Positions 1 through 64,000 of a DNA stretch of 64,000 nt are shown here, one piece after another. Below the pieces are notes generated by a model. It saw only the letters and a program-made list of their open reading frames with translations. It did no database searches and was not told the DNA's origin. A program made the translations under genes and the position numbers. Positions within the stretch are counted from its first letter, which is position 1. Each line of letters opens with the position of its first letter. The DNA comes from an uncultured Lachnospiraceae bacterium. GTDB taxonomy: Bacteria > Bacillota > Clostridia > Lachnospirales > Lachnospiraceae. The DNA is taken from assembly GCA_944383265.1 (NCBI GenBank), contig CALWOX010000010.1, positions 1 to 64,000 on the forward strand. Direction: 5' to 3'.

Positions 1-5
1 TTCAC

Positions 6-1217
6 CTATAAAAGCATGTACTGTTTGAGGTCTTTTCGGTTCTGCACGTTCAGTTTCCGCATGGCCTCGGAGATGTGGGATTTGGCCGTATTTGCTGATA
101 TTTTCAGGTGTTCCGCGATCTCCTGGGTCGTCCAGTCACGGGCTGCCAGCATGACGATCACAAACTCAGTGGTGGTCAGATCGTCGGCTACATCGTGGCC
201 TGTTTTTGGGTTGTGAACTCTACGCCACCCGGAAGAGAAACGGTAAGTGATGTCAATAATCCGTTTGAAATCTTCCGGCCATTTCGGTTTGATGACCGCT
301 TCCAGCATAGCGCCTAAAAGCCCGTGGTGTTCCCCAAAGCCCTCGATCAGGTCATCGGGGCGGGCGATCTCCCAGGCGGCAAGAAGATGGGCTTCCGCCC
401 GGTCTGTCTGCTTCATGCTCATGTAGTCCATCACCGCCACCAGATGTAAATAGATGGCGGAGATGGGATAGGCCGACGCGCCCATGGCAAGGGTGGCCTC
501 CACAATCCCGGCGCTGTGGTCGTACTCCTGTTTCAGATAGAGATAATGGGCCTGGACATACAGGGCAAAGGCCCGCAGTCCTGGCGGCAGAAAGGACAGG
601 AAGCTCCCGGCCTGGGGCATTTCCTCCGGCAGCGGCAGGTGCAGAAGCACCGTTCCCGTAAAAGAGATAAACGCCGCAGCCGCCCGAAGCTCCGGCACCT
701 GCTCTCCCGCACTTGCAAGGGAAGCATTCAGCTCCCCAAGGGCAAACTCGGCCCGCTGCGTCTGTTTCAGGGTAAGGTTTGAGTAAGCATAGATCAGGCA
801 GGCGGACAGCCGCGCCCCCATGTCGGGGCTTGTGAGGTAGGCTTCCACCTCCTTTGCCGCCGCTTCTGCCTGTCCGCTGAAATAGTGGTATTCGGCCATG
901 GCTATGTCCCGTCGTGGGCCGGGAGCCATGGCCTCCACCGTTTCCCTGCACTTCCCCGGCGCAAAGGCCGTGTTCATCAGGGGCATAAGGTTCGTTTGGT
1001 CGATCAGCCCGCCGGAAGCGGTCTTTGCCGGGGCGGTTTTTCCTTGCCGCCTTGTCCGGCGCGGGTCGCCGGGCTTTTCCGCGTCGGCGGGAATGGCCCA
1101 TGCTTTTCCCACCCGCTGCGCGCCGGGTATGCGCCCCTCGGCGCAGTATTGGTTAATCCTCCGCTCGGACACGCCCCACTTTTCCGCCGCCTCCCGGAGA
1201 GAAAGATATGCTTTCAT
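6..1217 (-). CDS. HTH regulator with excisionase/MerR-like N-terminus and LuxR-type C-terminus
   Basis: A 403-residue predicted cytoplasmic DNA-binding protein. Residues 1-50 resemble an excisionase/MerR-like helix-turn-helix (LSLREAAEKWGVSERRINQY, then GRIPGA). The middle (about 80-330) is helical and looks like a TPR-type repeat region. Residues 345-400 form a LuxR/GerE-type HTH (TTQEIAEHLKISANTAKSHI). A ribosome binding site (AGGTGG) precedes the ATG. The gene is clearly richer in G+C than its neighbours and uses GCC/GGC-type codons, which suggests horizontal acquisition. It stands alone here and its partners probably lie to the left of the window. Its promoter has a palindrome between -35 and -10, consistent with autoregulation. 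The target genes are unknown. The architecture is confident; the biological role is not. Confidence 0.8.
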   Translation of the reverse strand: MKAYLSLREAAEKWGVSERRINQYCAEGRIPGAQRVGKAWAIPADAEKPGDPRRTRRQGKTAPAKTASGGLIDQTNLMPLMNTAFAPGKCRETVEAMAPGPRRDIAMAEYHYFSGQAEAAAKEVEAYLTSPDMGARLSACLIYAYSNLTLKQTQRAEFALGELNASLASAGEQVPELRAAAAFISFTGTVLLHLPLPEEMPQAGSFLSFLPPGLRAFALYVQAHYLYLKQEYDHSAGIVEATLAMGASAYPISAIYLHLVAVMDYMSMKQTDRAEAHLLAAWEIARPDDLIEGFGEHHGLLGAMLEAVIKPKWPEDFKRIIDITYRFSSGWRRVHNPKTGHDVADDLTTTEFVIVMLAARDWTTQEIAEHLKISANTAKSHISEAMRKLNVQNRKDLKQYMLL

Positions 1218-1268
1218 TGTAACACCACCTTTGGAATGGATAACTTTTGCATTGGATTTACACTGCCT

Positions 1269-1297
1269 ATTATATACGAACTTTCGTAGATTAACAA
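1269..1297 (-). promoter_or_regulatory. Promoter of the HTH/LuxR regulator with operator-like palindrome
   Basis: On the minus strand, TTGTTA (1292-1297) and TATAAT (1269-1274) are separated by exactly 17 bp. The spacer contains a 14-bp inverted repeat, TACGAA-AG-TTCGTA (1275-1288), directly abutting the -10. A protein bound there would cover the promoter core. The site lies about 55 bp upstream of the regulator's ATG. Confidence 0.7.
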
Positions 1298-1330
1298 GTT
1301 TTTACAATTCAAAATCAGTCCTTTGACATG

Positions 1331-1368
1331 AAAAGGTCGGGGAAATGACGTGTATCATCTTCCCGACC
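1331..1368 (-). terminator. Rho-independent terminator downstream of pcrA
   Basis: Minus-strand hairpin with GGTCGGG/CCCGACC arms (1335-1341 and 1362-1368) and a partly paired interior, followed by TTTT (1331-1334). It lies about 28 bp after the pcrA stop. Confidence 0.7.
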
Positions 1369-1395
1369 GATACAGACTGTAAAATATATAATAAA

Positions 1396-3546
1396 TCAGA
1401 TCTTCTCAAGTTTTGCTTTGAACGATAACCTTCTTGGAGTTCCTATCTCATCAAACTCTACGATGTGTGCGCCTTTCTCTATGTCCACGCCGGTAACGGT
1501 ACCCTCTCCGAAGATGGAATGCCTTACCCTCTGACCTTCCTCAAAGAACATCCCACTGTCATCCTCAGGCATACGGCCTGTTACGATATCGATGTACTCC
1601 TTTGCGCTCCTTATGAGCCCTTCCCTCGGCTCTTTGGTAAACCTGAGCAGCTTCTGGTCTATGTTAAGGATAAATCTGGAAGGGTATCTCGGGGAGCCGT
1701 CAAGGTTGCGGCCGTCAGCCTCGGAAAGATATAGCTCCTTCTCCGCTCTTGTCACCGCCACGAACGCAAGCCTCCGCTCTTCCTCCATCCCCTGCTTTGT
1801 CATGACCTTTCTTGAAGGGAATATCCCTTCGTTCATACCACATAGGAATACATAGGGAAATTCAAGCCCCTTGGCTGCATGTACCGTCATGAATTTTACC
1901 TTGTCACTTCCGTCCTCGGCGTCAGCATTGGTAAACAGGGCGATGTGCCTTAAGTAGTTCTCAAGGTCAACCTCTTCCCCGCAGGTGGTCTCATATTCAT
2001 AGACGGACTGTTTGAGCTCCGCCAGGTTATCAAGCCTTTCCTGACTACCCTCGGTCCGAAGCATCTCCTCGTATCCGCTGTCGTTAAGGATCTTTGACAG
2101 CACCTCCGATACAGGCCTTCCTTCATACTCCATAGAATAACTGTCTATGAGTGATATGAATGTCTTCGCTTTCGTTCCCTTGAATATCGGATCGTCTATG
2201 GTCTCTTTGAGTGAGTCATAAAGTGTCTTTCCGTGTTCCTCCGCATAGGCCTTGAGGAAATCCATCCTCCTTTTGCCCATGTTTCGCTTCGGGGTATTCA
2301 CGATCCTTGCAAAGGATAGGTCATCCCGGTAGACGATCATCCTTAGATAGCTCAGGGCGTCCTTGATCTCCATGCGGTTAAAGAACTGCACTCCGCTGTA
2401 GATCGTGTATGGGATCTTCGCCTCGATGAAGGCCTGCTCGATGGCCCTTGATACATAGTGGGCACGGTAAAGCACCGTCATGTCCCTGTAGCTTATGCCC
2501 CTCTGCTTAAGGAGCCTTACCTGTCCTGCGATCCACCGGGCTTCCGCCTCCTGAGTCTCCGCAAAGTGACATGCCACAGGTTCCCCTGAGGGCAGTTTCG
2601 GGATCAGCTCCTTTTTGATACGGTTCTCGTTCTTATCGATAAGAGAGTTGGCTGCGGCTATGATCTCAGGGGTAGACCTGTAGTTCTCCGTCATCATGAT
2701 CGTCTTTGTGCCCGGAAAGTTCCGGTCAAAGTCCATGAGGTACTTTACGCTGGCGCCTCTCCAGGTATAGATGGTCTGGTCCGGATCCCCGACTATGAAA
2801 AGATTTTTATGATACCCGCAGAGCGCTTCCATGAGCTCGTACTGCAAGGAATCGATGTCCTGAAACTCATCTATCATGATGTATTCCAGACGCTGCTGCC
2901 ATTTGAGCCTGATATCCTCATGCTCCTTAAAGATATAAAGAGTAAACTTGATCAGATCGTTATAATCAAGGCCGAAGCACTTCTTCTCCTGATAGAGATA
3001 CCCGTAGAAGATGATGTCATCAGTCGCCTCAGCCTGATCGTATTTTTCCTTGAGCTTATCAAGGGACATGTCAATCATATCCTCATAATAGTCAGGTCTT
3101 TTAAAGAGCTTCTGCATCTCTATCATGTCCCTTGCCGCAGAGAAGGTCCTGTCCCTTAAGGTCAGCCCCCTCTCATCATATATGGTCTGCAGCATGGCAT
3201 CTATATCTGAGTTATCAATCACAAGGAAGCTCTTCGGGTAATGCACCGCATGGCTGTCCTCCTGAAGTACCGACACACAGAATCCATGGAAGGTATTGAT
3301 GTATCCGGTATCATTGTCCCCCGTAAGATTATGGATCCTCTGCCGCATCTCGTTTGCAGCTTTATTGGTAAAGGTCACGCAGAGGATGTTCCCCGGAAGG
3401 ATCCCGGCTTCATTTACAAGGTACGCAAAGCGGCGGGTAAGGGCCCTGGTCTTACCCGAGCCCGCACCCGCTATCACCCTTATATAGCCTTCGGTGGAGG
3501 TGACCGCCTCCGCCTGTGCTTTATTCAGTCCTTCCAAAAGATCCAT
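1396..3546 (-). CDS. pcrA: ATP-dependent DNA helicase PcrA/UvrD
   Basis: Superfamily 1A 3'-5' helicase of 716 residues, the usual length for Firmicute PcrA, acting in repair and in clearing replication-transcription conflicts. Motifs in order: Walker A GAGSGKT near residue 28, the DEFQD Walker B (MIDEFQDID), GDPDQTIYTWRGA (motif III), TENYRST (motif IV), TVHAAKGLEF (motif V) and VAVTRAEKEL (motif VI). The last 50 residues (VRHSIFGEGTVTGVD) match the C-terminal Tudor-like region that in PcrA binds RNA polymerase. The ATG is preceded by AAGGAG at 10 bp, a canonical promoter lies just upstream and a terminator follows. Single-gene transcription unit. Confidence 0.95.
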   Translation of the reverse strand: MDLLEGLNKAQAEAVTSTEGYIRVIAGAGSGKTRALTRRFAYLVNEAGILPGNILCVTFTNKAANEMRQRIHNLTGDNDTGYINTFHGFCVSVLQEDSHAVHYPKSFLVIDNSDIDAMLQTIYDERGLTLRDRTFSAARDMIEMQKLFKRPDYYEDMIDMSLDKLKEKYDQAEATDDIIFYGYLYQEKKCFGLDYNDLIKFTLYIFKEHEDIRLKWQQRLEYIMIDEFQDIDSLQYELMEALCGYHKNLFIVGDPDQTIYTWRGASVKYLMDFDRNFPGTKTIMMTENYRSTPEIIAAANSLIDKNENRIKKELIPKLPSGEPVACHFAETQEAEARWIAGQVRLLKQRGISYRDMTVLYRAHYVSRAIEQAFIEAKIPYTIYSGVQFFNRMEIKDALSYLRMIVYRDDLSFARIVNTPKRNMGKRRMDFLKAYAEEHGKTLYDSLKETIDDPIFKGTKAKTFISLIDSYSMEYEGRPVSEVLSKILNDSGYEEMLRTEGSQERLDNLAELKQSVYEYETTCGEEVDLENYLRHIALFTNADAEDGSDKVKFMTVHAAKGLEFPYVFLCGMNEGIFPSRKVMTKQGMEEERRLAFVAVTRAEKELYLSEADGRNLDGSPRYPSRFILNIDQKLLRFTKEPREGLIRSAKEYIDIVTGRMPEDDSGMFFEEGQRVRHSIFGEGTVTGVDIEKGAHIVEFDEIGTPRRLSFKAKLEKI

Positions 3547-3570
3547 CCGTACTTATCTCCTTATGCCGTT

Positions 3571-3599
3571 ATTATACAGGCAACTTTTAATTCTTCCAA
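3571..3599 (-). promoter_or_regulatory. SigA-type promoter of pcrA
   Basis: Minus strand TTGGAA (3594-3599), 17-bp spacer, TATAAT (3571-3576). The -10 ends 24 bp before the pcrA ATG. Confidence 0.7.
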
Positions 3600-3744
3600 G
3601 TTCCATGAAGCGAAAAGTTGCCGGAATCGAACCGCCTCCATGAATCTCTCTATTATATAAAAGCGAAGTCATGAAACAGGAACCTGAGCCTGTCAGCCTT
3701 TGCGAAGTTCAGCCTCGAAAACCGCTTTTCACCCTCCATAACAG

Positions 3745-5256
3745 TTAAAATCCAAAGTATTTAAGCCTAAGCTTCCTGTTTGCCATGACGCTCAAGTATC
3801 TTTTAAGCTGCATCCTTCCCGCATTATGCGTCACGTTACGGTTTGCAAGCCCCCATGCTCCATCAACCTTCTCAATGATTTTCCCCGCTTCCTTATTCCT
3901 TTCCACAAGGCGTCCGAACAGCTCCACAGCAGCAGAATATTCCGGACCGCTTCCATGATCCATGAACTCATAGAACATGGAGCGGAACGGATAGATTCTC
4001 TGGTAATACTTGTCCGCATCAATCAGCAGCTTCAGAAACTTCTCGAAAAAGGGTTCCGTTTCCGGTTTTCCCTCGGTCTTCTCACACATCAGGCTATGAT
4101 GCTCTTCCGCCAGATCCTTAAGCCACTTGTCTGTTTCATTGGAAATAATGACTTCATCCGACCCGTCCCACCAGTACAGACGGTCGTCGTCCGATACATA
4201 ATAATTGGGTTTTCCTTTAAGTTCCTCCGGAGTTCTGCGGAATGTGAACCAATTATCCTGCCTCAGGAACTTGCTTGTCCTTACCGGCGGGATCGGGGCT
4301 TCTATCGCTCTGTGCCATTCACCTTCCGGCTTCCCGGAGAAATAGCTTTTCATTACTTCGTCGTGATAGACATCTTTATATATCTCCTTCCAGAGCACCC
4401 AGAAATTCTTTTTCTGATACTCCGCCACAAGATATACGATCACCCTTGCCGGGAGGATCAGTGAATAGCCGGCGATCTTCTTCAACCGGGAATCACTGCA
4501 TTCTGCCCTCTGTTTCCTGTCGGATCTTACCAGTTCCATAAGGTGTCCGACGGCATCATCAGGGGAAGCGGCAATATTCAAAAAGCCGTATATCGCTTTC
4601 CTGCAAGCATGCACGTCTGCAGCATATGATCCTGGCGCATCTTCCGCTTCCTTCAATGCATCCGCCCCTTCTTTAACATACATAAGATCAGCCAGCTCGG
4701 TACTTATCGCATAACGCTCCATTCCATCAGGAATTATGTTCATTACGCCATCCATCGGGTCATTATATCTTTGCTCCATTCTTTGGAATACATAATATTC
4801 GGCATTCTTCCACAAATTAAACCGTTTCTTCATGGAAAAATCCGTTCCCAGCAGATGGTTGATCCATCCGACATAGCCTGTACTGTTGACGATCTCCCCG
4901 TTTATTTCGGCAAAACCGGAGTTTTCGTCATACAGTTCGTACAAGAAATTCACCGCCGTCACCACATCATTGAATTCCTGCGAACCTATCTTTTCGCTCC
5001 AAAACTCACAACTGCCCGCATCAAACTCAGCTGTTTCCCAGAAATCGTCCTCAAAATAATTATACCAAAAACTGCATTTCCCGCCTGGTAATGCCGCCGC
5101 AGGGATCAGGAGTCCTAATTCACTGCCGTACATGCTGACCTCCTCAAAGGACATCATTCCCCCGTAGTTGATGAGCTTCATGACCTGTTTTGCAAACTGG
5201 TCCTTTTCTTCATTTTTTAAACGCAGCTGACCGCTGTAACTTCCGAATGTACCCAT
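3745..5256 (-). CDS. Hypothetical protein, 503 residues, no recognised domain
   Basis: I do not recognise this protein. It has no signal peptide or membrane segment. It is rich in aromatic and acidic residues (for example SFWYNYFEDDFW near residue 75 and LYWWDG near 370) and ends in a basic segment (MQLKRYLSVMANRKLRLKYF). The start was set at the ATG at 5256 because AGGAGG lies 9 bp upstream; an in-frame upstream codon at 5283 has no such site. Base use is like the host. It is monocistronic, between pcrA and the gene-free repeat region, and an 11-bp-stem hairpin followed by TTTT sits just upstream, so it may be read mostly from a very short leader or under attenuation. Real gene by length, codon pattern and RBS; function unknown. 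Confidence 0.75.
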   Translation of the reverse strand: MGTFGSYSGQLRLKNEEKDQFAKQVMKLINYGGMMSFEEVSMYGSELGLLIPAAALPGGKCSFWYNYFEDDFWETAEFDAGSCEFWSEKIGSQEFNDVVTAVNFLYELYDENSGFAEINGEIVNSTGYVGWINHLLGTDFSMKKRFNLWKNAEYYVFQRMEQRYNDPMDGVMNIIPDGMERYAISTELADLMYVKEGADALKEAEDAPGSYAADVHACRKAIYGFLNIAASPDDAVGHLMELVRSDRKQRAECSDSRLKKIAGYSLILPARVIVYLVAEYQKKNFWVLWKEIYKDVYHDEVMKSYFSGKPEGEWHRAIEAPIPPVRTSKFLRQDNWFTFRRTPEELKGKPNYYVSDDDRLYWWDGSDEVIISNETDKWLKDLAEEHHSLMCEKTEGKPETEPFFEKFLKLLIDADKYYQRIYPFRSMFYEFMDHGSGPEYSAAVELFGRLVERNKEAGKIIEKVDGAWGLANRNVTHNAGRMQLKRYLSVMANRKLRLKYFGF

Positions 5257-5284
5257 TTTGTTATTCCTCCTACTATTGTACAAA

Positions 5285-5332
5285 AGGCACAGCAGCTACT
5301 GTCCATTAATGGGCATAATACCTGCTGTGCCT
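5285..5332 (-). terminator. Strong hairpin just upstream of the orphan 503-residue gene
   Basis: Perfect 11-bp arms (5285-5295 and 5322-5332, AGGCACAGCAG/CTGCTGTGCCT) enclose a further 10-bp palindrome CCATTAATGG (5303-5312). In the minus direction the stem is followed by TTTTG, as in an intrinsic terminator. It ends only about 28 bp before the ATG at 5256, so it is either the end of an upstream transcript or an attenuator in the leader. Confidence 0.6.
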
Positions 5333-5448
5333 ATCGGCTTTCATATATCACTATCTATTTTTACGCACAGGATACTCTCGAAAACGCCGGTTTGTCAACT
5401 GTAACATTGAAAAAGGCGTGCTCGTGATCCGGAGCTCAATTATAGGTG

Positions 5449-5465
5449 GGGTACAATCTGTACCC
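5449..5465. repeat. 17-bp palindrome
   Basis: GGGTACA and TGTACCC arms separated by ATC, perfect 7-bp inverted repeat. No poly-T follows closely on either strand, so a protein-binding site or weak hairpin is as likely as a terminator. Confidence 0.5.
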
Positions 5466-5556
5466 TATTTCGGTTCTGATCGAACAGGAAACAAAACTCG
5501 GGGTAAGTTTATATTGGGCTGTTCTATAAAAGGTTAAAGGAAAAAAGAGCAGACCA

Positions 5557-5604
5557 GGGGCTGTTGCAAAATAGATGAGAAAACATCTATGGAGCAACAG
5601 CCCC
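5557..5604 (-). terminator. Nested perfect hairpin, probable rnf operon terminator
   Basis: Outer arms GGGGCTGTTGC/GCAACAGCCCC (5557-5567, 5594-5604) and inner arms ATAGATG/CATCTAT (5571-5577, 5584-5590) are both perfect. On the minus strand a T6 run (5541-5546) follows about 10 bp after the stem, later than in a textbook terminator. The outer arm also resembles the terminal inverted repeats of some insertion sequences, so a tiny mobile-element remnant is an alternative. Confidence 0.5.
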
Positions 5605-5632
5605 TTCATGGTTTTATTGCCATTCCACCCTG

Positions 5633-5826
5633 TTCGCGAAATAAATCTCTCAACTATTCGCGATATGAACAGATAACCGCGATATGAATAGAAAATTCAC
5701 TTTTCTGAAAATACCCCTATATTCGCGATATAAACAGAAAAACTTTGCCTCTATTTCCGCGATATAAACAGAATAGAATTTCACGGTGTTCGCGATATGG
5801 CGTTAATTTCCGCGATATAAATAGAA
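5633..5826 (+). repeat. Irregular array of seven copies of a 16-17 bp motif (TTCGCGATATAAACAGA type)
   Basis: Copies share CGCGATATRAA(C/T)AGA; the CGCG cores begin at 5635, 5659, 5678, 5724, 5758, 5791 and 5811. Copy 1 has GAAATAAAT and copy 6 is truncated after GATATGG. Core spacings are 24, 19, 46, 34, 33 and 20 bp, so neither a tandem array nor a CRISPR. All copies point the same way. A related sequence (TCGCGAAATAAACTG) occurs once more at 28803-28817, upstream of the hydrogenase operon. The array ends 22 bp from the rnfB stop codon. Confidence 0.75.
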
Positions 5827-5848
5827 ATTAACACATCAAAAATTATTC

Positions 5849-6649
5849 TTACGAAAACATATGAATTATCTTAACCGGGCACTTCTCGGCACATTTTCCG
5901 CAGGCTGTACATTTGTCATAGTCGATGACAGCCACGTTGTTGTCCATGTGTATAGCATCCGCTTCACACTGCTTTGTGCAGAGGGTGCAGCCTATACATC
6001 CGGCCTTGCAGACGTTCTTTACCTGAACACCTCTGTTGTGGGATGAGCAGGCAACTCTTACCTTTGATTCCTTCGGAACCATTGCGATAATGTGCTGGGG
6101 GCAAACCTTGGTGCAGGCCATACATCCTGTACATTTGTCCTCATCCACCTTCGCTATCCCGTCAACTATGTGCATAGCGTCGAACTTGCAGGCCTTTACG
6201 CAGGCGCCGTAGCCCATACAGCCGAACTCGCAGCCCTTATCACCCGCTCCCGGCACTACGCTAAGAGCATTACAATCCTCAAGTCCGTGGTACTCATATT
6301 TCTTTATGGCCTTGTCGCAGGTTCCCGAGCATTTCACAAAAGCTACCATCTGCTTTATCTCGCCTGCCTCTATTCCCATTACCTCGGATATTTTCTTTGC
6401 AAGAGCAGGGCCTCCGACAGGACAGGCATTTGCGGGGGCCTTTCCGTCAGCTATCGCCTCCGCACAGGCATCACAGCCTGCAAAACCGCAGCCTCCGCAG
6501 TTAGCTCCGGGAAGGAGCTCTCTCACTGCCGTCTGCTTTTCATTTTCCTCTACCTTGAACTTCTCAGCCGCTATTACAAGAACTATTCCCACGAGTATGC
6601 CGACTCCCGCCACTACGGCGGCAACAGCCGCAACGATTTCCATATTCAT
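5849..6649 (-). CDS. rnfB: Rnf complex subunit B (multi-cluster ferredoxin)
   Basis: Ferredoxin-docking, iron-sulphur subunit of the Rnf complex, which moves electrons from reduced ferredoxin to NAD+ coupled to ion translocation. The 266 residues begin with one membrane anchor (about 5-28). A [4Fe-4S] domain follows with C51, C54, C59 and C76 (NCGGCGFAGC). A cysteine-rich region (107-154) and ferredoxin-type CxxCxxCxxxC motifs follow: CTGCMACTKVC near 173, CIGCTLCTKQC near 218 and CTACGKCAEKC near 247. This is the long clostridial form. It is the last gene of the operon, 19 bp after rnfA. The C-terminal residues are followed by the repeat array rather than an immediate terminator. Confidence 0.95.
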   Translation of the reverse strand: MNMEIVAAVAAVVAGVGILVGIVLVIAAEKFKVEENEKQTAVRELLPGANCGGCGFAGCDACAEAIADGKAPANACPVGGPALAKKISEVMGIEAGEIKQMVAFVKCSGTCDKAIKKYEYHGLEDCNALSVVPGAGDKGCEFGCMGYGACVKACKFDAMHIVDGIAKVDEDKCTGCMACTKVCPQHIIAMVPKESKVRVACSSHNRGVQVKNVCKAGCIGCTLCTKQCEADAIHMDNNVAVIDYDKCTACGKCAEKCPVKIIHMFS

Positions 6650-6668
6650 TATCTGTACTCCTCCCTTC

Positions 6669-7253
6669 CTAAATAAGTCCGGAGAATCCGCAGAATGCTA
6701 TCGCCATAAGTCCTGCTGTGACAAGGACTATGGGCGAGCCCTGGAAACTCTTGGGAACGTCGTTATAAACTATCTTTTCTCTGATTCCCGCCATCAATAT
6801 TATGGCTATGGTAAAGCCCACAGATACTCCAAGTCCGTTTACAAGAGATTCAATAAAATTATAGGAGCTTTGCACGTTTGTAAGAGCTACTCCCAGAACC
6901 GCACAGTTTGTGGTTATAAGGGGAAGATAAACTCCCAGAGACCTGTAAAGGCTCACCATATTTTTCTTAAGGAACATCTCAACAAATTGAACCAGAGCAG
7001 CTATTACAAGTATGAAAACTATAGTCTGAGAAAACTCGATCTTTAACGGTACCAATATAGCCGTATAAATTATGTTAGTCACCATAGAAGCAAGCATTAT
7101 AACAAAAATTACGGCGACTCCCATTCCTGCTGCCGTCTCTACCTTTTTTGAAACTCCAAGGAAGGGACATATACCGAGGAACTGGCTTAAGACTACATTA
7201 TTTACAAGAGCCGATCCTACAGCAATCAAAAGTAACTGTGTAAATGTTGACAT
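6669..7253 (-). CDS. rnfA: Rnf complex subunit A
   Basis: Integral membrane subunit of 194 residues with about six transmembrane helices, as usual for RnfA/NqrE. Cysteines in the conserved positions C29 (FLGICPFLG) and C117 (TTNCAVLG) fit the intramembrane [2Fe-2S] cluster shared with RnfE. The start codon overlaps the rnfE stop (TGATG), indicating translational coupling. Within the operon it lies between rnfE and rnfB. Confidence 0.95.
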   Translation of the reverse strand: MSTFTQLLLIAVGSALVNNVVLSQFLGICPFLGVSKKVETAAGMGVAVIFVIMLASMVTNIIYTAILVPLKIEFSQTIVFILVIAALVQFVEMFLKKNMVSLYRSLGVYLPLITTNCAVLGVALTNVQSSYNFIESLVNGLGVSVGFTIAIILMAGIREKIVYNDVPKSFQGSPIVLVTAGLMAIAFCGFSGLI

Positions 7254-8008
7254 CAGCGAGCCACCTCCTTATCATTTGCCGCCGCATTTTTGTTTTCGGC
7301 AAGCTTGTCACATATTTCCTCGGCGTGAAGCATGCAGCTCTGACAATTTCCGTCACAGCCTGCGGCTTTGCCCTCAGCTTTTCTCTTCCTTTTCTCTTCC
7401 TTTGAAAGATTCGTTGCCGAAGGCGCCTTGAACTTATTCTGGAGAGCTGTAAGGACAGCCAGGACAAAGAACGCTCCGGGAGCCATTACAAATATACCTA
7501 TATGGAAATCCTCAGGTATGACCATATTTCCGAGTATGGTTCCCGCGCCTATAAGCTCACGGCAAAATCCGATTATCGTAAGGGCGCAGGTAAATCCGAT
7601 TCCCATACCTATACCGTCGCAGGCAGAAAGCAAAGGGGTATGCTTTGCCGCATATGCTTCTGCTCTACCAAGAATGATACAGTTTACGACTATAAGAGGT
7701 ATATAGATACCTAAAGTCTGATACAGAGCCGGCACATAGGCCTGCATAACGAGCTCAACTATAGTAACCAGAGTCGCAATTACAACTATGTATCCGGGTA
7801 TTCTTACCTTATCGGGAATAACATTTCTGAGGGCCGATATGACAAGATTGCTGAATATCAGCACCGCTGTTGTGGCAACTCCCATTCCGAATCCGTTTGT
7901 GGCGCTGGTGGTTGTGGCAAGGGTAGGGCACATTCCCAACATTATAACAAAGGTAGGGTTTTCTTTGATAATTCCGTTAAATATTCTCTCAAGATATTTG
8001 TTCTTCAT
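7253..8008 (-). CDS. rnfE: Rnf complex subunit E with cysteine-rich C-terminal tail
   Basis: Membrane subunit homologous to RnfA, with cluster-ligand cysteines C27 (LGMCPTLA) and C110 (VVNCIILG). Residues 1-195 cover the family core of about six membrane helices. The remaining 55 residues are a basic/acidic cytoplasmic-looking tail with four cysteines at 218, 222, 225 and 233 (CDGNCQSC then HAEEIC). A minimal RnfE lacks this tail; it could bind metal, but no function can be read from sequence. Start and stop overlap the neighbouring genes by one base (TAATG, TGATG), so translation is coupled to rnfDG and rnfA. Confidence 0.93.
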   Translation of the reverse strand: MKNKYLERIFNGIIKENPTFVIMLGMCPTLATTTSATNGFGMGVATTAVLIFSNLVISALRNVIPDKVRIPGYIVVIATLVTIVELVMQAYVPALYQTLGIYIPLIVVNCIILGRAEAYAAKHTPLLSACDGIGMGIGFTCALTIIGFCRELIGAGTILGNMVIPEDFHIGIFVMAPGAFFVLAVLTALQNKFKAPSATNLSKEEKRKRKAEGKAAGCDGNCQSCMLHAEEICDKLAENKNAAANDKEVAR

Positions 8009-9714
8009 TATTCATTCCCTCCTTCCGAAGCTTCAGAGGAAGCTGCTGTAAATGTCGCTGACATATCAGATGACACTGCGGCGTTTACAGCCGTGTTGGC
8101 CGCATTTACGGCGTTTGTCACTGCCTTTGAGGTTACGGTGGCTCCTGAGATAGCGTTTATTTCGGTATCTCCCGCATTTCCGCTCTTTGTGACTGTAAGT
8201 GACAGGGGAGCATTGTCCGCCATAGCGGGCTTTCCTGTAAACTGATCCTTAAACTCGGGATTCTGAGCCTTCATTCCGAGACCTGCCGTCTCTGTTATGG
8301 TGAGGAAGGATATTCCTGTATTTTTGAGCTCACCGCTTTCATCAGGCATGTATCCGACAGTTATCTCGATATCTCCGTCATAAGCCTCATGGTCAGTAAC
8401 GTCAACGATATATCCCATTACGTTTCCGCTTTCGTCTGTAGCTGTCACAAGATTGTTTACTGTGACATCACCGTATGTTCCGTCTGCGGAAAGGAGCGCA
8501 TTGGTATTTGCGACAGCTTCCGCGAGAGCTTCATTTTCCGACATATCCTTGTACTCGGAGGCTCTGGGAACCAGCTCCTCATACGCCGCATAGAGCGCAG
8601 CCTGATTTGCAGCCTCTATAGGCTCCTTTGTGAGCACATATACTCCTCCCAAAAGTACTCCCGACACAAGTGTTATTACAAAGGTCTTTACAACGACCAT
8701 CCTGTTGAGCTTAGACTCTGCAGACTTGTTTTTATTCTTTTGATATTTACCCTTTCCGAAGGCTGTGGGAACAGTATACTTTTCAATAAGAGGGCAAAGG
8801 ACATTTCCGAGTATGATAGCGTAGGAAACTCCCTCCGCCGAGCCTCCGAAGAGCCTGAAGAGTCCCGTGAGTATTCCCATAACGATTCCGTATACGATCT
8901 GTCCGTTGGGAGTAAGAGGTCCTGTCACATAGTCCGTAGCCATGAAGAAGGCTCCGAATATAAGACCTCCCGCACATATCTCACAGAGGAGATAATAGGG
9001 ATCAAGTCCTCTTCCGGAGAAGAGCGCTGTAAATACGAGCACTGTAAGGATGTAGCTTAAAGGTATCCTTAAGCTGATGACCTTTCTGAAAACGAGGTAT
9101 GCGGCTCCGATAAGAAGAGCTATAACGCTTACCTCACCTATGGTTCCGGGAATGTTTCCTATAAGGAGTGAAGCAAGATCGACCTCTCCGCCCGCCTTAA
9201 GATATGCAAGGGGTGTTGCTCCCGAAACTCCGTCCACGACCTTCGTTGCCCAAGGCATTGCCTCCACGGAGAAATCCGTCATGGGCTTCGCAAAGGAAAT
9301 AAGGAGGAAGCATCTTGCGGCAAGGGCGGGGTTCATAAAGTTCTGTCCCAGTCCTCCGTAGAGCTGCTTTACAACTATTATTGCAAAAACTCCTCCGAGC
9401 ATCGGTATCCATACAGGTATCTCAGGTGGCATGTTCAAGGCAAGTATCATGCCCGTTACGACAGCCGACATATCCTTTATGGTTATGGGCTTTCCCATAA
9501 AATATTCAAATGCGTATTCACTCAGCACGCAGGCAATAACTGTAGCCGCCGTCACAAAAAGTGAATATATTCCGAAGTGATATACTCCCCATAAAAGTGC
9601 GGGAAGCATAGCTATGCAAACATCTGTCATCAGCCTTCTTGTGGTGACTTCCGTCCTTAAATGGGGGGAAGACGACACATGAGGCTTCTCAGGTACAAAT
9701 TCAATATTATTCAT
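8008..9714 (-). CDS. rnfDG: RnfD-RnfG fusion protein of the Rnf complex
   Basis: One open frame of 568 residues contains two subunits that are normally separate. Residues 1-320 are RnfD: many membrane helices and the covalent-FMN motif DGVSGAT with T167. A basic linker (about 321-338, KGKYQKNKNK) leads to residues 339-568, which are RnfG: one membrane helix (340-361), an FMN-binding domain and NAISGATVTS with T526. The operon has no separate rnfG, in line with a true fusion, and order is C-DG-E-A-B. In the RnfG half the usual Asp of the Dxx(S/T)GAT flavinylation motif is Asn520. The tail after 540 is low complexity (Ala, Ser, Thr). RBS GAGGAGGG precedes the ATG. A sequencing error joining two genes is possible but would have to keep frame. 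Confidence 0.9.
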   Translation of the reverse strand: MNNIEFVPEKPHVSSSPHLRTEVTTRRLMTDVCIAMLPALLWGVYHFGIYSLFVTAATVIACVLSEYAFEYFMGKPITIKDMSAVVTGMILALNMPPEIPVWIPMLGGVFAIIVVKQLYGGLGQNFMNPALAARCFLLISFAKPMTDFSVEAMPWATKVVDGVSGATPLAYLKAGGEVDLASLLIGNIPGTIGEVSVIALLIGAAYLVFRKVISLRIPLSYILTVLVFTALFSGRGLDPYYLLCEICAGGLIFGAFFMATDYVTGPLTPNGQIVYGIVMGILTGLFRLFGGSAEGVSYAIILGNVLCPLIEKYTVPTAFGKGKYQKNKNKSAESKLNRMVVVKTFVITLVSGVLLGGVYVLTKEPIEAANQAALYAAYEELVPRASEYKDMSENEALAEAVANTNALLSADGTYGDVTVNNLVTATDESGNVMGYIVDVTDHEAYDGDIEITVGYMPDESGELKNTGISFLTITETAGLGMKAQNPEFKDQFTGKPAMADNAPLSLTVTKSGNAGDTEINAISGATVTSKAVTNAVNAANTAVNAAVSSDMSATFTAASSEASEGGNE

Positions 9715-9732
9715 ACATATCCCTCCTCTCCC

Positions 9733-11145
9733 CTATTTAAGCTTCTCGAGAGCCGCAGCCCTTGCAGCCTCCGCCGCCTCTGCGGCTATCCTCTCGAGCT
9801 CGTCGCGCTGTCTCTTCTCGGCAGCCTCGACTCTTCTCTTATTCATTACCATTTTCCTTGCCTGCTTGAAGATCTGAGTAAGAGGCCTTCTCGCAGGACA
9901 TACATATGAGCAGGTTCCGCACTCCATACACTCCATTCCGTTCAGCTTCTCAAAGCCCTCAAGGTCTCCGTGAGTTGCGGCCTTTACCATAAGAGGAGGC
10001 ACCAGAAATTCGGGGCATGCGCTTACGCAGCGTGCACATCTTATGCAGGGAGTGGTGGGATTCTCCTCCACCTCGTCATGGAGAAACGCACAGAGAGCCG
10101 ATGAAGGCTTTGTAACGGGCACGTCAAGATCAAAGAGCGCCTGTCCCATCATAGGGCCTCCGCATATGAGCTTTTTCGCTTCTCCCTTCAGTCCGCCGAC
10201 TGCAAGAAGTATATCCTTATAGGATGCGCCTATCCTCACCTTTACATTCGAAGGAGTCTTTACCGCATCGCCTGTGATCGTAATCACTTTTTCCATAAGA
10301 GGTGTATTTAATACTACCGCGTCATATATTGCGATCAAGGTGGCAACATTATCAACTATCGCACCCACATCGGCAGGGAGCATTGACGAATTAATATAGC
10401 GCCCTGTAACAGCATTTATGAGCTGTCTCTCACCACCCTCAGGGTACTTGGTCTTAAGGGCTCTTACCTCTATATTGCTCTCACCCGCACAGAGCTTTGA
10501 CATGTGCTCTATGGCCTTGGGTTTATTGTCCTCTATTGCTATGATTCCCTTCGCGTTGGGGAAAAGCTTAAGACATATCTTTAATCCCCCGAGAAGCTTC
10601 TCCCCCTCCTCAAGCATAAGCCTGTAGTCGCTCGTAAGGAAGGGCTCGCACTCTGAACCGTTCGCAATAAAATAATCTATAGCCTCGTCGTTTTTAGGCA
10701 TCAGCTTTACATATGTCGGGAAGCCGGCTCCGCCCATTCCGGTTATTCCGGCATCCTTCACGGCCTTTCTTATATCATCCTTCGAGAGGCTGTCCAAGTC
10801 CCGTTTTTTGCCTGTTCCCGAAAGTTTTTCATATTTTCCGTCACTCTCTATGACTACGGACATCTGCGGCTGTCCGCCCACCTGCATCCTCGGCTCTATC
10901 TTCTTTACCGTTCCTGAGACCGAAGAGATCACATCAGCAGAAATAAAGCCCTGTGCTTCTCCGATACGCTGACCGGCAAGGACCGTATCACCGACCTTTA
11001 CACAGGGATTGGCAGGGGCGCCTATATGCTGAGACATAGAAAAGACATACTCTCCGGGAAGATCAAGTACCTTTATCTCCGAATCCTCACTGAGAGATTT
11101 GCCTTCATAGGGGTGCGCTCCGCCCTTAAATGTAGCACTGCTCAT
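9733..11145 (-). CDS. rnfC: Rnf complex subunit C (NADH-binding)
   Basis: Peripheral NAD(H)/FMN-binding subunit, 470 residues. N-terminal RnfC barrel (GGAHPYEGK, then QRIGEA), an NADH/FMN-binding Rossmann-like core with GMGGAGFPTYVKL near 145, an SLBB-type segment and two ferredoxin-type motifs near 360-400 (CIRCARCVSACPE and CMECGTCSYVCPA). The last 40 residues form a charged, alanine-rich helix (EAAEAARAAALEKLK), as in many RnfC proteins. First gene of the operon; AAAGGAG precedes the ATG by 9 bp and a promoter lies 65 bp upstream. Confidence 0.95.
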   Translation of the reverse strand: MSSATFKGGAHPYEGKSLSEDSEIKVLDLPGEYVFSMSQHIGAPANPCVKVGDTVLAGQRIGEAQGFISADVISSVSGTVKKIEPRMQVGGQPQMSVVIESDGKYEKLSGTGKKRDLDSLSKDDIRKAVKDAGITGMGGAGFPTYVKLMPKNDEAIDYFIANGSECEPFLTSDYRLMLEEGEKLLGGLKICLKLFPNAKGIIAIEDNKPKAIEHMSKLCAGESNIEVRALKTKYPEGGERQLINAVTGRYINSSMLPADVGAIVDNVATLIAIYDAVVLNTPLMEKVITITGDAVKTPSNVKVRIGASYKDILLAVGGLKGEAKKLICGGPMMGQALFDLDVPVTKPSSALCAFLHDEVEENPTTPCIRCARCVSACPEFLVPPLMVKAATHGDLEGFEKLNGMECMECGTCSYVCPARRPLTQIFKQARKMVMNKRRVEAAEKRQRDELERIAAEAAEAARAAALEKLK

Positions 11146-11208
11146 ATGGTTCTGCTCCTTTCTGTCTGTACTGTAGTTGATCCGTCACTGTCTGATTTCA
11201 ACAGCAGT

Positions 11209-11237
11209 ATTATAACACACAAACTTTTGATAATTAA
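11209..11237 (-). promoter_or_regulatory. Promoter of the rnf operon (extended -10)
   Basis: Minus strand TGTTATAAT gives an extended -10 (TATAAT at 11209-11214). The -35 is poor (TTAATT at 11232-11237, 17-bp spacer), as is common with an extended -10. It lies 64 bp upstream of the rnfC ATG. No Rex-type palindrome was seen here. Confidence 0.6.
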
Positions 11238-11388
11238 TATTTGTGGTGTGTTTTATGAGGTACAAGAGCCGATTTAGGCTATTTTTTTATGCATTTTGTC
11301 AAAAATATCTCTTTCAAATTATACAAATTGACAAAAAACTAACAATTTTTGTATTGTACTTTGCATACATGTTCGGTGTAAGCATCCT

Positions 11389-11471
11389 AAAAGCCGGCTT
11401 AGGCCGAAAGCCGTACACGCAAAAAAGCCGTCCGATACATGGGCATATATAATTCCATGCTGTCGAACGAC
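11389..11471 (-). terminator. Tandem terminators of tRNA-Ala
   Basis: Minus-strand hairpin pairing 11427-11442 with 11454-11471 (one bulge, several G-T pairs), followed by TTTTTT (11421-11426). A second hairpin CGGCTT/AAGCCG (11395-11400, 11408-11413) with GCTTTT after it lies immediately downstream. Confidence 0.65.
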
Positions 11472-11480
11472 TTTCATTTA

Positions 11481-11553
11481 TGGAGCATAGGGGGATCGAA
11501 CCCCTGACCTCAAGATTGCGAACCTTGCGCTCTCCCGGCTGAGCTAATACCCC
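11481..11553 (-). tRNA. tRNA-Ala (CGC)
   Basis: 73-nt cloverleaf: acceptor GGGGTAT/ATGCTCC with the G3-U70 pair that identifies alanine tRNA, D arm GCTC/GAGC, anticodon loop TTCGCAA (anticodon CGC), T loop TTCGATC. The 3' CCA is not part of the paired structure as an added triplet. Stand-alone gene with its own promoter and terminator. Confidence 0.95.
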
Positions 11554-11570
11554 GAATTTGTACAAAGCAG

Positions 11571-11599
11571 AGTATAGCACTTTCAGCAAAAAAAGAAAA
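11571..11599 (-). promoter_or_regulatory. Probable promoter of tRNA-Ala
   Basis: Minus-strand TATACT (11571-11576) lies 18 bp before the tRNA 5' end; the -35 region (11594-11599, TTTTCT) is a weak match. Confidence 0.45.
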
Positions 11600-11625
11600 G
11601 ATATCTTTTATAAATTATTCAAAGA

Positions 11626-11931
11626 TTACTTCTTCTCGGTTTTCTGTTTCTTAAGGTTTATAACCTTTTCTTCTTTGGTCTCTTTAGCTTCCTTGGATTT
11701 TCTGGTTGACTTCTTCTCCTCTTTAGGCTCCTCCTGCTGCACAGGTCTTCTCTTTGCGATCATCTGTATGTTTCCGCAGCCCGAGCAGACAAATGCATCA
11801 CAGATAATACCTCCGTCAGGAATAATATCTCCGTCCTCTGACGGTGCACAGTTAGGAACGTAAAATGCGACCCTGCGGTTTACCGGGGGCTTAATAGGTC
11901 TGTATTCTCCTCCGCAAAACGGACACTTCAT
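11626..11931 (-). CDS. Small zinc-ribbon-like protein with charged tail
   Basis: A 101-residue protein beginning MKCPFCGG, with a second pair CSGCGN about 50 residues later: a CxxC...CxxC zinc-ribbon arrangement. The last 35 residues are almost all Lys and Glu (KEEKKSTRKSKEAKETKEEK), a flexible tail. The start at 11931 is preferred over an in-frame ATG at 11961 because AAAGGAG lies 11 bp upstream of it and the earlier one has no RBS. Resembles nucleic-acid-binding zinc-ribbon proteins of Clostridia, but no specific family is assigned. Stand-alone, between two tRNA genes. Confidence 0.75.
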   Translation of the reverse strand: MKCPFCGGEYRPIKPPVNRRVAFYVPNCAPSEDGDIIPDGGIICDAFVCSGCGNIQMIAKRRPVQQEEPKEEKKSTRKSKEAKETKEEKVINLKKQKTEKK

Positions 11932-12159
11932 ATCCGAAAGGTCTCCTTTCAAAAACTTCATATACTCAGTCTGCCGGAAAAACCGGTTTTTGACTTGTAG
12001 GCTTTATTATAAATGATTTTTCCTTCAAATACAATACATAAAGCCACACATAAGCTACATAATGGCTTTGTCTTAAATACAGGCTTTCGCGGCTATGATA
12101 AATAATATTTGATGAAGCAGAAAATAATATTTTTTCAAAATATAAGGTATTTCTTGATA

Positions 12160-12187
12160 TTGTCATGATTTTATAGTATTATATTAT
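12160..12187 (+). promoter_or_regulatory. Probable promoter of tRNA-Gln
   Basis: TTGTCA (12160-12165), 16-bp spacer, TATTAT (12182-12187); the expected start lies about 10 bp before the tRNA. Confidence 0.5.
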
Positions 12188-12204
12188 AGCTGTATTCACA
12201 GCGT

Positions 12205-12276
12205 AGGGCCGTCGCCAAGCGGTAAGGCACAGCACTTTGACTGCTGCATTCGTTGGTTCGAATCCAACCGGCCCTG
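12205..12276 (+). tRNA. tRNA-Gln (TTG)
   Basis: 72-nt cloverleaf: acceptor AGGGCCG/CGGCCCT, anticodon stem CAGCA/TGCTG with loop CTTTGAC (anticodon TTG), T stem GTTGG/CCAAC with loop TTCGAAT. Confidence 0.95.
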
Positions 12277-12288
12277 TTCTCTTGTTTG

Positions 12289-12315
12289 ACGACTGCTATA
12301 TGCGGTCGTTTTTTT
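12289..12315 (+). terminator. Terminator of tRNA-Gln
   Basis: ACGACTGC (12289-12296) pairs with GCGGTCGT (12302-12309), followed by T7. Confidence 0.8.
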
Positions 12316-12429
12316 GTATAAAAGATAAGGGTGGAAGCGTAATTGGAAATAAGTCTGTTCGTTTTCTTACAAAATAAGTCTGTTGTGAAATCTGTTTGTT
12401 TTTTTGTCATGTGCATAGTATTATTTCTA

Positions 12430-12438
12430 TGGTATACT
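12430..12438 (+). promoter_or_regulatory. Possible promoter of the Uma2-type gene
   Basis: Extended -10 TGGTATACT (TATACT at 12433-12438); no good -35. It would give a leader of about 120 nt before the ATG at 12566. Confidence 0.4.
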
Positions 12439-12565
12439 ATGTTCATAAACTAAAAAGGGCTTAACATATATAGCGATAAAGATCCGGGCAAGCGCAGCGG
12501 GAGAAAGTGTAAACAACTATATAAAGGCCGCTGTCGATATGCATATGGAAGGAGGTAAACAGCCT

Positions 12566-13099
12566 ATGGAAGCAGCAAAAAAGATTTACACTGTAAACGA
12601 CATCTATTCACTGCCTGACGGACAAAGAGCCGAACTCATAAACGGTGAATTATACATGATGGCTCCTCCGAGCCGGCTTCATCAACAGATCACAGGGGAG
12701 ATATACAGGCAGACCGCTAACCATATCGCAGAAAATAAAGGACGCTGCAAGGCCTATATCGCACCCTTTGCCGTATTTCTTGACGCTGACGATAAAACCT
12801 ATACCGAGCCCGATATATCTGTTGTATGCGATGAAGGTAAGCTCGATGATAGGGGATGTAACGGCGCGCCCGATTGGATAGTGGAGGTCGTTTCTCCGTC
12901 AAGTCGAAAGATGGATTACATGATAAAGCTCTTCAAATACCAAGCTGCAGGAGTCCGTGAATACTGGATAGTAGAGCCTGTGGAACGAATTGTTACAGTC
13001 TACAGCTTTGAGGCTAATGACCTTCACCGCTATTCATTTAGCGAACCCATAAAGTCCGGAATAATACAAAGTCTTACGATAAACCTTTCCGAGATATAG
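12566..13099 (+). CDS. Uma2 family (DUF820) restriction-endonuclease-like protein
   Basis: A 177-residue member of the Uma2/DUF820 group, with a PD-(D/E)XK nuclease fold. Visible hallmarks: the N-terminal pattern LPDGQRAELINGELYMM, the EPDISVV segment (acidic metal ligand) and PDWIVEVVSPSSRKMDY with the E-x-V of the active site, then AGVREYWIVEP. Start at 12566 because GGAGG lies 10 bp upstream; an in-frame ATG at 12539 lacks a site. No partner nuclease or methylase is nearby, and the physiological role of this family is largely unknown. Single gene followed by a terminator. Confidence 0.88.
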   Translation: MEAAKKIYTVNDIYSLPDGQRAELINGELYMMAPPSRLHQQITGEIYRQTANHIAENKGRCKAYIAPFAVFLDADDKTYTEPDISVVCDEGKLDDRGCNGAPDWIVEVVSPSSRKMDYMIKLFKYQAAGVREYWIVEPVERIVTVYSFEANDLHRYSFSEPIKSGIIQSLTINLSEI

Positions 13100-13122
13100 C
13101 AACAAGGACAAATTATATATCA

Positions 13123-13158
13123 GCTGTCAGCCATTTAATAGGCTGGCGGCTTTCTTTA
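13123..13158 (+). terminator. Terminator of the Uma2-type gene
   Basis: GCTGTCAGCC pairs with GGCTGGCGGC (wobble pairs included) around loop ATTTAATA, followed by TTTCTTTA. Confidence 0.7.
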
Positions 13159-13230
13159 TGCCTTTTTACTCTTTTTCACACTTGTCTGTATCTGATACCC
13201 GATTGTATGAGATGAACCCGTAAAGCGGCT

Positions 13231-13274
13231 TAAAATAAGGCTTATTACCGTCTCAAACAACCGGTAACAAGCCT
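13231..13274 (-). terminator. Terminator of tRNA-Leu
   Basis: Minus-strand arms 13262-13274 and 13237-13250 (GGCTTGTTACCG/CGGTAATAAGCC) followed by TTATTTTA. Confidence 0.65.
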
Positions 13275-13289
13275 CTGCAAACACTCAAT

Positions 13290-13368
13290 GCGGCTAACAG
13301 GACTTGAACCTGCACGGTCTCCCATTGGAACCTAAATCCAACGCGTCTGCCAATTCCGCCATAGCCGC
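13290..13368 (-). tRNA. tRNA-Leu (TAG)
   Basis: Acceptor GCGGCTA/TAGCCGC with A73, anticodon stem TTGGA/TCCAA and loop TTTAGGT (anticodon TAG), variable arm TGGGAGACCGT, T loop TTCAAGT. Slightly short for a class II tRNA because the variable arm is short. Confidence 0.92.
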
Positions 13369-13377
13369 CTGAGTGAT

Positions 13378-13406
13378 ATTCTATATGATTTTTGTATTTT
13401 TTTCAA
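13378..13406 (-). promoter_or_regulatory. Promoter of tRNA-Leu
   Basis: Minus-strand TTGAAA (13401-13406), 17-bp spacer, TAGAAT (13378-13383), ending 9 bp before the tRNA. Confidence 0.7.
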
Positions 13407-13540
13407 TAATAATGGGGTAAAACTTATAACAGGCTTATTTTACTCAAAAAATTCTTTGGCAGATTTCAAAATATATGTAAATGTACTTTAACGATTTTAT
13501 ATATAAGTTTGAAATAACAGCAAATATTATTTTCAGGCCT

Positions 13541-13569
13541 GCAAGGACAAATACTTACAATGTCCTTGC
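13541..13569 (-). terminator. Hairpin at the end of the opp operon
   Basis: Perfect GCAAGGACA/TGTCCTTGC arms just after the gntR stop. No T-run follows on the minus strand, so it may protect the mRNA end rather than terminate. Confidence 0.45.
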
Positions 13570-13581
13570 GTAGCCCTATTT

Positions 13582-14241
13582 CTATAATACCAAGTATTTT
13601 CCGGCCATCTGCCGAAATCCTTTTATGTCTGAAATCAGCTCATTAACAGCCGTTTCTATTTCTCCATTAATAAGACAGTCTACAATCCTCATGTGATTCT
13701 CACAGTCCATATTAAGGTATGTGGTCTTCCATTTGTCCCACTGCATTTGAGCGTATGCTCTCGTAAGTATATTCATACTGTTTTCAAGTGTCTTGCAGCA
13801 ATAACTGTTTCCACAATAAGAATTCAATTTCAGATGAAAGGCTTTGTTGTTTTCCCAGTGTTGCCAAACACTTACTTTTCCTTCAACTCTGCAATAAGTA
13901 TTCGTAAATTCTTTTAATTCACGAATATCATTGCTGTCAATACGTCCTGCAGCTTGTCTCAGGCATTCCGGTTCCAAAATCAAACGAAATCTGATAATAT
14001 CGTCTACCTCTTTTTGGCTGATGGTCACGATCTCATACCCATATCGAGGGTGACTATGGAGAACCCCTTCCTTGCAGAGCTCTATAAGCGCATCTCTTAC
14101 CGGAGATTTACTTACTCCATATTTTTCAATCAGCGGCTTCTCATTTAATATCTCCGACTGCTTATATACTCCCTCAATAATGTCATTTAATATCTGTGTG
14201 TAGACCTGATCCTTCAGCGAAACCGGATTATTCTTCCACAT
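13582..14241 (-). CDS. GntR family (FadR/FCD type) transcriptional regulator
   Basis: A 219-residue regulator: an N-terminal winged helix (about 5-70; LIEKYGVSKSPVRDALIEL is the recognition region, then LHSHPRYGYEI wing) and an all-helical FCD ligand/metal-binding domain (80-215) with NKAFHLKL and ENHMRIVDCL histidines. The start at 14241 has GGAGGG 6 bp upstream; an upstream in-frame ATG (14259) overlaps that site. Last gene of the opp operon, so it likely senses a molecule taken up or formed by the pathway and represses its own operon. The 19-bp palindrome over the opp promoter is the natural candidate operator. The ligand is unknown. Confidence 0.9.
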   Translation of the reverse strand: MWKNNPVSLKDQVYTQILNDIIEGVYKQSEILNEKPLIEKYGVSKSPVRDALIELCKEGVLHSHPRYGYEIVTISQKEVDDIIRFRLILEPECLRQAAGRIDSNDIRELKEFTNTYCRVEGKVSVWQHWENNKAFHLKLNSYCGNSYCCKTLENSMNILTRAYAQMQWDKWKTTYLNMDCENHMRIVDCLINGEIETAVNELISDIKGFRQMAGKYLVL

Positions 14242-14297
14242 TATAGCCCTCCACTTCATACTGTCTGCATATTTTCCACCTCTGTAAGCCTCTATTT

Positions 14298-15248
14298 TCA
14301 GTCTTTAGCAGCTCGTACCGCAGTACGTATCCTTTCAGCGTCAATTTCTGTCGGAAGAGTGCAGTCCGCTCCAAGAAGGAATTTATGCCTTCCCATGCGT
14401 TTGATTACATTGTGGACTTCTGCTTTTATCTCTTCCTCAGTACCATCCACAAGAACTCCTGCCCTGTCATCAAGGCCTCCCAAGATAGCCGCGTCCCCGA
14501 AGAGCTCTCTCCCCTCCTCAAGACTCGGGTTCTGCTCATAAATCCCCCAGTTGACAACATCTATGGGGTAGTCCTTATATCTGTTAAGGTTCAATCTGTC
14601 CTTGCATATGTGTAGGATATTAAAGGCAGGGCGCTTTGCAGCCGCATTTAAAATCTTGAGATCGTAAGGCTTTACGAATTCCTCAAATTCCTCGTCCGTG
14701 TAAAGGTATGATTCTCCGCCCAGAGCGGCATAGTAAATACCGTCCACTCCGATCTTAAGCGCCTCCTCTGTCAGAGTAACCAGGGCATCAGATATCCTCT
14801 CATATGCCTGAGTCACAGCCTTGGGGTTTGCCCTTAAATGCTCTGTGAGAAAGCTGCTGCCTGTCTCATATCCGGCTGTGCCTCCTCTTGCATGCCATGC
14901 GGAGGCAACTATTCCATGTACTGTAAGTAATACTATACCATTATCATGGACTTTATCAATTATTTTTTTTGTTATTTCAAGCTGGTCCTGAATGAACTTG
15001 CTGTTCTTGTCAAACTCAGGTATATTGCCCCAATCCTCAGGCTTATTTATGGGAACCGAGCAGGGGATAACATTCTCATTCATTATCTTCATTATATCCG
15101 TTTCGGATTCCTCAAAAAATTTCAAATGGGCATCGACAGCCGCATCTCCGTGAAAGCATTCCTCGGGGAAATGAAGCCAAAAGCCTGAGGGAATATAGTC
15201 AGGTTCCTGACCTCTTACAGCTGCAAGCGTATTTTCACGACGGTTCAT
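14298..15248 (-). CDS. URO-D superfamily protein, MtaA/CmuA-like zinc methyltransferase type
   Basis: 316 residues with the uroporphyrinogen decarboxylase fold (MNRRENTLAAVRGQEPDYIP start). It carries HIC near residue 216 and a late cysteine in GADCTLP near residue 290, the H-x-C...C zinc pattern of corrinoid-dependent methyltransferases such as MtaA and CmuA rather than of heme-pathway HemE. No heme genes or corrinoid protein genes are near. It lies in the peptide-uptake operon between a dipeptidase and the GntR regulator. AAGGAG precedes the ATG. A methyl-transfer or decarboxylation step on the imported compound is an inference; substrate unknown. Confidence 0.85.
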   Translation of the reverse strand: MNRRENTLAAVRGQEPDYIPSGFWLHFPEECFHGDAAVDAHLKFFEESETDIMKIMNENVIPCSVPINKPEDWGNIPEFDKNSKFIQDQLEITKKIIDKVHDNGIVLLTVHGIVASAWHARGGTAGYETGSSFLTEHLRANPKAVTQAYERISDALVTLTEEALKIGVDGIYYAALGGESYLYTDEEFEEFVKPYDLKILNAAAKRPAFNILHICKDRLNLNRYKDYPIDVVNWGIYEQNPSLEEGRELFGDAAILGGLDDRAGVLVDGTEEEIKAEVHNVIKRMGRHKFLLGADCTLPTEIDAERIRTAVRAAKD

Positions 15249-15286
15249 GTTTTGATCTCCTTCTTTATTTATATAAATCCTACTTT

Positions 15287-16729
15287 CTAAACTATCTTAT
15301 CCAAAGCCAGCAGAGCCAGCACATAGGCCTTACAGCCGTCTGTAAGCTGTTTTACGGCAATGCACTCATCCGGCTGGTGCCCCTGTCCTCTGCCTGCAGG
15401 AAAAGGGTTCTCTCTGTCCGGTATACCGGGACCGAAGCCTACGGCATTCGTCAGATGTCTTGCATAAGTTCCCCCTCCCATAGTATATGGCTTATATGTC
15501 CTGCCAAGGACCCTGTCGGAAATTTCGCAGAGTACCTTGATCTCCTGTCTTTCGGGAGATACGAAAGAAGGCGAAGAGTCCTCTGTCTCCACAAGCTCAA
15601 AGCCAAGCTCTTCTGCTGCTTTTTCAAGTCCCTCCCTTACCTGCTCGCCGGTAAAGGATGCAGGGTAACGCACATCAAATGACAGTGACAATATACCCTC
15701 CTCCAGTCTTGCCACAGTTCCGCAACAGGTAAGCTTCCCTGTTTCTTCGTCCTCAAATTCTATTCCTGTAGTTTCTCCGTGAGAGCTGTCGGTAAGTACA
15801 GCCAGCCCCTTTACGGCTTTGTTTGCCTTGCCGGTAAGGGCTCTTGTCTCACAGAGTGCCTCCGCCAGCAGGTGAAGAGCATTTACAGAGCCCTCAGGAA
15901 AGGCCGCATGTCGGGAAAGTCCCTTGGCCTTAACTGTGACTTCTCTTCTCTCTTCTTTGCTGATGCTTGCAGATATATTGTCAAAGCCTTCAAGCCGCTG
16001 TCTGATAAGCTCTGCCTCTTCAGGGCTTTCTGTTCTGAGCCTTGCCACAGCCTCAGCAGGTATGACATTTACCACGCTTCCCCCGCAAAGCTCCTTAAGA
16101 TTTCCATCAGAAGGAATCTTTACTGTAGCTCTGAATATACCCTTCTCTCCGTAGCATACAGAAAAGTCCGTGTCGGGAACTATCGAAAAATCCGGCAGTT
16201 TTCCCATTTCCACAAAATGCTCTATATCTCCCATTCCCTTCTCTTCGCTGCATCCGAAGTACAGGAACACATCGTGCTTCAAGGATATGGAATGCTCCTT
16301 CAAAAAGCGCATAGCATAAAGGGCTGCAACAGCCGGCCCTTTATTATCTCCCACTCCTCTTCCTATTAAGTATCCGTCCTTTTCCGTACACTCCAAAGGA
16401 GGATACTCCCAGCCTTCTCCTATGGGCACAACATCCAGATGGGCAAACATTCCCAACTCGCCCCCTTCACTGCCCTTCATGCGGCATCCGCCACAGTAAT
16501 AATCATAATTTTCCGTGTCAAAGCCGTAGTCCTTGGCCTTTTTCAATGCCAGATCCAAAACTTCCCCGCAGGAAGCACCAAAAGGGAACTTTCCTTCCTT
16601 CTCTCCTGATACACTCGGAACGGCTACAAGCTCCCTTATATCTCCGATCATTTCCTCCCGGTGTTCGGCTATCCAACCTTCAATTCTTTTTTCAAGCTCC
16701 GAATCCGGAAACCATGATGTCTTTTCCAT
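15287..16729 (-). CDS. M20 family (PepV/Sapep type) metallodipeptidase
   Basis: Cytoplasmic di-metal dipeptidase of 480 residues, the family length. Metal-site motifs in order: MFAHLDVVPIGEGW near 97 (His, Asp), GRGVGDNKGPA near 128 (bridging Asp), CSEEKGMGDIEHF near 163 (Glu-Glu) and the C-terminal GGGTYARHLTNAVGFGPG. The lid domain lies between about 185 and 390. It follows oppF directly, with AGGAGG beginning inside the intergenic gap, so it should cleave dipeptides delivered by the adjacent ABC transporter. A paralogue of the same family is at 38888-40291. Confidence 0.92.
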   Translation of the reverse strand: MEKTSWFPDSELEKRIEGWIAEHREEMIGDIRELVAVPSVSGEKEGKFPFGASCGEVLDLALKKAKDYGFDTENYDYYCGGCRMKGSEGGELGMFAHLDVVPIGEGWEYPPLECTEKDGYLIGRGVGDNKGPAVAALYAMRFLKEHSISLKHDVFLYFGCSEEKGMGDIEHFVEMGKLPDFSIVPDTDFSVCYGEKGIFRATVKIPSDGNLKELCGGSVVNVIPAEAVARLRTESPEEAELIRQRLEGFDNISASISKEERREVTVKAKGLSRHAAFPEGSVNALHLLAEALCETRALTGKANKAVKGLAVLTDSSHGETTGIEFEDEETGKLTCCGTVARLEEGILSLSFDVRYPASFTGEQVREGLEKAAEELGFELVETEDSSPSFVSPERQEIKVLCEISDRVLGRTYKPYTMGGGTYARHLTNAVGFGPGIPDRENPFPAGRGQGHQPDECIAVKQLTDGCKAYVLALLALDKIV

Positions 16730-16744
16730 ATATAAAGCTTCCTC

Positions 16745-17719
16745 CTAATCAAAAAGGTGGCAGGCAACCTGATGAGTGCCGTTTATATTCTTTAAGGCAG
16801 GGCACTCTGTCTTGCATCTCTCAGTTGCGTATTTACATCTTGTGTGGAAGTGGCAGCCTGTCGGAGGATTTATCGGGCTCGGAACATCTCCCTCAAGCAC
16901 CACCCTCTTCATAGCACAATCCACATCCGGTATAGGTATAGCCGAAAGCAGTGCCTTCGTGTAGGGATGGCAGGGGTTATTATATAGCTCCTTCTTGTCC
17001 GCAATCTCCACAACTCGTCCGAGATACATGACCGCAATTCTGTCACTGACATACTTTACCACACTCAGGTCATGAGAAATAAACAGGTATGTAAGCTCCT
17101 TTTTATGCTTCAGTTTCTGCAGAAGATTCAGGACCTGAGCCCTTACGGAAACATCCAGGGCTGATACCGGCTCATCACATACAACAAATTCCGGATCAAG
17201 GACCAGAGATCTGGCAATAACTATCCTCTGCCTCTGCCCTCCCGAGAATTCGTGGGGATAGCGGTTCATCATCTTTTCAGGCATGCCCACAAGCTCCATT
17301 ATCTCCTTGACCTTCTCTGTCTTTGCTTCATTGTTGCCGGACTCAAAGGCGTCAAGGGGCGCCTTTATCAACTCCAAAACCGTCATTCTGGGATTGAGCG
17401 AAGCATAGGGGTCCTGGAAAATCAGCTGCATCTTCTTTCGCATCTGGCGCATTTCCTCTTTGTGAAAGCCTGTAATATCTGTGCCGTTATATATTATCTT
17501 TCCCTCTGTAGGCTCAACCAAGCGAAGGATGGTCCTTCCCAGAGTGGATTTTCCACAGCCTGATTCTCCTACCACACCCAGAGTCTCCCCTTTGTAGATA
17601 CAGAGGTTTACATTATCCACCGCATGTACCGTCTTCAGGGGTTTCCCCGTAAAGGTTTTAGCTGTTATATAATTCTTTTTCAGCCCTTGTACATCAATCA
17701 GTGTCTGATTCTGCTCCAT
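16745..17719 (-). CDS. oppF: Oligopeptide ABC transporter ATP-binding protein (OppF type)
   Basis: 324-residue ATPase with Walker [10 protein letters not shown] near 55, signature SGGQRQRI near 155, Walker B LVLDPEFVVCDEPVS and the C-terminal oligopeptide/dipeptide extension (PLHTRCKYATERC-like cysteine segment: CHFHTRCKYATERCKTEC). The start at 17719 has GGAGG 8 bp upstream; a GTG three codons earlier sits on the RBS itself. It overlaps the 3' end of oppD by about 26 bp. Pairs with OppD to drive the OppB/OppC channel. Confidence 0.93.
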   Translation of the reverse strand: MEQNQTLIDVQGLKKNYITAKTFTGKPLKTVHAVDNVNLCIYKGETLGVVGESGCGKSTLGRTILRLVEPTEGKIIYNGTDITGFHKEEMRQMRKKMQLIFQDPYASLNPRMTVLELIKAPLDAFESGNNEAKTEKVKEIMELVGMPEKMMNRYPHEFSGGQRQRIVIARSLVLDPEFVVCDEPVSALDVSVRAQVLNLLQKLKHKKELTYLFISHDLSVVKYVSDRIAVMYLGRVVEIADKKELYNNPCHPYTKALLSAIPIPDVDCAMKRVVLEGDVPSPINPPTGCHFHTRCKYATERCKTECPALKNINGTHQVACHLFD

Positions 17720-18716
17720 ATTGTTCACCTCCGTTCAAAGCTTCCCCTTTTTCATATTTAAAGCAGCGTACCTTGTGCCCTCCCACATCATAGAGGCCGG
17801 GCTTTTCCTTCCAACACCTCTCTTTTGCCTCAGGACATCTTGTGCAGAATCGACAACCTTCAGGCATATCATCGAGGTCCGGCACACTTCCCTTTATTGT
17901 GTACAGTTCCCTGTCATCATCCTGGTCCAGACGCGGTATTGATGCCAGGAGGCCTTTGGTGTAGGGATGAAGTGGATTTTTGAAAACACTTCTCGCATCC
18001 GCATACTCAACCTCCTTGCCGGCGTACATTACCATGACATCATCAGCCATCTCAGCCACCACTCCCATATCATGGGTGATAAGCATGATGGATGTTTGGT
18101 CTGTTTTTTTCAGCTCATTCATCAGCTCAAGTATCTGAGCCTGGATAGTCACATCAAGAGCTGTTGTAGGTTCGTCTGCAATCAAAAGCTTTGCATTGCA
18201 GGAAAGAGCCATGGCGATCATAACTCGCTGTCTCATTCCTCCTGAAAGTTGATGGGGGAATTCCTTAAGCCGCTGGGCGGGGGAGGGGATGCCGACCTTC
18301 TCAAGCATCTCCTCCGCACGCTTCCACGCAGCCTCCTTGTCGATCTTGTTGTGAGCCCGTATCGTTTCCACAAGCTGCTTTCCGACAGTCATAACCGGAT
18401 TTAAGCCTGTCATGGAATCCTGAAAAATCATAGCGATCTCATTTCCACGGATCCTGCGCATCTCCTTCTCGCTTTTCTTAAGAAGGTCCTCCCCTTCAAA
18501 GAGGATCTCTCCTCCCGCAACTTTTCCTGATACAGCCGGAATCAGCCTTAAAATGGACATGGATGTCACGCTCTTGCCGCATCCTGATTCGCCCACTATT
18601 CCCAGAGTCCTGCCTTTCCCCACAGAGAATGATACGCCGTCAACAGCAGTCACAATACCGTTTTTTCCGTTAAACTGTGTCTTTAAATCTTTTACCTCTA
18701 TCAGCTTTTCGGACAT
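17694..18716 (-). CDS. oppD: Oligopeptide ABC transporter ATP-binding protein (OppD type)
   Basis: 340-residue ATPase: Walker [13 protein letters not shown] near 40, Q-loop [10 protein letters not shown], signature LSGGMRQRV near 155, Walker [14 protein letters not shown]-loop MLITHDMG, and the C-terminal CxxCxxxxxxxC extension ([14 protein letters not shown]) that in this group can bind an iron-sulphur cluster. The ATG at 18716 has GAGGG 8 bp upstream; an in-frame GTG at 18731 is rejected. Comes after oppA in the operon and overlaps oppF. Confidence 0.93.
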
Positions 18717-18770
18717 TTCAGAATCCCTCACTTTTCTTGTAATCGATACATTAAGCTACATCGGATATTG

Positions 18771-20441
18771 TTATTTGTTTACCTTCCACTCCCATACAAG
18801 CTTATTTACGTTGTAGTCGAGATTCTCAGGACGAACATTTTCAATATCAGAATTATATGCAAACAGGTCATTTGTAAAGTACAGGAAGGCCATAGGCATC
18901 CAGTCCACGATCATCTCCTGATACTCATCATAAATTGCTTTTCTTGCTTCAAATGTTATCTCTTTGGCTCCTGACTCTCCAAGCAGTCCGAGAGCGGGAT
19001 CTGTAAGCTGTGTGAAGTTGTTCATATAGCCGACAGTTATGTTGGGTACGCTCTCAGAAGGATCTACTGAACCTGCGGAACCAATGAAGCATATGTCATA
19101 ATCTCCGTTTCTTGCGTTAGTCAGCAGTGTAGGGAAGTCAAGAGTCTGGATCTTTGTCTTGATTCCTATCTTTTGGAGATCCTGCTGGATCAAGATAGCA
19201 GCTTTTTCACGAACCTCGTTACCTGTTGATACCAGCATATCAAGCTCGCGACTTTCATCCCATCCGGCATCCTTTACTATCTGAGCAGCTTTTTCAGGAT
19301 CGTACTGTACAGGCTCCATAGACTCTATAGCCTCATTATAGTACTGATGGTCATCAGGAAGAGGACCTAAAGCCACACGTCCCTCGCCCTGAAGGAGCTG
19401 ATCAACTATAACCTGCTTATTTATAGCCATGCTCATAGCCTGACGTATCTCTTTTGTCATGTAATCTCTTGATGTGTTCATAGCCATGTACTGATAAGCA
19501 TATGTGGGAACTGACTGGGCTGTAACTCCCTCTGTCTCCTTAGCTGCCTGCCAATCCTGAAGAGGTATCTGGGTGTTGCCGCTGAGGGCATCTATCTCAC
19601 CGCTCATAAGTCCTGAAAGCAGGTTGGAGGACTGGACCTTCTTTACAACCAGTCTGTCGAAGTCAGGTGCTCCAAGGTAGTAGTCCTTGTTTGCGGTAAA
19701 CTGAATGCTCTCTCCTGAGATAGTGCTCTCAAAAACACAGGGGCCTGAGCCTACAGGTGACTGCCAGAATTCAGCGTTCACGAGATCAGCATCTGATATT
19801 TCCGACAAAAGGTGCTTGGGTATAATGAAGAAATCACGGTTTACCATAGCGTACACGATCGAAGGATCCATGGGCTCCTTCAGTGTGAATTCTACAGTAT
19901 GCTCATCCAATGCCTTGACCTCTATGGAATCGGTCGAAAGCTCCATACCGGTCTCATCTGTTCCTGCAAAATACTGCATGCGGATACGGCGTAGATAATT
20001 GAATTCTGAAGATGAAGCCACCTGAGCGCTGTATACCACATCGTCAGCTGTCACAGGCTCGCCGTCCTGCCACTTGGCATTTTCATTGAGGTGATAGATT
20101 ATCTTGTCCTGAGTTTCATTTGTCTCCCAGCTGTCAGCAAGTCTGGGCTCAAAGGTTCCATCTGTGTTTATGATCATCAGTCGGTCGAACATAAGCTCGT
20201 TTACGTTGTCAGCTCCGGTGTTTGTAGTGTTCATGGGCATGAAAGTATCCCAGTCTCCGGTCTGAGCTATAGTCACTACTTTTTCCCCTGACGAAGCATT
20301 ACCTTCAGTCTGAGAAGAGCTGTCAGCCTGCGCTGAAGTAGTCTCTGCAGCTCCTCCGTTTCCGGATCCTCCACAGGCTGTCAGCGCAGCCATTGAAAGG
20401 ACCAGCGCCAATGCTGTGAGCTTTTTTAAATTTTTCTTCAT
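18771..20441 (-). CDS. oppA: Peptide ABC transporter substrate-binding lipoprotein (OppA/DppA type)
   Basis: 556-residue extracytoplasmic binding protein of the SBP_bac_5 family. It has a lipoprotein signal peptide with lipobox LTAC and lipidated C23, then a Ser/Gly/Ala/Gln-rich linker and the binding domain. Typical family segments are visible: YHLNENAKWQDGEPVTADDVVYS near 100, the FTLKEPM strand and LLQGEGRVALGPLP near 355. It is the specificity determinant of the transporter. The operon order permease-permease-SBP-ATPase-ATPase is a common opp/dpp arrangement. The ligand cannot be read from sequence; the neighbouring dipeptidase points to a short peptide. Confidence 0.93.
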   Translation of the reverse strand: MKKNLKKLTALALVLSMAALTACGGSGNGGAAETTSAQADSSSQTEGNASSGEKVVTIAQTGDWDTFMPMNTTNTGADNVNELMFDRLMIINTDGTFEPRLADSWETNETQDKIIYHLNENAKWQDGEPVTADDVVYSAQVASSSEFNYLRRIRMQYFAGTDETGMELSTDSIEVKALDEHTVEFTLKEPMDPSIVYAMVNRDFFIIPKHLLSEISDADLVNAEFWQSPVGSGPCVFESTISGESIQFTANKDYYLGAPDFDRLVVKKVQSSNLLSGLMSGEIDALSGNTQIPLQDWQAAKETEGVTAQSVPTYAYQYMAMNTSRDYMTKEIRQAMSMAINKQVIVDQLLQGEGRVALGPLPDDHQYYNEAIESMEPVQYDPEKAAQIVKDAGWDESRELDMLVSTGNEVREKAAILIQQDLQKIGIKTKIQTLDFPTLLTNARNGDYDICFIGSAGSVDPSESVPNITVGYMNNFTQLTDPALGLLGESGAKEITFEARKAIYDEYQEMIVDWMPMAFLYFTNDLFAYNSDIENVRPENLDYNVNKLVWEWKVNK

Positions 20442-20517
20442 AACTTTTTTATTTCCTCCTTTTTTTATCTATACATACCCGGTCCTCTGAAGCCGGGAAA
20501 TGATCTTTTGTTTCACC

Positions 20518-21399
20518 TTATTTTTTTCTTATTTTTGTCCTTGAATCCAGGGCATCCCTCATGCCGTCACCGATAAAGTTGATACTTGAGACTGTGAGTA
20601 CCAGAAGTATTCCTGCCGGCACCCACATCCAAGGGCGGGTGGAAAGCACTGTTATGGACTGGGCCGCGTAAAGGATATTTCCCCATGAAGCCTCCGGGGG
20701 CTGAACTCCCATTCCCAAAAAGCTCAGGGAGGACTCCTGTATTATTGCCTGAGCTGTTCTGAAGGTAAAATTAATGAGTATAGGGGCAAAGGCATTAGGT
20801 ATCACGTACTTTATAAGTATAGGGAGATCCTTCGTACCAACTGCCCTTGCAGACTCCACATACTCCTTCTCACGGACGGAGAGCACGTTTCCGTATATCA
20901 GCTTGGCAAAATCTGTCCATCCCAAAATTCCGATAACGAAGATTATGGTCCACACAGAGGGATCAAATACTGAGACGAGAACCAGTATAAGTATCATTGA
21001 GGGGAAGGACATGAAGATGTCCGCAAGCCTCATTATCACTGTCTCCCATATGCCCTTGTAATATCCTGCAACAAGTCCCAGGGGCACACCTATCATTAAG
21101 CTGATGATAGCCGAGAGCAGTCCAACCATCAGGGATACTCTTCCGCCGTACACAAGTCTCGCAAAGAGATCTCTTCCCGTATCATCAGTTCCCAAGATAT
21201 GTCCGGGCCCGGGAGCCGCGCTGAAATTAAGCACATCCGAGGTGTAGGGGTCAAGCTCCATCACCATTGGAAGGAGTATTACCAAAAGAACTTCAACAGC
21301 TATGATCGTCAGTCCCAACATAGCCAGCTTGTGCTGTGAAAACTTTTTCAGGACGTCGCGGCTGTACGAGTCTTTTTTTATTTTTTCTTTCTTTTCCAT
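20518..21399 (-). CDS. oppC: Peptide ABC transporter permease (OppC/DppC type)
   Basis: 293-residue permease with an N-terminal OppC-type helix (KLAMLGLTIIAVEVLLVI) and about six membrane helices. The ATPase-docking EAA loop is recognisable as EYVESARAVGTKDLPIL near residue 180, and the C-terminus has WGNILYAAQSI and FIGDGMRDALDSR, typical for OppC. RBS AGGAGG before the ATG; 11 bp after oppB. Confidence 0.94.
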   Translation of the reverse strand: MEKKEKIKKDSYSRDVLKKFSQHKLAMLGLTIIAVEVLLVILLPMVMELDPYTSDVLNFSAAPGPGHILGTDDTGRDLFARLVYGGRVSLMVGLLSAIISLMIGVPLGLVAGYYKGIWETVIMRLADIFMSFPSMILILVLVSVFDPSVWTIIFVIGILGWTDFAKLIYGNVLSVREKEYVESARAVGTKDLPILIKYVIPNAFAPILINFTFRTAQAIIQESSLSFLGMGVQPPEASWGNILYAAQSITVLSTRPWMWVPAGILLVLTVSSINFIGDGMRDALDSRTKIRKK

Positions 21400-21410
21400 C
21401 GTCGTACCTC

Positions 21411-22364
21411 CTATCGACTCTCTCTGATCTTAGGATCCAAAATACTGTAGATAATATCTGTAATAATGTTTCCCAGAAGAACCGCTGCAGCAATCACCAC
21501 CGTGATTCCCATGATAGTGGGATAGTCTCTGGAGTTTATGGACTGTACCATGAGGCTTCCGAGACCCGGCCAGCTGAACACCTGCTCAGCTACCACAGCT
21601 CCGCCGAACAGGAAGGGTATCATTGTACTCAGCACTGTAACAACAGGTATAAGCGCATTCCTCAGTCCGTGTACGATTATTACCCTGAGCTCCATAAGTC
21701 CCTTTGCTCTTGCTGTCCTTATATAGTCTTCTGAGAAGACTTCCATCATGCTTCCCCTTGTCTGTCTCAAAATGCTTCCCACATTAAAGACTGTCAGGGT
21801 CAAACATGGAAGTATCAGGTGTCTCACCATTGAGCCCAATGTCTCTATTCCGGAGTCATACATTCCTCCCATGGGAAGTATCCCCACCTTGACCGCAAAC
21901 ACATAGATAAATACAAGACCTGTAAAAAATGTAGGGGTCGATGCTCCTATAAATGAAAGGCCTGACGATATATAATCCCAGGGAGAGTAGGGCTTGTAGG
22001 CTGAAACTATTCCCAGAGGGACAGCGATCAGAACAGACAGCACTGTTGACGCTATGGTCAGGATCAGCGTAGGTCCCAGTCTCTCAAGGACCATGCCCAT
22101 TACAGGAAGATTCGTCCTGTAAGAGGTTCCCAGATTTCCCTGAAACAGGTTTTGCAGCCATCTCAGATACTGTATGATCACCGGCTGGTCCAGTCCCATC
22201 TGTGCCCTCAAGGCTTCCATATCCTCTTTAGTGGCCATAGGGTCAGCCATCAGCATTTCCAGCGGGCTTCCCGGTGCCAGCGAAGACAGAAAGTAGACAA
22301 GGATCGTAATTCCGAAAAAGGTAGGAATCGCAATCAACAGGCGTTTAATAACATATTTCGTCAT
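21411..22364 (-). CDS. oppB: Peptide ABC transporter permease (OppB/DppB type)
   Basis: 317-residue permease, first gene of the operon. N-terminal signature MTKYVIKRLLIAIPTFFGI and SLAPGSPLE, then about six membrane helices and the EAA-type loop SEDYIRTARAKGLMELR near 225, ending IIYSILDPKIR. AGGAGGGG lies upstream of the ATG. The promoter and 19-bp palindrome lie 88-116 bp upstream. Confidence 0.94.
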   Translation of the reverse strand: MTKYVIKRLLIAIPTFFGITILVYFLSSLAPGSPLEMLMADPMATKEDMEALRAQMGLDQPVIIQYLRWLQNLFQGNLGTSYRTNLPVMGMVLERLGPTLILTIASTVLSVLIAVPLGIVSAYKPYSPWDYISSGLSFIGASTPTFFTGLVFIYVFAVKVGILPMGGMYDSGIETLGSMVRHLILPCLTLTVFNVGSILRQTRGSMMEVFSEDYIRTARAKGLMELRVIIVHGLRNALIPVVTVLSTMIPFLFGGAVVAEQVFSWPGLGSLMVQSINSRDYPTIMGITVVIAAAVLLGNIITDIIYSILDPKIRESR

Positions 22365-22439
22365 ATCATTTTCCCCTCCTGTGCAAGGCGTCAGTCACAG
22401 CTTAAAGTCAGCGACAAAAAGCTGTTGAACATATCGTTA

Positions 22440-22480
22440 ATAATATTACTAATATTATCAGCCTTTGTAAAATATGTCAA
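22440..22480 (-). promoter_or_regulatory. Promoter and operator-like palindrome of the opp operon
   Basis: Minus-strand TTGACA (22475-22480), 17-bp spacer, TAATAT (22452-22457): a near-consensus promoter. A perfect inverted repeat ATAATATTA-N-TAATATTAT (22440-22458) covers the -10 and the expected start point. A repressor bound there would block initiation; the GntR protein at the end of the operon is the obvious candidate. Confidence 0.75.
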
Positions 22481-22565
22481 TATATCGCAACACACATTTA
22501 TTATTTTTGTAAATAGTATATATTTTTTACCTGTTTTTTCTACTATATTGACTAATGACTTGCGG

Positions 22566-22599
22566 TTGACATTCCAAATCAAATGTGTGAGTATATATT
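22566..22599 (+). promoter_or_regulatory. Possible promoter of the ATC-hydrolase-family gene
   Basis: TTGACA (22566-22571) is perfect, but the best -10 (TATATA/TATATT, 22592-22599) is at a 20-22 bp spacing, longer than optimal, so an activator may be needed or the true -10 is the weaker GAGTAT at 17 bp. Confidence 0.35.
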
Positions 22600-22608
22600 A
22601 AAAATCAT

Positions 22609-22671
22609 GTATTGGGGCGGTGTACCCGGGTCGATTAATCGCACCGCAGACAAATACTTTATTTTTCTTTT
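22609..22671 (+). terminator. Hairpin plus T-rich run in the leader of the ATC-hydrolase-family gene
   Basis: GTATT/AATAC and GCGGTG/CACCGC (22617-22622, 22642-22647) pair, followed by TTTATTTTTCTTTT, about 20 bp before the ATG at 22687. It looks like a terminator located between promoter and gene, so attenuation is possible. Confidence 0.45.
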
Positions 22672-22686
22672 CAGGAGGATATTAAA

Positions 22687-23190
22687 ATGTCAATTAAACA
22701 TAATGAGCCTAAATTTACCGATGATGCCACTTTAGCCTGCAGAGGAGCTGTAGAGCACCGCGCTACTTGGATGGCTCTTCTCTATGCAGAGGCAAAGAAG
22801 ATGGGATTGGATGCGGAAAAGATGTGCCGTGAAGCAATAAGCAAATGTGGCCATATACATGGAGAGACACTTTACAAGCCCAAATGTCAGGATCCCGAAA
22901 GTGCTGCAGATTTCGGAAAGGTATTCTTCTCGGGACAGGGCGCAAAAAATATGGAGATCGATGTATTGGAGGCGGATCACGATGAATTAGTGGCGGAGTT
23001 CCATCAGTGTCCTCTTGTTCAGGCTTGGGAAAAGCTCGGCTACACCGGCAAGGAGCTTGAGCTCCTCTGCGACATTGCAATGGACGGAGATCGCGGTATA
23101 GCCGATCAGATGGGTCTTGCTCTGGATATAGAGAAGACTATAGCTGCAGGTGACGGAGTATGCCGTCTTCACTTCCGCAAGAAGAAATAA
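22687..23190 (+). CDS. L-2-amino-thiazoline-4-carboxylic acid (ATC) hydrolase family protein
   Basis: 167 residues that match the ATC-hydrolase-like family: FHQCPLVQAWEKLGYTG near 112, LLCDIAMDGDRGIAD near 137 and the ending IAAGDGVCRLHFRKKK. Characterised members hydrolyse 2-amino-thiazoline-4-carboxylate to S- or N-carbamoyl-cysteine in cysteine formation, but most family members have no tested function. The gene is divergent from the opp operon, sharing its control region, and is followed by peptidase T. The N-terminus includes AVEHRATWMALLYAEAKKMG, the usual helical start. Role with the imported peptide is an inference. Confidence 0.85.
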   Translation: MSIKHNEPKFTDDATLACRGAVEHRATWMALLYAEAKKMGLDAEKMCREAISKCGHIHGETLYKPKCQDPESAADFGKVFFSGQGAKNMEIDVLEADHDELVAEFHQCPLVQAWEKLGYTGKELELLCDIAMDGDRGIADQMGLALDIEKTIAAGDGVCRLHFRKKK

Positions 23191-23242
23191 CAGATAGTAT
23201 ATTTTTATAATCAGATGATATTTTTTCAGGAGATCAATATTG

Positions 23243-23278
23243 TAACCGGCTGTCAGATCCTTTCTGCTCAGCCGGTTA
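23243..23278 (+). other. Perfect 10-bp hairpin before pepT
   Basis: TAACCGGCTG/CAGCCGGTTA with a 16-nt loop, in the 127-bp gap between the ATC-hydrolase-family gene and pepT. No T-run follows, so it could be an mRNA processing or stabilising element. Confidence 0.5.
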
Positions 23279-23317
23279 TGAATTATACGAAAATCAAAAA
23301 AGAAAGGCAAATAATAT

Positions 23318-24577
23318 ATGCGAGCCTATGAACGCTTTTTTAAATATATAAGTTATGACACCCAATCCGACAGCAGTGCTCCTCTTTCCTCTGTTCCCTC
23401 TACTCCAAAACAGAAGCTCCTGGGAGCTGCACTTGCCTTAGAGCTCAAGGATCTGGGAGTGCAGGATGCATACATGGATAAATACGGTTATGTTTACGGG
23501 CATATTCCTGCCTCAAAGGGAAGTGAAGCTCTTCCTGCCTTGGCTCTCATCTCTCACATGGACACTGCCCCTGATATGTCAGGAGCCGACATAAAGGCAA
23601 GGATAATAAAAAATTACACAGGAAAGGACATACGTCTTTCCGGAGAAGATGTTCCCGAAAAAGATGCCGTATACACAAGAGTATCCGCCTACCCCATGTT
23701 GAAAAATTATGTCGGGCAGGATCTCATCGTGACTGACGGCTCCACCCTTTTGGGTGCAGACAACAAGGCGGGCATTGCAGAGATAATGACTCTTGTGGAA
23801 TTTCTCAAGAACGAGCCCTCTTTCCCTCACCCTCCTCTCAGCATATGCTTTACCCCGGATGAGGAGATAGGGCGCAGCGCCGATCACATAGACACCGAGG
23901 CCATCCGGGCCTCCTACGGTTATACTGTTGACGGAGGAGCTGTGGGGGACATACAGTACGAAAACTTCAACGCCTCCACCGCTGTTTTGTCTTTCAGCGG
24001 CATAACCGCTCACACCGGCTACGCAAAGGGAGCCATGAAAAACTCCGCTCTTATAGCCGTGGAGTTCCAAAATATGATACCTGCCGATGAAACACCTGAA
24101 AAGACCGAGGGCAGAGAGGGCTTCTACCATCTTAATTCCATAAACGGCAAGGTGGAACGCACTGTCCTTGAATATTTGATCCGGGATTTCTCGGATGAGG
24201 GCTTCAAAAGAAGAAAAGCTTTCATCTCCTCTGCCGCGGATTTCATCAATATGAAGTATGGTGACGGCACTGTGGAATTGACATTTAAAGACAGCTACTC
24301 AAATATGCTTAGCATGATCACTCCTTATCCCGAGCTGATTTTAAACGCCGAAAAGGCCATAACAGAGGCAGGGTCCGTGCCTCAAAGCGAGCCTATAAGA
24401 GGCGGTACAGACGGCTGCCGCCTGTCCTACATGGGGCTTCCCTGCCCCAATCTCTGTGCGGGCGGGCAGCTCGGTCACGGCAGACATGAATTTGTTTCTG
24501 TTCAGTCCATGGATACCATAGTGGAGATACTTAAAAATCTGGTCCGTCTGTTTTCAGAACGAAGGGATCAAATATAG
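23318..24577 (+). CDS. pepT: Peptidase T (tripeptide aminopeptidase)
   Basis: 419-residue M20B zinc exopeptidase that removes the N-terminal residue of tripeptides in the cytoplasm. Metal motifs: LISHMDTAPDMSG near 80 (His, Asp), LLGADNKAGIAEI near 143 (Asp), CFTPDEEIGRSADHID near 180 (Glu-Glu), GGTDGCRLSYMGLP near 365 and LGHGRHEFVSVQSMD near 388. Length matches PepT. It completes a peptide-utilisation set with the divergent opp transporter and dipeptidase. Ends at a strong bidirectional terminator. Confidence 0.95.
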   Translation: MRAYERFFKYISYDTQSDSSAPLSSVPSTPKQKLLGAALALELKDLGVQDAYMDKYGYVYGHIPASKGSEALPALALISHMDTAPDMSGADIKARIIKNYTGKDIRLSGEDVPEKDAVYTRVSAYPMLKNYVGQDLIVTDGSTLLGADNKAGIAEIMTLVEFLKNEPSFPHPPLSICFTPDEEIGRSADHIDTEAIRASYGYTVDGGAVGDIQYENFNASTAVLSFSGITAHTGYAKGAMKNSALIAVEFQNMIPADETPEKTEGREGFYHLNSINGKVERTVLEYLIRDFSDEGFKRRKAFISSAADFINMKYGDGTVELTFKDSYSNMLSMITPYPELILNAEKAITEAGSVPQSEPIRGGTDGCRLSYMGLPCPNLCAGGQLGHGRHEFVSVQSMDTIVEILKNLVRLFSERRDQI

Positions 24578-24586
24578 GATCTTAAG

Positions 24587-24640
24587 AAAAAAGCTTGAAG
24601 CAGGAATATCTTTGTGATCATCCTTACTTCAAGCTTTTTT
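24587..24640. terminator. Bidirectional terminator between pepT and tRNA-His
   Basis: Perfect 14-bp arms AAAAAAGCTTGAAG (24587-24600) and CTTCAAGCTTTTTT (24627-24640). It serves pepT on plus and the tRNA pair on minus. Confidence 0.85.
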
Positions 24641-24642
24641 AG

Positions 24643-24716
24643 GGTGGGTAATGGGACTCGAACCCACGACCTTCAGAGCCACAATCTGACGCGCTAGCCA
24701 ACTGTGCTATACCCAC
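24643..24716 (-). tRNA. tRNA-His (GTG)
   Basis: Acceptor GTGGGTA/TACCCAC with C73, and a G encoded at position -1 (24717) as expected for histidine tRNA; anticodon loop TTGTGGC (GTG), T loop TTCGAGT. One mismatch in the D stem. Confidence 0.93.
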
Positions 24717-24790
24717 CATATTGATTACGGCTTTCGCTTAAAAATATACAGGCGGTAATTGCCGCCCGCAAAGCGTTGCTTTCATCTTAA

Positions 24791-24864
<74 letters not shown>

Positions 24865-25013
24865 ACTTATCTTCATCAAGATAAACACCGTCACTTGACA
24901 GTGCTTAAATATAATAGTAAAAAAAATGTATTTTGTCAATAAAAATTTGATTTAATTTCAACTTTAATTTCAACTTTTTATCTTTTTAATATCTTATCAT
25001 CTCTTTATTCGGG

Positions 25014-25050
25014 AAAAACAGGAGGGCAGGCCTCTCGGTCCTTGCCCTCC
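25014..25050 (-). terminator. Terminator of the hydrogenase operon
   Basis: Minus-strand GGAGGGCA/TGCCCTCC arms (25043-25050, 25021-25028) followed by TGTTTTT. Confidence 0.8.
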
Positions 25051-25073
25051 ATTATTTAAAATGATTTAACCGA

Positions 25074-26858
25074 TTAAATATTTCTTCCCAAAGGATGTCC
25101 GTTTCTGTCTCTCTCGGGTGCCTTGGGCATAGTCCATGCATTGTGGTCTGTATGGAGGAGGTGATGTGCCTTGTGACCGCAGGGCTCTCCCATATAGTCC
25201 GCATAGAGCTTCTGAATGTCCGGGTTCTCATGTGAGAATCTGAGATCCATGCCTCTGTCAATGAAGTAGAGGTTCTTTCCTCTCTCAAATGCGCTCTCAT
25301 ATCCGTCATGTATAGGCTGTCCGCCGCCGCCTACGCATCCGCCGGGACATGCCATTACTTCAACGAAATCATAATGAACCTCGCCTCTCTCTATCTTGTT
25401 GAGAAGCTTTCTTGTATTTCCGAGTCCGCTGACTGCTGCTACTCTCAATGTAATGTCATTGATCTTGAGCTCAGCCTCCTGAACATCAGACTCCTGGCAC
25501 TGTGCTCTTACTACCTTGAAGGCATCAGGATCGGCATTCTTTCCGGTGAGCTTGAAGTAAGCTGTTCTCAATGCAGCCTCCATAACTCCGCCTGTGGCTC
25601 CGAAGATAACTCCCGCTCCGGAACCGTCCTTCATCAGGCTGTCGGGCTCAATATCCTTAAGCAAAGCGGGAAGAAGGTGAGCTGTCTTTATCATGCGGTC
25701 AAGCTCTCTTGTTGTGATCACACAGTCTGTATCATATCCTGCATACTCATCCACATAGAGACCGACATTTCTCTCCTCACCCTTCTTTGCAAGGCAAGGC
25801 ATTACAGCTACTGTATAGATATCCTCAGGCTTCTTGCCGATCTTTTCAGCAAAGTATGTCTTTATTGTAGCTCCAAACATCTGCATGGGGCTCTTTGCTG
25901 TGGACAAATATCTTACGAGATGAGGGTACTGGCTCTTTATAAATCTTATCCAGCCCGGGCAGCAGGAGGTGAACATAGGTCTGTCCTTGAACTCTCCCTT
26001 TGTGTAACGCATTATGAACTCATTAGCTTCCTCCATGATGGTAAGGTCAGCCGAGAAGGTGGTGTCAAATACATAGTCAACGCCCATCTTCTTCAATGCG
26101 TCAAATATTTTTCCTACTGTAGCCTGCTCCCTTGTAAGTCCGAGAGACTCTCCCCATGCCGCTCTGACGGCGGGCGCCACCTGAACCACTACTGTCTTTG
26201 TAGGATCCTCAATAGCCTTCCAAAGCTTCTTTGTATCATCTCTCTCTCTGAGTGCTCCTACAGGGCAGTGAGTGATACACTGTCCGCAAAGTGAGCAGTC
26301 AGCCTCATTTATTGTTCTGTTTCCTGAAACATTTACTGTAGAACGTGCTCCTGTTCCCTCAAGATCCCATATGTTGAGGCTCTGTATCTTGTCACAGACC
26401 TGAATACAGCGCATACACTTGATACATTTTGCGGAATTTCTTATAAGAGGGAAATTCTTGTCCCATTCCTGCTTCTCGAGTCTCTCGCCGAAACGAACGT
26501 CCTGGATATTGAGATCGTTGGCTATAGTCTGAAGTGAGCAGTTTCCGCTCCTTACGCAGGTAGCGCACTTGCAGTCATGCTGTGAAAGGATAAGCTGAAC
26601 AGTACGTCTTCTGTCCATCCTTACCTTGGGGGAGTTGGTATAAACCACCATACCTTCCTCAACAACATTGTTGCAGGAGGTTATAAGCCTTTCCTTGCCT
26701 TCTACCTCGACAACACACACGCGGCAGGCCGCGATCTCGTTAAGTCCCTTCCAATAGCAGAGGTGGGGTATAGCAATGCCTACGGAAGCGGCAGCTTCCA
26801 TTATTGTGGTGCCCTCATTCACGGACACATTTATTTTATCTATAGTCAAGCTTACCAT
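25074..26858 (-). CDS. hydA: NAD(P)H-linked [FeFe]-hydrogenase catalytic subunit
   Basis: 594-residue cytoplasmic hydrogenase. N-terminal [2Fe-2S] domain with C34, C45, C48 and C62; a His-Cys [4Fe-4S] motif near 94-107 (HDCKCATCVRSGNC); two ferredoxin clusters near 145 (CIKCMRCIQVC) and 189 (CSLCGQCITHC); then the H-cluster domain with TSCCPGW near 298, MPCLAKKGE and MACPGGCVGGGGQP. This is the multidomain (HndD/HydA) architecture that works with NAD(P)-binding partner subunits. It overlaps the preceding gene by 7 bp, and AAAGGAGG lies 12 bp before the ATG. Maturases HydE, HydF and HydG are not in the window. Confidence 0.95.
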   Translation of the reverse strand: MVSLTIDKINVSVNEGTTIMEAAASVGIAIPHLCYWKGLNEIAACRVCVVEVEGKERLITSCNNVVEEGMVVYTNSPKVRMDRRRTVQLILSQHDCKCATCVRSGNCSLQTIANDLNIQDVRFGERLEKQEWDKNFPLIRNSAKCIKCMRCIQVCDKIQSLNIWDLEGTGARSTVNVSGNRTINEADCSLCGQCITHCPVGALRERDDTKKLWKAIEDPTKTVVVQVAPAVRAAWGESLGLTREQATVGKIFDALKKMGVDYVFDTTFSADLTIMEEANEFIMRYTKGEFKDRPMFTSCCPGWIRFIKSQYPHLVRYLSTAKSPMQMFGATIKTYFAEKIGKKPEDIYTVAVMPCLAKKGEERNVGLYVDEYAGYDTDCVITTRELDRMIKTAHLLPALLKDIEPDSLMKDGSGAGVIFGATGGVMEAALRTAYFKLTGKNADPDAFKVVRAQCQESDVQEAELKINDITLRVAAVSGLGNTRKLLNKIERGEVHYDFVEVMACPGGCVGGGGQPIHDGYESAFERGKNLYFIDRGMDLRFSHENPDIQKLYADYMGEPCGHKAHHLLHTDHNAWTMPKAPERDRNGHPLGRNI

Positions 26859-28681
26859 AACTTCTCACGACCTCCTTTAAATATTCCGAAGCCGAAATGG
26901 TCACATCTTAAGCATCGTCCCGTCTCCTGACAGGCTTCGTTTTTGTTCATGCAGTTTTCGATACCCTCGAAATCCTTGACTCTGTCGCAGGCCTCGCGCT
27001 CTGTGAGCTCTATCCTTCCGCATGCGGCATGGTCGTCAATATTGGGATCGGGTATCTCAACATCACAGGTTATCTCATGCTTGTAGCCGAGATACTCATC
27101 GATGTTCGCCGCCATTACCTTAGCAGCTGCAACAGCCTTTATTACTGTTGCGGGGCCTGATGCACAGTCTCCTCCGGCAAATACTCCGGGGATATCCTTG
27201 AAGCCTCCATTAGGAAGTGTGACGATCTTTCCTCTCTCAACGGGTATTCCGGACTCCTCGTAATGCTTTGTCTCTATATTCTGTCCTATGGCTACGATAA
27301 GGGCCTCGCAGGGGATGAATACATCAGGATCTCCTGTAGGTACCACGGAAGCTCTTCCGCCCTTTATCTTTGAGATCATCTGAGGTGTTACCCAGATTCC
27401 CTTTACCTTTCCGTTTTCTGTCTCTATTCTTGCAGGGGCCTTCAATGTAAGCATCTCAACGCCCTCAGCCATAGCTCCCTCTATCTCTGCGGGAAGGGCT
27501 GTCATGTCCGCTGTCCTTCTTCTGTATACGCAGCTTACCTTCTTGGCTCCGAGTCTTACAGCTGTTCTCACGGCATCCATGGCAACGTTTCCGCCTCCGA
27601 TTATGGCTACCTCTTTGCCCTCAAGGCTCTCAGCCTTGCCCATTCCTACATTTCTGAGGAAGAATACTGCGGACATGACGCCTTCAGCATCCTCTCCCTC
27701 TATTCCGAGCTTCTTATCTGTGCTTGCGCCCACAGTTATGAGGACCGCATCATATTCCTTTCTGAGCTCGTCAAGCTTTATGTCTCTTCCGACCTTTACT
27801 CCGTAATTTACCTTTACGCCTGTCTCAAGTATAGCCTCTATATCCTCATCAAGTCTGTTCTTGGGAAGTCTGTAGTTGGGTATTCCGTAGCGGAGCATTC
27901 CGCCGAGAGCGGGAAGCATCTCATATACGGTCACCTCGTGTCCCATAAGCTGAAGATAATATGCGGCTGAGAGACCTGAGGGTCCTCCTCCTACTACAGC
28001 TATCTTCTTTCCTGTAGGTGCTCCGCAGGGAGGCGGGGGAACCTTGCCGGCATAATCTGCCGCAACGCGCTTTATTCCTCTGATGTTTATGGCGTCATCC
28101 ACCATGTTTCTTCTGCATCGCTCCTCACAAGGATGCTCGCAGATAAATCCGCAGGTCGTGGGGAAGGGATTGTCCTTCCTGATAAGCCTTATAGCATCAG
28201 CATATCTTCCCTCTCTTACAAGAGCAATATATCCGGGCACGTCAACGTGGGCGGGACACATAGCAACGCAGGGCACGGGCTGGGTTGTAAGGCAGGTACA
28301 TCTTCTGTTCTTTACATGCTCCTCATAGTCCTCTCTGCAGTTTGTGATGCTCCTGTATACCATACGAGCCGCCTCGTAACCTATGGCACAGTCAGCAGTC
28401 TCCATTATAGATTTTGCCGTATCCTCAATGAGGTCAAGTGTATCCATATCAGCATCACCGTTCAAAACATCGGTGAGCATGTGCTTGAGCTGCAAGAGAC
28501 CCACCCTGCAGGGCACACACTTTCCGCAGGTCTGCGAATGGCTCATCTCTATAAATGCCCTTGTGATATCAACAGGACAGAGTCCCGGCGGGCTTGCTGT
28601 AATTCTGCGCTCAAGATTTTTATAAAGATCCTCGACTATAAGCTGTGCTTTTGTCGGGGTAAGTATCTCAAGTCTGCTCAT
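26852..28681 (-). CDS. NuoF C-terminus/GltD-like FAD- and NAD(P)-binding hydrogenase partner
   Basis: 609 residues combining two modules. Residues 1-150 correspond to the C-terminal iron-sulphur end of NuoF/HydB (CGKCVPCRVG near 52 plus C98). The rest is like the small subunit of glutamate synthase or NfnB: iron-sulphur cysteines (CGFICEHPCEERC near 180), FAD site VVGGGPSGLSAAYYL near 228, NAD(P) site IIGGGNVAMDAVRTAV near 368, and the GGDCASGPATVIKAVAAA end. No FMN-binding NuoF domain is present. Cotranscribed with hydA, so it should pass electrons between NAD(P)H, possibly ferredoxin, and the hydrogenase. Start at 28681 has GGAGG 8 bp upstream; a longer frame to 28759 lacks one. Confidence 0.88.
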   Translation of the reverse strand: MSRLEILTPTKAQLIVEDLYKNLERRITASPPGLCPVDITRAFIEMSHSQTCGKCVPCRVGLLQLKHMLTDVLNGDADMDTLDLIEDTAKSIMETADCAIGYEAARMVYRSITNCREDYEEHVKNRRCTCLTTQPVPCVAMCPAHVDVPGYIALVREGRYADAIRLIRKDNPFPTTCGFICEHPCEERCRRNMVDDAINIRGIKRVAADYAGKVPPPPCGAPTGKKIAVVGGGPSGLSAAYYLQLMGHEVTVYEMLPALGGMLRYGIPNYRLPKNRLDEDIEAILETGVKVNYGVKVGRDIKLDELRKEYDAVLITVGASTDKKLGIEGEDAEGVMSAVFFLRNVGMGKAESLEGKEVAIIGGGNVAMDAVRTAVRLGAKKVSCVYRRRTADMTALPAEIEGAMAEGVEMLTLKAPARIETENGKVKGIWVTPQMISKIKGGRASVVPTGDPDVFIPCEALIVAIGQNIETKHYEESGIPVERGKIVTLPNGGFKDIPGVFAGGDCASGPATVIKAVAAAKVMAANIDEYLGYKHEITCDVEIPDPNIDDHAACGRIELTEREACDRVKDFEGIENCMNKNEACQETGRCLRCDHFGFGIFKGGREKLW

Positions 28682-28730
28682 AATATTTTCCTCCATATAA
28701 TTTAATGTTGCCGAAGAGTCAACTGTATAT

Positions 28731-28759
28731 ATTGTATTATATATACATAAAATTGGCAA
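28731..28759 (-). promoter_or_regulatory. Promoter of the hydrogenase operon
   Basis: Minus-strand TTGCCA (28754-28759), 17-bp spacer, TACAAT (28731-28736), 50 bp upstream of the ATG. Confidence 0.6.
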
Positions 28760-28867
28760 TAAAAAAAGTAATTTTTATAAAAAATTACCAGCTTTTTCAT
28801 TGTCGCGAAATAAACTGCCTGTTAACGATTGCATTTTTTTAAATACAATTCAGTCATAAATATTCGC

Positions 28868-28917
28868 AAAAAAAGCTACTGTACAGTAAATTCAAGTTAT
28901 CTGTAAGTAGCTTTTTG
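28868..28917. terminator. Bidirectional terminator of the amino acid ABC operon
   Basis: AAAAAAAGCTACT (28868-28880) pairs with AGTAGCTTTTT (28906-28915 region), extended by CTGTA/TACAG inside the stem. T-runs on both strands; it would end the minus-strand ABC transcript about 210 bp after the ATPase stop. Confidence 0.65.
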
Positions 28918-29126
28918 AAAATATTTCTTATAAAAATTATTTTTTTTGTATAATTATTCTTTTTCTTGTTATTTTTTTGCCAATTAAGGTTGACGGTTTT
29001 TTCTCATTTTTGCAGGGTTTTCTTGAACATTTTTGACAGTTTTCGACTGTCCTTATGAAGGAAGCCACCCGCAGCCAAAAGCATAACGCACAAGCGACAG
29101 CCTTATCCGCAGCCTTATATGCCACT

Positions 29127-29897
29127 TTAAAGCACCTTTGACAAGAATGCCTTAAGTCTCTCGGATTTAGGATTGGAAAAAAATTCCTTAGGCGCAGCCT
29201 CCTCAACAAAATCTCCACCGTCAAGGAACATAACTCTGTCCGCAACCTCTCTGGCAAAGCCCATCTCATGAGTAACCACTACCATGGTCATATGCTCTCT
29301 TGCAAGCTCTCGCATAACCCCAAGAACTTCTCCCACCATCTCCGGGTCAAGGGCCGACGTGGGCTCGTCAAAAAGCATTACCTCCGGCTTCATCATCAAA
29401 GCTCTGACTATGGCTATCCTCTGCTTCTGTCCTCCTGAAAGCTGATTGGGGTAGGCGTCTTTTTTATCTGAAAGCCCTACTCTCTTGAGGAGTCTTTCAG
29501 CCTCGGCATCAGCTTCCTCCTCTTTCATTTTGAGAAGCTTTACCGGGGCGAGAGTCATGTTTTTCAGAATACTCATATGAGGAAAAAGATTGAACTGCTG
29601 AAAAACCATTCCCATCCTTTGTCTGAGCTTATCTATGTCAGTATTTTTATCGCAAATATTTGTTCCGTCAAAATAAATCTCTCCTGATGTGGGAGTCTCA
29701 AGGAGATTAAGACACCTTAAGAAGGTCGACTTTCCCGAGCCTGAGGGCCCTACCACAAATACGACTTCTCCGCGTTTTATATCGGTAGATATATTTTTAA
29801 GCACCTCATTTCCGGAAAACGCCTTGCAAAGTCCCTTTACCTCTATCACCTTTTTTCCCACAGGGGCTTTTGCCTGCGGCATTAAAATATCATCCAT
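29127..29897 (-). CDS. Polar amino acid ABC transporter ATP-binding protein
   Basis: 256-residue GlnQ/HisP-type ATPase: Walker [14 protein letters not shown] near 52, Q-loop [12 protein letters not shown], signature [10 protein letters not shown] near 154, Walker [19 protein letters not shown] and H-loop [13 protein letters not shown]. Slightly longer at the N-terminus than the family norm ([11 protein letters not shown]). Third gene of an SBP-permease-ATPase operon. Confidence 0.93.
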
Positions 29898-29947
29898 ATA
29901 TACTCTCCGTCTCCTATGGTATCACCTGTTTTCACAAAGCTCAGGCA

Positions 29948-30682
29948 TTATCTTACATCATTTTTTCTCAGTTTCTTCTCAAGCCTTCCCACAAGCGCCG
30001 TGAGGACTGTCACCGTTATCCAGTAAAAAACTGCTACGGTAAAGAGGGGCAGGTAGGGGTTATAAGTCCTTGATCGTATTATATCTCCGCCCTTAGTGAG
30101 CTCATTTATGGCTATAAAGCCCGATACTGATGTCTCCTTAAGCAGGGCTATGAACTCATTACACAAAGCGGGCAGCACATTTTTTACAGCCTGAGGCATG
30201 ATGATGTAAATGACTGTCTGCCTGTAGTTAAAGCCCAGAGACCTTCCCGCCTCAAACTGTCCGTTATCTATACTCATTATACCCGAACGGAAGATTTCGG
30301 CAACATATGCTCCTGAATTTATTCCGAAGGCCAACACCGCCACCATCATCTTCGAGGCATCCGGGGAGATAAAAATGCAGTAGTACATGATCATCAGCTG
30401 AACAACAACAGGAGTTCCTCTTATGACAGAAAGATACACTCTGCATATGGCATTCAAAAATTTGAGCTTTCCGGTCTTTTCATGAGTCGATCTTACGATC
30501 CCGACTATAAAGCCCAAAATTATTCCGAGGAGAACGGCAAAGATCGTAATTATTACGGTCGTCTTCAGTCCTCCTATTATGTATTTGAAAAATCTGTCAT
30601 CCTCCACAAAATTCAGATAAAACTGCTCCGGGGAGAAATATCGCCCCCACCATTCGGCGGCGCCACTCAACCATTTTGCCAT
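29948..30682 (-). CDS. Polar amino acid ABC transporter permease
   Basis: 244-residue HisM/GlnP-type permease with about five membrane helices. The EAA loop is seen as EAGRSLGFNYRQTVIYIIMPQAVKN around 165-190 (key residues E, G and PQA), followed by NEFIALLKETSVSG. The preceding binding-protein gene is 122 bp upstream, separated by a hairpin. The weak RBS is AAGG. Confidence 0.92.
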   Translation of the reverse strand: MAKWLSGAAEWWGRYFSPEQFYLNFVEDDRFFKYIIGGLKTTVIITIFAVLLGIILGFIVGIVRSTHEKTGKLKFLNAICRVYLSVIRGTPVVVQLMIMYYCIFISPDASKMMVAVLAFGINSGAYVAEIFRSGIMSIDNGQFEAGRSLGFNYRQTVIYIIMPQAVKNVLPALCNEFIALLKETSVSGFIAINELTKGGDIIRSRTYNPYLPLFTVAVFYWITVTVLTALVGRLEKKLRKNDVR

Positions 30683-30707
30683 AATTTATTTACCTTTCAC
30701 ACAAGAT

Positions 30708-30745
30708 ACTGCCCGATGCCTTAAATTTCTTAAGTATCGGACAGT
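30708..30745 (-). other. Hairpin between binding protein and permease genes
   Basis: ACTGCCCGAT pairs with ATCGGACAGT (one mismatch) plus an inner CTTAA/TTAAG. Such hairpins after binding-protein genes often stabilise the upstream mRNA or reduce read-through, giving more binding protein than permease. Confidence 0.5.
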
Positions 30746-30804
30746 GTCCTATAATGCATATATTAATTTTCGATCACATCCGCCCTGAATCTCTTGAAAA
30801 ATGA

Positions 30805-31662
30805 TTATTCTGCAGGGATGTACTTGTTCATTATCTCATCAAGAGTTCCGTCTTCCTGAAGCTCGGCTATTGCTGTATTAAGCTTCTCCACAAGCTCCTC
30901 ATTTCCCTTTGATACAGCTATTGCATACTCTTCCTTGTCAAGCTCTTCTCCGGCCTGCTTCACCGAATCACTGTTCTGAGTAAGGAATACCTTTGCAGGA
31001 GCATTGTCTATAAGAACAGCGTCAACCTTTCCCTGCTTTAAGGATTCTACAGCCTCAAAATATGTATTGAAGCGGTCAACATTGTCGTCTCCTACTATCT
31101 CGCTCGCCTTAAGGTCTCCTGTAGTTCCTGTCTGAACTCCAACTACATGATCTGCGAGATCGTCTATACCTGTTATTTCCTCATTGTCTGCTCCTACCAG
31201 AAGTACAAGAGCCGACTCGGCATAGGTATCTGTAAAATCTACTGTGGCCTCACGCTCAGGTGTAACGGAAATAGCAGCCATTCCTATGTCAGCCTTTCCT
31301 GATGTAACAGAGGGGATTATAGCATCAAAAGCCATATCCTCGATCTTAAGCTCCATTCCGAGCTTGTCTGCTATAGCCTGTGCAACCTCGGGATCAATTC
31401 CCACTATATCGTCTCCGTCATGGAATTCCCAGGGATCGAACTCGGCGTTTGTAGCCATTGTAAGTGTTCCGCCCGAAGCTTCAGTCTCTCCTTCAGCCTC
31501 AGTCTCCTCTGAAGACTCGCTCTCAGCCTCCTGTGATTCGGTCTCTGCGGCAGACTCCTCTGTCTCTGCAGCAGCTGTGGTTTCCTCAGCCTCAGAGCCG
31601 CATGCGGCAAGTGATGCAGCCATAACAGCAGCTATTGCCAATGATAAAAATTTCTTTTTCAT
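30805..31662 (-). CDS. Polar amino acid ABC transporter substrate-binding lipoprotein
   Basis: 285-residue SBP_bac_3 protein. Signal peptide with lipobox LAAC (C21), then a long Glu/Thr/Ser-rich linker (about 22-65), then the binding domain: GTLTMATNAEFDPWEF, DPEVAQAIADKLGMEL, SVTPEREATVDFTDTY and VGVQTGTTGDLKA. The start at 31662 has GAGGAGG 9 bp upstream; an in-frame upstream ATG at 31740 is rejected. Specificity (cystine, glutamine, arginine and so on) cannot be read reliably. Confidence 0.93.
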   Translation of the reverse strand: MKKKFLSLAIAAVMAASLAACGSEAEETTAAAETEESAAETESQEAESESSEETEAEGETEASGGTLTMATNAEFDPWEFHDGDDIVGIDPEVAQAIADKLGMELKIEDMAFDAIIPSVTSGKADIGMAAISVTPEREATVDFTDTYAESALVLLVGADNEEITGIDDLADHVVGVQTGTTGDLKASEIVGDDNVDRFNTYFEAVESLKQGKVDAVLIDNAPAKVFLTQNSDSVKQAGEELDKEEYAIAVSKGNEELVEKLNTAIAELQEDGTLDEIMNKYIPAE

Positions 31663-31765
31663 AATTATCTCCTCCTCGTATATCGGACCTGAATTTATCC
31701 GGTCAATTCGTTCTTTAGTGTATATTGTATATTTATTCAAAAATCCGAATATTTATTGTTTATTC

Positions 31766-31793
31766 ATTATACAACATTCTTTATATATTTCAA
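31766..31793 (-). promoter_or_regulatory. Promoter of the amino acid ABC operon
   Basis: Minus-strand TTGAAA (31788-31793), 16-bp spacer, TATAAT (31766-31771); leader of about 95 nt to the ATG at 31662. Confidence 0.65.
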
Positions 31794-31948
31794 GTACTTT
31801 TTATTTTTATTTAAAAAAAAATTTCAAAAGCCTGAAAAAGTATTAAAATATATTATCGTACTGACGCATATGTTTCGATTCGTAAAAGTTATACAACAAA
31901 AATTAAGATATCTAAGCAATATTTAAGATATGAAAAAGGAGCATAAAT

Positions 31949-32626
31949 ATGTCAAAAAACGACAGGATAATACTTTTTACAGGAATCTTGCTTTCCGTGA
32001 TGGAATTCATAAAACAACTGTTTTTATATTTTATAGTATTCAACATGCATTATGATGTGTGGTATTTTCCTTTCCAGCTTTGTTCAACGCCTATGTATCT
32101 TTGCCTTTTTTACGGTTTGAGCGCATCAGCTTCAAAAGGTAAAACAAAAAGGACCGTCGCCCTTTTCATTCAGGATTTCGGTGTGCTGGGAGGTATAATG
32201 GCTCTTCTTGTACATGACGGTTTTACCTGGACTGATTACCCTCTACTTACATTGCACGGATATCTTTGGCACATAATACTTATACTGCTTGGCATTTTTA
32301 TATTTAAAAACAGACTTTCCTATACAAAAAAGAAGGACTTCCTTAAAACCGTCCCTCTTTTTCTCATTTTGTCCGCTGTCGCCGAGCTCATAAATATTAT
32401 ACTCAGCTCCGAAACCGCCGATTGTGACATGTTTTACATCTCCCCGTTTCACCCAAGCTCCCAGCCTGTATTTCATCAGCTGGACCTTGTCATCGGAAGG
32501 ATACCGGGGATCTTCGTGTATCTTGCCTGTGTAATATCAGGAGCATTCATAATACACCTTATATTCTGTTGGCTTGATCGGAAGCTTGGAGGAGCAAGCC
32601 GACACGCCTCGCATAAGCATAATTAA
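31949..32626 (+). CDS. YwaF/TMEM164-like integral membrane protein
   Basis: 225 residues with about six membrane helices. Segments typical of the YwaF/TMEM164 group are present: YDVWYFPFQLCSTPMYLC near 35-52, TLHGYLWHIILILLG near 105-120 and DMFYISPFHPSS near 155. TMEM164 in animals is an acyltransferase; bacterial members have no established function, so a lipid-related role is only an analogy. AAAGGAG precedes the ATG. Single plus-strand gene, convergent with the rhodanese gene. Confidence 0.75.
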   Translation: MSKNDRIILFTGILLSVMEFIKQLFLYFIVFNMHYDVWYFPFQLCSTPMYLCLFYGLSASASKGKTKRTVALFIQDFGVLGGIMALLVHDGFTWTDYPLLTLHGYLWHIILILLGIFIFKNRLSYTKKKDFLKTVPLFLILSAVAELINIILSSETADCDMFYISPFHPSSQPVFHQLDLVIGRIPGIFVYLACVISGAFIIHLIFCWLDRKLGGASRHASHKHN

Positions 32627-32649
32627 AGGCGCTCTCTGTCAATGCGGCT

Positions 32650-32955
32650 TTATTTCTCCAAGGCTCCGTCGTAGCCCATGACTCCTCCGATGTTTACGGT
32701 CTCATAACCGTTTTTATCAAGGAAGATACACGCTCTCTTGCTCCTTGCCCCGCTTCGGCAATATACAAAGAGAGTTTTGTCCTTGGGGATAAGTCCGTCC
32801 ATAACAGCCTTGGGCAGTGTGTCAAGAGGGATATTTATGCTTCCCTTTAAGTGGCCCTCGCTGTATTCCCCGGGGCTTCTGACATCCAAAAGCATACTGT
32901 TGTCCGTGCTCTCCATAAGCTTTATGCCTTCCTTAAGATCCGCTGTTGTCTTCAT
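32650..32955 (-). CDS. Single-domain rhodanese-like sulphurtransferase
   Basis: 101-residue cytoplasmic rhodanese with CRSGAR active-site loop (VYCRSGARSKRAC near 71; the Cys would carry persulphide). DVRSPGEYSEGHLKGSINIP near 24-43 is the conserved N-terminal motif. It follows argS at 57 bp on the same strand and may be cotranscribed. Acceptor unknown. Confidence 0.9.
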   Translation of the reverse strand: MKTTADLKEGIKLMESTDNSMLLDVRSPGEYSEGHLKGSINIPLDTLPKAVMDGLIPKDKTLFVYCRSGARSKRACIFLDKNGYETVNIGGVMGYDGALEK

Positions 32956-33012
32956 TGTATTCTTGACTCCTTTCCTCTGCTGTTGTATTTTCGTCTTTAT
33001 TTGCTTTAATAT

Positions 33013-34809
33013 TTACATTTTTTCGGGAGCTTTAAATCCCAAGATATCTATGCAGTCCGTAAGCACCTTTCTTGTAAGTGAAAGCAAGGCTATATAGCTT
33101 CTCTTCTTTTCCTCATCCTCCTCCGAGAGTATCTTTGTCTCATGATAGAATGAGTTGAAGGCGTCGGATATTTCATATATATATTGGCATATTTTGTGAG
33201 GCGCAAGCTCCTTCCAGGCAAGGCTTATGACCTCATTATACCTTGAGAGGAGCAGTGAGAGTGCCTTTGATGCCTTTGATTCCGATACGCCCGCGGCAAA
33301 GGTCTCCCTCGACTCCGGAACTGAAGCCGATTCCGAAGCACTCGTTCCTTCCGCATATTTTTTAAGTATGCTTGATATTCTTACTATAGAGTAAAGTATA
33401 TAGGGACCCGTATTTCCCTCAAAGCTTGTAAATCTGTCTATGTCAAAGATATAGTCCTTTGATGCCTGGTTTGAGAGATCTCCATATTTAAGGGCCGCAA
33501 GCCCTACCGTCTCGGCTATGCTTTTAGCCTCCTCATCGGATATCTCATCGGTACTCCTGTTTTCTCTTATCTTTTCATATACCTTTTCATTTATCTCATT
33601 TACAAGAGCGGAAAGCCTCAAAACGCCTCCCTCTCTCGTCTTAAAGGGCTTTCCATCCTTTCCGTTCATGGTTCCGAATCCAAGGAAGGTGAGGCTCTCG
33701 TCATCTCTGACTATTCCCGCCTTTCTTGCCACCCTGAAAAAGCTGGTGTAGTGGAGGCTCTGTCTCTGGTCCGCAATGTAAATATATGCGTCAGGCTTGT
33801 AAAGCAGCTCCCTCTCAACCATTGTTGCAAGGTCTGTTGTAGCATAGAGACTTGCACCGTCCGACTTTCTGACTATGCAGGGAGGAAGCTCCTTTGTATC
33901 CGTTTCCTCGGCTATATCCACCACAAGGGCTCCCTGAGACTCATAAGCTATTCCCCTGTCTTCAAAGTCCTTTAACATGTCGGGAATATACTTCTGTACA
34001 TCTGACTCGCCTTTCCACAGCTCAAAGCTTACATTAAGGCTGTCATAATTCTTCTTAAGATCGGCGAGGCTGAGCTCCATTATACGCTTCCATATCTTTG
34101 TACACTCAGGATCACCTGACTGAAGCTTCTCAGTTGCCTTGAGGGCTCTCTCCTTAAATTTCTCGGCCCTCTCTGTAAGCTTTCCGTCCTCACCCTTTTC
34201 CTTTGACTTTGCGGAAGCGGCAGGGTATATCTCCTCGAGATCCGAGAGATCAAACTCGGTCTGATCTCTGTCCTTAAGCTCCTCTATAATAAGGCCCATC
34301 TGTAGGCCCCAGTCGCCAAGGTGTACATCTCCTATCATCTTATTTCCCATGCGGGCTCCGAGACGCTTTATGCTCTCTCCTATTACCGCAGACCTCAGAT
34401 GTCCCACATGCAGGGGCTTTGCCACATTGGCTCCGCCGTAGTCAACTATTATGACGGGAGCCTTTTCTCCGTCCTTTGCCACGGGCTCCAGTCCCAGACC
34501 TTCGTTGCTGTCCATATCCGCAAGGTATCCCGCAAGGAAATCCTCGGATATATCAAGATTTATAAATCCCGGCATAACCGCCTCAGCCTTTTTGAAGGCA
34601 GGCTCGCCCTTTAATATTTCAACAACAGACTCTGCTATCTCTATTGGCTTTTTGTGCATAATCTTTGCAAGGGCCATAGCTCCGTTGCACTGGTATTCGC
34701 AAAGATCGGGCCTGTTTGAGAGATTCACTCTTCCGTAGCTTTTATCAAGTCCCGCCTTCTCAAAGGCAGCAGACATCTTGGCATTTAAAATATCAACTGT
34801 TTTTTCCAT
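33013..34809 (-). CDS. argS: Arginyl-tRNA synthetase
   Basis: 598-residue class I synthetase. The HIGH-type motif is HVGHLRSAVIG near 117-127; ArgRS lacks a strict KMSKS, here replaced by the GKPFKTREGGVLRL region near 385. The N-terminal additional domain (1-110) and the C-terminal DALR anticodon-binding helices (SIVRISSILKKY) are present. The insert SASVPESRETFAAGVSES near 505 is Ser/Glu-rich and looks like a surface loop. No T-box leader was seen upstream. Confidence 0.95.
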   Translation of the reverse strand: MEKTVDILNAKMSAAFEKAGLDKSYGRVNLSNRPDLCEYQCNGAMALAKIMHKKPIEIAESVVEILKGEPAFKKAEAVMPGFINLDISEDFLAGYLADMDSNEGLGLEPVAKDGEKAPVIIVDYGGANVAKPLHVGHLRSAVIGESIKRLGARMGNKMIGDVHLGDWGLQMGLIIEELKDRDQTEFDLSDLEEIYPAASAKSKEKGEDGKLTERAEKFKERALKATEKLQSGDPECTKIWKRIMELSLADLKKNYDSLNVSFELWKGESDVQKYIPDMLKDFEDRGIAYESQGALVVDIAEETDTKELPPCIVRKSDGASLYATTDLATMVERELLYKPDAYIYIADQRQSLHYTSFFRVARKAGIVRDDESLTFLGFGTMNGKDGKPFKTREGGVLRLSALVNEINEKVYEKIRENRSTDEISDEEAKSIAETVGLAALKYGDLSNQASKDYIFDIDRFTSFEGNTGPYILYSIVRISSILKKYAEGTSASESASVPESRETFAAGVSESKASKALSLLLSRYNEVISLAWKELAPHKICQYIYEISDAFNSFYHETKILSEEDEEKKRSYIALLSLTRKVLTDCIDILGFKAPEKM

Positions 34810-34949
34810 ATCTTTTCCCTTATAAAATCGAAGAGACTATCTCAAAAAGTTTCCCGAAATCAACTCTGTTTCGTTCCGCATACTTTTCATCGACAGCCTC
34901 TTCTGAAAATACTTAAATTCTTTTTAAATTTTAGGTCTCCGGCCTGCAA

Positions 34950-35507
34950 TTAAACTCTTGAGAGATACTCGCCTGTACGTGTGTCGATCTTTATCTTGTC
35001 TCCCAAGTTTACAAAGAGGGGAACCGCAACCTGAGCACCTGTCTCAACTATAGCGGGCTTTGTAGCTCCTGTAGCTGTATCTCCCTTAAAGCCGGGCTCT
35101 GTCTCTGTAACCTCAAGCTCAACGAACATAGGAGGCTCAACAGAGAATACATTTCCCTGATATGAGTTTACCTTACAGATATCGTTTTCCTTCACGAACT
35201 TCATAGCGTCTCCCGCAAGCTCTGCGGAAATAGCCATCTGATCATAGGTCTCTGTGTTCATGAAGTTGTACTGATCTCCATCCTGATAGAGATACTGCAT
35301 ATCCACCTTGTCTATACGAGCTGAGGGGAACTTCTCTGTAGGTCTGAAGGTTCTCTCAACAACACCTCCGTTGATCACGTTTTTAAGCTTTGTTCTTACG
35401 AAAGCAGCTCCCTTTCCCGGCTTAACATGCTGGAACTCTATGATCTGCACTACCTGTCCATCGATCTCAAGTGTAACACCGTTTCTAAAATCACCTGCTG
35501 ATATCAT
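34950..35507 (-). CDS. efp: Translation elongation factor P
   Basis: 185-residue EF-P that relieves ribosome stalling at polyproline. The KOW domain carries K32 in KPGKGAAF at the tip that contacts the P-site tRNA. The OB domains follow, and the C-terminus has [17 protein letters not shown], family-typical. GGGAGGG precedes the ATG. No EpmA/EpmB or EarP modification gene is in the window. Confidence 0.97.
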
Positions 35508-35620
35508 TACCTATCCCTCCCGGATCTACTGATTGTTTTTCTCTTACTGATAAAAATTCTATACTAATATATATTAAAGTCTTTATAAATTCAAGTATTT
35601 TCGTGCTCTCAAGCCGATTT

Positions 35621-36154
35621 TCAGGAATTTGCACAGCTTTTTTCAAGACTTTTGCGGAATGATTTGACTATAAAGCTCTCCGGTATGCGTTTAAGCCTTA
35701 TCTTGAAAATGTCTGTGGACCTGTCCACGGGTTCAACAAGGACTGACTTAAGACCCGCTCTTTTTGCACCCATTATGTCGGTAAATATCTGATCTCCCGC
35801 AAAAAGTGTTTCAAGCGGAGCCGTTCCAAGCCTCCTGCAGGCCTCTATGTATCCGCCTTTTGAGGGCTTACCCGCCTTGCAGATATATTCTGTGCCGACC
35901 GCCCTCGCGAAGGGCTCGACCCTTCCCTTGTCATTGTTACTGAGCACCATTGTCCTTATCCCGGCATCATAAAGTCGTTTAAAAAGCTTCTTCGACCTTT
36001 CATCGGCGGGAGCGCCATGGGGCACCAGAGTATTGTCTATGTCAAATATTATTGCCTTTATCCCTTTTTTCTTAAGCTCTTCTATATCTTTATCCGATAT
36101 TTCACAGATATTTTTCGTGTATGCATCGGGATAGAGCATTTTGAATATCCTCAT
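35621..36154 (-). CDS. YqeG family HAD-type phosphatase
   Basis: 177 residues with HAD motifs: DIDNTLVPHG near 36-45 (nucleophile Asp), VLSNND near 70, KPSKGG lysine near 95 and AGDQIFTDIMGAKRAG near 118. Matches the YqeG (HAD IIIA, TIGR01668) family of Firmicutes. The start codon overlaps the nrdR stop (TAATG). The natural substrate is unknown. Confidence 0.92.
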   Translation of the reverse strand: MRIFKMLYPDAYTKNICEISDKDIEELKKKGIKAIIFDIDNTLVPHGAPADERSKKLFKRLYDAGIRTMVLSNNDKGRVEPFARAVGTEYICKAGKPSKGGYIEACRRLGTAPLETLFAGDQIFTDIMGAKRAGLKSVLVEPVDRSTDIFKIRLKRIPESFIVKSFRKSLEKSCANS

Positions 36155-36657
36155 TACTTTACTTCATCCTTTGTCTCAGCCTGCTTTGTTGTTTCATTAG
36201 AGGTATGGGACTTAAGAAGCTTTCCGACCTCCTCTATAAAGGTGTTCACATCCTTGAATTCCCTGTATACGGAGGCGAATCTTACGTAGGCAACCTCATC
36301 TGTCTCCTTAAGCTTTGACATCACAAGCTCGCCTATAACGGAGGAGGCTATCTCCCTTTCCTCCATGCTGAAAATCTTTGTCTCTATCTCGTCTATCATG
36401 TTTTCGACCTGACTCGATGATACAGGACGCTTGTGGCAGGACTGAACTATGCCCCGCTCTATCTTTGACCTGTCATATGCCTCCCTTGTATTGTCCTTCT
36501 TTATTATCATGAGAGGCATGGTCTCGGGCTTTTCATAGGTCGTAAATCTCTTTCCACAGATCACGCACTGGCGTCTTCTTCTTATGGCCGAATTTTCGTC
36601 AGCGGGTCTTGAATCTATTACCTTCGTGTCCTCGGCATTACAAAACGGACATTTCAT
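36154..36657 (-). CDS. nrdR: Transcriptional repressor NrdR
   Basis: 167-residue NrdR: zinc ribbon (MKCPFCNAEDTKVIDSRP and CVICGKRFTTYE) and an ATP-cone domain (MIIKKDNTREAYDRSKIERGI). It represses ribonucleotide reductase genes when the dATP/ATP balance is high. The C-terminal tail (KSHTSNETTKQAETKDEVK) is charged. Its likely target nrdD is 18 kb away in this window with a matched pair of NrdR boxes. Overlaps the DUF975 gene by 20 bp. Confidence 0.95.
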   Translation of the reverse strand: MKCPFCNAEDTKVIDSRPADENSAIRRRRQCVICGKRFTTYEKPETMPLMIIKKDNTREAYDRSKIERGIVQSCHKRPVSSSQVENMIDEIETKIFSMEEREIASSVIGELVMSKLKETDEVAYVRFASVYREFKDVNTFIEEVGKLLKSHTSNETTKQAETKDEVK

Positions 36658-37453
36658 CGGTTATTACCTCCTCTTCCTTATCTTCCTTGATAAGCTCTCC
36701 TCTTGCATCGATATAAAACAAAATTGAAGTAAGCATCATATACGGCGCTATCCAGAACACAGCTATGCCCAAGCTCATATATATGGGTATTACCCATGGT
36801 ATAAAGCTCAGAGAGATCAAAAGAAATCTCAGCCTTCTCTTTTTCATGAGTTTAAGGCTCTCCTTGAATGCGGATATAATACCTGTTTCGGGCTCTTCTA
36901 TCCTTATGTAGCACACAAAGGCAAAGCCGAACATCACATAGTAATATATGAAGTATGCCAATACTATTCCCGCTATAATAAAGAGAAGGGAAATCCCCGC
37001 ATAGTATGCCCTGTCTGAGGCAAAGTTTATAAGCTCCGTTACGGCTAAGCCTATCACAGTCAAAAATATGTAGCTTACCACAAACCTTCCCGGTCTGCTT
37101 CCTCTTTTAAAGCCGAAGAATAGATCCTTTATCGAGCAGGGCTTCTCCCTCGCAATATTAAGACCTATCCTGTATTCTCCCATCACAAATATCAAAAGCG
37201 AAATGACCGCGACTATCGCCAAAAAGGCTACTGCCACGGCAACGGCGGCGCCTCCCGCTCCCGTAAGTGCATCAGGGCTGTATACTCCCGTGCGTATCCC
37301 GATGACAGACATCAGAAACATCATATAGGCGGCCATAGCAGGTATCATTACGATCAGTGCGGTCAAAAATGAGGCTCCGATCACTGTTCCGTATCTGCCT
37401 ATGAGCCTTTTTCTTGCCATAGCCTTATAGTCCCTTGACCTGAGCTTCTTCAT
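36638..37453 (-). CDS. DUF975 family membrane protein
   Basis: 271 residues starting MKKLRSRDYKAMARKRLIGRYG, the family N-terminus, followed by about six hydrophobic segments and the C-terminal FYIDARGELI segment. Start at 37453: GGGAGG lies 9 bp upstream and the codon overlaps the previous stop as TGATG, so translation is coupled to the DUF4190 gene. Function unknown; paired with small DUF4190 proteins in many Firmicutes. Confidence 0.85.
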   Translation of the reverse strand: MKKLRSRDYKAMARKRLIGRYGTVIGASFLTALIVMIPAMAAYMMFLMSVIGIRTGVYSPDALTGAGGAAVAVAVAFLAIVAVISLLIFVMGEYRIGLNIAREKPCSIKDLFFGFKRGSRPGRFVVSYIFLTVIGLAVTELINFASDRAYYAGISLLFIIAGIVLAYFIYYYVMFGFAFVCYIRIEEPETGIISAFKESLKLMKKRRLRFLLISLSFIPWVIPIYMSLGIAVFWIAPYMMLTSILFYIDARGELIKEDKEEEVITDEMSVL

Positions 37454-37770
37454 CACATCAATCCTCCCGACATATTCATTCCCACAGCAGCATAAAAAAT
37501 TATAAGTATGACAAGGGATACAACTGAGATAAATACCGCTACAACAGAACATACAAGTCCTCCTATTGCCACTCCGTGCATAGAGGAATCTCCCCTTGAC
37601 AGGAGGGCAAGAGTAATACCTGTCCCCGCAAAAATGATACCTATCATAAAAAAGCTTGTTACAATTGCGAGTATTCCCATTACAAGAGAGGCAACAGCCA
37701 AACCGTTTGCCGCCTTTTTCTCATAGCCGGCAGTTCTTTGCGGGAGCTCTCTGTACATATCTTCATTCAT
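37453..37770 (-). CDS. DUF4190 family small membrane protein
   Basis: 105 residues with two hydrophobic helices: ANGLAVASLVMGILAIVTSF and GVAIGGLVCSVVAVFISVVS. The LAVASLVMGI pattern is typical of DUF4190. First gene of the DUF4190-DUF975-nrdR-yqeG operon. Function unknown. Confidence 0.82.
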   Translation of the reverse strand: MNEDMYRELPQRTAGYEKKAANGLAVASLVMGILAIVTSFFMIGIIFAGTGITLALLSRGDSSMHGVAIGGLVCSVVAVFISVVSLVILIIFYAAVGMNMSGGLM

Positions 37771-37909
37771 TATTTGAAGCTCCTTTCTTATAAAAAAGCT
37801 TTGTTTTGCATGAAAATTTTACTACATATAGGGAATGAATTCAACCGGGCAAAAAGCTCTCAAAATTTCAAATTAAGCTCTTTTTGTGCATTTTAAAAAG
37901 TTTTTCTCG

Positions 37910-37938
37910 TTGCCCTTACATGAAACGCCTGTTATAAT
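37910..37938 (+). promoter_or_regulatory. Promoter of the NTF2-like/LytTR gene
   Basis: TTGCCC (37910-37915), 17-bp spacer, TATAAT (37933-37938) with an extended TG (TGTTATAAT); 33 bp from the -10 to the ATG. Confidence 0.75.
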
Positions 37939-37971
37939 GATTATGAGAATAATTTATAAGGAGGGTGGGCC

Positions 37972-38781
37972 ATGAAGAGGAATGCTTTTTCAGAGGATAC
38001 TGTAGTTGATATGTCGCGCAGAGTCATTCGCAATTTTTATGCTCTCGATAAAGAGCCTTTGGCAGCCGATCTGTCCGAGAGCTTTATGTGGATCGGAACG
38101 AATGATAAACACTGGTCCGAAAATCTCGATGAGTTTTCATGCGCCGTAAAGAATCTTTGCGGTATTTCTCCCGTAACCCTTTCCGACGAGGAATACCACC
38201 TTCTGTTTCATGAGAGAAATATATGGATACTTTACGGAAGGCACAAGGTCACCTTCACAGCCGACAGGGATGTAGTGCATGTTCATATGCGCTTTACCTT
38301 TGTGTGGAAGAGATATAATGACGAGCTGAAGCTTCTGCACCTTCATGCATCGCGCTCCGGGGATGTCCCCGCAAGGCAGGGTCTTGATCGCGAAAAATCC
38401 GGCGATAAGGACTCGCCTCTTATGCAGCATTTTGAAAAGATACTAAGCCTCCCGTCTTCATCCCGCAGGCTTGTCTTTAAAGACCTGAATGGTGTTCATC
38501 GTTATCTGCTCCCCGGAGAGGTGGTGTATCTGGAGGCCGATTTGCAGCGCACCACTGTCCATACAAAGACTGAAAGCTTCAGTATCCACGGTCTTATATC
38601 GGAAATAGAAAAATCCATGCCTGATGATTTTTACAGGATACACAAAAGCTATCTTCTTAATACCTCATATGTGGAAAGCATATTCAGATATAAGGTAAAG
38701 CTGCAGGACGGCAGTCTGCTGCCCATAGGAAGAGACCGATATATGAGCTTTAAAAAATATTTGTCCGAGAAAAACCTGTAA
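37972..38781 (+). CDS. NTF2-like (SnoaL-type) domain fused to LytTR DNA-binding domain
   Basis: 269 residues. The N-terminal half (about 10-125) resembles an NTF2/SnoaL-like fold (SFMWIGTNDKHW and HVHMRFTFVWKRY, where such domains have a pocket). The C-terminal half (165-269) is a LytTR domain: EVVYLEADLQRTTVHT, FYRIHKSYLLNTSYVES and LPIGRDRYMSFKKYL. It has no response-regulator receiver domain, so it probably senses a small molecule directly. Single gene with a strong promoter; no partner kinase is adjacent. AAGGAGG precedes the ATG. Confidence 0.85.
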   Translation: MKRNAFSEDTVVDMSRRVIRNFYALDKEPLAADLSESFMWIGTNDKHWSENLDEFSCAVKNLCGISPVTLSDEEYHLLFHERNIWILYGRHKVTFTADRDVVHVHMRFTFVWKRYNDELKLLHLHASRSGDVPARQGLDREKSGDKDSPLMQHFEKILSLPSSSRRLVFKDLNGVHRYLLPGEVVYLEADLQRTTVHTKTESFSIHGLISEIEKSMPDDFYRIHKSYLLNTSYVESIFRYKVKLQDGSLLPIGRDRYMSFKKYLSEKNL

Positions 38782-38819
38782 AAAACCGGACAAAACAGCA
38801 ATTTAATATATTATACTTT

Positions 38820-38872
38820 AAAAGGTACCCGGCATCTGAGACATGGTATGTCCTGAACCGGGTACCTCTTTT
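38820..38872. terminator. Bidirectional terminator
   Basis: GGTACCCGG (38824-38832) and CCGGGTACC (38858-38866) arms with A- and T-rich flanks serve both the LytTR gene and the M20 gene. Confidence 0.75.
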
Positions 38873-38887
38873 ATATATCAATATTCT

Positions 38888-40291
38888 TTATTTGCAGAGC
38901 TCGTATATAGCTTCGGCAAATATCTTTGCCGCAGTCTTCATCTCCTCTATTATCATAAACTCATCGGCGCCATGCATATGAGTATCTGTGGTATCTCCCA
39001 CAGCTCCGAAGGCAACTCCGTTCTTAAGCTCATGAACATAGGTTCCGCCGCCTATGGCAAGGCACTCTCCCTTTTTACCTGTATACTTCTCATAACATGC
39101 GAGAAGGGTCTTTACAAAGTCGGAATCTCCGTCAACAACATGTGCGGGAATAAAGGAGGTCTCTACTTCAAAGCCCTTTGAAGTAACATTTTTCTTTGCA
39201 ACCTCAACGCAGTTTTCCTCGTTTGCGGAAACGCAGGTACGGGCATCCCACTTTGCTGTAAGTCCTGTCTCTGTTATCTCTACTATGTCAAGAGTGCATG
39301 TGGTTGCATGAGAGACCTCATCGCTCATCTTTATGCCTATTCCCGATCCGTCAGTAACACCATAGGGGAAAAGTTCAACAAGAGTTTTTAATGCGGCGGA
39401 TCTTTCACTTTCTTCAACAGTAAGCTTTGAAACCAAAGTGCAGAGAGCGATGGCGGCATTCTTTCCGTTCTCGGGAGTTGAAGCATGAGCTCCCTTGCCC
39501 TCGGCGGATATTATCACATCGCCCGCCTCTTCGCAGAAGGAAAAGCTTACGCCTGTGGAATCCTCGACTGCCTTTGCACATTCTGTTATTTCATTTATCT
39601 CAAAGCCCTTAAGCCTTGCCTCAGCCTTTCCCGGAACGATGTTTATAGTCGTGCCGCCCTTTATGTATACAAAGTCCTTAGCCTTAAGTCCCGAGTCAAA
39701 GCTCTTTGTAATGCTTCCTCTGAACTGTCCCTTCTCAACATTTATAAGAGGGAACTCTCCGTCGGGCGAGAAGGTCATGGGAGCTTCCTTTTCTATAGCA
39801 TAGTAATGCTTTATGTCGGAGCTTCCGCTCTCCTCGTCTGTTCCGAGTATCAGTCTGCAGTTTCTTGAGAGGGGAAGTCCCAGCTCCTTTACAGCTCTCA
39901 TAGCGTAAAGAGCGCACATGGCAGGTCCCTTGTCGTCAGATGAGCCTCTGCCGTATATCCTTCCGTCCTTTACTACGGGCTTATATGCCTCTGTCACAGT
40001 CCAGCCGTCTCCCGCGGGAACCACGTCCATATGAGCAAGGATGTCAAGTCCGCTCTCCTTGTCATTCATATCCGCTGTAGCGACATAGTTGTCATAGTTC
40101 TTTACATCAAAGCCGTACTTCTCACAGAGATCCATCGCCTCGCAAAGAGCCTTAAAAGGGCCGTCTCCGTAGGGCTTGCCTTCCCCATAGGCACCCTTTT
40201 CCGAATTGACAGCGCAGAGCCTCATAGTATCCGCTACCATCTCATCTGTATGCTCATCAATATACTTGGTTATCTTTTCTGTGATGTTCAT
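38888..40291 (-). CDS. M20 family (PepV/Sapep type) metallodipeptidase, second copy
   Basis: 467 residues, paralogue of the enzyme at 15287-16729. Metal motifs: DILAHMDVVPAGDGW near 85, GRGSSDDKGPAMCALYAM near 120, LGTDEESGSSDIKHY near 150 and AIGGGTYVHELKNGVAFG near 425, then THMHGADEFM near 445. Starts at 40291, where AGGAGG lies 5 bp upstream; an in-frame ATG at 40321 is rejected. Here it is a stand-alone gene, not tied to a transporter. Confidence 0.92.
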   Translation of the reverse strand: MNITEKITKYIDEHTDEMVADTMRLCAVNSEKGAYGEGKPYGDGPFKALCEAMDLCEKYGFDVKNYDNYVATADMNDKESGLDILAHMDVVPAGDGWTVTEAYKPVVKDGRIYGRGSSDDKGPAMCALYAMRAVKELGLPLSRNCRLILGTDEESGSSDIKHYYAIEKEAPMTFSPDGEFPLINVEKGQFRGSITKSFDSGLKAKDFVYIKGGTTINIVPGKAEARLKGFEINEITECAKAVEDSTGVSFSFCEEAGDVIISAEGKGAHASTPENGKNAAIALCTLVSKLTVEESERSAALKTLVELFPYGVTDGSGIGIKMSDEVSHATTCTLDIVEITETGLTAKWDARTCVSANEENCVEVAKKNVTSKGFEVETSFIPAHVVDGDSDFVKTLLACYEKYTGKKGECLAIGGGTYVHELKNGVAFGAVGDTTDTHMHGADEFMIIEEMKTAAKIFAEAIYELCK

Positions 40292-40369
40292 ATATTCCTC
40301 CTGCAGATCGTAATTTTTCATTTATTGTATCGGCTTTATATTATATTACAGAATTGCAAAGGCCGCAAT

Positions 40370-41971
40370 TTAATTCCTTCCGAACTCCGAGAGCTTAAGC
40401 CCCTCATTCCTTTCAAGCACCATCTTTACGCTCCACTCGTGGGCAAACAGAAGGAGAGGATTCCCCTTAAGATCCTTAACCTTCTTCATATCCGAGGTTC
40501 CGTTTATCCTCTCAAGGTCGATCTCTGTAGGATTCTCTACCCATCTTATGTACTCGTAAGGAAGCTGCTCAAGCTTTACATCGACATTGTATTCAGCCTT
40601 CAGCCTGTAGGTGAGCACCTCAAACTGCAGCACTCCTACGACTCCTACTATGATCTCCTCCATTCCTGTGTTGAATTCCTGGAATATCTGTATAGCTCCC
40701 TCCTGGGCTATCTGATTTACGCCCTTGAGGAACTGCTTTCTCTTCATGGTATCTATCTGGCGCACTCTTGCAAAGTGCTCGGGGGCAAAGGTAGGTATGC
40801 CCTCAAAGCTGAACTTCTCATTTGAGACGCAGAGAGTGTCTCCTATGGAATAGATTCCCGGATCGAAAACTCCTATAATATCTCCCGCATAGGCCTTCTC
40901 TATTATCTGCCTGTCCTGAGCCATCATCTGGGTGGGCATGGTGAGCTTTATCTTTTTCCCGCCCTGAACATGGTTTACTTCCATTCCTGCCTCGTACTCT
41001 CCCGAGCATATGCGCATGAAAGCGATCCTGTCGCGGTGGGCCTTATTCATATTGGCCTGTATCTTAAATACGAAGGCGGAGAATTTCTCTGTGAAGGGAT
41101 CTATAAGTCCCTTGTCGCTCATTCTGGGGAGGGGTGAGGTGGTCATCCTTAAGAAATGCTTGAGGAAGGTCTCAACTCCGAAGTTTGTAAGGGCTGATCC
41201 GAAAAATACAGGGGAGAGCTTTCCGGCTCTTATCTTTTCGAGATCATACTCGTCCGCCGCTCCGTCAAGGAGCTCAATGTCCTCCCTGAGCTTTTCAAGG
41301 TTCGCAACTCCAAGCACATTGTCAAGTCCCTCATCCTCCAAGCCGTACTGAGTGCTCTCAAGCTCCTTTGCGCCTCCCGCCTCAGCCTTGAAGGTGGTTA
41401 TCCTCTCTATGTCCCTCTCATATACTCCCTTAAAGTTCTTTCCACAGCCTATAGGCCAGTTCATGGGGCAGGTATGTATGCCCAGAACTTCCTCTATCTC
41501 GGAAAGAAGCTCAAAGGGGTCTCTCGCCTCACGGTCAAACTTATTTATAAATGTAAAAATAGGGATGCCTCTCATGACGCAGACCTTAAAGAGCTTTATG
41601 GTCTGTGCCTCAACACCCTTCGAGCCGTCGATCACCATGACGGCGGAATCCGCAGCCATAAGGGTACGGTAAGTATCCTCCGAGAAATCTTGGTGTCCCG
41701 GGGTATCCAATATATTTATGCAATAGCCGCCGTAATTAAACTGCATTGCGGAGGATGTGACCGAAATACCTCTCTCCTTCTCTATCTCCATCCAGTCGGA
41801 TACGGCATGCTTTGCCGCCTTTCTTCCCTTCACAGTTCCGGCAAGGTTTATAGCGCCTCCGTAAAGGAGGAATTTCTCCGTCAGCGTGGTCTTACCTGCG
41901 TCCGGGTGGGATATTATGGCGAAGGTACGCCTTTTTTCTATCTGTTCTCTTATTTCCTTTTCGTTTTCCAT
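40370..41971 (-). CDS. prfC: Peptide chain release factor 3
   Basis: 533-residue translational GTPase that recycles RF1/RF2. G1 SHPDAGKTTLTEK near 20, G3 DTPGHQDF near 91, G4 NKFD near 145, and the RF3-specific middle (GIYERDIERI-type region, PVFFGSALTNFGVE) plus a C-terminal domain with VGVLQFEVLTYRLKAEYNV. Length matches the family. Monocistronic. Confidence 0.95.
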   Translation of the reverse strand: MENEKEIREQIEKRRTFAIISHPDAGKTTLTEKFLLYGGAINLAGTVKGRKAAKHAVSDWMEIEKERGISVTSSAMQFNYGGYCINILDTPGHQDFSEDTYRTLMAADSAVMVIDGSKGVEAQTIKLFKVCVMRGIPIFTFINKFDREARDPFELLSEIEEVLGIHTCPMNWPIGCGKNFKGVYERDIERITTFKAEAGGAKELESTQYGLEDEGLDNVLGVANLEKLREDIELLDGAADEYDLEKIRAGKLSPVFFGSALTNFGVETFLKHFLRMTTSPLPRMSDKGLIDPFTEKFSAFVFKIQANMNKAHRDRIAFMRICSGEYEAGMEVNHVQGGKKIKLTMPTQMMAQDRQIIEKAYAGDIIGVFDPGIYSIGDTLCVSNEKFSFEGIPTFAPEHFARVRQIDTMKRKQFLKGVNQIAQEGAIQIFQEFNTGMEEIIVGVVGVLQFEVLTYRLKAEYNVDVKLEQLPYEYIRWVENPTEIDLERINGTSDMKKVKDLKGNPLLLFAHEWSVKMVLERNEGLKLSEFGRN

Positions 41972-42084
41972 ACTTCCTCTGTAAAATATAAATATTTAAA
42001 ATAAAAAACATGTTCAATTTAGCCGAAAGATTATTTTACAACATTAAAAGGCGTTTAACAAGGGGTTTAAGGCCGATTACAGCC

Positions 42085-42114
42085 TTGACAAAATCCGAAT
42101 GCACCAAGTAATAT
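42085..42114 (+). promoter_or_regulatory. Promoter of the MATE exporter
   Basis: Perfect TTGACA (42085-42090), 18-bp spacer, TAATAT (42109-42114); about 150 nt of leader follow. Confidence 0.65.
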
Positions 42115-42197
42115 AAACTTGTAAAATTTCGCGTGGATCTTTTCCTGATACTGTATAAAATATTTTTCATTGATTTTTATATCGGTCATCACTTTTC

Positions 42198-42236
42198 GCC
42201 ACACGGTTGCCCTTTTGACAGCCGGGTGGCATTTTT
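42198..42236 (+). terminator. Terminator-like hairpin in the MATE leader
   Basis: GCCAC (42198-42202) pairs with GTGGC (42226-42230), extended by CGG/CCG and TTG/CAG with one mismatch, then TTTTT (42232-42236). It lies between promoter and ATG. GCCCT (42209-42213) could instead pair with AGGGC (42237-42241), an arrangement like an antiterminator. Possible attenuation or riboswitch control. Confidence 0.5.
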
Positions 42237-42271
42237 AGGGCTTAAATTTCAGTTATACAGGAGAATTTTAT

Positions 42272-43612
42272 ATGAACGAAAGCTTTATGAAAGAAAAACC
42301 GGTATTTCAGCTTATTGTTTCCATGTCCCTTCCCATGGTCATCTCAATGCTTGTGAACTCTCTTTACAACATTGTCGACAGCTTGTTTGTGGCGAGGATA
42401 AGTGAGGATGCAATGACGGCGCTTTCTCTGGTATTCCCCATACAAAATTTTATAAATGCGGTGGGGATAGGCTTCGGAATAGGAATAAACGCTGTTATCG
42501 CCTTAAACTTGGGAGCGGGAAAGCCGGAAAAGGCTGATGCCGCAGCATCCTGCGGCATGTTTCTTTCCGTATTGCACGGCCTTTTCATGACCGTGGCGGG
42601 GATCGCGGTGATGCCCCGGTTTTTGATGACCTTTACCTCATCGGAAGCCGTCATAGACCTCGGATTAAGATATTCCGTGATAGCCTTCTCTTTTACCATT
42701 ATCATCACCCTCGGAATGTCATTTGAGAAGCTGTTCCAGTCTGTCGGAAGGATGAAGATAACCATGGCATCCCTTATGTGCGGATGTGTGGCAAATATAG
42801 TACTTGACCCTATGCTTATTTTCGGTATCGGCCCGTTCCCCGAGCTCGGTATAGAAGGTGCTGCTTTGGCGACCGGCATAGGCCAATCGATCTCCCTAAT
42901 TATATATTTGACCGTGTATTTTGTTTATCCCATACCTGTAAAGATCAAAAGGAAAGCCCTCATCCCCGATAAGTCCTGTGCCTTAAGGCTATATGCTGTG
43001 GGGATACCTGCAATACTTAATATAGCTCTGCCCTCGGTGCTTATATCCTCGCTTAACGCCATATTGGCGCCCTACTCCGAGGTATATATTTTGATTTTGG
43101 GCATCTACTACAAGCTCCAGACCTTCCTGTACCTGCCTGCAAACGGACTCGTTCAGGGAATGCGTCCGATTATCGGCTACAATTACGGGGCGGGAGAATA
43201 CAGGCGTGTAAGGAAGATATACGATATCGTCCTTATTATGAGCGCATCCATAATGGCCTTCGGAACTCTTATCTGTATCATCATTCCCGGCCCTCTCATG
43301 TCTCTTTTCACCTCCAACCCCGAGACAATAAAGAACGGTGAGACGGCTCTGAGGATGATAAGCTTGGGATTTATAGTTTCTTCTGTCACTGTAGCCTCCT
43401 CAGGCGCCTTGGAGGGATTGGGGAAGGGACTGCCTTCACTTATAGTATCACTTTTCAGATATATCATTATAATAATCCCGGCAGCCTTCATACTCTGCCG
43501 TATCTTCGGTCCTGTCGGAGTATGGAATGCCTTTTGGATAACAGAGATCATAACGGCCGCCGTTTCCTTTGCGGCGTTTAAAAGGTCTGTAAAGACAGCT
43601 AAAGCTCATTGA
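42272..43612 (+). CDS. MATE family multidrug/metabolite exporter
   Basis: 446-residue cation-coupled exporter with twelve predicted membrane helices. Two MATE repeats start PVFQLIVSMSLPMVISMLVNSLYNIVDSLF-like near 10 (key residues P, N and D) and again near 235 (AVGIPAILNIALPSVLISSLN). GLVQGMRPIIGYNYGAGEYRR near 300 is the conserved second-half motif. Substrate unknown. AGGAGA precedes the ATG. Its leader carries a possible attenuator. Confidence 0.92.
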   Translation: MNESFMKEKPVFQLIVSMSLPMVISMLVNSLYNIVDSLFVARISEDAMTALSLVFPIQNFINAVGIGFGIGINAVIALNLGAGKPEKADAAASCGMFLSVLHGLFMTVAGIAVMPRFLMTFTSSEAVIDLGLRYSVIAFSFTIIITLGMSFEKLFQSVGRMKITMASLMCGCVANIVLDPMLIFGIGPFPELGIEGAALATGIGQSISLIIYLTVYFVYPIPVKIKRKALIPDKSCALRLYAVGIPAILNIALPSVLISSLNAILAPYSEVYILILGIYYKLQTFLYLPANGLVQGMRPIIGYNYGAGEYRRVRKIYDIVLIMSASIMAFGTLICIIIPGPLMSLFTSNPETIKNGETALRMISLGFIVSSVTVASSGALEGLGKGLPSLIVSLFRYIIIIIPAAFILCRIFGPVGVWNAFWITEIITAAVSFAAFKRSVKTAKAH

Positions 43613-43645
43613 TCTCGAGATGATTTATGCCAAACTGAAACAAGT

Positions 43646-43690
43646 AAAACCGGAGACCGCTTCATACCAAAAGCGTGTCCCCGGTTTTTT
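43646..43690. terminator. Bidirectional terminator between the MATE gene and ilvE
   Basis: AAAACCGGAGACCGCTT pairs with AAGCGTGTCCCCGGTTTTTT-type sequence (two mismatches), with A- and T-runs on the two sides. Confidence 0.8.
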
Positions 43691-43702
43691 ATCATGTGAA
43701 GA

Positions 43703-44734
43703 TCAGGCTATCTTATATATCCATCCCTCAGGTGCCTCTACAGTTCCGAGCTGTATTCCTGTGAGTGTGTCATAAAGCTTCTTTGTGACCTCACCCGGCT
43801 CCTCAAGTCCCTTTCCGAATACTATCTCTCTTCCGTGATCATTTATCACTCCTACAGGAGAAATGACCGCCGCTGTTCCACAAAGTCCGCACTCGGAGAA
43901 GTTCTCAAGCTCCGCAAACTCAACCTTTCTCTCCTCTACCTTAAGCCCCAGCATGTGCTCCGCAACATACACAAGAGACCTTCTTGTTATTGAGGGAAGT
44001 ATGCTGTTGGACTTGGGAGTTACAAAGGTCTTTTTATCCTTTGTTATAAAGTAGAAGTTTGCTCCTCCTGTCTCCTCAACATATTTTCTCTCGGCAGGAT
44101 CAAGGAAAAGATTCTCCGTATATCCGTGCTCTGCGGCAACCTCATGGGCGTGCATGCTCATAGCATAGTTAAGTCCCGCCTTTATGTGACCTGTACCGTG
44201 GGGAGCAGCCCTGTCAAAGTCGCTGACCATGATGGCAATGGGCTTTGTGCCGCCCTTAAAATAAGGTCCTACAGGCATTACTATCATCCTGAAGATATAC
44301 TCGTGTGAGGGCTTTACGCCTATAACAGGCCCTGAAGCGAACATATAAGGCCTTATGTAAAGTGAAGCCCCGCTTCCGTAGGGAGGAACATAACCGATAT
44401 TTGCCTTTACAGTCTGCTTTAAAGCGTCCATGAATCTCTCCTTCGGAAATTCAGGCATGCAGAGAAATCTCGCAGAATCAGCCATCCTCTCGGCATTAAG
44501 ATCCGGCCTGAAGCATACGATATCTCCATTCACAGTCTCATATGCTTTTAAGCCTTCAAAGCACTCCTGACAATACTGAAGGATTCCCGCACACTCGTTT
44601 ATCCTGACCTCGGGATCCTCAGACAGATGTCCCTCATCCCATTTTCCGTCCTTATATTCAGATACATAACGCCAATCACATACCCTGTACTCAAATCCCA
44701 GGTTCTTCCAATCCAAATCTTTCAGCTCTCTCAT
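43703..44734 (-). CDS. ilvE: Branched-chain amino acid aminotransferase
   Basis: 343-residue fold-type IV PLP enzyme of the long (BCAT2-like) group, transferring the amino group between glutamate and the 2-keto acids of Leu, Ile and Val. Conserved: FEGLKAYETVNGDIVCFRP near 60, GTGHIKAGLNYA near 185 with the catalytic Lys, and ETGGANFYFI near 225. The C-terminus has CGTAAVISPVG. It can serve both branched-chain synthesis and breakdown. Promoter 66 bp upstream. Confidence 0.95.
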   Translation of the reverse strand: MRELKDLDWKNLGFEYRVCDWRYVSEYKDGKWDEGHLSEDPEVRINECAGILQYCQECFEGLKAYETVNGDIVCFRPDLNAERMADSARFLCMPEFPKERFMDALKQTVKANIGYVPPYGSGASLYIRPYMFASGPVIGVKPSHEYIFRMIVMPVGPYFKGGTKPIAIMVSDFDRAAPHGTGHIKAGLNYAMSMHAHEVAAEHGYTENLFLDPAERKYVEETGGANFYFITKDKKTFVTPKSNSILPSITRRSLVYVAEHMLGLKVEERKVEFAELENFSECGLCGTAAVISPVGVINDHGREIVFGKGLEEPGEVTKKLYDTLTGIQLGTVEAPEGWIYKIA

Positions 44735-44799
44735 ATGCCTTTCCTTTCCGCTCGAGCCTTTTTGCAGCGGCTCCGCCTGTTAAATATGATTTTAAGTCG

Positions 44800-44827
44800 A
44801 TTATACGCCGGTGTGCAAATATCGCAA
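44800..44827 (-). promoter_or_regulatory. Promoter of ilvE
   Basis: Minus-strand TTGCGA (44822-44827), 16-bp spacer, TATAAT (44800-44805). Confidence 0.55.
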
Positions 44828-44908
44828 GATAATACCTTCATATTATCAAATCCGGTAATATAAAATGCATTTTTTATAACTTTGAATCATAGTTTATATA
44901 ATTCAACC

Positions 44909-46126
44909 TTAGCAGAATACATACTTCTCCAGCCTGTCAAACGCTTCTTTCATCCTCTCAAAGGGAAGGGCAAGATTCATCCTTATATTCCAAGGTCCAT
45001 TGAAGGCCTTTCCTGTCTGCCAGAAAACGCCTGCCTCATATCCCGCATGGAGCACATCCTCAAGTGTCTTTCCGTGTTCTCTGCAGTACTCCTCACAGTC
45101 AATAAAGAGCATATATGTCCCCTGAGGCTTTGAGACATGAACGCCCTTAAGCCTTTTCTCTATAAAATCGCAGGCATAGCTTACATTGTCCCCGAGGACT
45201 GTAAGGAGCTCCTCAAGCCATTCATAGCCCTCCTTTTTATATGCTCCGATAAGGGCATACATGGAAAGAAGGTTCATAGTATTGTAATGACACAGTGAGC
45301 TTTCCTTGAGCATCCTGTCATTTAACCACTGATTATATATGATGTGGTAGCTTCCTATAAGTCCCGCAAGATTGAAGGTCTTTGAAGGGGCATAGAGAGC
45401 TATGGTACGGTTCCTTGCGTCCTCAGACACAGACTGGGTAGGTGTATGCCTGTTACCGTAGAGAATGATATCCGACCATATCTCATCGGAGATAACATAT
45501 ACGTCATGCTTTTTAAATATCTCCATTACCTTTTCTATCTCTTCTCTCTCCCACACTCGTCCTGTAGGGTTGTGGGGCGAGCAGAATATAGCGCAGTGGA
45601 TCTTGTTTTCCACTATCTTTTTCTCCATATCCTCATAGTCCAAGCGCCATATGTTATTTTCATCCTTCACGAGCGGGCTGTGAACTATATGATAGCCGTG
45701 ATTATTCAAAACGCCGGTAAAGCCTACATATGTAGGTGAATTGACAAGGACATTATCGCCCTTTGAGCAAAGCACTGAGAGGGCTGTGGCGACACCTCCC
45801 AAAACTCCGTTTTCATATCCGATATGCTTTCTCTCAAGGCCTGTCACGTTATTTCTTTTTCTCTGCCACTCTATTATCTCGTCAAAATACTCGTCCCTCG
45901 GTGAAAAGTATCCGTAGAGAGAATGCTTTACTCTCTCTGTAATGGTCTCCGCCACTGTGGGAACTGTAGCAAAATTCATATCCGCTATCCACATGGGGAT
46001 CATATCAAGGCCTTCTCTTACCTTTATCTCCCTTCCCACAGCCTGAACCATATTTCCGGGTATAGCGTCAACAGCTATGGCATCCTTGCCTTTACGATCA
46101 ATAATACTTGTAAAATCGTACTTCAT
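44909..46126 (-). CDS. MalY/PatB type PLP-dependent C-S lyase or aminotransferase
   Basis: 405-residue fold-type I PLP enzyme. The catalytic Lys is in ALYAPSKTFNLAGL near 235, with NPTGRVW near 165 (aromatic-ring Asn) and YEAGVFWQTGKAF near 360. The N-terminal MIPMWIADMNFATVP is diagnostic of the MalY/PatB (cystathionine beta-lyase-like) group. It probably cleaves C-S bonds of cystathionine or cysteine conjugates; aminotransferase activity is also possible. The start at 46126 has GAGAGG about 9 bp upstream. Confidence 0.88.
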   Translation of the reverse strand: MKYDFTSIIDRKGKDAIAVDAIPGNMVQAVGREIKVREGLDMIPMWIADMNFATVPTVAETITERVKHSLYGYFSPRDEYFDEIIEWQRKRNNVTGLERKHIGYENGVLGGVATALSVLCSKGDNVLVNSPTYVGFTGVLNNHGYHIVHSPLVKDENNIWRLDYEDMEKKIVENKIHCAIFCSPHNPTGRVWEREEIEKVMEIFKKHDVYVISDEIWSDIILYGNRHTPTQSVSEDARNRTIALYAPSKTFNLAGLIGSYHIIYNQWLNDRMLKESSLCHYNTMNLLSMYALIGAYKKEGYEWLEELLTVLGDNVSYACDFIEKRLKGVHVSKPQGTYMLFIDCEEYCREHGKTLEDVLHAGYEAGVFWQTGKAFNGPWNIRMNLALPFERMKEAFDRLEKYVFC

Positions 46127-46287
46127 ATTCAGTCTTCCTCTCATGTATTTTAATTATCTGTTTCTTTTATATAGCTTATATTTTTGCCTTTGTGATATCT
46201 TTTCCCTACGAGCTAATATTGCCTTACAGCTATTCTAAGCTCCTTAGCTGAAACATGCAACATTATTTTATGCAGTTTATTTCAATA

Positions 46288-46328
46288 ATAAAAAGCGGCA
46301 GAATCCCTTTTCAGGAGCCTGCCGCCTT
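46288..46328 (-). terminator. Terminator of the pit-DUF47 operon
   Basis: Minus-strand GCGGCAG/CTGCCGC arms (46319-46328 and 46291-46301) followed by TTTTTATTA. Confidence 0.75.
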
Positions 46329-46364
46329 ATAAGGCTTAATCCGATCTGTGCTTTTATTTTAACA

Positions 46365-46988
46365 TTATGAATTCTTCATTACAACGCTCTCTATTATGTC
46401 CGCTACATGCTCGCAGGCGTCCGCACACTTCTCAAGATACTCATATATCTCTCTCCACGCTATGATGTGCAGGGGATCGCTGCTCTCTGTGTGAAGACTT
46501 CTCATGCTGTCGATAAAGAGCTTGTCCGATTTCTCCTCCAGATCGTTTATCTTTATAATGAGCTTTTTAAGCTCCTTGGAATGCCTGAAATCCGCGAACT
46601 CCTTCAAAAGGCAAGTTACCTCTTCGCAGCACTGAATAACGACATCCGTCATCTTGAGAGCATCAGGCTCTATAGCGTCCACATTGTTTGTGTAGACTCT
46701 CATGAGAACATCCTCTATCTTGTCTGTGATATCGTCTATATCCTGGCTCAGCACGACTATATCCTCCCTCTCAATAGGCGGGATAAATTCCTTTGCCAGC
46801 TTGTCAAGCATCTCATGCTTTTTCATATCGGCGCTGTTCTCGATCTTATGAATCTCGTCAAGGTGATCATGAAGATCCTCGGGCTTGAACTTTTCAAGTA
46901 CATCCTTTAAAAGATGAGCCGCCCTGCAGGATTCCTCGGCGCAGGCGATAAAGTTATTGAAATAGTAAGCGTCTTGCTTTTTTGACAT
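46365..46988 (-). CDS. DUF47 family PhoU-like protein
   Basis: 207-residue all-helical protein of the DUF47/TIGR00153 family, related to PhoU. Charged helices with ENSADMKKHEML near 50, PIEREDIVVLSQDIDDITD near 72 and a final YEYLEKCADACEHVADIIES near 185. It follows the Pit-type phosphate transporter, its usual partner, and likely modulates it. GGAGG precedes the ATG. Confidence 0.92.
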   Translation of the reverse strand: MSKKQDAYYFNNFIACAEESCRAAHLLKDVLEKFKPEDLHDHLDEIHKIENSADMKKHEMLDKLAKEFIPPIEREDIVVLSQDIDDITDKIEDVLMRVYTNNVDAIEPDALKMTDVVIQCCEEVTCLLKEFADFRHSKELKKLIIKINDLEEKSDKLFIDSMRSLHTESSDPLHIIAWREIYEYLEKCADACEHVADIIESVVMKNS

Positions 46989-47060
46989 TTTTCGATCCTC
47001 CGAATTTAAATAAGACTGTTTGTTCGTTTATTCAAATAAGAATTTTTATTTACTTATATC

Positions 47061-48101
47061 CTAAAACAGCGTCATAAATATTTTTGCCATTATAAAGCTT
47101 ATGAGTCCGCATCCCGGGAAGGTAAATACCCAGGTAAGCATCATATCCTTAACAACTCCGAAGTTTATTGCGGATATTCTCTTTACAGCTCCCACACCCA
47201 TGATAGCGCTGGTCTTTGTATGGGTGGTCGAGACAGGTATTCCGAACACGCTTGATAAGAGAAGGCATATAGCTCCCGCAAGGTCTGCGGAAAAGCCCTG
47301 ATATTTTTCAAGCTTTACCATGTCCATACCCACGGATTTTATGATCTTCTCTCCTCCCACACTGGTTCCGAGTCCCATTACAGTACTGCAAAGTATCATA
47401 AGCCATACAGGTATGGTCATTCCATGCACACTGTCCTGTCCGTTGCAGAAGGCGATTCCCAGAAAAAGCACTCCGATAAATTTCTGTCCGTCCTGTGCTC
47501 CATGCATAAAGCTCATGAAGGCGGCTCCGAATATCTGGGCCGGTTTAAAAAAGTCATTGGCCTTTCTTCGGTCCACTCCCGAGCAGATGAGCATGATCAC
47601 TCTGCATATTGCCCATCCCATGAGAAAGCCTAAAACAAGACTCAGCACAAGTCCGTAAAGTACCTTTACCCACTCGTCGAAATTGATCCTTCCGTTGCTT
47701 GTGGCAAGAGCCGCTCCGGTAAGTCCTGCGATAAGGCTGTGGCTCTCGCTGGTGGGGATTCCGAACTGAGAGGCGCCCACACTGTAGACAACTATTGAAA
47801 ACAGCGCGGCACAAAGGGCTATAAGCGCCGTGCTCGTGTCTCCTCCGAAGTCAACCATGTTGCTTATTGTGGAGGCGACCGAGCTGTTTATCCTCGTCAT
47901 GACGAGAACGCCCGCAAAGTTGAATATCGCGCTCATGATTATCGCGCTCTTTGCCCTCATACACCTTGTGGTGACACAGGTGGCGATGGCGTTAGGTGCA
48001 TCTGTCCATCCGTTTACAAAAATGACCCCGAGAGTCAGAGCCACGGTGATCATCAGTATCGGATTTGAAAACACCTCTGTGTAAAATTCAGAAAATGACA
48101 T
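47061..48101 (-). CDS. Pit family inorganic phosphate transporter
   Basis: 346-residue secondary phosphate transporter with about ten membrane helices. The paired PiT signatures are visible: VNGWTDAPNAIATCVTTR near 28-46 and FGIPVSTTHTKTSAIMGVG near 285, with PTSESHSLIAGLTGAALA near 115. Moves Pi with a cation. First gene of the pair with DUF47 and preceded by a near-consensus promoter with a 150-nt leader. No PhoB box was recognised. Confidence 0.94.
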   Translation of the reverse strand: MSFSEFYTEVFSNPILMITVALTLGVIFVNGWTDAPNAIATCVTTRCMRAKSAIIMSAIFNFAGVLVMTRINSSVASTISNMVDFGGDTSTALIALCAALFSIVVYSVGASQFGIPTSESHSLIAGLTGAALATSNGRINFDEWVKVLYGLVLSLVLGFLMGWAICRVIMLICSGVDRRKANDFFKPAQIFGAAFMSFMHGAQDGQKFIGVLFLGIAFCNGQDSVHGMTIPVWLMILCSTVMGLGTSVGGEKIIKSVGMDMVKLEKYQGFSADLAGAICLLLSSVFGIPVSTTHTKTSAIMGVGAVKRISAINFGVVKDMMLTWVFTFPGCGLISFIMAKIFMTLF

Positions 48102-48265
48102 CGCAAAAGCTCCTTATTATGTTTTTGTTATGTTTTTGAACACAAAAATAAGGCGTAGGAACTTAAAATCTCTACTGCATAATTTTAATTGGAAAACCGC
48201 ATTTCTGAAATTTCAAGCTCCTCCCGCCCTGATATTTTATATGTTTTTAACTTATATTTAACAAA

Positions 48266-48294
48266 AATATAACATTATCAAGCTTTCATGTCAA
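48266..48294 (-). promoter_or_regulatory. Promoter of the phosphate transport operon
   Basis: Minus-strand TTGACA (48289-48294), 17-bp spacer, TATATT (48266-48271) with extended TG (TGTTATATT). Confidence 0.75.
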
Positions 48295-48335
48295 TAAAAC
48301 TAATCAAATCCGCTTTTAAGGATTTATTTACGGAT

Positions 48336-49586
48336 TTATATTCCGAATACCTCATCCAATATCTCGTCCGCTATTTCCTCCTTCTTCATTATAGGAAGCT
48401 CCGTTATCTCGTCCGCCTTTATAACAGTCACCACATTGGTGTCTGTGCCGAAGCCTGCACCGGGGGTTTTAAGATTGTTTGCAATTATCATATCCGCATT
48501 TTTCTTTTTAAGCTTTTTTTCCGAGTTTTCCAGAAGATCCTTTGTCTCCATGGAAAAGCCCACGAGCTTTTGCCCCTTCTTTTTGTGCTTTCCGAGCCAC
48601 GAAAGTATGTCCTCCGTCCTCTCAAGCTCAAGGATTGTCTTTTCCTCCCCCGAGTCCTCCTTTTTTATTTTATCCTCAGCAACAGACGCAGGTCTGAAGT
48701 CCGCCACAGCAGCGGCCATTATCACGCAGTCGGCATCTTTATACTCTTTTTTTACAGCCTCAAGCATGTCTTCGGCGCTTTCAATTTCTATTTTCCTTGC
48801 TCCTATAGGAGTTATTACTCCCTCTGCTGATTTTTCTCCCGTAAGCACCGCATTATTTACATTATCGGAAAGCTCATTTACGGGGCCGCTTATAAGCACG
48901 GTATCCGCTCCCCTTGCCGCCGCTGCCTTCGCCAGAGCATATCCCATCTTTCCCGTCGAATGATTTGTGATAAATCTCACGGGATCAAGTCTCTCTCTTG
49001 TGGGGCCTGCGGTTATAACCACCTTTTTCCCTTCAAGGTCCCTTCCGCGGGATATGTAGTATTCAATGAATCTGTAGAGCACAGAGGGCTCAGGCATCTT
49101 TCCTTTTGCAAATATCCCCTCGGCAAGATGTCCCGAGTCGGGCTCAAGCACTATCACCCCGTGATCCCTCAACTTCTCTATATTTTCCTGCGTTGCGGGG
49201 TTCTCATACATCTTGACGTTCATAGCGGGAACCACTATCTTTATGCAGTCGGAGGCTATAAAGGTCGAGGTAAGAGCGTCATCCGCTATGCCGCAGGCAA
49301 GCTTTGCTATTATATTTGCGGTTGCCGGAGCCACCATAAACAAATCGGCCGGCTTTGCCACGGAAATATGAGGGATTATGTATTCCTCCGAGTCAAAGGT
49401 ATCTGTTATTACCCTGTGTCCCGACAATGCCTCAAAGGTTATCCTTCCCACAAACTTCTCGGCGTTCTCTGTCATCAAAACCTGTATATCCGCTCCCGCC
49501 TGCTTTAAAGCGGAGACCAATGCCGCTGTCTTATAGGCGGCTATGCCACCGCTCACTCCTACAATTATCCGCTTATCTGAAAGCAT
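48336..49586 (-). CDS. coaBC: Bifunctional phosphopantothenoylcysteine decarboxylase/synthetase
   Basis: 416 residues. CoaC half (1-180): VSGGIAAYKTAALVSAL near 9, catalytic His in IIPHISVAK near 74, KLACG near 95 and PAMNVKMYENPA near 125. CoaB half (185-416): KKVVITAGPTRERLDPVRFI near 190, NHSTGKMGYALA and AAAVADFRP near 290. It makes 4'-phosphopantetheine in CoA biosynthesis. coaX lies upstream on the same strand at 99 bp. Confidence 0.96.
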   Translation of the reverse strand: MLSDKRIIVGVSGGIAAYKTAALVSALKQAGADIQVLMTENAEKFVGRITFEALSGHRVITDTFDSEEYIIPHISVAKPADLFMVAPATANIIAKLACGIADDALTSTFIASDCIKIVVPAMNVKMYENPATQENIEKLRDHGVIVLEPDSGHLAEGIFAKGKMPEPSVLYRFIEYYISRGRDLEGKKVVITAGPTRERLDPVRFITNHSTGKMGYALAKAAAARGADTVLISGPVNELSDNVNNAVLTGEKSAEGVITPIGARKIEIESAEDMLEAVKKEYKDADCVIMAAAVADFRPASVAEDKIKKEDSGEEKTILELERTEDILSWLGKHKKKGQKLVGFSMETKDLLENSEKKLKKKNADMIIANNLKTPGAGFGTDTNVVTVIKADEITELPIMKKEEIADEILDEVFGI

Positions 49587-49685
49587 AGTTCTTACCTCCG
49601 TAAGTCATGTTTTTTTCACTGTATACTGTATATAGATATATCATAGCCTGCACGATATGCCTTACAGGTTCCTTCCTTATAGGGC

Positions 49686-50450
49686 TTATCTGTTGAGCCT
49701 GTATATCCTCAAAAGTCCCTTCATAAGGAGCTCCCTGTCAAGCACTATATCATGCAAGCAAAGAGGGACCACAAATCTCGCAAGGCCGCCTGTCGCCACG
49801 ATGCTGCAGCTCTCTCCGAGCTCGGCCTCCATCCTGTCTATTATGCCGTCTATCTGACCCGCATTCCCGTAAAGTATACCGCTTCTCATGCTGTCTACGG
49901 TATTATTTGCTATGACCCTTCCCGGAGCCTCAAGGCTTATGGACGGAAGCTGCGCTGTGTTTGAAGAAAGGGAATTAAGAGAAACCTTGAGTCCCGGAAG
50001 TATTGCTCCCCCGAGGTACTCTCCCTCTCTGTTTACCACAGTTATGGTGGTTGCCGTCCCCATATTTATTATTATCACAGGCGCCTTGAAGCATGTCCAC
50101 GCGGCTTCCGCCCCTATTATGAGATCCGCCCCGACCTTTTCCGGATAGAGCATGCGTCTTAAGCTTATGCTAGTCTTGAGCTTGTAGGATACTATAAGAG
50201 GTGAAAAGCCCAAAACCTTCCTGACTGCCGAGCTTATGGTTCCTGTGAGAGGCGGAACCACAGACGATATCACCGCGCCTTCGATCTTATTTTTTTCTAT
50301 ACCGTGAAATCCCAATATTGCCATTATATCCATGGCATACTCCATACTGGTCTTGTCAACGGATGTTGTCACCCGCTCCTCGATTATCCCGCTGTCCGAG
50401 ACCACACCTATCTTTATATTAGAATTTCCCATGTCTATGGCAAGTATCAT
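49686..50450 (-). CDS. coaX: Type III pantothenate kinase
   Basis: 254-residue acetate/sugar-kinase-fold enzyme, ATP-dependent pantothenate phosphorylation, first step to CoA. Motifs: DMGNSNIKIGV near 6 (phosphate 1), GADLIIGAEAAW near 100 and NMGTATTITVVNREG near 122 (phosphate 2), GGAILPG near 138 and ATGGLARFV near 225. Precedes coaBC on the same strand. Confidence 0.96.
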   Translation of the reverse strand: MILAIDMGNSNIKIGVVSDSGIIEERVTTSVDKTSMEYAMDIMAILGFHGIEKNKIEGAVISSVVPPLTGTISSAVRKVLGFSPLIVSYKLKTSISLRRMLYPEKVGADLIIGAEAAWTCFKAPVIIINMGTATTITVVNREGEYLGGAILPGLKVSLNSLSSNTAQLPSISLEAPGRVIANNTVDSMRSGILYGNAGQIDGIIDRMEAELGESCSIVATGGLARFVVPLCLHDIVLDRELLMKGLLRIYRLNR

Positions 50451-50533
50451 TTTCTCTCTGTTTTCTCCGAATTTTATAGTTTATGATATCTATATAATAC
50501 TTCCGGAAAGTCCTTCCTGCAAGGATATTTATA

Positions 50534-50561
50534 TTGAAAATCCCAAGGTATATGGTATAAC
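50534..50561 (+). promoter_or_regulatory. Possible promoter of the isochorismatase-family gene
   Basis: TTGAAA (50534-50539), 16-bp spacer, TATAAC (50556-50561) with extended TG. Confidence 0.45.
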
Positions 50562-50633
50562 TTTAGCGACAGCTTTATAAAAGGCCAAGTCTGTAATATC
50601 ATATTTATTATATTATGATCGGAGGTTTGTTTG

Positions 50634-51167
50634 ATGAGTAATAAAGTTTTAATTGTAATTGATATGCAAAACGATTTTATTGACGGTTCTCTCGGTACCC
50701 CCGAGGCTGTGGCGATCGTCCCCGGGGTCAGGGAAAGAATAGAAAAAGCCATAAAGGAAGGCGAGCGGGTCCTTTTTACCATGGATACACACGGCGAGGA
50801 CTATCTCTCGACTCAGGAAGGAAAAAAGCTTCCTGTACGCCATTGCATAAAGGGCACATGGGGTCATGAGCTTTCCGACAGCCTCAAGGACTTTGCCGAT
50901 GACAGGGACAAGGTAATAGAAAAACACACCTTCGGCTCTGCCGCTCTGCCACTTGCAGTACAGAGATTTGATGAAATGACACTTATCGGTCTTTGCACGG
51001 ACATATGTGTCATAGCAAATGCCATACTTCTAAAGACCTACTTCCCCGAGAAAAAGATAATCGTTGATGCGTCTCTCTGTGCAGGCGTTACTCCCGCAAG
51101 CCACAGAAATGCCCTTGAGGCAATGAAGATGTGCCAGATAGATATTATAAATGAGCAGGCTGATTAA
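50634..51167 (+). CDS. Isochorismatase-family cysteine hydrolase (nicotinamidase-like)
   Basis: 177 residues with the catalytic triad positions: Asp in VIDMQNDFIDG near 10, Lys in VIEKHTFGS near 100 and Cys in GLCTDICVIANA near 134. The AGVTPASHRNALEAMKMCQ end is typical. Most like the nicotinamidase/pyrazinamidase branch, which makes nicotinate for NAD salvage, though other amidohydrolases share it. The metal-site DTH (DTHGEDY) is near 50. ATG at 50634 with GGAGG 8 bp upstream; a TTG just before it is rejected. Confidence 0.87.
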   Translation: MSNKVLIVIDMQNDFIDGSLGTPEAVAIVPGVRERIEKAIKEGERVLFTMDTHGEDYLSTQEGKKLPVRHCIKGTWGHELSDSLKDFADDRDKVIEKHTFGSAALPLAVQRFDEMTLIGLCTDICVIANAILLKTYFPEKKIIVDASLCAGVTPASHRNALEAMKMCQIDIINEQAD

Positions 51168-51230
51168 CACCGAAATAAATGCCGAAATAACTTCTCAGTA
51201 AACAATATATAAAAATAAAAATCATGATAT

Positions 51231-51288
51231 AAAAGCCCCGTACCCTAAGATTGGTTCAATTCCGAAATCTCAGGGATATGGGGCTTTT
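51231..51288. terminator. Bidirectional terminator
   Basis: AAAAGCCCC (51231-51239) and GGGGCTTTT (51280-51288) arms with further pairing of CCT/AGG and AGATT/AATCT inside. Confidence 0.75.
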
Positions 51289-51338
51289 AATTATCTTTTG
51301 TTATTTCTTTTTCTTATTGTTTCTTTTTCGACCGGGAT

Positions 51339-51629
51339 TTAGTTTATCTCGATCTTTAATGCTTCCTCAGGCTTGAAGGAGTTCTTTAAGTCGTAGATGT
51401 TATGATGTGTGTAGTCTCTCAAAGCTCTGTCTCCGAGGAAATAGTTTCTCTGGTACTTGCGTCCGTCAATGTTTATCCAGTTCTCCTTGTCCCATGTAAG
51501 GTATCCGTCAGCATCTGTAACGGGAGCCTTTAAGGTAAGGTCTATCTGACGATTGTTGTTGAGGAAGTCGATGAGGTCATCGTAAGTTACCTCTATTTCC
51601 TTGTTTTCATGCATGTCATAAGCCTTCAT
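51339..51629 (-). CDS. Small hypothetical protein downstream of nrdD
   Basis: 96 residues, acidic/aromatic, no signal peptide or membrane helix (ENKEIEVTYDDLIDFLNNN, YFLGDRALRDYTHHNIYDL). A good GGAGG lies 10 bp before the ATG and it is 46 bp after the nrdD stop on the same strand, so it is likely in the nrdD operon. I do not recognise a family. The reductase activase NrdG, which often sits here, is not this protein: no CxxxCxxC radical-SAM motif. Confidence 0.7.
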   Translation of the reverse strand: MKAYDMHENKEIEVTYDDLIDFLNNNRQIDLTLKAPVTDADGYLTWDKENWINIDGRKYQRNYFLGDRALRDYTHHNIYDLKNSFKPEEALKIEIN

Positions 51630-51675
51630 AATAAATAATCCTCCGAATATACAAATTTATGTATACATTATAAAC

Positions 51676-54096
51676 CTATTTTGTCTCATTTGCCACAAAT
51701 TCATCACATAATTTTATTATATCTGATAAACCTGACACTGTTCTTACCTCTCCGTTTTGAACTGTTGCAAGAGTGGGGGCCTGAACTATCTTCAAGCTTC
51801 TTGCAAGCTCTCTGTTTTCCTCGGCATTTATCACCTTGTACTCAATCTTATTTTCATCAAGATGCTTCTTTGCCGTAACACAGTTAGGGCAGGTAGTGGT
51901 TGTAAAGAGATAGGTTCCGTCCTCCAATGAACACTTTACAGTGTCCTGTGAAGTCTCCGCAGCATTCTTTGCCTCGGCAACTATGTCCTCCGCCGCCTTC
52001 ATGCTGTTTTTATGCTTTGAGTAAGAGCCTGTTACATCGTATTCCTTGCGGTCCTTGTACTCCTGACTCTTTCCGTCGTTCCAGTTCTGTACAGGGCGAT
52101 AATATCCCGTGATCCTGCTGTATACCTCAGACTTCTTTCCGCATACAGGGCAGGTAAAATGCTCTCCTGAAAGATATCCGTGGTCCTTGCATACTGAATA
52201 GGTGGGTGAAATAGTATAGTAGGGAAGCTTGTAGTTTTCAGCTATGGTCCTTACAAGTTTTGCCGCAGCCTTCCAGTCCGGAAGCTTCTCCCCGAGGAAT
52301 GCATGGAATACTGTTCCCGAGGTGTAAAGCGTCTGAAGCTCATCCTGAACGTCGAGAGCGTCAAATATATCCTCGGTGTAGCCCACAGGAAGGTGAGAGG
52401 AATTCGTATAATAAGGAACTCCGCTGCACTCGTTGGCTGTGATTATGTCGGGATACTGTGCCTTGTCGTGCTTTGCAAGTCTGTAGGATGTGGACTCGGC
52501 AGGAGTGGCCTCAAGGTTATAGAGATCTCCGTACATCTCCTGATAATCCGAGAGCTTCTCTCTCATGTGATTGAGGACCTCCTTTGCAAACTCCTGAGTC
52601 TCCTTATGAGTGAGATCCTTCCTGAGCCAGCAGGCATTGAGACCCGCCTCGTTCATTCCCACAAGTCCTATGGTGGAGAAGTGGTTGTTGAAGGTTCCGA
52701 GGTATCTCTTTGTATAAGGATACAAGCCCTGATCGAGGAGCTTTGTTATTACCTCTCTCTTGGTCTTTAAGGAGCGGGCGGAAATATCCATCATATGATC
52801 AAGTCTCTTATAAAAGTCCGCCTTGTCCTTTGCGAGATAAGCTATCCTCGGAAGATTTATGGTAACAACTCCTACTGAGCCTGTGCTCTCTCCTGAACCG
52901 AAATATCCGCCTGATTTCTTTCTGAGCTCACGAAGGTCAAGTCTCAGTCTGCAGCACATTGAGCGCACATCCGAGGGCTCCATATCCGAATTTATGTAGT
53001 TTGAAAAATAAGGTGTTCCGTACTTTGCGGTCATCTCAAAGAGGAGCCTGTTGTTCTCGGTATCGGACCAGTCAAAATCCCTTGTGATACTGTAAGTGGG
53101 GATGGGATACTGGAAGCCTCTGCCGTTGGCGTCGCCCTCTATCATTATCTCGATGAAGGCCTTGTTGACCATGGCCATCTCTTCAACGCAGTCCTTGTAC
53201 TTGAAGTCCACCTCTTTGCCGCCTATTATACAGTTCTGCTCCGCCATATCAGCAGGGACCGTCCAGTCGAGAGTGACATTGGTAAACGGAGCCTGAGTTC
53301 CCCATCTTGAGGGGGTATTTACTCCGTAGACAAAGGACTGTATGCACTGCTTCACCTCTTTGTAGCTGAGGTTATCCGCCTTTACAAAGGGAGCAAGGTA
53401 GGTATCAAAGGAGGAGAACGCCTGAGCTCCCGCCCACTCGTTCTGCATTATACCAAGGAAGTTCACCATCTGATTGCAGAGAGTGGAGAGGTGCTTTGCG
53501 GGAGATGAGGTTATCTTCCCGGGAATCCCTCCGAGACCTTCCTGTATAAGCTGCTTTAATGACCAACCCGCACAGTAGCCTGTGAGCATAGAGAGGTCAT
53601 GAATGTGCAGATCCGCATTTCTGTGAGCATCGGCTATCTCCTTATCATATATCTCTGAAAGCCAGTAGTTTGCGGTCACAGCTCCGGAGTTTGAAAGTAT
53701 AAGTCCGCCTACAGAATAGGTAACAGTTGAATTCTCCTTTACTCTCCAGTCATTTATCTTAAGGTAATTGTCTATTACGGATTTATAGTCAAGAACAGTC
53801 TTTGAGACGTTTCTTACGTTTTCTCTCTGTTTTCTGTAGAGTATATATGCCTTTGCCACATCTGTGTAGCCGGCCTGCTCAAGAGTATGCTCAACACTGT
53901 CCTGAATGTCCTCAACGCCTATCTTCCCGTCCTTCATCTTGGGCTGGAAGTCTGAGGTCACTCTCAAAGAAAGCAGCTCCATGATGTCATTGTTATAAGT
54001 ATTGCCGGTAGCCTTGAACGCCTTCTTCATGGCCTCCGTTATTTTGGAAAGATCAAAGTCCACTATCTTCCCGTCTCTCTTAATTACCTCGATCAT
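51676..54096 (-). CDS. nrdD: Anaerobic ribonucleoside-triphosphate reductase with fused C-terminal redoxin domain
   Basis: 806-residue class III reductase making dNTPs anaerobically. N-terminal ATP cone (1-90), the catalytic glycyl-radical barrel, a zinc site (CKDHGYL, then CPVCGKK), then RITGYYRP with G664 as the predicted radical glycine. After the glycyl domain the chain continues (725-806) as a glutaredoxin/thioredoxin-like domain with TTTTCPNC (C736, C739) and VQAPTLATVQNG. That fused redoxin suggests the enzyme is reduced through a dithiol rather than formate. nrdG is not in the window. The promoter has two NrdR boxes. Confidence 0.95.
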   Translation of the reverse strand: MIEVIKRDGKIVDFDLSKITEAMKKAFKATGNTYNNDIMELLSLRVTSDFQPKMKDGKIGVEDIQDSVEHTLEQAGYTDVAKAYILYRKQRENVRNVSKTVLDYKSVIDNYLKINDWRVKENSTVTYSVGGLILSNSGAVTANYWLSEIYDKEIADAHRNADLHIHDLSMLTGYCAGWSLKQLIQEGLGGIPGKITSSPAKHLSTLCNQMVNFLGIMQNEWAGAQAFSSFDTYLAPFVKADNLSYKEVKQCIQSFVYGVNTPSRWGTQAPFTNVTLDWTVPADMAEQNCIIGGKEVDFKYKDCVEEMAMVNKAFIEIMIEGDANGRGFQYPIPTYSITRDFDWSDTENNRLLFEMTAKYGTPYFSNYINSDMEPSDVRSMCCRLRLDLRELRKKSGGYFGSGESTGSVGVVTINLPRIAYLAKDKADFYKRLDHMMDISARSLKTKREVITKLLDQGLYPYTKRYLGTFNNHFSTIGLVGMNEAGLNACWLRKDLTHKETQEFAKEVLNHMREKLSDYQEMYGDLYNLEATPAESTSYRLAKHDKAQYPDIITANECSGVPYYTNSSHLPVGYTEDIFDALDVQDELQTLYTSGTVFHAFLGEKLPDWKAAAKLVRTIAENYKLPYYTISPTYSVCKDHGYLSGEHFTCPVCGKKSEVYSRITGYYRPVQNWNDGKSQEYKDRKEYDVTGSYSKHKNSMKAAEDIVAEAKNAAETSQDTVKCSLEDGTYLFTTTTCPNCVTAKKHLDENKIEYKVINAEENRELARSLKIVQAPTLATVQNGEVRTVSGLSDIIKLCDEFVANETK

Positions 54097-54202
54097 CGCA
54101 AATCTCCCCTAAAGTTGTATATTCAGAAAATAATACGGCCATTTTCCTCCAAATGTAATGCCTACGGAAGAAAAGGACCGTTCATCTGCATCTGTGCTTG
54201 AA

Positions 54203-54231
54203 ATTATAGCACCTGCATTTTTTTAATACAA
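54203..54231 (-). promoter_or_regulatory. Promoter of nrdD
   Basis: Minus-strand TTGTAT (54226-54231), 17-bp spacer, TATAAT (54203-54208); leader about 100 nt. Confidence 0.7.
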
Positions 54232-54273
54232 GATATTGACATGTATTTTTAATGTACAAACTATATATTGTAA
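54226..54273. promoter_or_regulatory. Pair of NrdR boxes upstream of nrdD
   Basis: Two sites match the NrdR consensus core CwAtATaTwG: CAAGATATTG (54229-54238) and CTATATATTG (54261-54270), spaced exactly 32 bp, three helical turns as expected for NrdR. The full second box (54258-54273) agrees at about 13 of 16 consensus positions. The first box covers the -35 of the nrdD promoter. nrdR is in the same window. Confidence 0.8.
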
Positions 54274-54389
54274 ATCTTTAACAAAGCCGATTGGATTTAA
54301 TTGTAGAATATTTTACCCGGATTTCTCGCTTTTTCTCTTGACATTTCAGTCTTTCGGGACTGACCGAAATTCATTTAAAAAGTATGGAG

Positions 54390-55001
54390 TCAACTTCTGG
54401 TCTTCAAGAAATTGTACTCCTTAAACGCCTCCTCATCCTCCGGAAATTCCTGAACATATGCGGTAAATTCCTCAAGGGCCGACTCATAATCGCCCATATA
54501 TTCATAGCAGCACGCCCTGTTGAAGCGGAGTATCCTGTTCATCCTCTCATCGCCTATGGCTATGCCCCTGTCGAACTCTGAAAGGGCGGCCTCATAATCC
54601 CCCGCCTCCATAAGCTCCTTTCCCCGCATATTTGCCGCAGCCGCATCGCAGGTCATGATAAGATTGTCATATTCGGACTGATTTTCAGGATCCTCGTCAA
54701 GGATCTTAAGCTTCCTCCATGTCTCTGCCGCTCTCTCATAATCCGAGAGCTTAAAGGATACCTCGGCTCTGTACTTAAGTATATCATACTGCGTCTTCCC
54801 GACCTTTCCCTCGGAGGCATCCAGAGCGTCTGCAAAAGACTTGGAAGCGGCCTCATAATTTCCCGCCTCAAGCTCTTCTATTCCCTGAAGCCTCAGCTCG
54901 CCTGCGGACATTCTCCCGCAGCCCGCCGCAAACACAAGGGCAAAGAGGGCCGATACAGCCACAGGTTTCAATATTCTCAATTTCTTAGGATCTGAACTCA
55001 T
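54390..55001 (-). CDS. TPR-repeat lipoprotein
   Basis: 203 residues. Signal peptide with lipobox FAAGC (C28), then tetratricopeptide-type repeats: AGELRLQGIEELEAGNYEAA near 33, KTQYDILKYRAEVSFKLSDY near 70, GKELMEAGDYEAALSEFDRG near 125 and ILRFNRACCYEYMGDYESAL near 155. Probably an extracytoplasmic scaffold. The start at 55001 has GGGGAGG 10 bp upstream; an earlier in-frame ATG is inside dut. Last gene of the scpA-scpB-dut cluster. Confidence 0.85.
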   Translation of the reverse strand: MSSDPKKLRILKPVAVSALFALVFAAGCGRMSAGELRLQGIEELEAGNYEAASKSFADALDASEGKVGKTQYDILKYRAEVSFKLSDYERAAETWRKLKILDEDPENQSEYDNLIMTCDAAAANMRGKELMEAGDYEAALSEFDRGIAIGDERMNRILRFNRACCYEYMGDYESALEEFTAYVQEFPEDEEAFKEYNFLKTRS

Positions 55002-55026
55002 ATTAGGATATCCTCCCCGATATCTG

Positions 55027-55545
55027 CTATCTTGCCTTGTCTGTGCTTCCGAATCCGCCGTTTCTTTCGCCCTCGGCGCAGTCATCCTCGGTTATTCCGA
55101 AGGGAAGGAATATTCCCTGAGCAAAGGCTGTGCCCTTTTCTATATTTACAGTCTTACCCTCATTATTGTCGTTTATGATCTTTATAAAGATATGCCCCTC
55201 ATTGTCGGAATAAAAATAATCGCTGTCTATGATGCCAACTGTATTGTTGAGCATGAGCTTGTACTTAAATCCGAGAGAGCTCCTCGGGAATATCATAAGT
55301 ACCCATCCCTCACGCATCTCGGCTCTTATACCTGTGGGGATCTTAACAGTCTCTCCGGGCTTAAGCTCAATATCCGCAGTCGAGAAAAAGTCATATCCCG
55401 CAGAGCCCCTTGTGGCCCTTGCGGGAAGCTTTATGCTGTTATATGCGGCATCCGCCTCAGCCGCAGTCTTATCCGTAAATACAGAAAGGAAGTCCTCCCT
55501 AAACCTCTCTGCCGTAACCTTTTTAAATTCAGAAATTCTTTCCAT
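55027..55545 (-). CDS. dut: dUTP diphosphatase (dUTPase)
   Basis: 172-residue trimeric dUTPase converting dUTP to dUMP and PPi. Motif 1 ATRGSAGYDFFS near 42, motif 2 PRSSLGFKYKL near 85, motif 3 GIIDSDYFYSDNEG near 102, motif 4 KGTAFAQGIFLPFG near 137 and motif 5 RNGGFGSTDK near 162. ATG at 55545 has GGAGG just upstream. Slightly longer than the minimal form at the N-terminus. Confidence 0.94.
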   Translation of the reverse strand: MERISEFKKVTAERFREDFLSVFTDKTAAEADAAYNSIKLPARATRGSAGYDFFSTADIELKPGETVKIPTGIRAEMREGWVLMIFPRSSLGFKYKLMLNNTVGIIDSDYFYSDNEGHIFIKIINDNNEGKTVNIEKGTAFAQGIFLPFGITEDDCAEGERNGGFGSTDKAR

Positions 55546-55555
55546 GTTTCCTCCA

Positions 55556-56221
55556 TTATGCCTGAGCACCCTTTTCCTCAGTCTCCACGTTTCCGGAGAA
55601 GGCCTCGCTTATCTCTTCCTTTACCTCTTCTTCTATCAGCTCCTCTGTCTCAGGATCGACGCCCGGAAGCTCGTCCTTGCCGCTTACTCCGAATCTCCTG
55701 TAAAACTCATCGGTCGGAGCAAACAGCGCAGGCCTTCCGGGTGCATCCAGACGCCCTGTTTCCTCCACAAGGCCGTACTCAATAAGCTTGTTTACCGCGT
55801 GGTCCGACTTTACTCCCCTGATCTTTTCAATCATTACCTTTGTGACAGGAGATTTGTAGGCTATTATGGCCATGGTCTCAAGCACCACGTCTGTGAGAAC
55901 AGGTTTTTGGGGAGCTTTAAGGAGCTTTACCAGATTAGGGTAATATAAAGGATTGGAGCAAAGCTGATACTTGTCCTCTATCTTTTTTATAAGAAGCGGG
56001 CCGTTCTCTTCCTTAAGTCTCTCCGCCGCTCTCTCCGCCGCTTTTACGGCGGGGCCCTTCTCACAGTCAAGAGCCTTTGAAAGTTCTCTTGCGCTGACCG
56101 CTCTTCCCATGGCAAAAAGAACGCTTATCACCACATTTTCCTCGTAGCTGAGATTCGATGTGCCGTTTTCCCCATGGTTTGTATTGCAGCCGGATTCTTT
56201 TTCTTTGATATTTTCTTCCAT
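55556..56221 (-). CDS. scpB: Segregation and condensation protein B
   Basis: 221-residue ScpB with tandem winged-helix folds: NVVISVLFAMGRAVSARELSKAL near 30, PLLIKKIEDKYQLCSNPLY near 82 and VLETMAIIAYKSPVTKVMIEKIRGVKSDHAV near 120-150 (key residues A-Y-x-P-V). ScpB binds ScpA and Smc in the condensin complex. The C-terminal 30 residues are Glu-rich. 26 bp after scpA. Confidence 0.95.
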   Translation of the reverse strand: MEENIKEKESGCNTNHGENGTSNLSYEENVVISVLFAMGRAVSARELSKALDCEKGPAVKAAERAAERLKEENGPLLIKKIEDKYQLCSNPLYYPNLVKLLKAPQKPVLTDVVLETMAIIAYKSPVTKVMIEKIRGVKSDHAVNKLIEYGLVEETGRLDAPGRPALFAPTDEFYRRFGVSGKDELPGVDPETEELIEEEVKEEISEAFSGNVETEEKGAQA

Positions 56222-56247
56222 ATGTATCTCTCTATCTGACCATATAT

Positions 56248-57039
56248 CTATCTGTCCGTTATGCCTGAAAGGTCCAAGGTCTCCGCATCCTCAAGAGAAT
56301 CCGTGGCCTCTATCTCTATATCGGAAAAAGCCTTTTCCTGAGTGAGCCTTATCCTTCCCATCTTCATAAGCTCAAGTACAGCCAAAAAAGTGACCACCAC
56401 ATCCATCTTTTCAGGCTCCCTCTCAAGCATCTGCCTGAAAGAAAATCTCCTGTGGCCCTTCGCATAGTCTATGACTCTTATTATCTTTTCTCCGAGAGAA
56501 ACTCTCTCCCTCTTTATAACCCCGAAATTCGAGCGTATCGGATCGACCTTTTCCTCTCTTCGCCTCATAACATCCAGAAATACGGCTCTCAGCCTGTCAA
56601 TGCTTACCCCTGAAAGAAGGCTGTCAAGGTCGGCCGGCGGGATATAGTGCGCTACCTCATCAGGTATGCTCTGCTCCCCATAGCAGTACTTTAAGGCCTC
56701 ATCCTCCATATCAGAAAGCTCCGATGCCATATATTTGAAGCGCTTGTACTCCAAAAGTCTCGCTACCAGCTCTTCTCTGGGATCGATCTCCTCTCCCTCC
56801 TCGTCCTTTTCCTTGGGAAGGAGCATTCTCGCCTTTATGTCAAGGAGAGTTGCCGCCATCACGAGGAAGTCCGACATGATATCGAGATCGTCCGTCTCCA
56901 TATTTCTTACATAATCGAGATATTGTTTTGTGATCTCGATTATTGGGATATCATAGATATCCACCTTGTTTTTTTCAATGAGATGCAGAAGCAGGTCAAG
57001 AGGCCCCTCAAACCGGTCAAGCTTATATGTTATTCCCAT
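56248..57039 (-). CDS. scpA: Segregation and condensation protein A
   Basis: 263-residue kleisin: N-terminal YKLDRFEGPLDLLLHLIEKN near 4, VDIYDIPIIEITKQYLDYV and a C-terminal winged helix (VVTFLAVLELMKMGRIRLTQ near 215). With ScpB and Smc it organises the chromosome. Its start overlaps the 3' end of the metallophosphoesterase gene by 17 bp. Confidence 0.95.
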   Translation of the reverse strand: MGITYKLDRFEGPLDLLLHLIEKNKVDIYDIPIIEITKQYLDYVRNMETDDLDIMSDFLVMAATLLDIKARMLLPKEKDEEGEEIDPREELVARLLEYKRFKYMASELSDMEDEALKYCYGEQSIPDEVAHYIPPADLDSLLSGVSIDRLRAVFLDVMRRREEKVDPIRSNFGVIKRERVSLGEKIIRVIDYAKGHRRFSFRQMLEREPEKMDVVVTFLAVLELMKMGRIRLTQEKAFSDIEIEATDSLEDAETLDLSGITDR

Positions 57040-57958
57040 CTTCTTCCTTAGTGCCTGTTATATCTATGCAGGATATCTCAGGGAAATCATTGAATCTTAT
57101 GTTTATACTGTGGGTTCCGAGGCCCCTGTTTACTATCATTGTGGTATCGCCGTCTCTGTGGACTCCCGCACATTCCTTTACAAAGAACTGAAGCTGCGGA
57201 GTCATAAGTCCGCCTATAAAGGGCAGTCTTATGGTGCCTCCGTGGAAATGTCCGGATAAAACAAGGTCCGCTCCCCATTTTGCCGCCTCCTTAAGATAAA
57301 GAGGGCTGTGCATCAAAAGTATCGTAAACTCGTCCTTTCTCGGATATCCTATCTTATCCTCTATATAATTTTCCGGCATGACATGCTTATTGTTTATCCC
57401 CGGTTTCCGCCTCTCGTAAAACTCTCCTCCGAGGGTAATGCCGAATACTCTGGCCCTGCTTCCCTTTACCCCGGCCTTTTCGGGAAGCAGCGCATACGCG
57501 TCGTCCAGGTAATGCATCAGCGGATTTATGCTGTCATTATATCTGAGTTTCCACTTTTCATAGGTTCCCGCAAATCTCTCAAACATGCGCGTCTCATGAT
57601 TTCCCTCCGCATAATAAACAGGAAGGCCCGCCTCAAAAAGCTTATCCAAAAGATTTACGGTAACATCCATAAGAGGAGCCTTGTCTGTCCTTTTTCCGCA
57701 GGTCATCATGTCTCCGCCTATAAGCACCGCATCCGGGTGAAGCTCCTTTATCCTGTCTGTAAGCTCCTCATTATCCGGCCCGAAGCTTCTCGAATGAAGA
57801 TCACTTATAAACACAAGTCTCAGGTCACCGGAAAGCTTGTCTGTTATAAGCTTATAGTACTCTGTCTTTACAGTCTTTTTTTCATGCTCCGATCTTTTAT
57901 AAAAAATTGCCGCCGCTACCGCACCGAGGGCTGCGACTGCCGCTGTCTTAAAACGCAT
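57023..57958 (-). CDS. Membrane-anchored metallophosphoesterase
   Basis: 311 residues: one N-terminal membrane helix (about 4-20), then a calcineurin-type phosphoesterase: ISDLHSRSFG near 50 (Asp, His), GGDMMTCG near 85, GNHETRMF near 115 (Asn, His), LLMHSPLYLKE near 215 and LSGHFHGGTIRLPF near 235 (His-x-His). Similar to YkuE/YaeI type enzymes; the substrate is unknown. ATG at 57958 has AAGGAG 8 bp upstream. First gene of the scpA-scpB-dut cluster. Confidence 0.9.
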   Translation of the reverse strand: MRFKTAAVAALGAVAAAIFYKRSEHEKKTVKTEYYKLITDKLSGDLRLVFISDLHSRSFGPDNEELTDRIKELHPDAVLIGGDMMTCGKRTDKAPLMDVTVNLLDKLFEAGLPVYYAEGNHETRMFERFAGTYEKWKLRYNDSINPLMHYLDDAYALLPEKAGVKGSRARVFGITLGGEFYERRKPGINNKHVMPENYIEDKIGYPRKDEFTILLMHSPLYLKEAAKWGADLVLSGHFHGGTIRLPFIGGLMTPQLQFFVKECAGVHRDGDTTMIVNRGLGTHSINIRFNDFPEISCIDITGTKEEDGNNI

Positions 57959-58124
57959 GCTCAAAGCTCCTTTTTGTATTACTCTCGTTTTCAGTATCGC
58001 CGCTGTTTCCTTTAACTCAGCCCGAATTACTGTAACTTGAAGATTATACCATATGAAAAAGTCCCTTACAAGGCGAAAGGGCTGACCGGATTTTGGGATT
58101 TTTGCACTATTTTTTACAAAGCGC

Positions 58125-58153
58125 TTAAAATTTCGGCGCCTGTATGTTATAGT
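58125..58153 (+). promoter_or_regulatory. Promoter of the tRNA-Arg/tRNA-Ser pair
   Basis: TTAAAA (58125-58130), 17-bp spacer, TATAGT (58148-58153) with extended TG, 12 bp before tRNA-Arg. Confidence 0.6.
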
Positions 58154-58165
58154 ATATAGGCTGAT

Positions 58166-58237
58166 GCTCTCATAGTATAATGGATAGAACGATAGCCTCC
58201 GGAGCTGTAGATAGCGGTTCGATTCCGCTTGGGAGCG
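58166..58237 (+). tRNA. tRNA-Arg (CCG)
   Basis: 72-nt cloverleaf: acceptor GCTCTCA/TGGGAGC, anticodon stem ATAGC/GCTGT with loop CTCCGGA (CCG), T stem AGCGG/CCGCT with loop TTCGATT. Confidence 0.93.
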
Positions 58238-58300
58238 TTAATTTCATATTTCGGCTTGATTTTTTTATGCTGATACTTTAAAATATGGAATGTTTCACAT

Positions 58301-58388
58301 GGAGACGTATCGAAGTGGTCATAACGGGGCTGACTCGAAATCAGTTTGTCGGGTAACCGACACGAGGGTTCGAATCCCTCCGTCTCCG
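58301..58388 (+). tRNA. tRNA-Ser (CGA)
   Basis: 88-nt class II tRNA: acceptor GGAGACG/CGTCTCC with G73, anticodon loop CTCGAAA (CGA), long variable arm TGTCGGGTAACCGACA-type, T loop TTCGAAT. Confidence 0.95.
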
Positions 58389-58392
58389 TAAA

Positions 58393-58450
58393 AGAAAAGC
58401 ACGGTAAATAAGAATTTTCGCGTGAAGATCTTATTTTACCGTGCTTTTCT
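58393..58450. terminator. Bidirectional terminator between the tRNA pair and ptsI
   Basis: AAAAGCACGGTAAATAAG (58395-58412) pairs with CTTATTTTACCGTGCTTTT (58430-58448); T-runs on both strands. Confidence 0.85.
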
Positions 58451-58468
58451 GTTTTGTACAAAAATTTA

Positions 58469-60088
58469 TTATTCCATAGCCCTTATCTTTTCCCTTATAG
58501 GAAGCACAAAGGTCGGTGATACCGAAAGTTCATCCACTCCCATATTTACAAATCTCTCTGTGAGAGTGGTATCAGCTCCGAGTTCTCCGCATATTCCTGC
58601 CCAGATACCCTCCTTGTGAGCATTTTTGACCACCAACTCTATCATCCTTAACACAGCCTCATGGTGAGGATTGTAGAATCTGTCCAGCTTTGAGTTCTGC
58701 CTGTCTATGGCGAGAGTATACTGTGTCAGATCGTTTGTTCCTATGCTGAAGAAGTCTACTTCCTTTGCAAGAAGGTCACTTATCATGACAGCTGCGGGAG
58801 TCTCTATCATTATTCCCTGCTCTATATCGGGATTGAAGGGTATATTCTGAGCTGTAAGCTCCGCCTTCACCTCTTCGACTATAGACTTTATCTCCCTTAT
58901 CTCCTCCACAGAGGTTATCATGGGATACATTATGGCCGCCGTGCCGTAAAGCCCCGCTCTGAAAAGAGCTCTGAGCTGCGTCTTAAATACCTCGGGCCTT
59001 TCAAGGCATATCCTTATGGCCCTGAATCCCATAGCGGGATTTTCCTCATGGTCAAGCTTGAAATAATCTATCTGCTTGTCGGCTCCTATATCAAGAGTCC
59101 TTATTATTACCTTTTTGCCAGCCATGTTTTGAAGGACAGTCTTATAGACCTTAAACTGCTCTTCCTCGCTCGGGTAATCTTCCTTTGAGAGATACAGAAA
59201 TTCGCTCCTGAAAAGTCCTATTCCCTCAGCATCATTTTGAAGTACGTAGGCTACATCCGAAACTCCGCCTATATTTGCATAAAGATTCAGCTTACGACCG
59301 CTTTTTGTCTCAGTAGGCTTTCCTTTGAGCGCCTTAAGCATCTCTCTCTGTCTTAAGAGCTCCTCCTGCTTTTTCCTGTACGTTTCAAGCAGTTCCTCCG
59401 AAGGGTCAATATATATAACTCCTTCACTTCCGTCAACGATCCCTGTCTTTCCGTCAACAGCATCGTCATCAAAGTCCACACCTATAAGTGCGGGGATATT
59501 CATTGTCCTTGCAAGTATGGCCGTGTGGGAATTAGAGGATCCGTGTCTTGTGACAAAGGCAAGGACCTTGCTCTTATCCATCCTTACGGTCTCACTGGGG
59601 CTTAAGTCATCCGCAGCTATTATTGAAGGCTCATTGTCCGATACTCCCGAACGCTTCACTCCGCAAAGGATCTTTAAAAGCCTGTTTGATATGTCCTTTA
59701 TATCTGCGGCTCTCGCCTTCATGTAATCATCGTCCATTGACGCGAACATTTCTGCAAAGTTGTCCGCTGTAGTCGCGACAGCGTACTCAGCGTTTACCTT
59801 CTCAGTCTCTATTATATTCTTTATAGAATCTGAAAAGTCCTCGTCCTCAAGCATCATCTGATGTACGGAGAATACTTCGGCTCCCGACTCTCCGACCTGC
59901 TCCATGGCTATGTCGTAGAGAGCGCCGAGCTCATTTATGGCTTCAGCCTTCGCATCTGTTACTCGCTTCCATTCCTTTTCGGTATCATCGACATGCTCTC
60001 TCTTTACCGCTATATCCGGATCCTTGAATACGGATATCCTTCCTATGGCTATGCCTGAAAATACCGTCTTACCCTGTAATTTGATCAT
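58469..60088 (-). CDS. ptsI: PTS enzyme I (phosphoenolpyruvate-protein phosphotransferase)
   Basis: 539-residue enzyme I that transfers phosphate from PEP to HPr. The active His is in VTRHGSSNSHTAILAR near 190 (G-x-x-S-H). The PEP-binding barrel has GIGLFRSEFLYL near 292, RTLDIGADKQ near 335, FRAIRICLERPEVFKTQL near 357 and DFFSIGTNDLTQYTLA near 440; the Cys in WAGICGELGAD near 500 is the second active residue. A little shorter than typical (about 570). 2 bp after ptsH; RBS AAAGGAG. Confidence 0.96.
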   Translation of the reverse strand: MIKLQGKTVFSGIAIGRISVFKDPDIAVKREHVDDTEKEWKRVTDAKAEAINELGALYDIAMEQVGESGAEVFSVHQMMLEDEDFSDSIKNIIETEKVNAEYAVATTADNFAEMFASMDDDYMKARAADIKDISNRLLKILCGVKRSGVSDNEPSIIAADDLSPSETVRMDKSKVLAFVTRHGSSNSHTAILARTMNIPALIGVDFDDDAVDGKTGIVDGSEGVIYIDPSEELLETYRKKQEELLRQREMLKALKGKPTETKSGRKLNLYANIGGVSDVAYVLQNDAEGIGLFRSEFLYLSKEDYPSEEEQFKVYKTVLQNMAGKKVIIRTLDIGADKQIDYFKLDHEENPAMGFRAIRICLERPEVFKTQLRALFRAGLYGTAAIMYPMITSVEEIREIKSIVEEVKAELTAQNIPFNPDIEQGIMIETPAAVMISDLLAKEVDFFSIGTNDLTQYTLAIDRQNSKLDRFYNPHHEAVLRMIELVVKNAHKEGIWAGICGELGADTTLTERFVNMGVDELSVSPTFVLPIREKIRAME

Positions 60089-60090
60089 TA

Positions 60091-60348
60091 CTACAGATTC
60101 TCCTTTAAGAATGCCTCCAATGTCTTTGCGTCCTCGGCCTCATTTTCGCCCTCGACTGTTACGGTTATCTCATCTCCCTGCTTTGCACAGAGTCCCATGA
60201 TGGAAAAGATCTTTTTTGCGTCTCCGCTCTTATCGCCCTTTGAAATGGTGACCTTGCTTGAAAGCTGCTGGGCTGTCTTTACGAGAAGTCCTGCGGGCCT
60301 TGCGTGTATTCCTACCTCATCTGTTATTACATAATTGAATTTAACCAT
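60091..60348 (-). CDS. ptsH: PTS phosphocarrier protein HPr
   Basis: 85 residues. The phosphorylated His is in VGIHARPAG (His15), and the regulatory Ser in KKIFSIMGL (near 49) is present, so HPr kinase control is possible. GGAGGTG precedes the ATG. Two-gene operon with ptsI. Confidence 0.96.
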   Translation of the reverse strand: MVKFNYVITDEVGIHARPAGLLVKTAQQLSSKVTISKGDKSGDAKKIFSIMGLCAKQGDEITVTVEGENEAEDAKTLEAFLKENL

Positions 60349-60478
60349 AATAGAACACCTCCGAAATATTGTTGGTTTTCGAGAAATTACGATATTAAAT
60401 TAACATATCAGGAATAAATAGTCCATAATAAATATGTTCCGCAAATGTACCTTATTATAAGCTCCTATATGTGCAAAA

Positions 60479-61759
60479 TTACTGTCCGAAATATAAGTTT
60501 ATCCCCTTTAACAGACCCGCGGTAAGCTTTTCAAGCTGAGAATCGGAATGATCCGAGGCCTGATTTCCAAGCTCTATATCCACAGACGCGACAGTAGAAA
60601 ACGATGTCTGGGTAAGGTCCGTGGGAAGGGGATTTGAACCCCATATCTTAAGTCCCTCAGAAGAAAGTCCCTCTATAAGGCTGTCACCCAAAGCATGATG
60701 CTTCTGCCAATTTGACTTTACAGGCTCCATAGCCTTAAGTCCGTCAGGTGTTGACATATAAAAGCAACCCTTGTCATAGGAAAGCCCGTCTCCGTCCCAA
60801 TGCAGAGCGATATGACAGTCCGCCATATTGTTGGCGATCACAGTCCTTGCCACATTGTCAAGCTGTACGTCCTCGCCGTCTCTCAGCATCAGCACATCAT
60901 ATCCCTCGGACAGGAGCTTCTCTTTTAACAATTTTGCCGCTTTTAAGGTCACACTCGCCTCTGATGTCCCGTCGGAAAATGTCATTCCTCCTGAGACCGC
61001 CACCGCCTGAGTGCTTCCTGCAGCTGTGGTTCCTCCTGTGACCTTAGGAGTCTTGTCGGGATGACACCAGGTCTTTACAGAGCTCCCTCCTTTGGTTCCG
61101 TGTCCCGCATTTACTGCGACAGTTATCCCCTTCCTGTCTGACTCCGCCTTGTAAAGGACCGCATTTCCTGTATTTATAACCGAGAAATCCGCGTACTTCC
61201 ATGAGGGGTCAAGTCCTATCTGAGCTCCGTTTTCATATAATGTCTCTTCGGCCGGCTTATTTACAGAAAGGTAGTCAGAGGATATATAGTAGGTCTCTCC
61301 GTCTCTCTCCACCCTTGAAAAATCATCACTGTAGCCTGTCCTGAAAAATTCCTCTCCCTTATCCGCGGTAAAAGCCACATTCCCGCTTTCTCCGCTTATT
61401 ATTGCAGGGGAAGTCCTGACATTAACGCTGTCGTTTTGTATATATACCGTCTCAGCTCTCTCCTCAAATTTAACTTCATTTTTCTGCATGGCAAAGAAAT
61501 CTTCCGCACTGTCGCTTAAGATCTCTCCCGAAGAAGTATCAGGGCATACATTCGCCAAAGAAAAAACTTCTTCGTTTTGTGCCGAGGTCTCATATTCCGT
61601 AGCCTGAGACTCCGAATTCAGTGCCCCCCTCTCGTCTGTTACTGTCTCGCCTATTACTGTATAGCTTCCGCAGCCTGAAAGAAAAACCGCGGCCGCAAGA
61701 GCTGCAGCCTCTGTCGAAAGCACTCTCAGGCTCTTTAAGTTTTCCATTCTCAAGAACAT
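60479..61759 (-). CDS. N-acetylmuramoyl-L-alanine amidase lipoprotein with SH3-like domain
   Basis: 426 residues. Lipoprotein signal with LSGC (C30). Middle: SH3-like repeat (DSVNVRTSP near 110 to YYISSDYLSV near 155). C-terminal Amidase_3 domain: VAVNAGHGTKGG near 213 (zinc His), SEASVTLKAAKLL near 265 (zinc Glu), HIALHWDGDGL near 320 (zinc His) and ASVDIELGNQAS near 400 (catalytic Glu). It cleaves the bond between MurNAc and the peptide. Its ATG overlaps the mnmA stop by 10 bp, with GGGAGGAGGG upstream. Confidence 0.9.
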   Translation of the reverse strand: MFLRMENLKSLRVLSTEAAALAAAVFLSGCGSYTVIGETVTDERGALNSESQATEYETSAQNEEVFSLANVCPDTSSGEILSDSAEDFFAMQKNEVKFEERAETVYIQNDSVNVRTSPAIISGESGNVAFTADKGEEFFRTGYSDDFSRVERDGETYYISSDYLSVNKPAEETLYENGAQIGLDPSWKYADFSVINTGNAVLYKAESDRKGITVAVNAGHGTKGGSSVKTWCHPDKTPKVTGGTTAAGSTQAVAVSGGMTFSDGTSEASVTLKAAKLLKEKLLSEGYDVLMLRDGEDVQLDNVARTVIANNMADCHIALHWDGDGLSYDKGCFYMSTPDGLKAMEPVKSNWQKHHALGDSLIEGLSSEGLKIWGSNPLPTDLTQTSFSTVASVDIELGNQASDHSDSQLEKLTAGLLKGINLYFGQ

Positions 61760-62820
61760 ATGATCCCTCCTCCCAGTATCCTTCCTTCGCTGTCGTAAAG
61801 CACTGCCGCCTGTCCCGGGGTGACGGCCCTTACAGGTGACTTAAAGCTTATATCATATATCGCCTTATCTCCTCCTGGCATATCCCCTCTCTTTTTAACC
61901 AGTCCTTCACAGCCCTTGTCAGAGTACCTTATCTTAACATTTGCGGCGAGTCCTTCTTTAAGCATAGACTCATCCGCAAGCTGACCGTTAAAATCAGTGA
62001 AGCTCAGCCTGTCCGTCCATACACTGTCCGCATCCGCAAGGACGACCTCGTTTGTAAGAGGCCTTATCTCCTTTACAAAGGTCCTCTTTCCGAGAGCAAT
62101 TCCCAGGCCCTTTCTCTGCCCTATCGTATAATTTACTATTCCGCTGTGTTTTCCTAAAATGTTTCCCTTTTCGTCCACATAGTTTCCCGGAATATCTGTC
62201 TTTATTTTCAGCTGTTCCGATATAAATCCCGCATAGTCCTTATCCGGGATAAAGCATATCTCCTGAGAATCAGGCTTGTCAGCTGTAAAAAGGCCTATTT
62301 TTTCAGCCGTACTCCTTATCTCATCCTTGCTGAAGCCTCCCACAGGAAAAATTGTAGCCGCAAGCTGCTCCTGCTTAAGATTATAGAGGGCATAGCTCTG
62401 ATCCTTAGCTGCGGTGACGGCCTTTCTCACGGCATATCTGCCTGTAGCCGCGTCCTTTTCTATCCTTGCGTAATGTCCTGTCGCAACCATCTCGGCTCCA
62501 TGCTCTGCGGCACAGGCCATCAAAGCCTCCCATTTTACCTTGCGGTTACATATGATACAGGGATTCGGCGTCCTCCCGTGGGTGTACTCGTAAGCGAAAT
62601 ATTCGATGACATCCTTCTTGAAACGCTCCCTGTAATCCACAACATAAAAAGGTATGCCAAGGCTCTCGGCGACAGCCTCGGCATCCTCTCTCTCCTTATC
62701 GGCTCTCTCCGTGTCAAAGGTCCTCATAGTACATCCTATGAGCTCATAGCCCTTCTCAAGCAGAAGATGCGCCGCAACAGAGGAATCCACTCCTCCCGAC
62801 AAACCTATACATACCTTCAT
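61750..62820 (-). CDS. mnmA: tRNA-specific 2-thiouridylase MnmA
   Basis: 356 residues. PP-loop IGLSGGVDSSVAAHLL near 6, NPCIICNRKVKWEAL near 92 (first catalytic Cys), DSQEICFIPDKDYAGFI near 190 (second Cys), and the central GQRKGLGIALG segment. It adds the 2-thio group to U34 of Lys, Glu and Gln tRNAs. Starts at 62820 (a TTG six codons earlier rejected). Cotranscribed with the amidase; uppP lies upstream on the same strand. Confidence 0.95.
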   Translation of the reverse strand: MKVCIGLSGGVDSSVAAHLLLEKGYELIGCTMRTFDTERADKEREDAEAVAESLGIPFYVVDYRERFKKDVIEYFAYEYTHGRTPNPCIICNRKVKWEALMACAAEHGAEMVATGHYARIEKDAATGRYAVRKAVTAAKDQSYALYNLKQEQLAATIFPVGGFSKDEIRSTAEKIGLFTADKPDSQEICFIPDKDYAGFISEQLKIKTDIPGNYVDEKGNILGKHSGIVNYTIGQRKGLGIALGKRTFVKEIRPLTNEVVLADADSVWTDRLSFTDFNGQLADESMLKEGLAANVKIRYSDKGCEGLVKKRGDMPGGDKAIYDISFKSPVRAVTPGQAAVLYDSEGRILGGGIICS

Positions 62821-62916
62821 TAAATTATTTCCCTTCAAAAATTAAAATACGGTTAATATGCTCCGCTCCGTTTGTGATTACCGTCCGCGCTTACCTTTTT
62901 TGCCTGCATTTTGTGC

Positions 62917-63786
62917 CTATATAAGTGCGCTTATCCCGAAGTATATGAGCACGATAACTCCCAAAACTATCCTGTAGTATCCGAAAACAGCAAAGTCATG
63001 CTTTCTGACATAATCCATAAGGAATCTGACAGCGTAAAGCGCCACTATAAAGGATATTAGCATTCCCAGAAGAAGTATCAGCCACTGCTGGCCTGTGAAC
63101 GCAAGCCCGTGCTTTATTATCTTAAGGAGACTTGCCCCGAACATTACGGGAATCCCCAAAAAGAATGAAAATTCCGCCGCAACAGGTCTTGCACAGCCTA
63201 AAAGCATGGCTCCTATTATCGTTGAGCCTGACCTTGAGGTTCCGGGAATCAGGGAAAGGCACTGAAACACACCTATCAAAAGCGCCGTTTTTATATCTAT
63301 CCTTGATATCCTGTCTACGGGAAAGACTGCTCCCTCATTCCTTCTCTCTATCCAAATGAAGATAACGCCGTAGATTATAAGTGTCAGAGCCACCACAAAG
63401 GCATTGTACAAATGAGCGTCAAGAAAATCATCAAGTGGTATACCCACTACCGCGGCAGGTATACAGGCAATGATTATCTTTATCCAGAGAGCAAGGGTGC
63501 TTATACGCACTCCTACAGGGCCTATGGCATCCTCGTCTCCCTTTCCTATGGCTTTTCCACCTGCCCAAAAGAAGGGCCACAGCTTGTTCCAAAATATTAC
63601 CACCACAGCGAGTATCGCTCCAAGCTGTATCACTACCCTGAACACCTCAATAAACTGCTCCGGCTGGTTTAAGGGTATCAGCTCCTCCACAAGTATCAGA
63701 TGACCGGTGCTGCTTATGGGAAGCCACTCGGTATAGCCCTCCACCAAGCCGTAGACAATTACTTTTAAAATTTCGATTATACTCAT
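62917..63786 (-). CDS. uppP: Undecaprenyl-diphosphatase
   Basis: 289-residue BacA/UppP membrane enzyme that recycles the lipid carrier for cell-wall synthesis; confers bacitracin tolerance when abundant. Signature GYTEWLPISSTGHLILVEE near 17 and IPGTSRSGSTIIGAMLL near 180 plus about eight membrane helices. GGAGAAAAC lies before the ATG. Confidence 0.96.
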   Translation of the reverse strand: MSIIEILKVIVYGLVEGYTEWLPISSTGHLILVEELIPLNQPEQFIEVFRVVIQLGAILAVVVIFWNKLWPFFWAGGKAIGKGDEDAIGPVGVRISTLALWIKIIIACIPAAVVGIPLDDFLDAHLYNAFVVALTLIIYGVIFIWIERRNEGAVFPVDRISRIDIKTALLIGVFQCLSLIPGTSRSGSTIIGAMLLGCARPVAAEFSFFLGIPVMFGASLLKIIKHGLAFTGQQWLILLLGMLISFIVALYAVRFLMDYVRKHDFAVFGYYRIVLGVIVLIYFGISALI

Positions 63787-63835
63787 AAGTTTTCTCCGTT
63801 TATCTTTATTTTTAAATTATAAACGATTATTATTG

Positions 63836-64000
63836 TTATTTATTGTGTATATTTTCTATCTGCCAATCTATGGGCTCCACACCGTTCTTTTTCAGGAACT
63901 CATTGCACTTGCTGAAATGTCCGCATCCGAAAAATCCCGAGTTTGCCGAAAAGGGACTGGGATGCGCCGCCGTAAGCACAAGATGATGAGGATTGTCAAG
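63836..64000 (-). CDS. ung: Uracil-DNA glycosylase, 3' end only
   Basis: The last 54 codons of a gene that runs off the right edge. The translation is [40 protein letters not shown] and PIDWQI, matching the C-terminus of family 1 UDG with the HPSP catalytic His loop and GFFGCGHFS. Removes uracil from DNA, functionally partner to dut. Confidence 0.93.

Follow-up and report, generated by a model that had tools for sequence, protein, structure and literature searches.

A tandem array of 11-bp boxes over an opp promoter in a Lachnospiraceae bacterium as the probable operator of a GntR/FCD repressor encoded in the same operon

We analyzed a 64,000-nt stretch of DNA from an uncultured Lachnospiraceae bacterium (hereafter, the window), whose minus strand carries an operon in the order oppB, oppC, oppA, oppD, oppF, M20 dipeptidase, URO-D family gene, and gntR. 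Family searches identified the first gene as an oppB-type permease (21411–22364) and the third as an oppA-type solute-binding protein (SBP_bac_5; 18771–20441), while the oppC-type permease (20518–21399) and the oppD- and oppF-type ATPases (17694–18731 and 16745–17728) were named from position and reading, without a family search. These genes are followed by a dipeptidase of the Sapep type, near PepV (15287–16729), and by a URO-D family protein whose nearest NCBIfam models, MtaA/CmuA (methyltransferase), match below their cut-offs (14298–15248). The last gene (13582–14259) had been predicted to encode a GntR/FCD protein, and both the gene order and matches to PF00392 and PF07729 above the curated cut-offs, i.e., a GntR winged helix-turn-helix (HTH) followed by an FCD domain, bear this out. 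Since gntR ends a run of genes that overlap or are separated by gaps of at most 76 bp, it is probably cotranscribed with the opp genes and subject to the same regulation. Promoter-like matches at 14959–14932 and 14267–14240, near the gntR start or within the URO-D gene, could supply gntR with a promoter of its own. Divergent from opp lie an ATC hydrolase gene (PF14196; plus strand, 22687–23190), a possible second target, and peptidase T. The opp and peptidase block is flanked by tRNA genes at 11481–13368 and 24642–24865 (Ala, Gln, Leu; His, Arg).

The opp promoter consists, on the minus strand, of a −35 hexamer TTGACA (22480–22475), a 17-nt spacer, and a −10 hexamer TAATAT (22457–22452), with 10 of 12 matches; the TGA preceding the latter makes it an extended −10. 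As originally predicted, this near-consensus promoter is overlapped by a perfect 19-bp inverted repeat, ATAATATTA-C-TAATATTAT, at 22440–22458, exactly in the letters given (ATAATATTA-G-TAATATTAT on the opp strand). With up to three mismatches allowed, two such sites were found in the window, this one among them, versus 0.06 expected. In the source genome (2.3 Mb, 97.5% complete), it is the only perfect copy, and sites with up to three mismatches are no commoner than those of the reversed-pattern control (18 versus 17). To weigh a chance AT-rich palindrome, the 322-bp intergenic region was dinucleotide-shuffled 5000 times; 14 of the shuffled sequences contained an odd palindrome with arms of at least 9 nt. 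The palindrome by itself is thus unlikely to be due to chance, yet it is not decisive. An Rfam search at the opp promoter gave no match up to E = 1. Between the array described below and the ribosome-binding site, the opp 5′ leader contains an inverted repeat, ACAGCTT (22425–22419) and AAGCTGT (22403–22397, minus strand), a possible hairpin; it is partly kept in two of the promoters considered below (L088 and L097), which have CGCCTTGCACAGGAGG in common after the repeat.

The palindrome is located at a seam within a larger structure, an array in which an 11-bp, near-palindromic box (TRATA-N-TATYA) is repeated in tandem at a 12-bp pitch with one spacer base, usually G. In the window, the array reads TGATAATATTA g TAATATTATTA a CGATATGTTCA on the minus strand. 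Proposed operator box 1 (22450–22460), which matches TRATANTATYA at 10 of 10 positions, includes the extended −10 (TGA-TAATAT); proposed box 2 (22438–22448) also matches at 10 of 10, and proposed box 3 (22426–22436) is degenerate, with 7 of 10. Since each box is approximately its own reverse complement and neighbors are one base apart, a 19-bp palindrome results where boxes 1 and 2 meet. None of the 5000 shuffled intergenic sequences reached the two-box or three-box score of the array, with a box definition partly derived from the window site itself. Two boxes with at most two mismatches occur at two places in the source genome, versus three for the reversed pattern: the opp promoter and a site in a membrane-protein frame (a polysaccharide flippase by eye), which was judged to be a chance match. 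Another candidate, a CTGATAATATCAG palindrome centered on the −10 and suggested by two related loci (L062 and L065), turned out to coincide with a single array box.

Relatives of the regulator, again encoded within this operon, were found at L062, L063, L064, and L065 (85, 71, 70, and 66% identity), and their DNA-binding part is nearly invariant across these loci and the window. As L063 and L064 end before oppB, two oppB promoters, L088 and L097, were taken from G326, the genome that carries L063. This genome of 180 contigs contains two diverged oppB promoter regions, on contigs C72 (L088) and C56 (L097), perhaps from two strains binned together. A search for OppB in 397 genomes of the family added no close orthologue to these, as the best remaining matches were 56 to 60% identical; a whole-promoter pattern search of the same genomes returned the window, G083, and five matches with three mismatches each.

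The five promoters (window, L062, L065, L088, and L097) share the −35 hexamer, the 17-nt spacing, the −10, and three in-phase boxes, including the degenerate third, while the letters of the boxes vary. The array overlaps the −10 in all five, and they align without gaps from the −10 through CAAYAGC, which rules out a 12-bp deletion between the window and L065. The array reads TGATAATATCA g TAATATTATTA a CGACATGATCA in L062, TGATAATATCA g AGACAATATTA g TAATAACATCA in L065, and TGATATTATTA g AGACAATACCA g TGGTATTACCA in both L088 and L097. Conservation of the palindrome upstream of orthologous opp operons, proposed as a check of the original prediction, was not observed: L062, from a sister species, carries ATAATATCAGTAATATTAT, with one change, and the more distant L065, L088, and L097 lack the 19-mer. 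The perfect palindrome is a by-product of the array and not the conserved element. Over the 299 bp that precede oppB, the window and L062 differ at 14 positions, 3 in the 35 bp of the array and 11 in the remaining 264 bp, so the array shows no higher conservation than the adjacent DNA.

Recurrence of the array was scored as the match to two TRATANTATYA boxes with 10 informative bases each, at a threshold of at least 18/20. At a pitch of 12, 13 of 31 subfamily loci, the strongest GntR matches with 1.5-kb flanks, reached this threshold; in three of the 31 (L005, L006, and L035), the scored stretch covers the gntR end of an opp operon but does not extend to its array. No locus did so at pitches of 8, 10, 11, 13, 14, or 17, while at pitches of 9, 15, and 16, 18 was reached in 3, 2, and 1 loci, and 17 or more in 9, 7, and 2; we read these matches as a 3-bp echo within the AT-rich box. 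At a pitch of 12, none of 26 other GntR/FCD loci had an array (maximum score of 15), and none of 16 other oppB loci reached 17 (maximum of 15) in a control that leaves out L097, an orthologous promoter scoring 17. Since the box consensus was built from the window, L062, L065, L088, and L048, only the remaining loci test it. Among seven held-out loci (L141 and L143 to L148) from 392 genomes of the order, not seen before the box was fixed, six have arrays scoring 19 to 20; as four of the seven belong to one genus, this corresponds to three genera with the array and one without. Arrays comprise two to five boxes (five in L148), in odd as well as even numbers, and loci with arrays come from at least 19 genera of the window’s family.

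When 397 genomes were searched with the array pattern alone, 52 matched, versus 20 for the reversed pattern. Part of the matches, 29 loci, was inspected: Six, including two already known, are immediately followed by a target-family gene, and the other 23 lie within open frames 120 codons or more in length and look like chance. Arrays found by pattern alone precede SDH_alpha-like, HydA-like, and URO-D genes. They include one array located 3.2 kb away from gntR in L036 and another located 20 kb away from gntR in L042, both loci having earlier been scored negative. A looser, GC-tolerant box brought out no arrays in negative loci. In 12 of 26 arrays, a −10–like hexamer that starts in the array, or at most 12 bp before it, is preceded at 17 or 18 nt by a perfect TTGACA. 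The −10–like hexamer of the best pair falls within the array in 22 of the 26, partly by construction since the box includes TANTAT.

A member of one of five gene families starts at most 242 bp downstream of each of 30 tabulated arrays: SDH_alpha-like in 17 cases, oppB in 5, the URO-D family in 4, HydA-like in 2, and, as the sole target-family gene, ATC hydrolase in 2. This tabulation is descriptive, the families having been listed after inspection and four of the arrays (L154, L157, L163, and L173) having been chosen from the pattern search because a target-family gene was present. Some families occur close together. In L079 (G109, 2875–14491), a four-box array precedes a hydantoinase-A–like gene, and opp genes, an ATC hydrolase gene, and a subfamily gntR are located further along the same stretch. 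In L173 (G398, 1501–3018), a two-box array found by pattern is followed by a URO-D family gene and then a hydantoinase-A–like gene. URO-D family genes adjoin arrays repeatedly (window, 14298–15248; L053, L059, L080, and L173).

The regulator itself differs from FadR at a recognition residue. In the available text of PMC4494728, FadR Arg35 and Arg45 (HTH positions 28 and 38) are described as contacting G, and the common FadR-subfamily box is given as TKGT/ACMA, with GT and AC usually 3 nt apart. Mapped through Table 1 of that paper, position 28 of the window protein, whose recognition helix reads SKSPVRD, is Lys41, a position that varies within the subfamily, and position 38 is Lys51 in place of Arg. 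Lys occupies position 38 in 34 of 64 loci compared. An array (score of 17 or more) is present in the locus stretch in 19 of these 34 and in none of the 30 Arg loci, a contrast that partly reflects kinship, since the Arg loci come mostly from GntR groups other than this one. None of the five Arg members nearest to the subfamily (L009, L050, L052, L060, and L061) has an array. Fifteen Lys loci lack an array in the stretch, and 8 of them have one elsewhere: at opp (L005, L006, and L035), at more distant sites (L047, in L079; L036, in L154; L042, in L157), or as weak arrays scoring 17/20 before URO-D genes (L049, in L084; L057, in L080). For the other seven (L037, L038, L045, L054, L056, L058, and L141), none was found in the fetched DNA.

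The boxes retain the 4-3-4 geometry of FadR operators, TRAT-ANT-ATYA, in which two tetranucleotides stand 3 nt apart, and lack the GT/AC core. Across 62 of the 76 boxes in 26 arrays, counted after four near-duplicate arrays were dropped, position 3 is A in 58 and G in 3, whereas at position 9, T occurs in 49 and C in 10. Both GT and AC occur in one box only in L088 and L097, among all 76 boxes; their box 3, TGGTATTACCA, is an exact TKGT-N3-ACMA site, the canonical FadR-subfamily sequence as given in the excerpted text of PMC4494728. With GntR and FCD domains in the protein and an 11-bp palindromic box of 4-3-4 geometry, the system resembles FadR-subfamily regulation as described there; a further likeness is that extra half-sites 7 to 12 nt from the site center are reported in that text. 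It differs in the change of the core G to A, in the Lys at the position of FadR Arg45, and in the tandem repetition of whole boxes at a 12-bp pitch.

We consider it likely that the array serves as a tandem operator of three boxes for the GntR/FCD repressor that the last gene of the same operon encodes. As arrays of this kind recur near relatives of this regulator in other members of the family, they are very probably the sites at which it represses such genes. What is read from the DNA itself is the presence and phase of the array, its position on the promoter, its recurrence at orthologues, and its association with the GntR subfamily; from these we infer binding, cooperativity, repression, the transcription start site, cotranscription, and a ligand. 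Each 11-bp box would be a dimer site of FadR geometry in which A replaces the usual G of GT/AC, and the 12-bp pitch with its single spacer base would let successive dimers bind side by side. Because box 1 carries the −10 and boxes 2 and 3 cover the likely start region, bound dimers would block RNA polymerase and exclude it from the operon, gntR included. A ligand, probably an imported or metabolized amino acid–like compound, would release the repressor; the target genes, too, point to an amino acid– or peptide-derived ligand. Autorepression by the product of the operon’s last gene, the simplest model of the original prediction, is thus the best-supported one, given an array over the −10 in five promoters and its recurrence near gntR homologues. 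The part that did not stand is the identity of the operator, since the 19-bp palindrome is not conserved upstream of orthologous opp operons.

An alternative is that the seam palindrome is nonetheless the operator, bound by one dimer through AT-only 9-bp half-sites. The palindrome is perfect in the window, where few shuffles reach the same, and two boxes of L040 and of L044 meet in a seam that forms a perfect palindrome, its arms 11 bp long. Pair statistics do not separate the box center from the seam as the working dyad. However, the half-sites about the seam point opposite ways in L040 and L044, arrays occur with odd as well as even box numbers, and the palindrome is broken in L062 and absent from the three more distant promoters. 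We therefore regard the seam operator as unlikely.

It is also rather improbable that the GntR protein binds the array as an activator or controls mainly the divergent ATC hydrolase gene. The latter begins on the opposite strand at a distance of 226 bp, and in L039 and L051, the gene that follows the array likewise encodes ATC hydrolase. However, an array over the opp −10 and start region occupies the position of a repressor site, and L065 has the array and no ATC hydrolase match.

The AT-rich site could instead be used by another regulator, for example CodY, which commonly regulates peptide uptake in Firmicutes. The seam matches the CodY consensus box at 10 of 15 bases, and better matches are found near the arrays of L065 (11/15) and L048 (12/15). 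Yet the latter lie partly or wholly outside the arrays, the matches in L062, L088, and L097 are only 8 to 9 of 15, and arrays track the GntR subfamily. With no match to CodY (PF06018) in the 97.5% complete source genome, while the controls from Bacillus subtilis and Lactococcus lactis were found, CodY was rejected, and the reading is highly improbable. Equally hard to sustain is the view that no regulator is involved and that an AT-rich palindrome fell by chance on a near-consensus extended −10: TGATAATAT alone is an extended −10, palindromes form easily in AT-rich DNA, two-box matches occur within coding sequences (one in the source genome), and conservation in L062 is no higher in the array than beside it, but no shuffle reached the array scores and six of seven held-out loci have arrays.

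Returning to the proposed three-box operator of the GntR/FCD repressor, close parallels besides the FadR-subfamily sites are found in other GntR-type regulators. According to the available part of PMC8012715, Escherichia coli NanR occupies a (GGTATA)3 operator as three dimers, with cooperative binding of neighbors. The likeness is that of a GntR-type repressor on a repeat operator, with binding predicted in our case, and cooperativity may be expected from the strict pitch together with the NanR precedent. The NanR repeats, as described there, are short, direct, and bound asymmetrically, whereas each TRATANTATYA unit is near-palindromic and repeated at a pitch of 12, so the array does not consist of NanR-type (GGTATA) direct repeats. 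BioR, another FadR-subfamily member, has the box TTATMKATAA in the excerpts of PMC4494728. Like the boxes considered here, it lacks GT/AC, and two tandem sites precede a biotin operon in the accessible portion of PMC4554459. That portion describes a 10-bp box with a 2-nt center at biotin genes of alpha-proteobacteria and mentions no 12-bp arrays. Searches of open PMC text retrieved no paper with the box letters and did not bring up the operator code or the regular tandem form.

The principle of an autoregulated GntR operon is ordinary; the operator code and regular tandem form are unusual. We tentatively suggest, as a generalization that may well prove too broad, that a subfamily widespread in the family has exchanged the Arg-G contact for a Lys/A code, lines up its dimers at just over one helical turn, and uses box number (two to five) to set how strongly it represses genes of peptide uptake and of amino acid–derived ring or ammonia-lyase–like genes. 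The array offers an operator that can be tested for GntR/FCD proteins whose recognition residue breaks with the family rule, so the effect of Lys for Arg on base choice can be asked directly. It would also tie SDH_alpha-like, ATC hydrolase, URO-D–like, hydantoinase-A–like, and opp genes into one regulatory theme, and the identity of the ligand would name the pathway.
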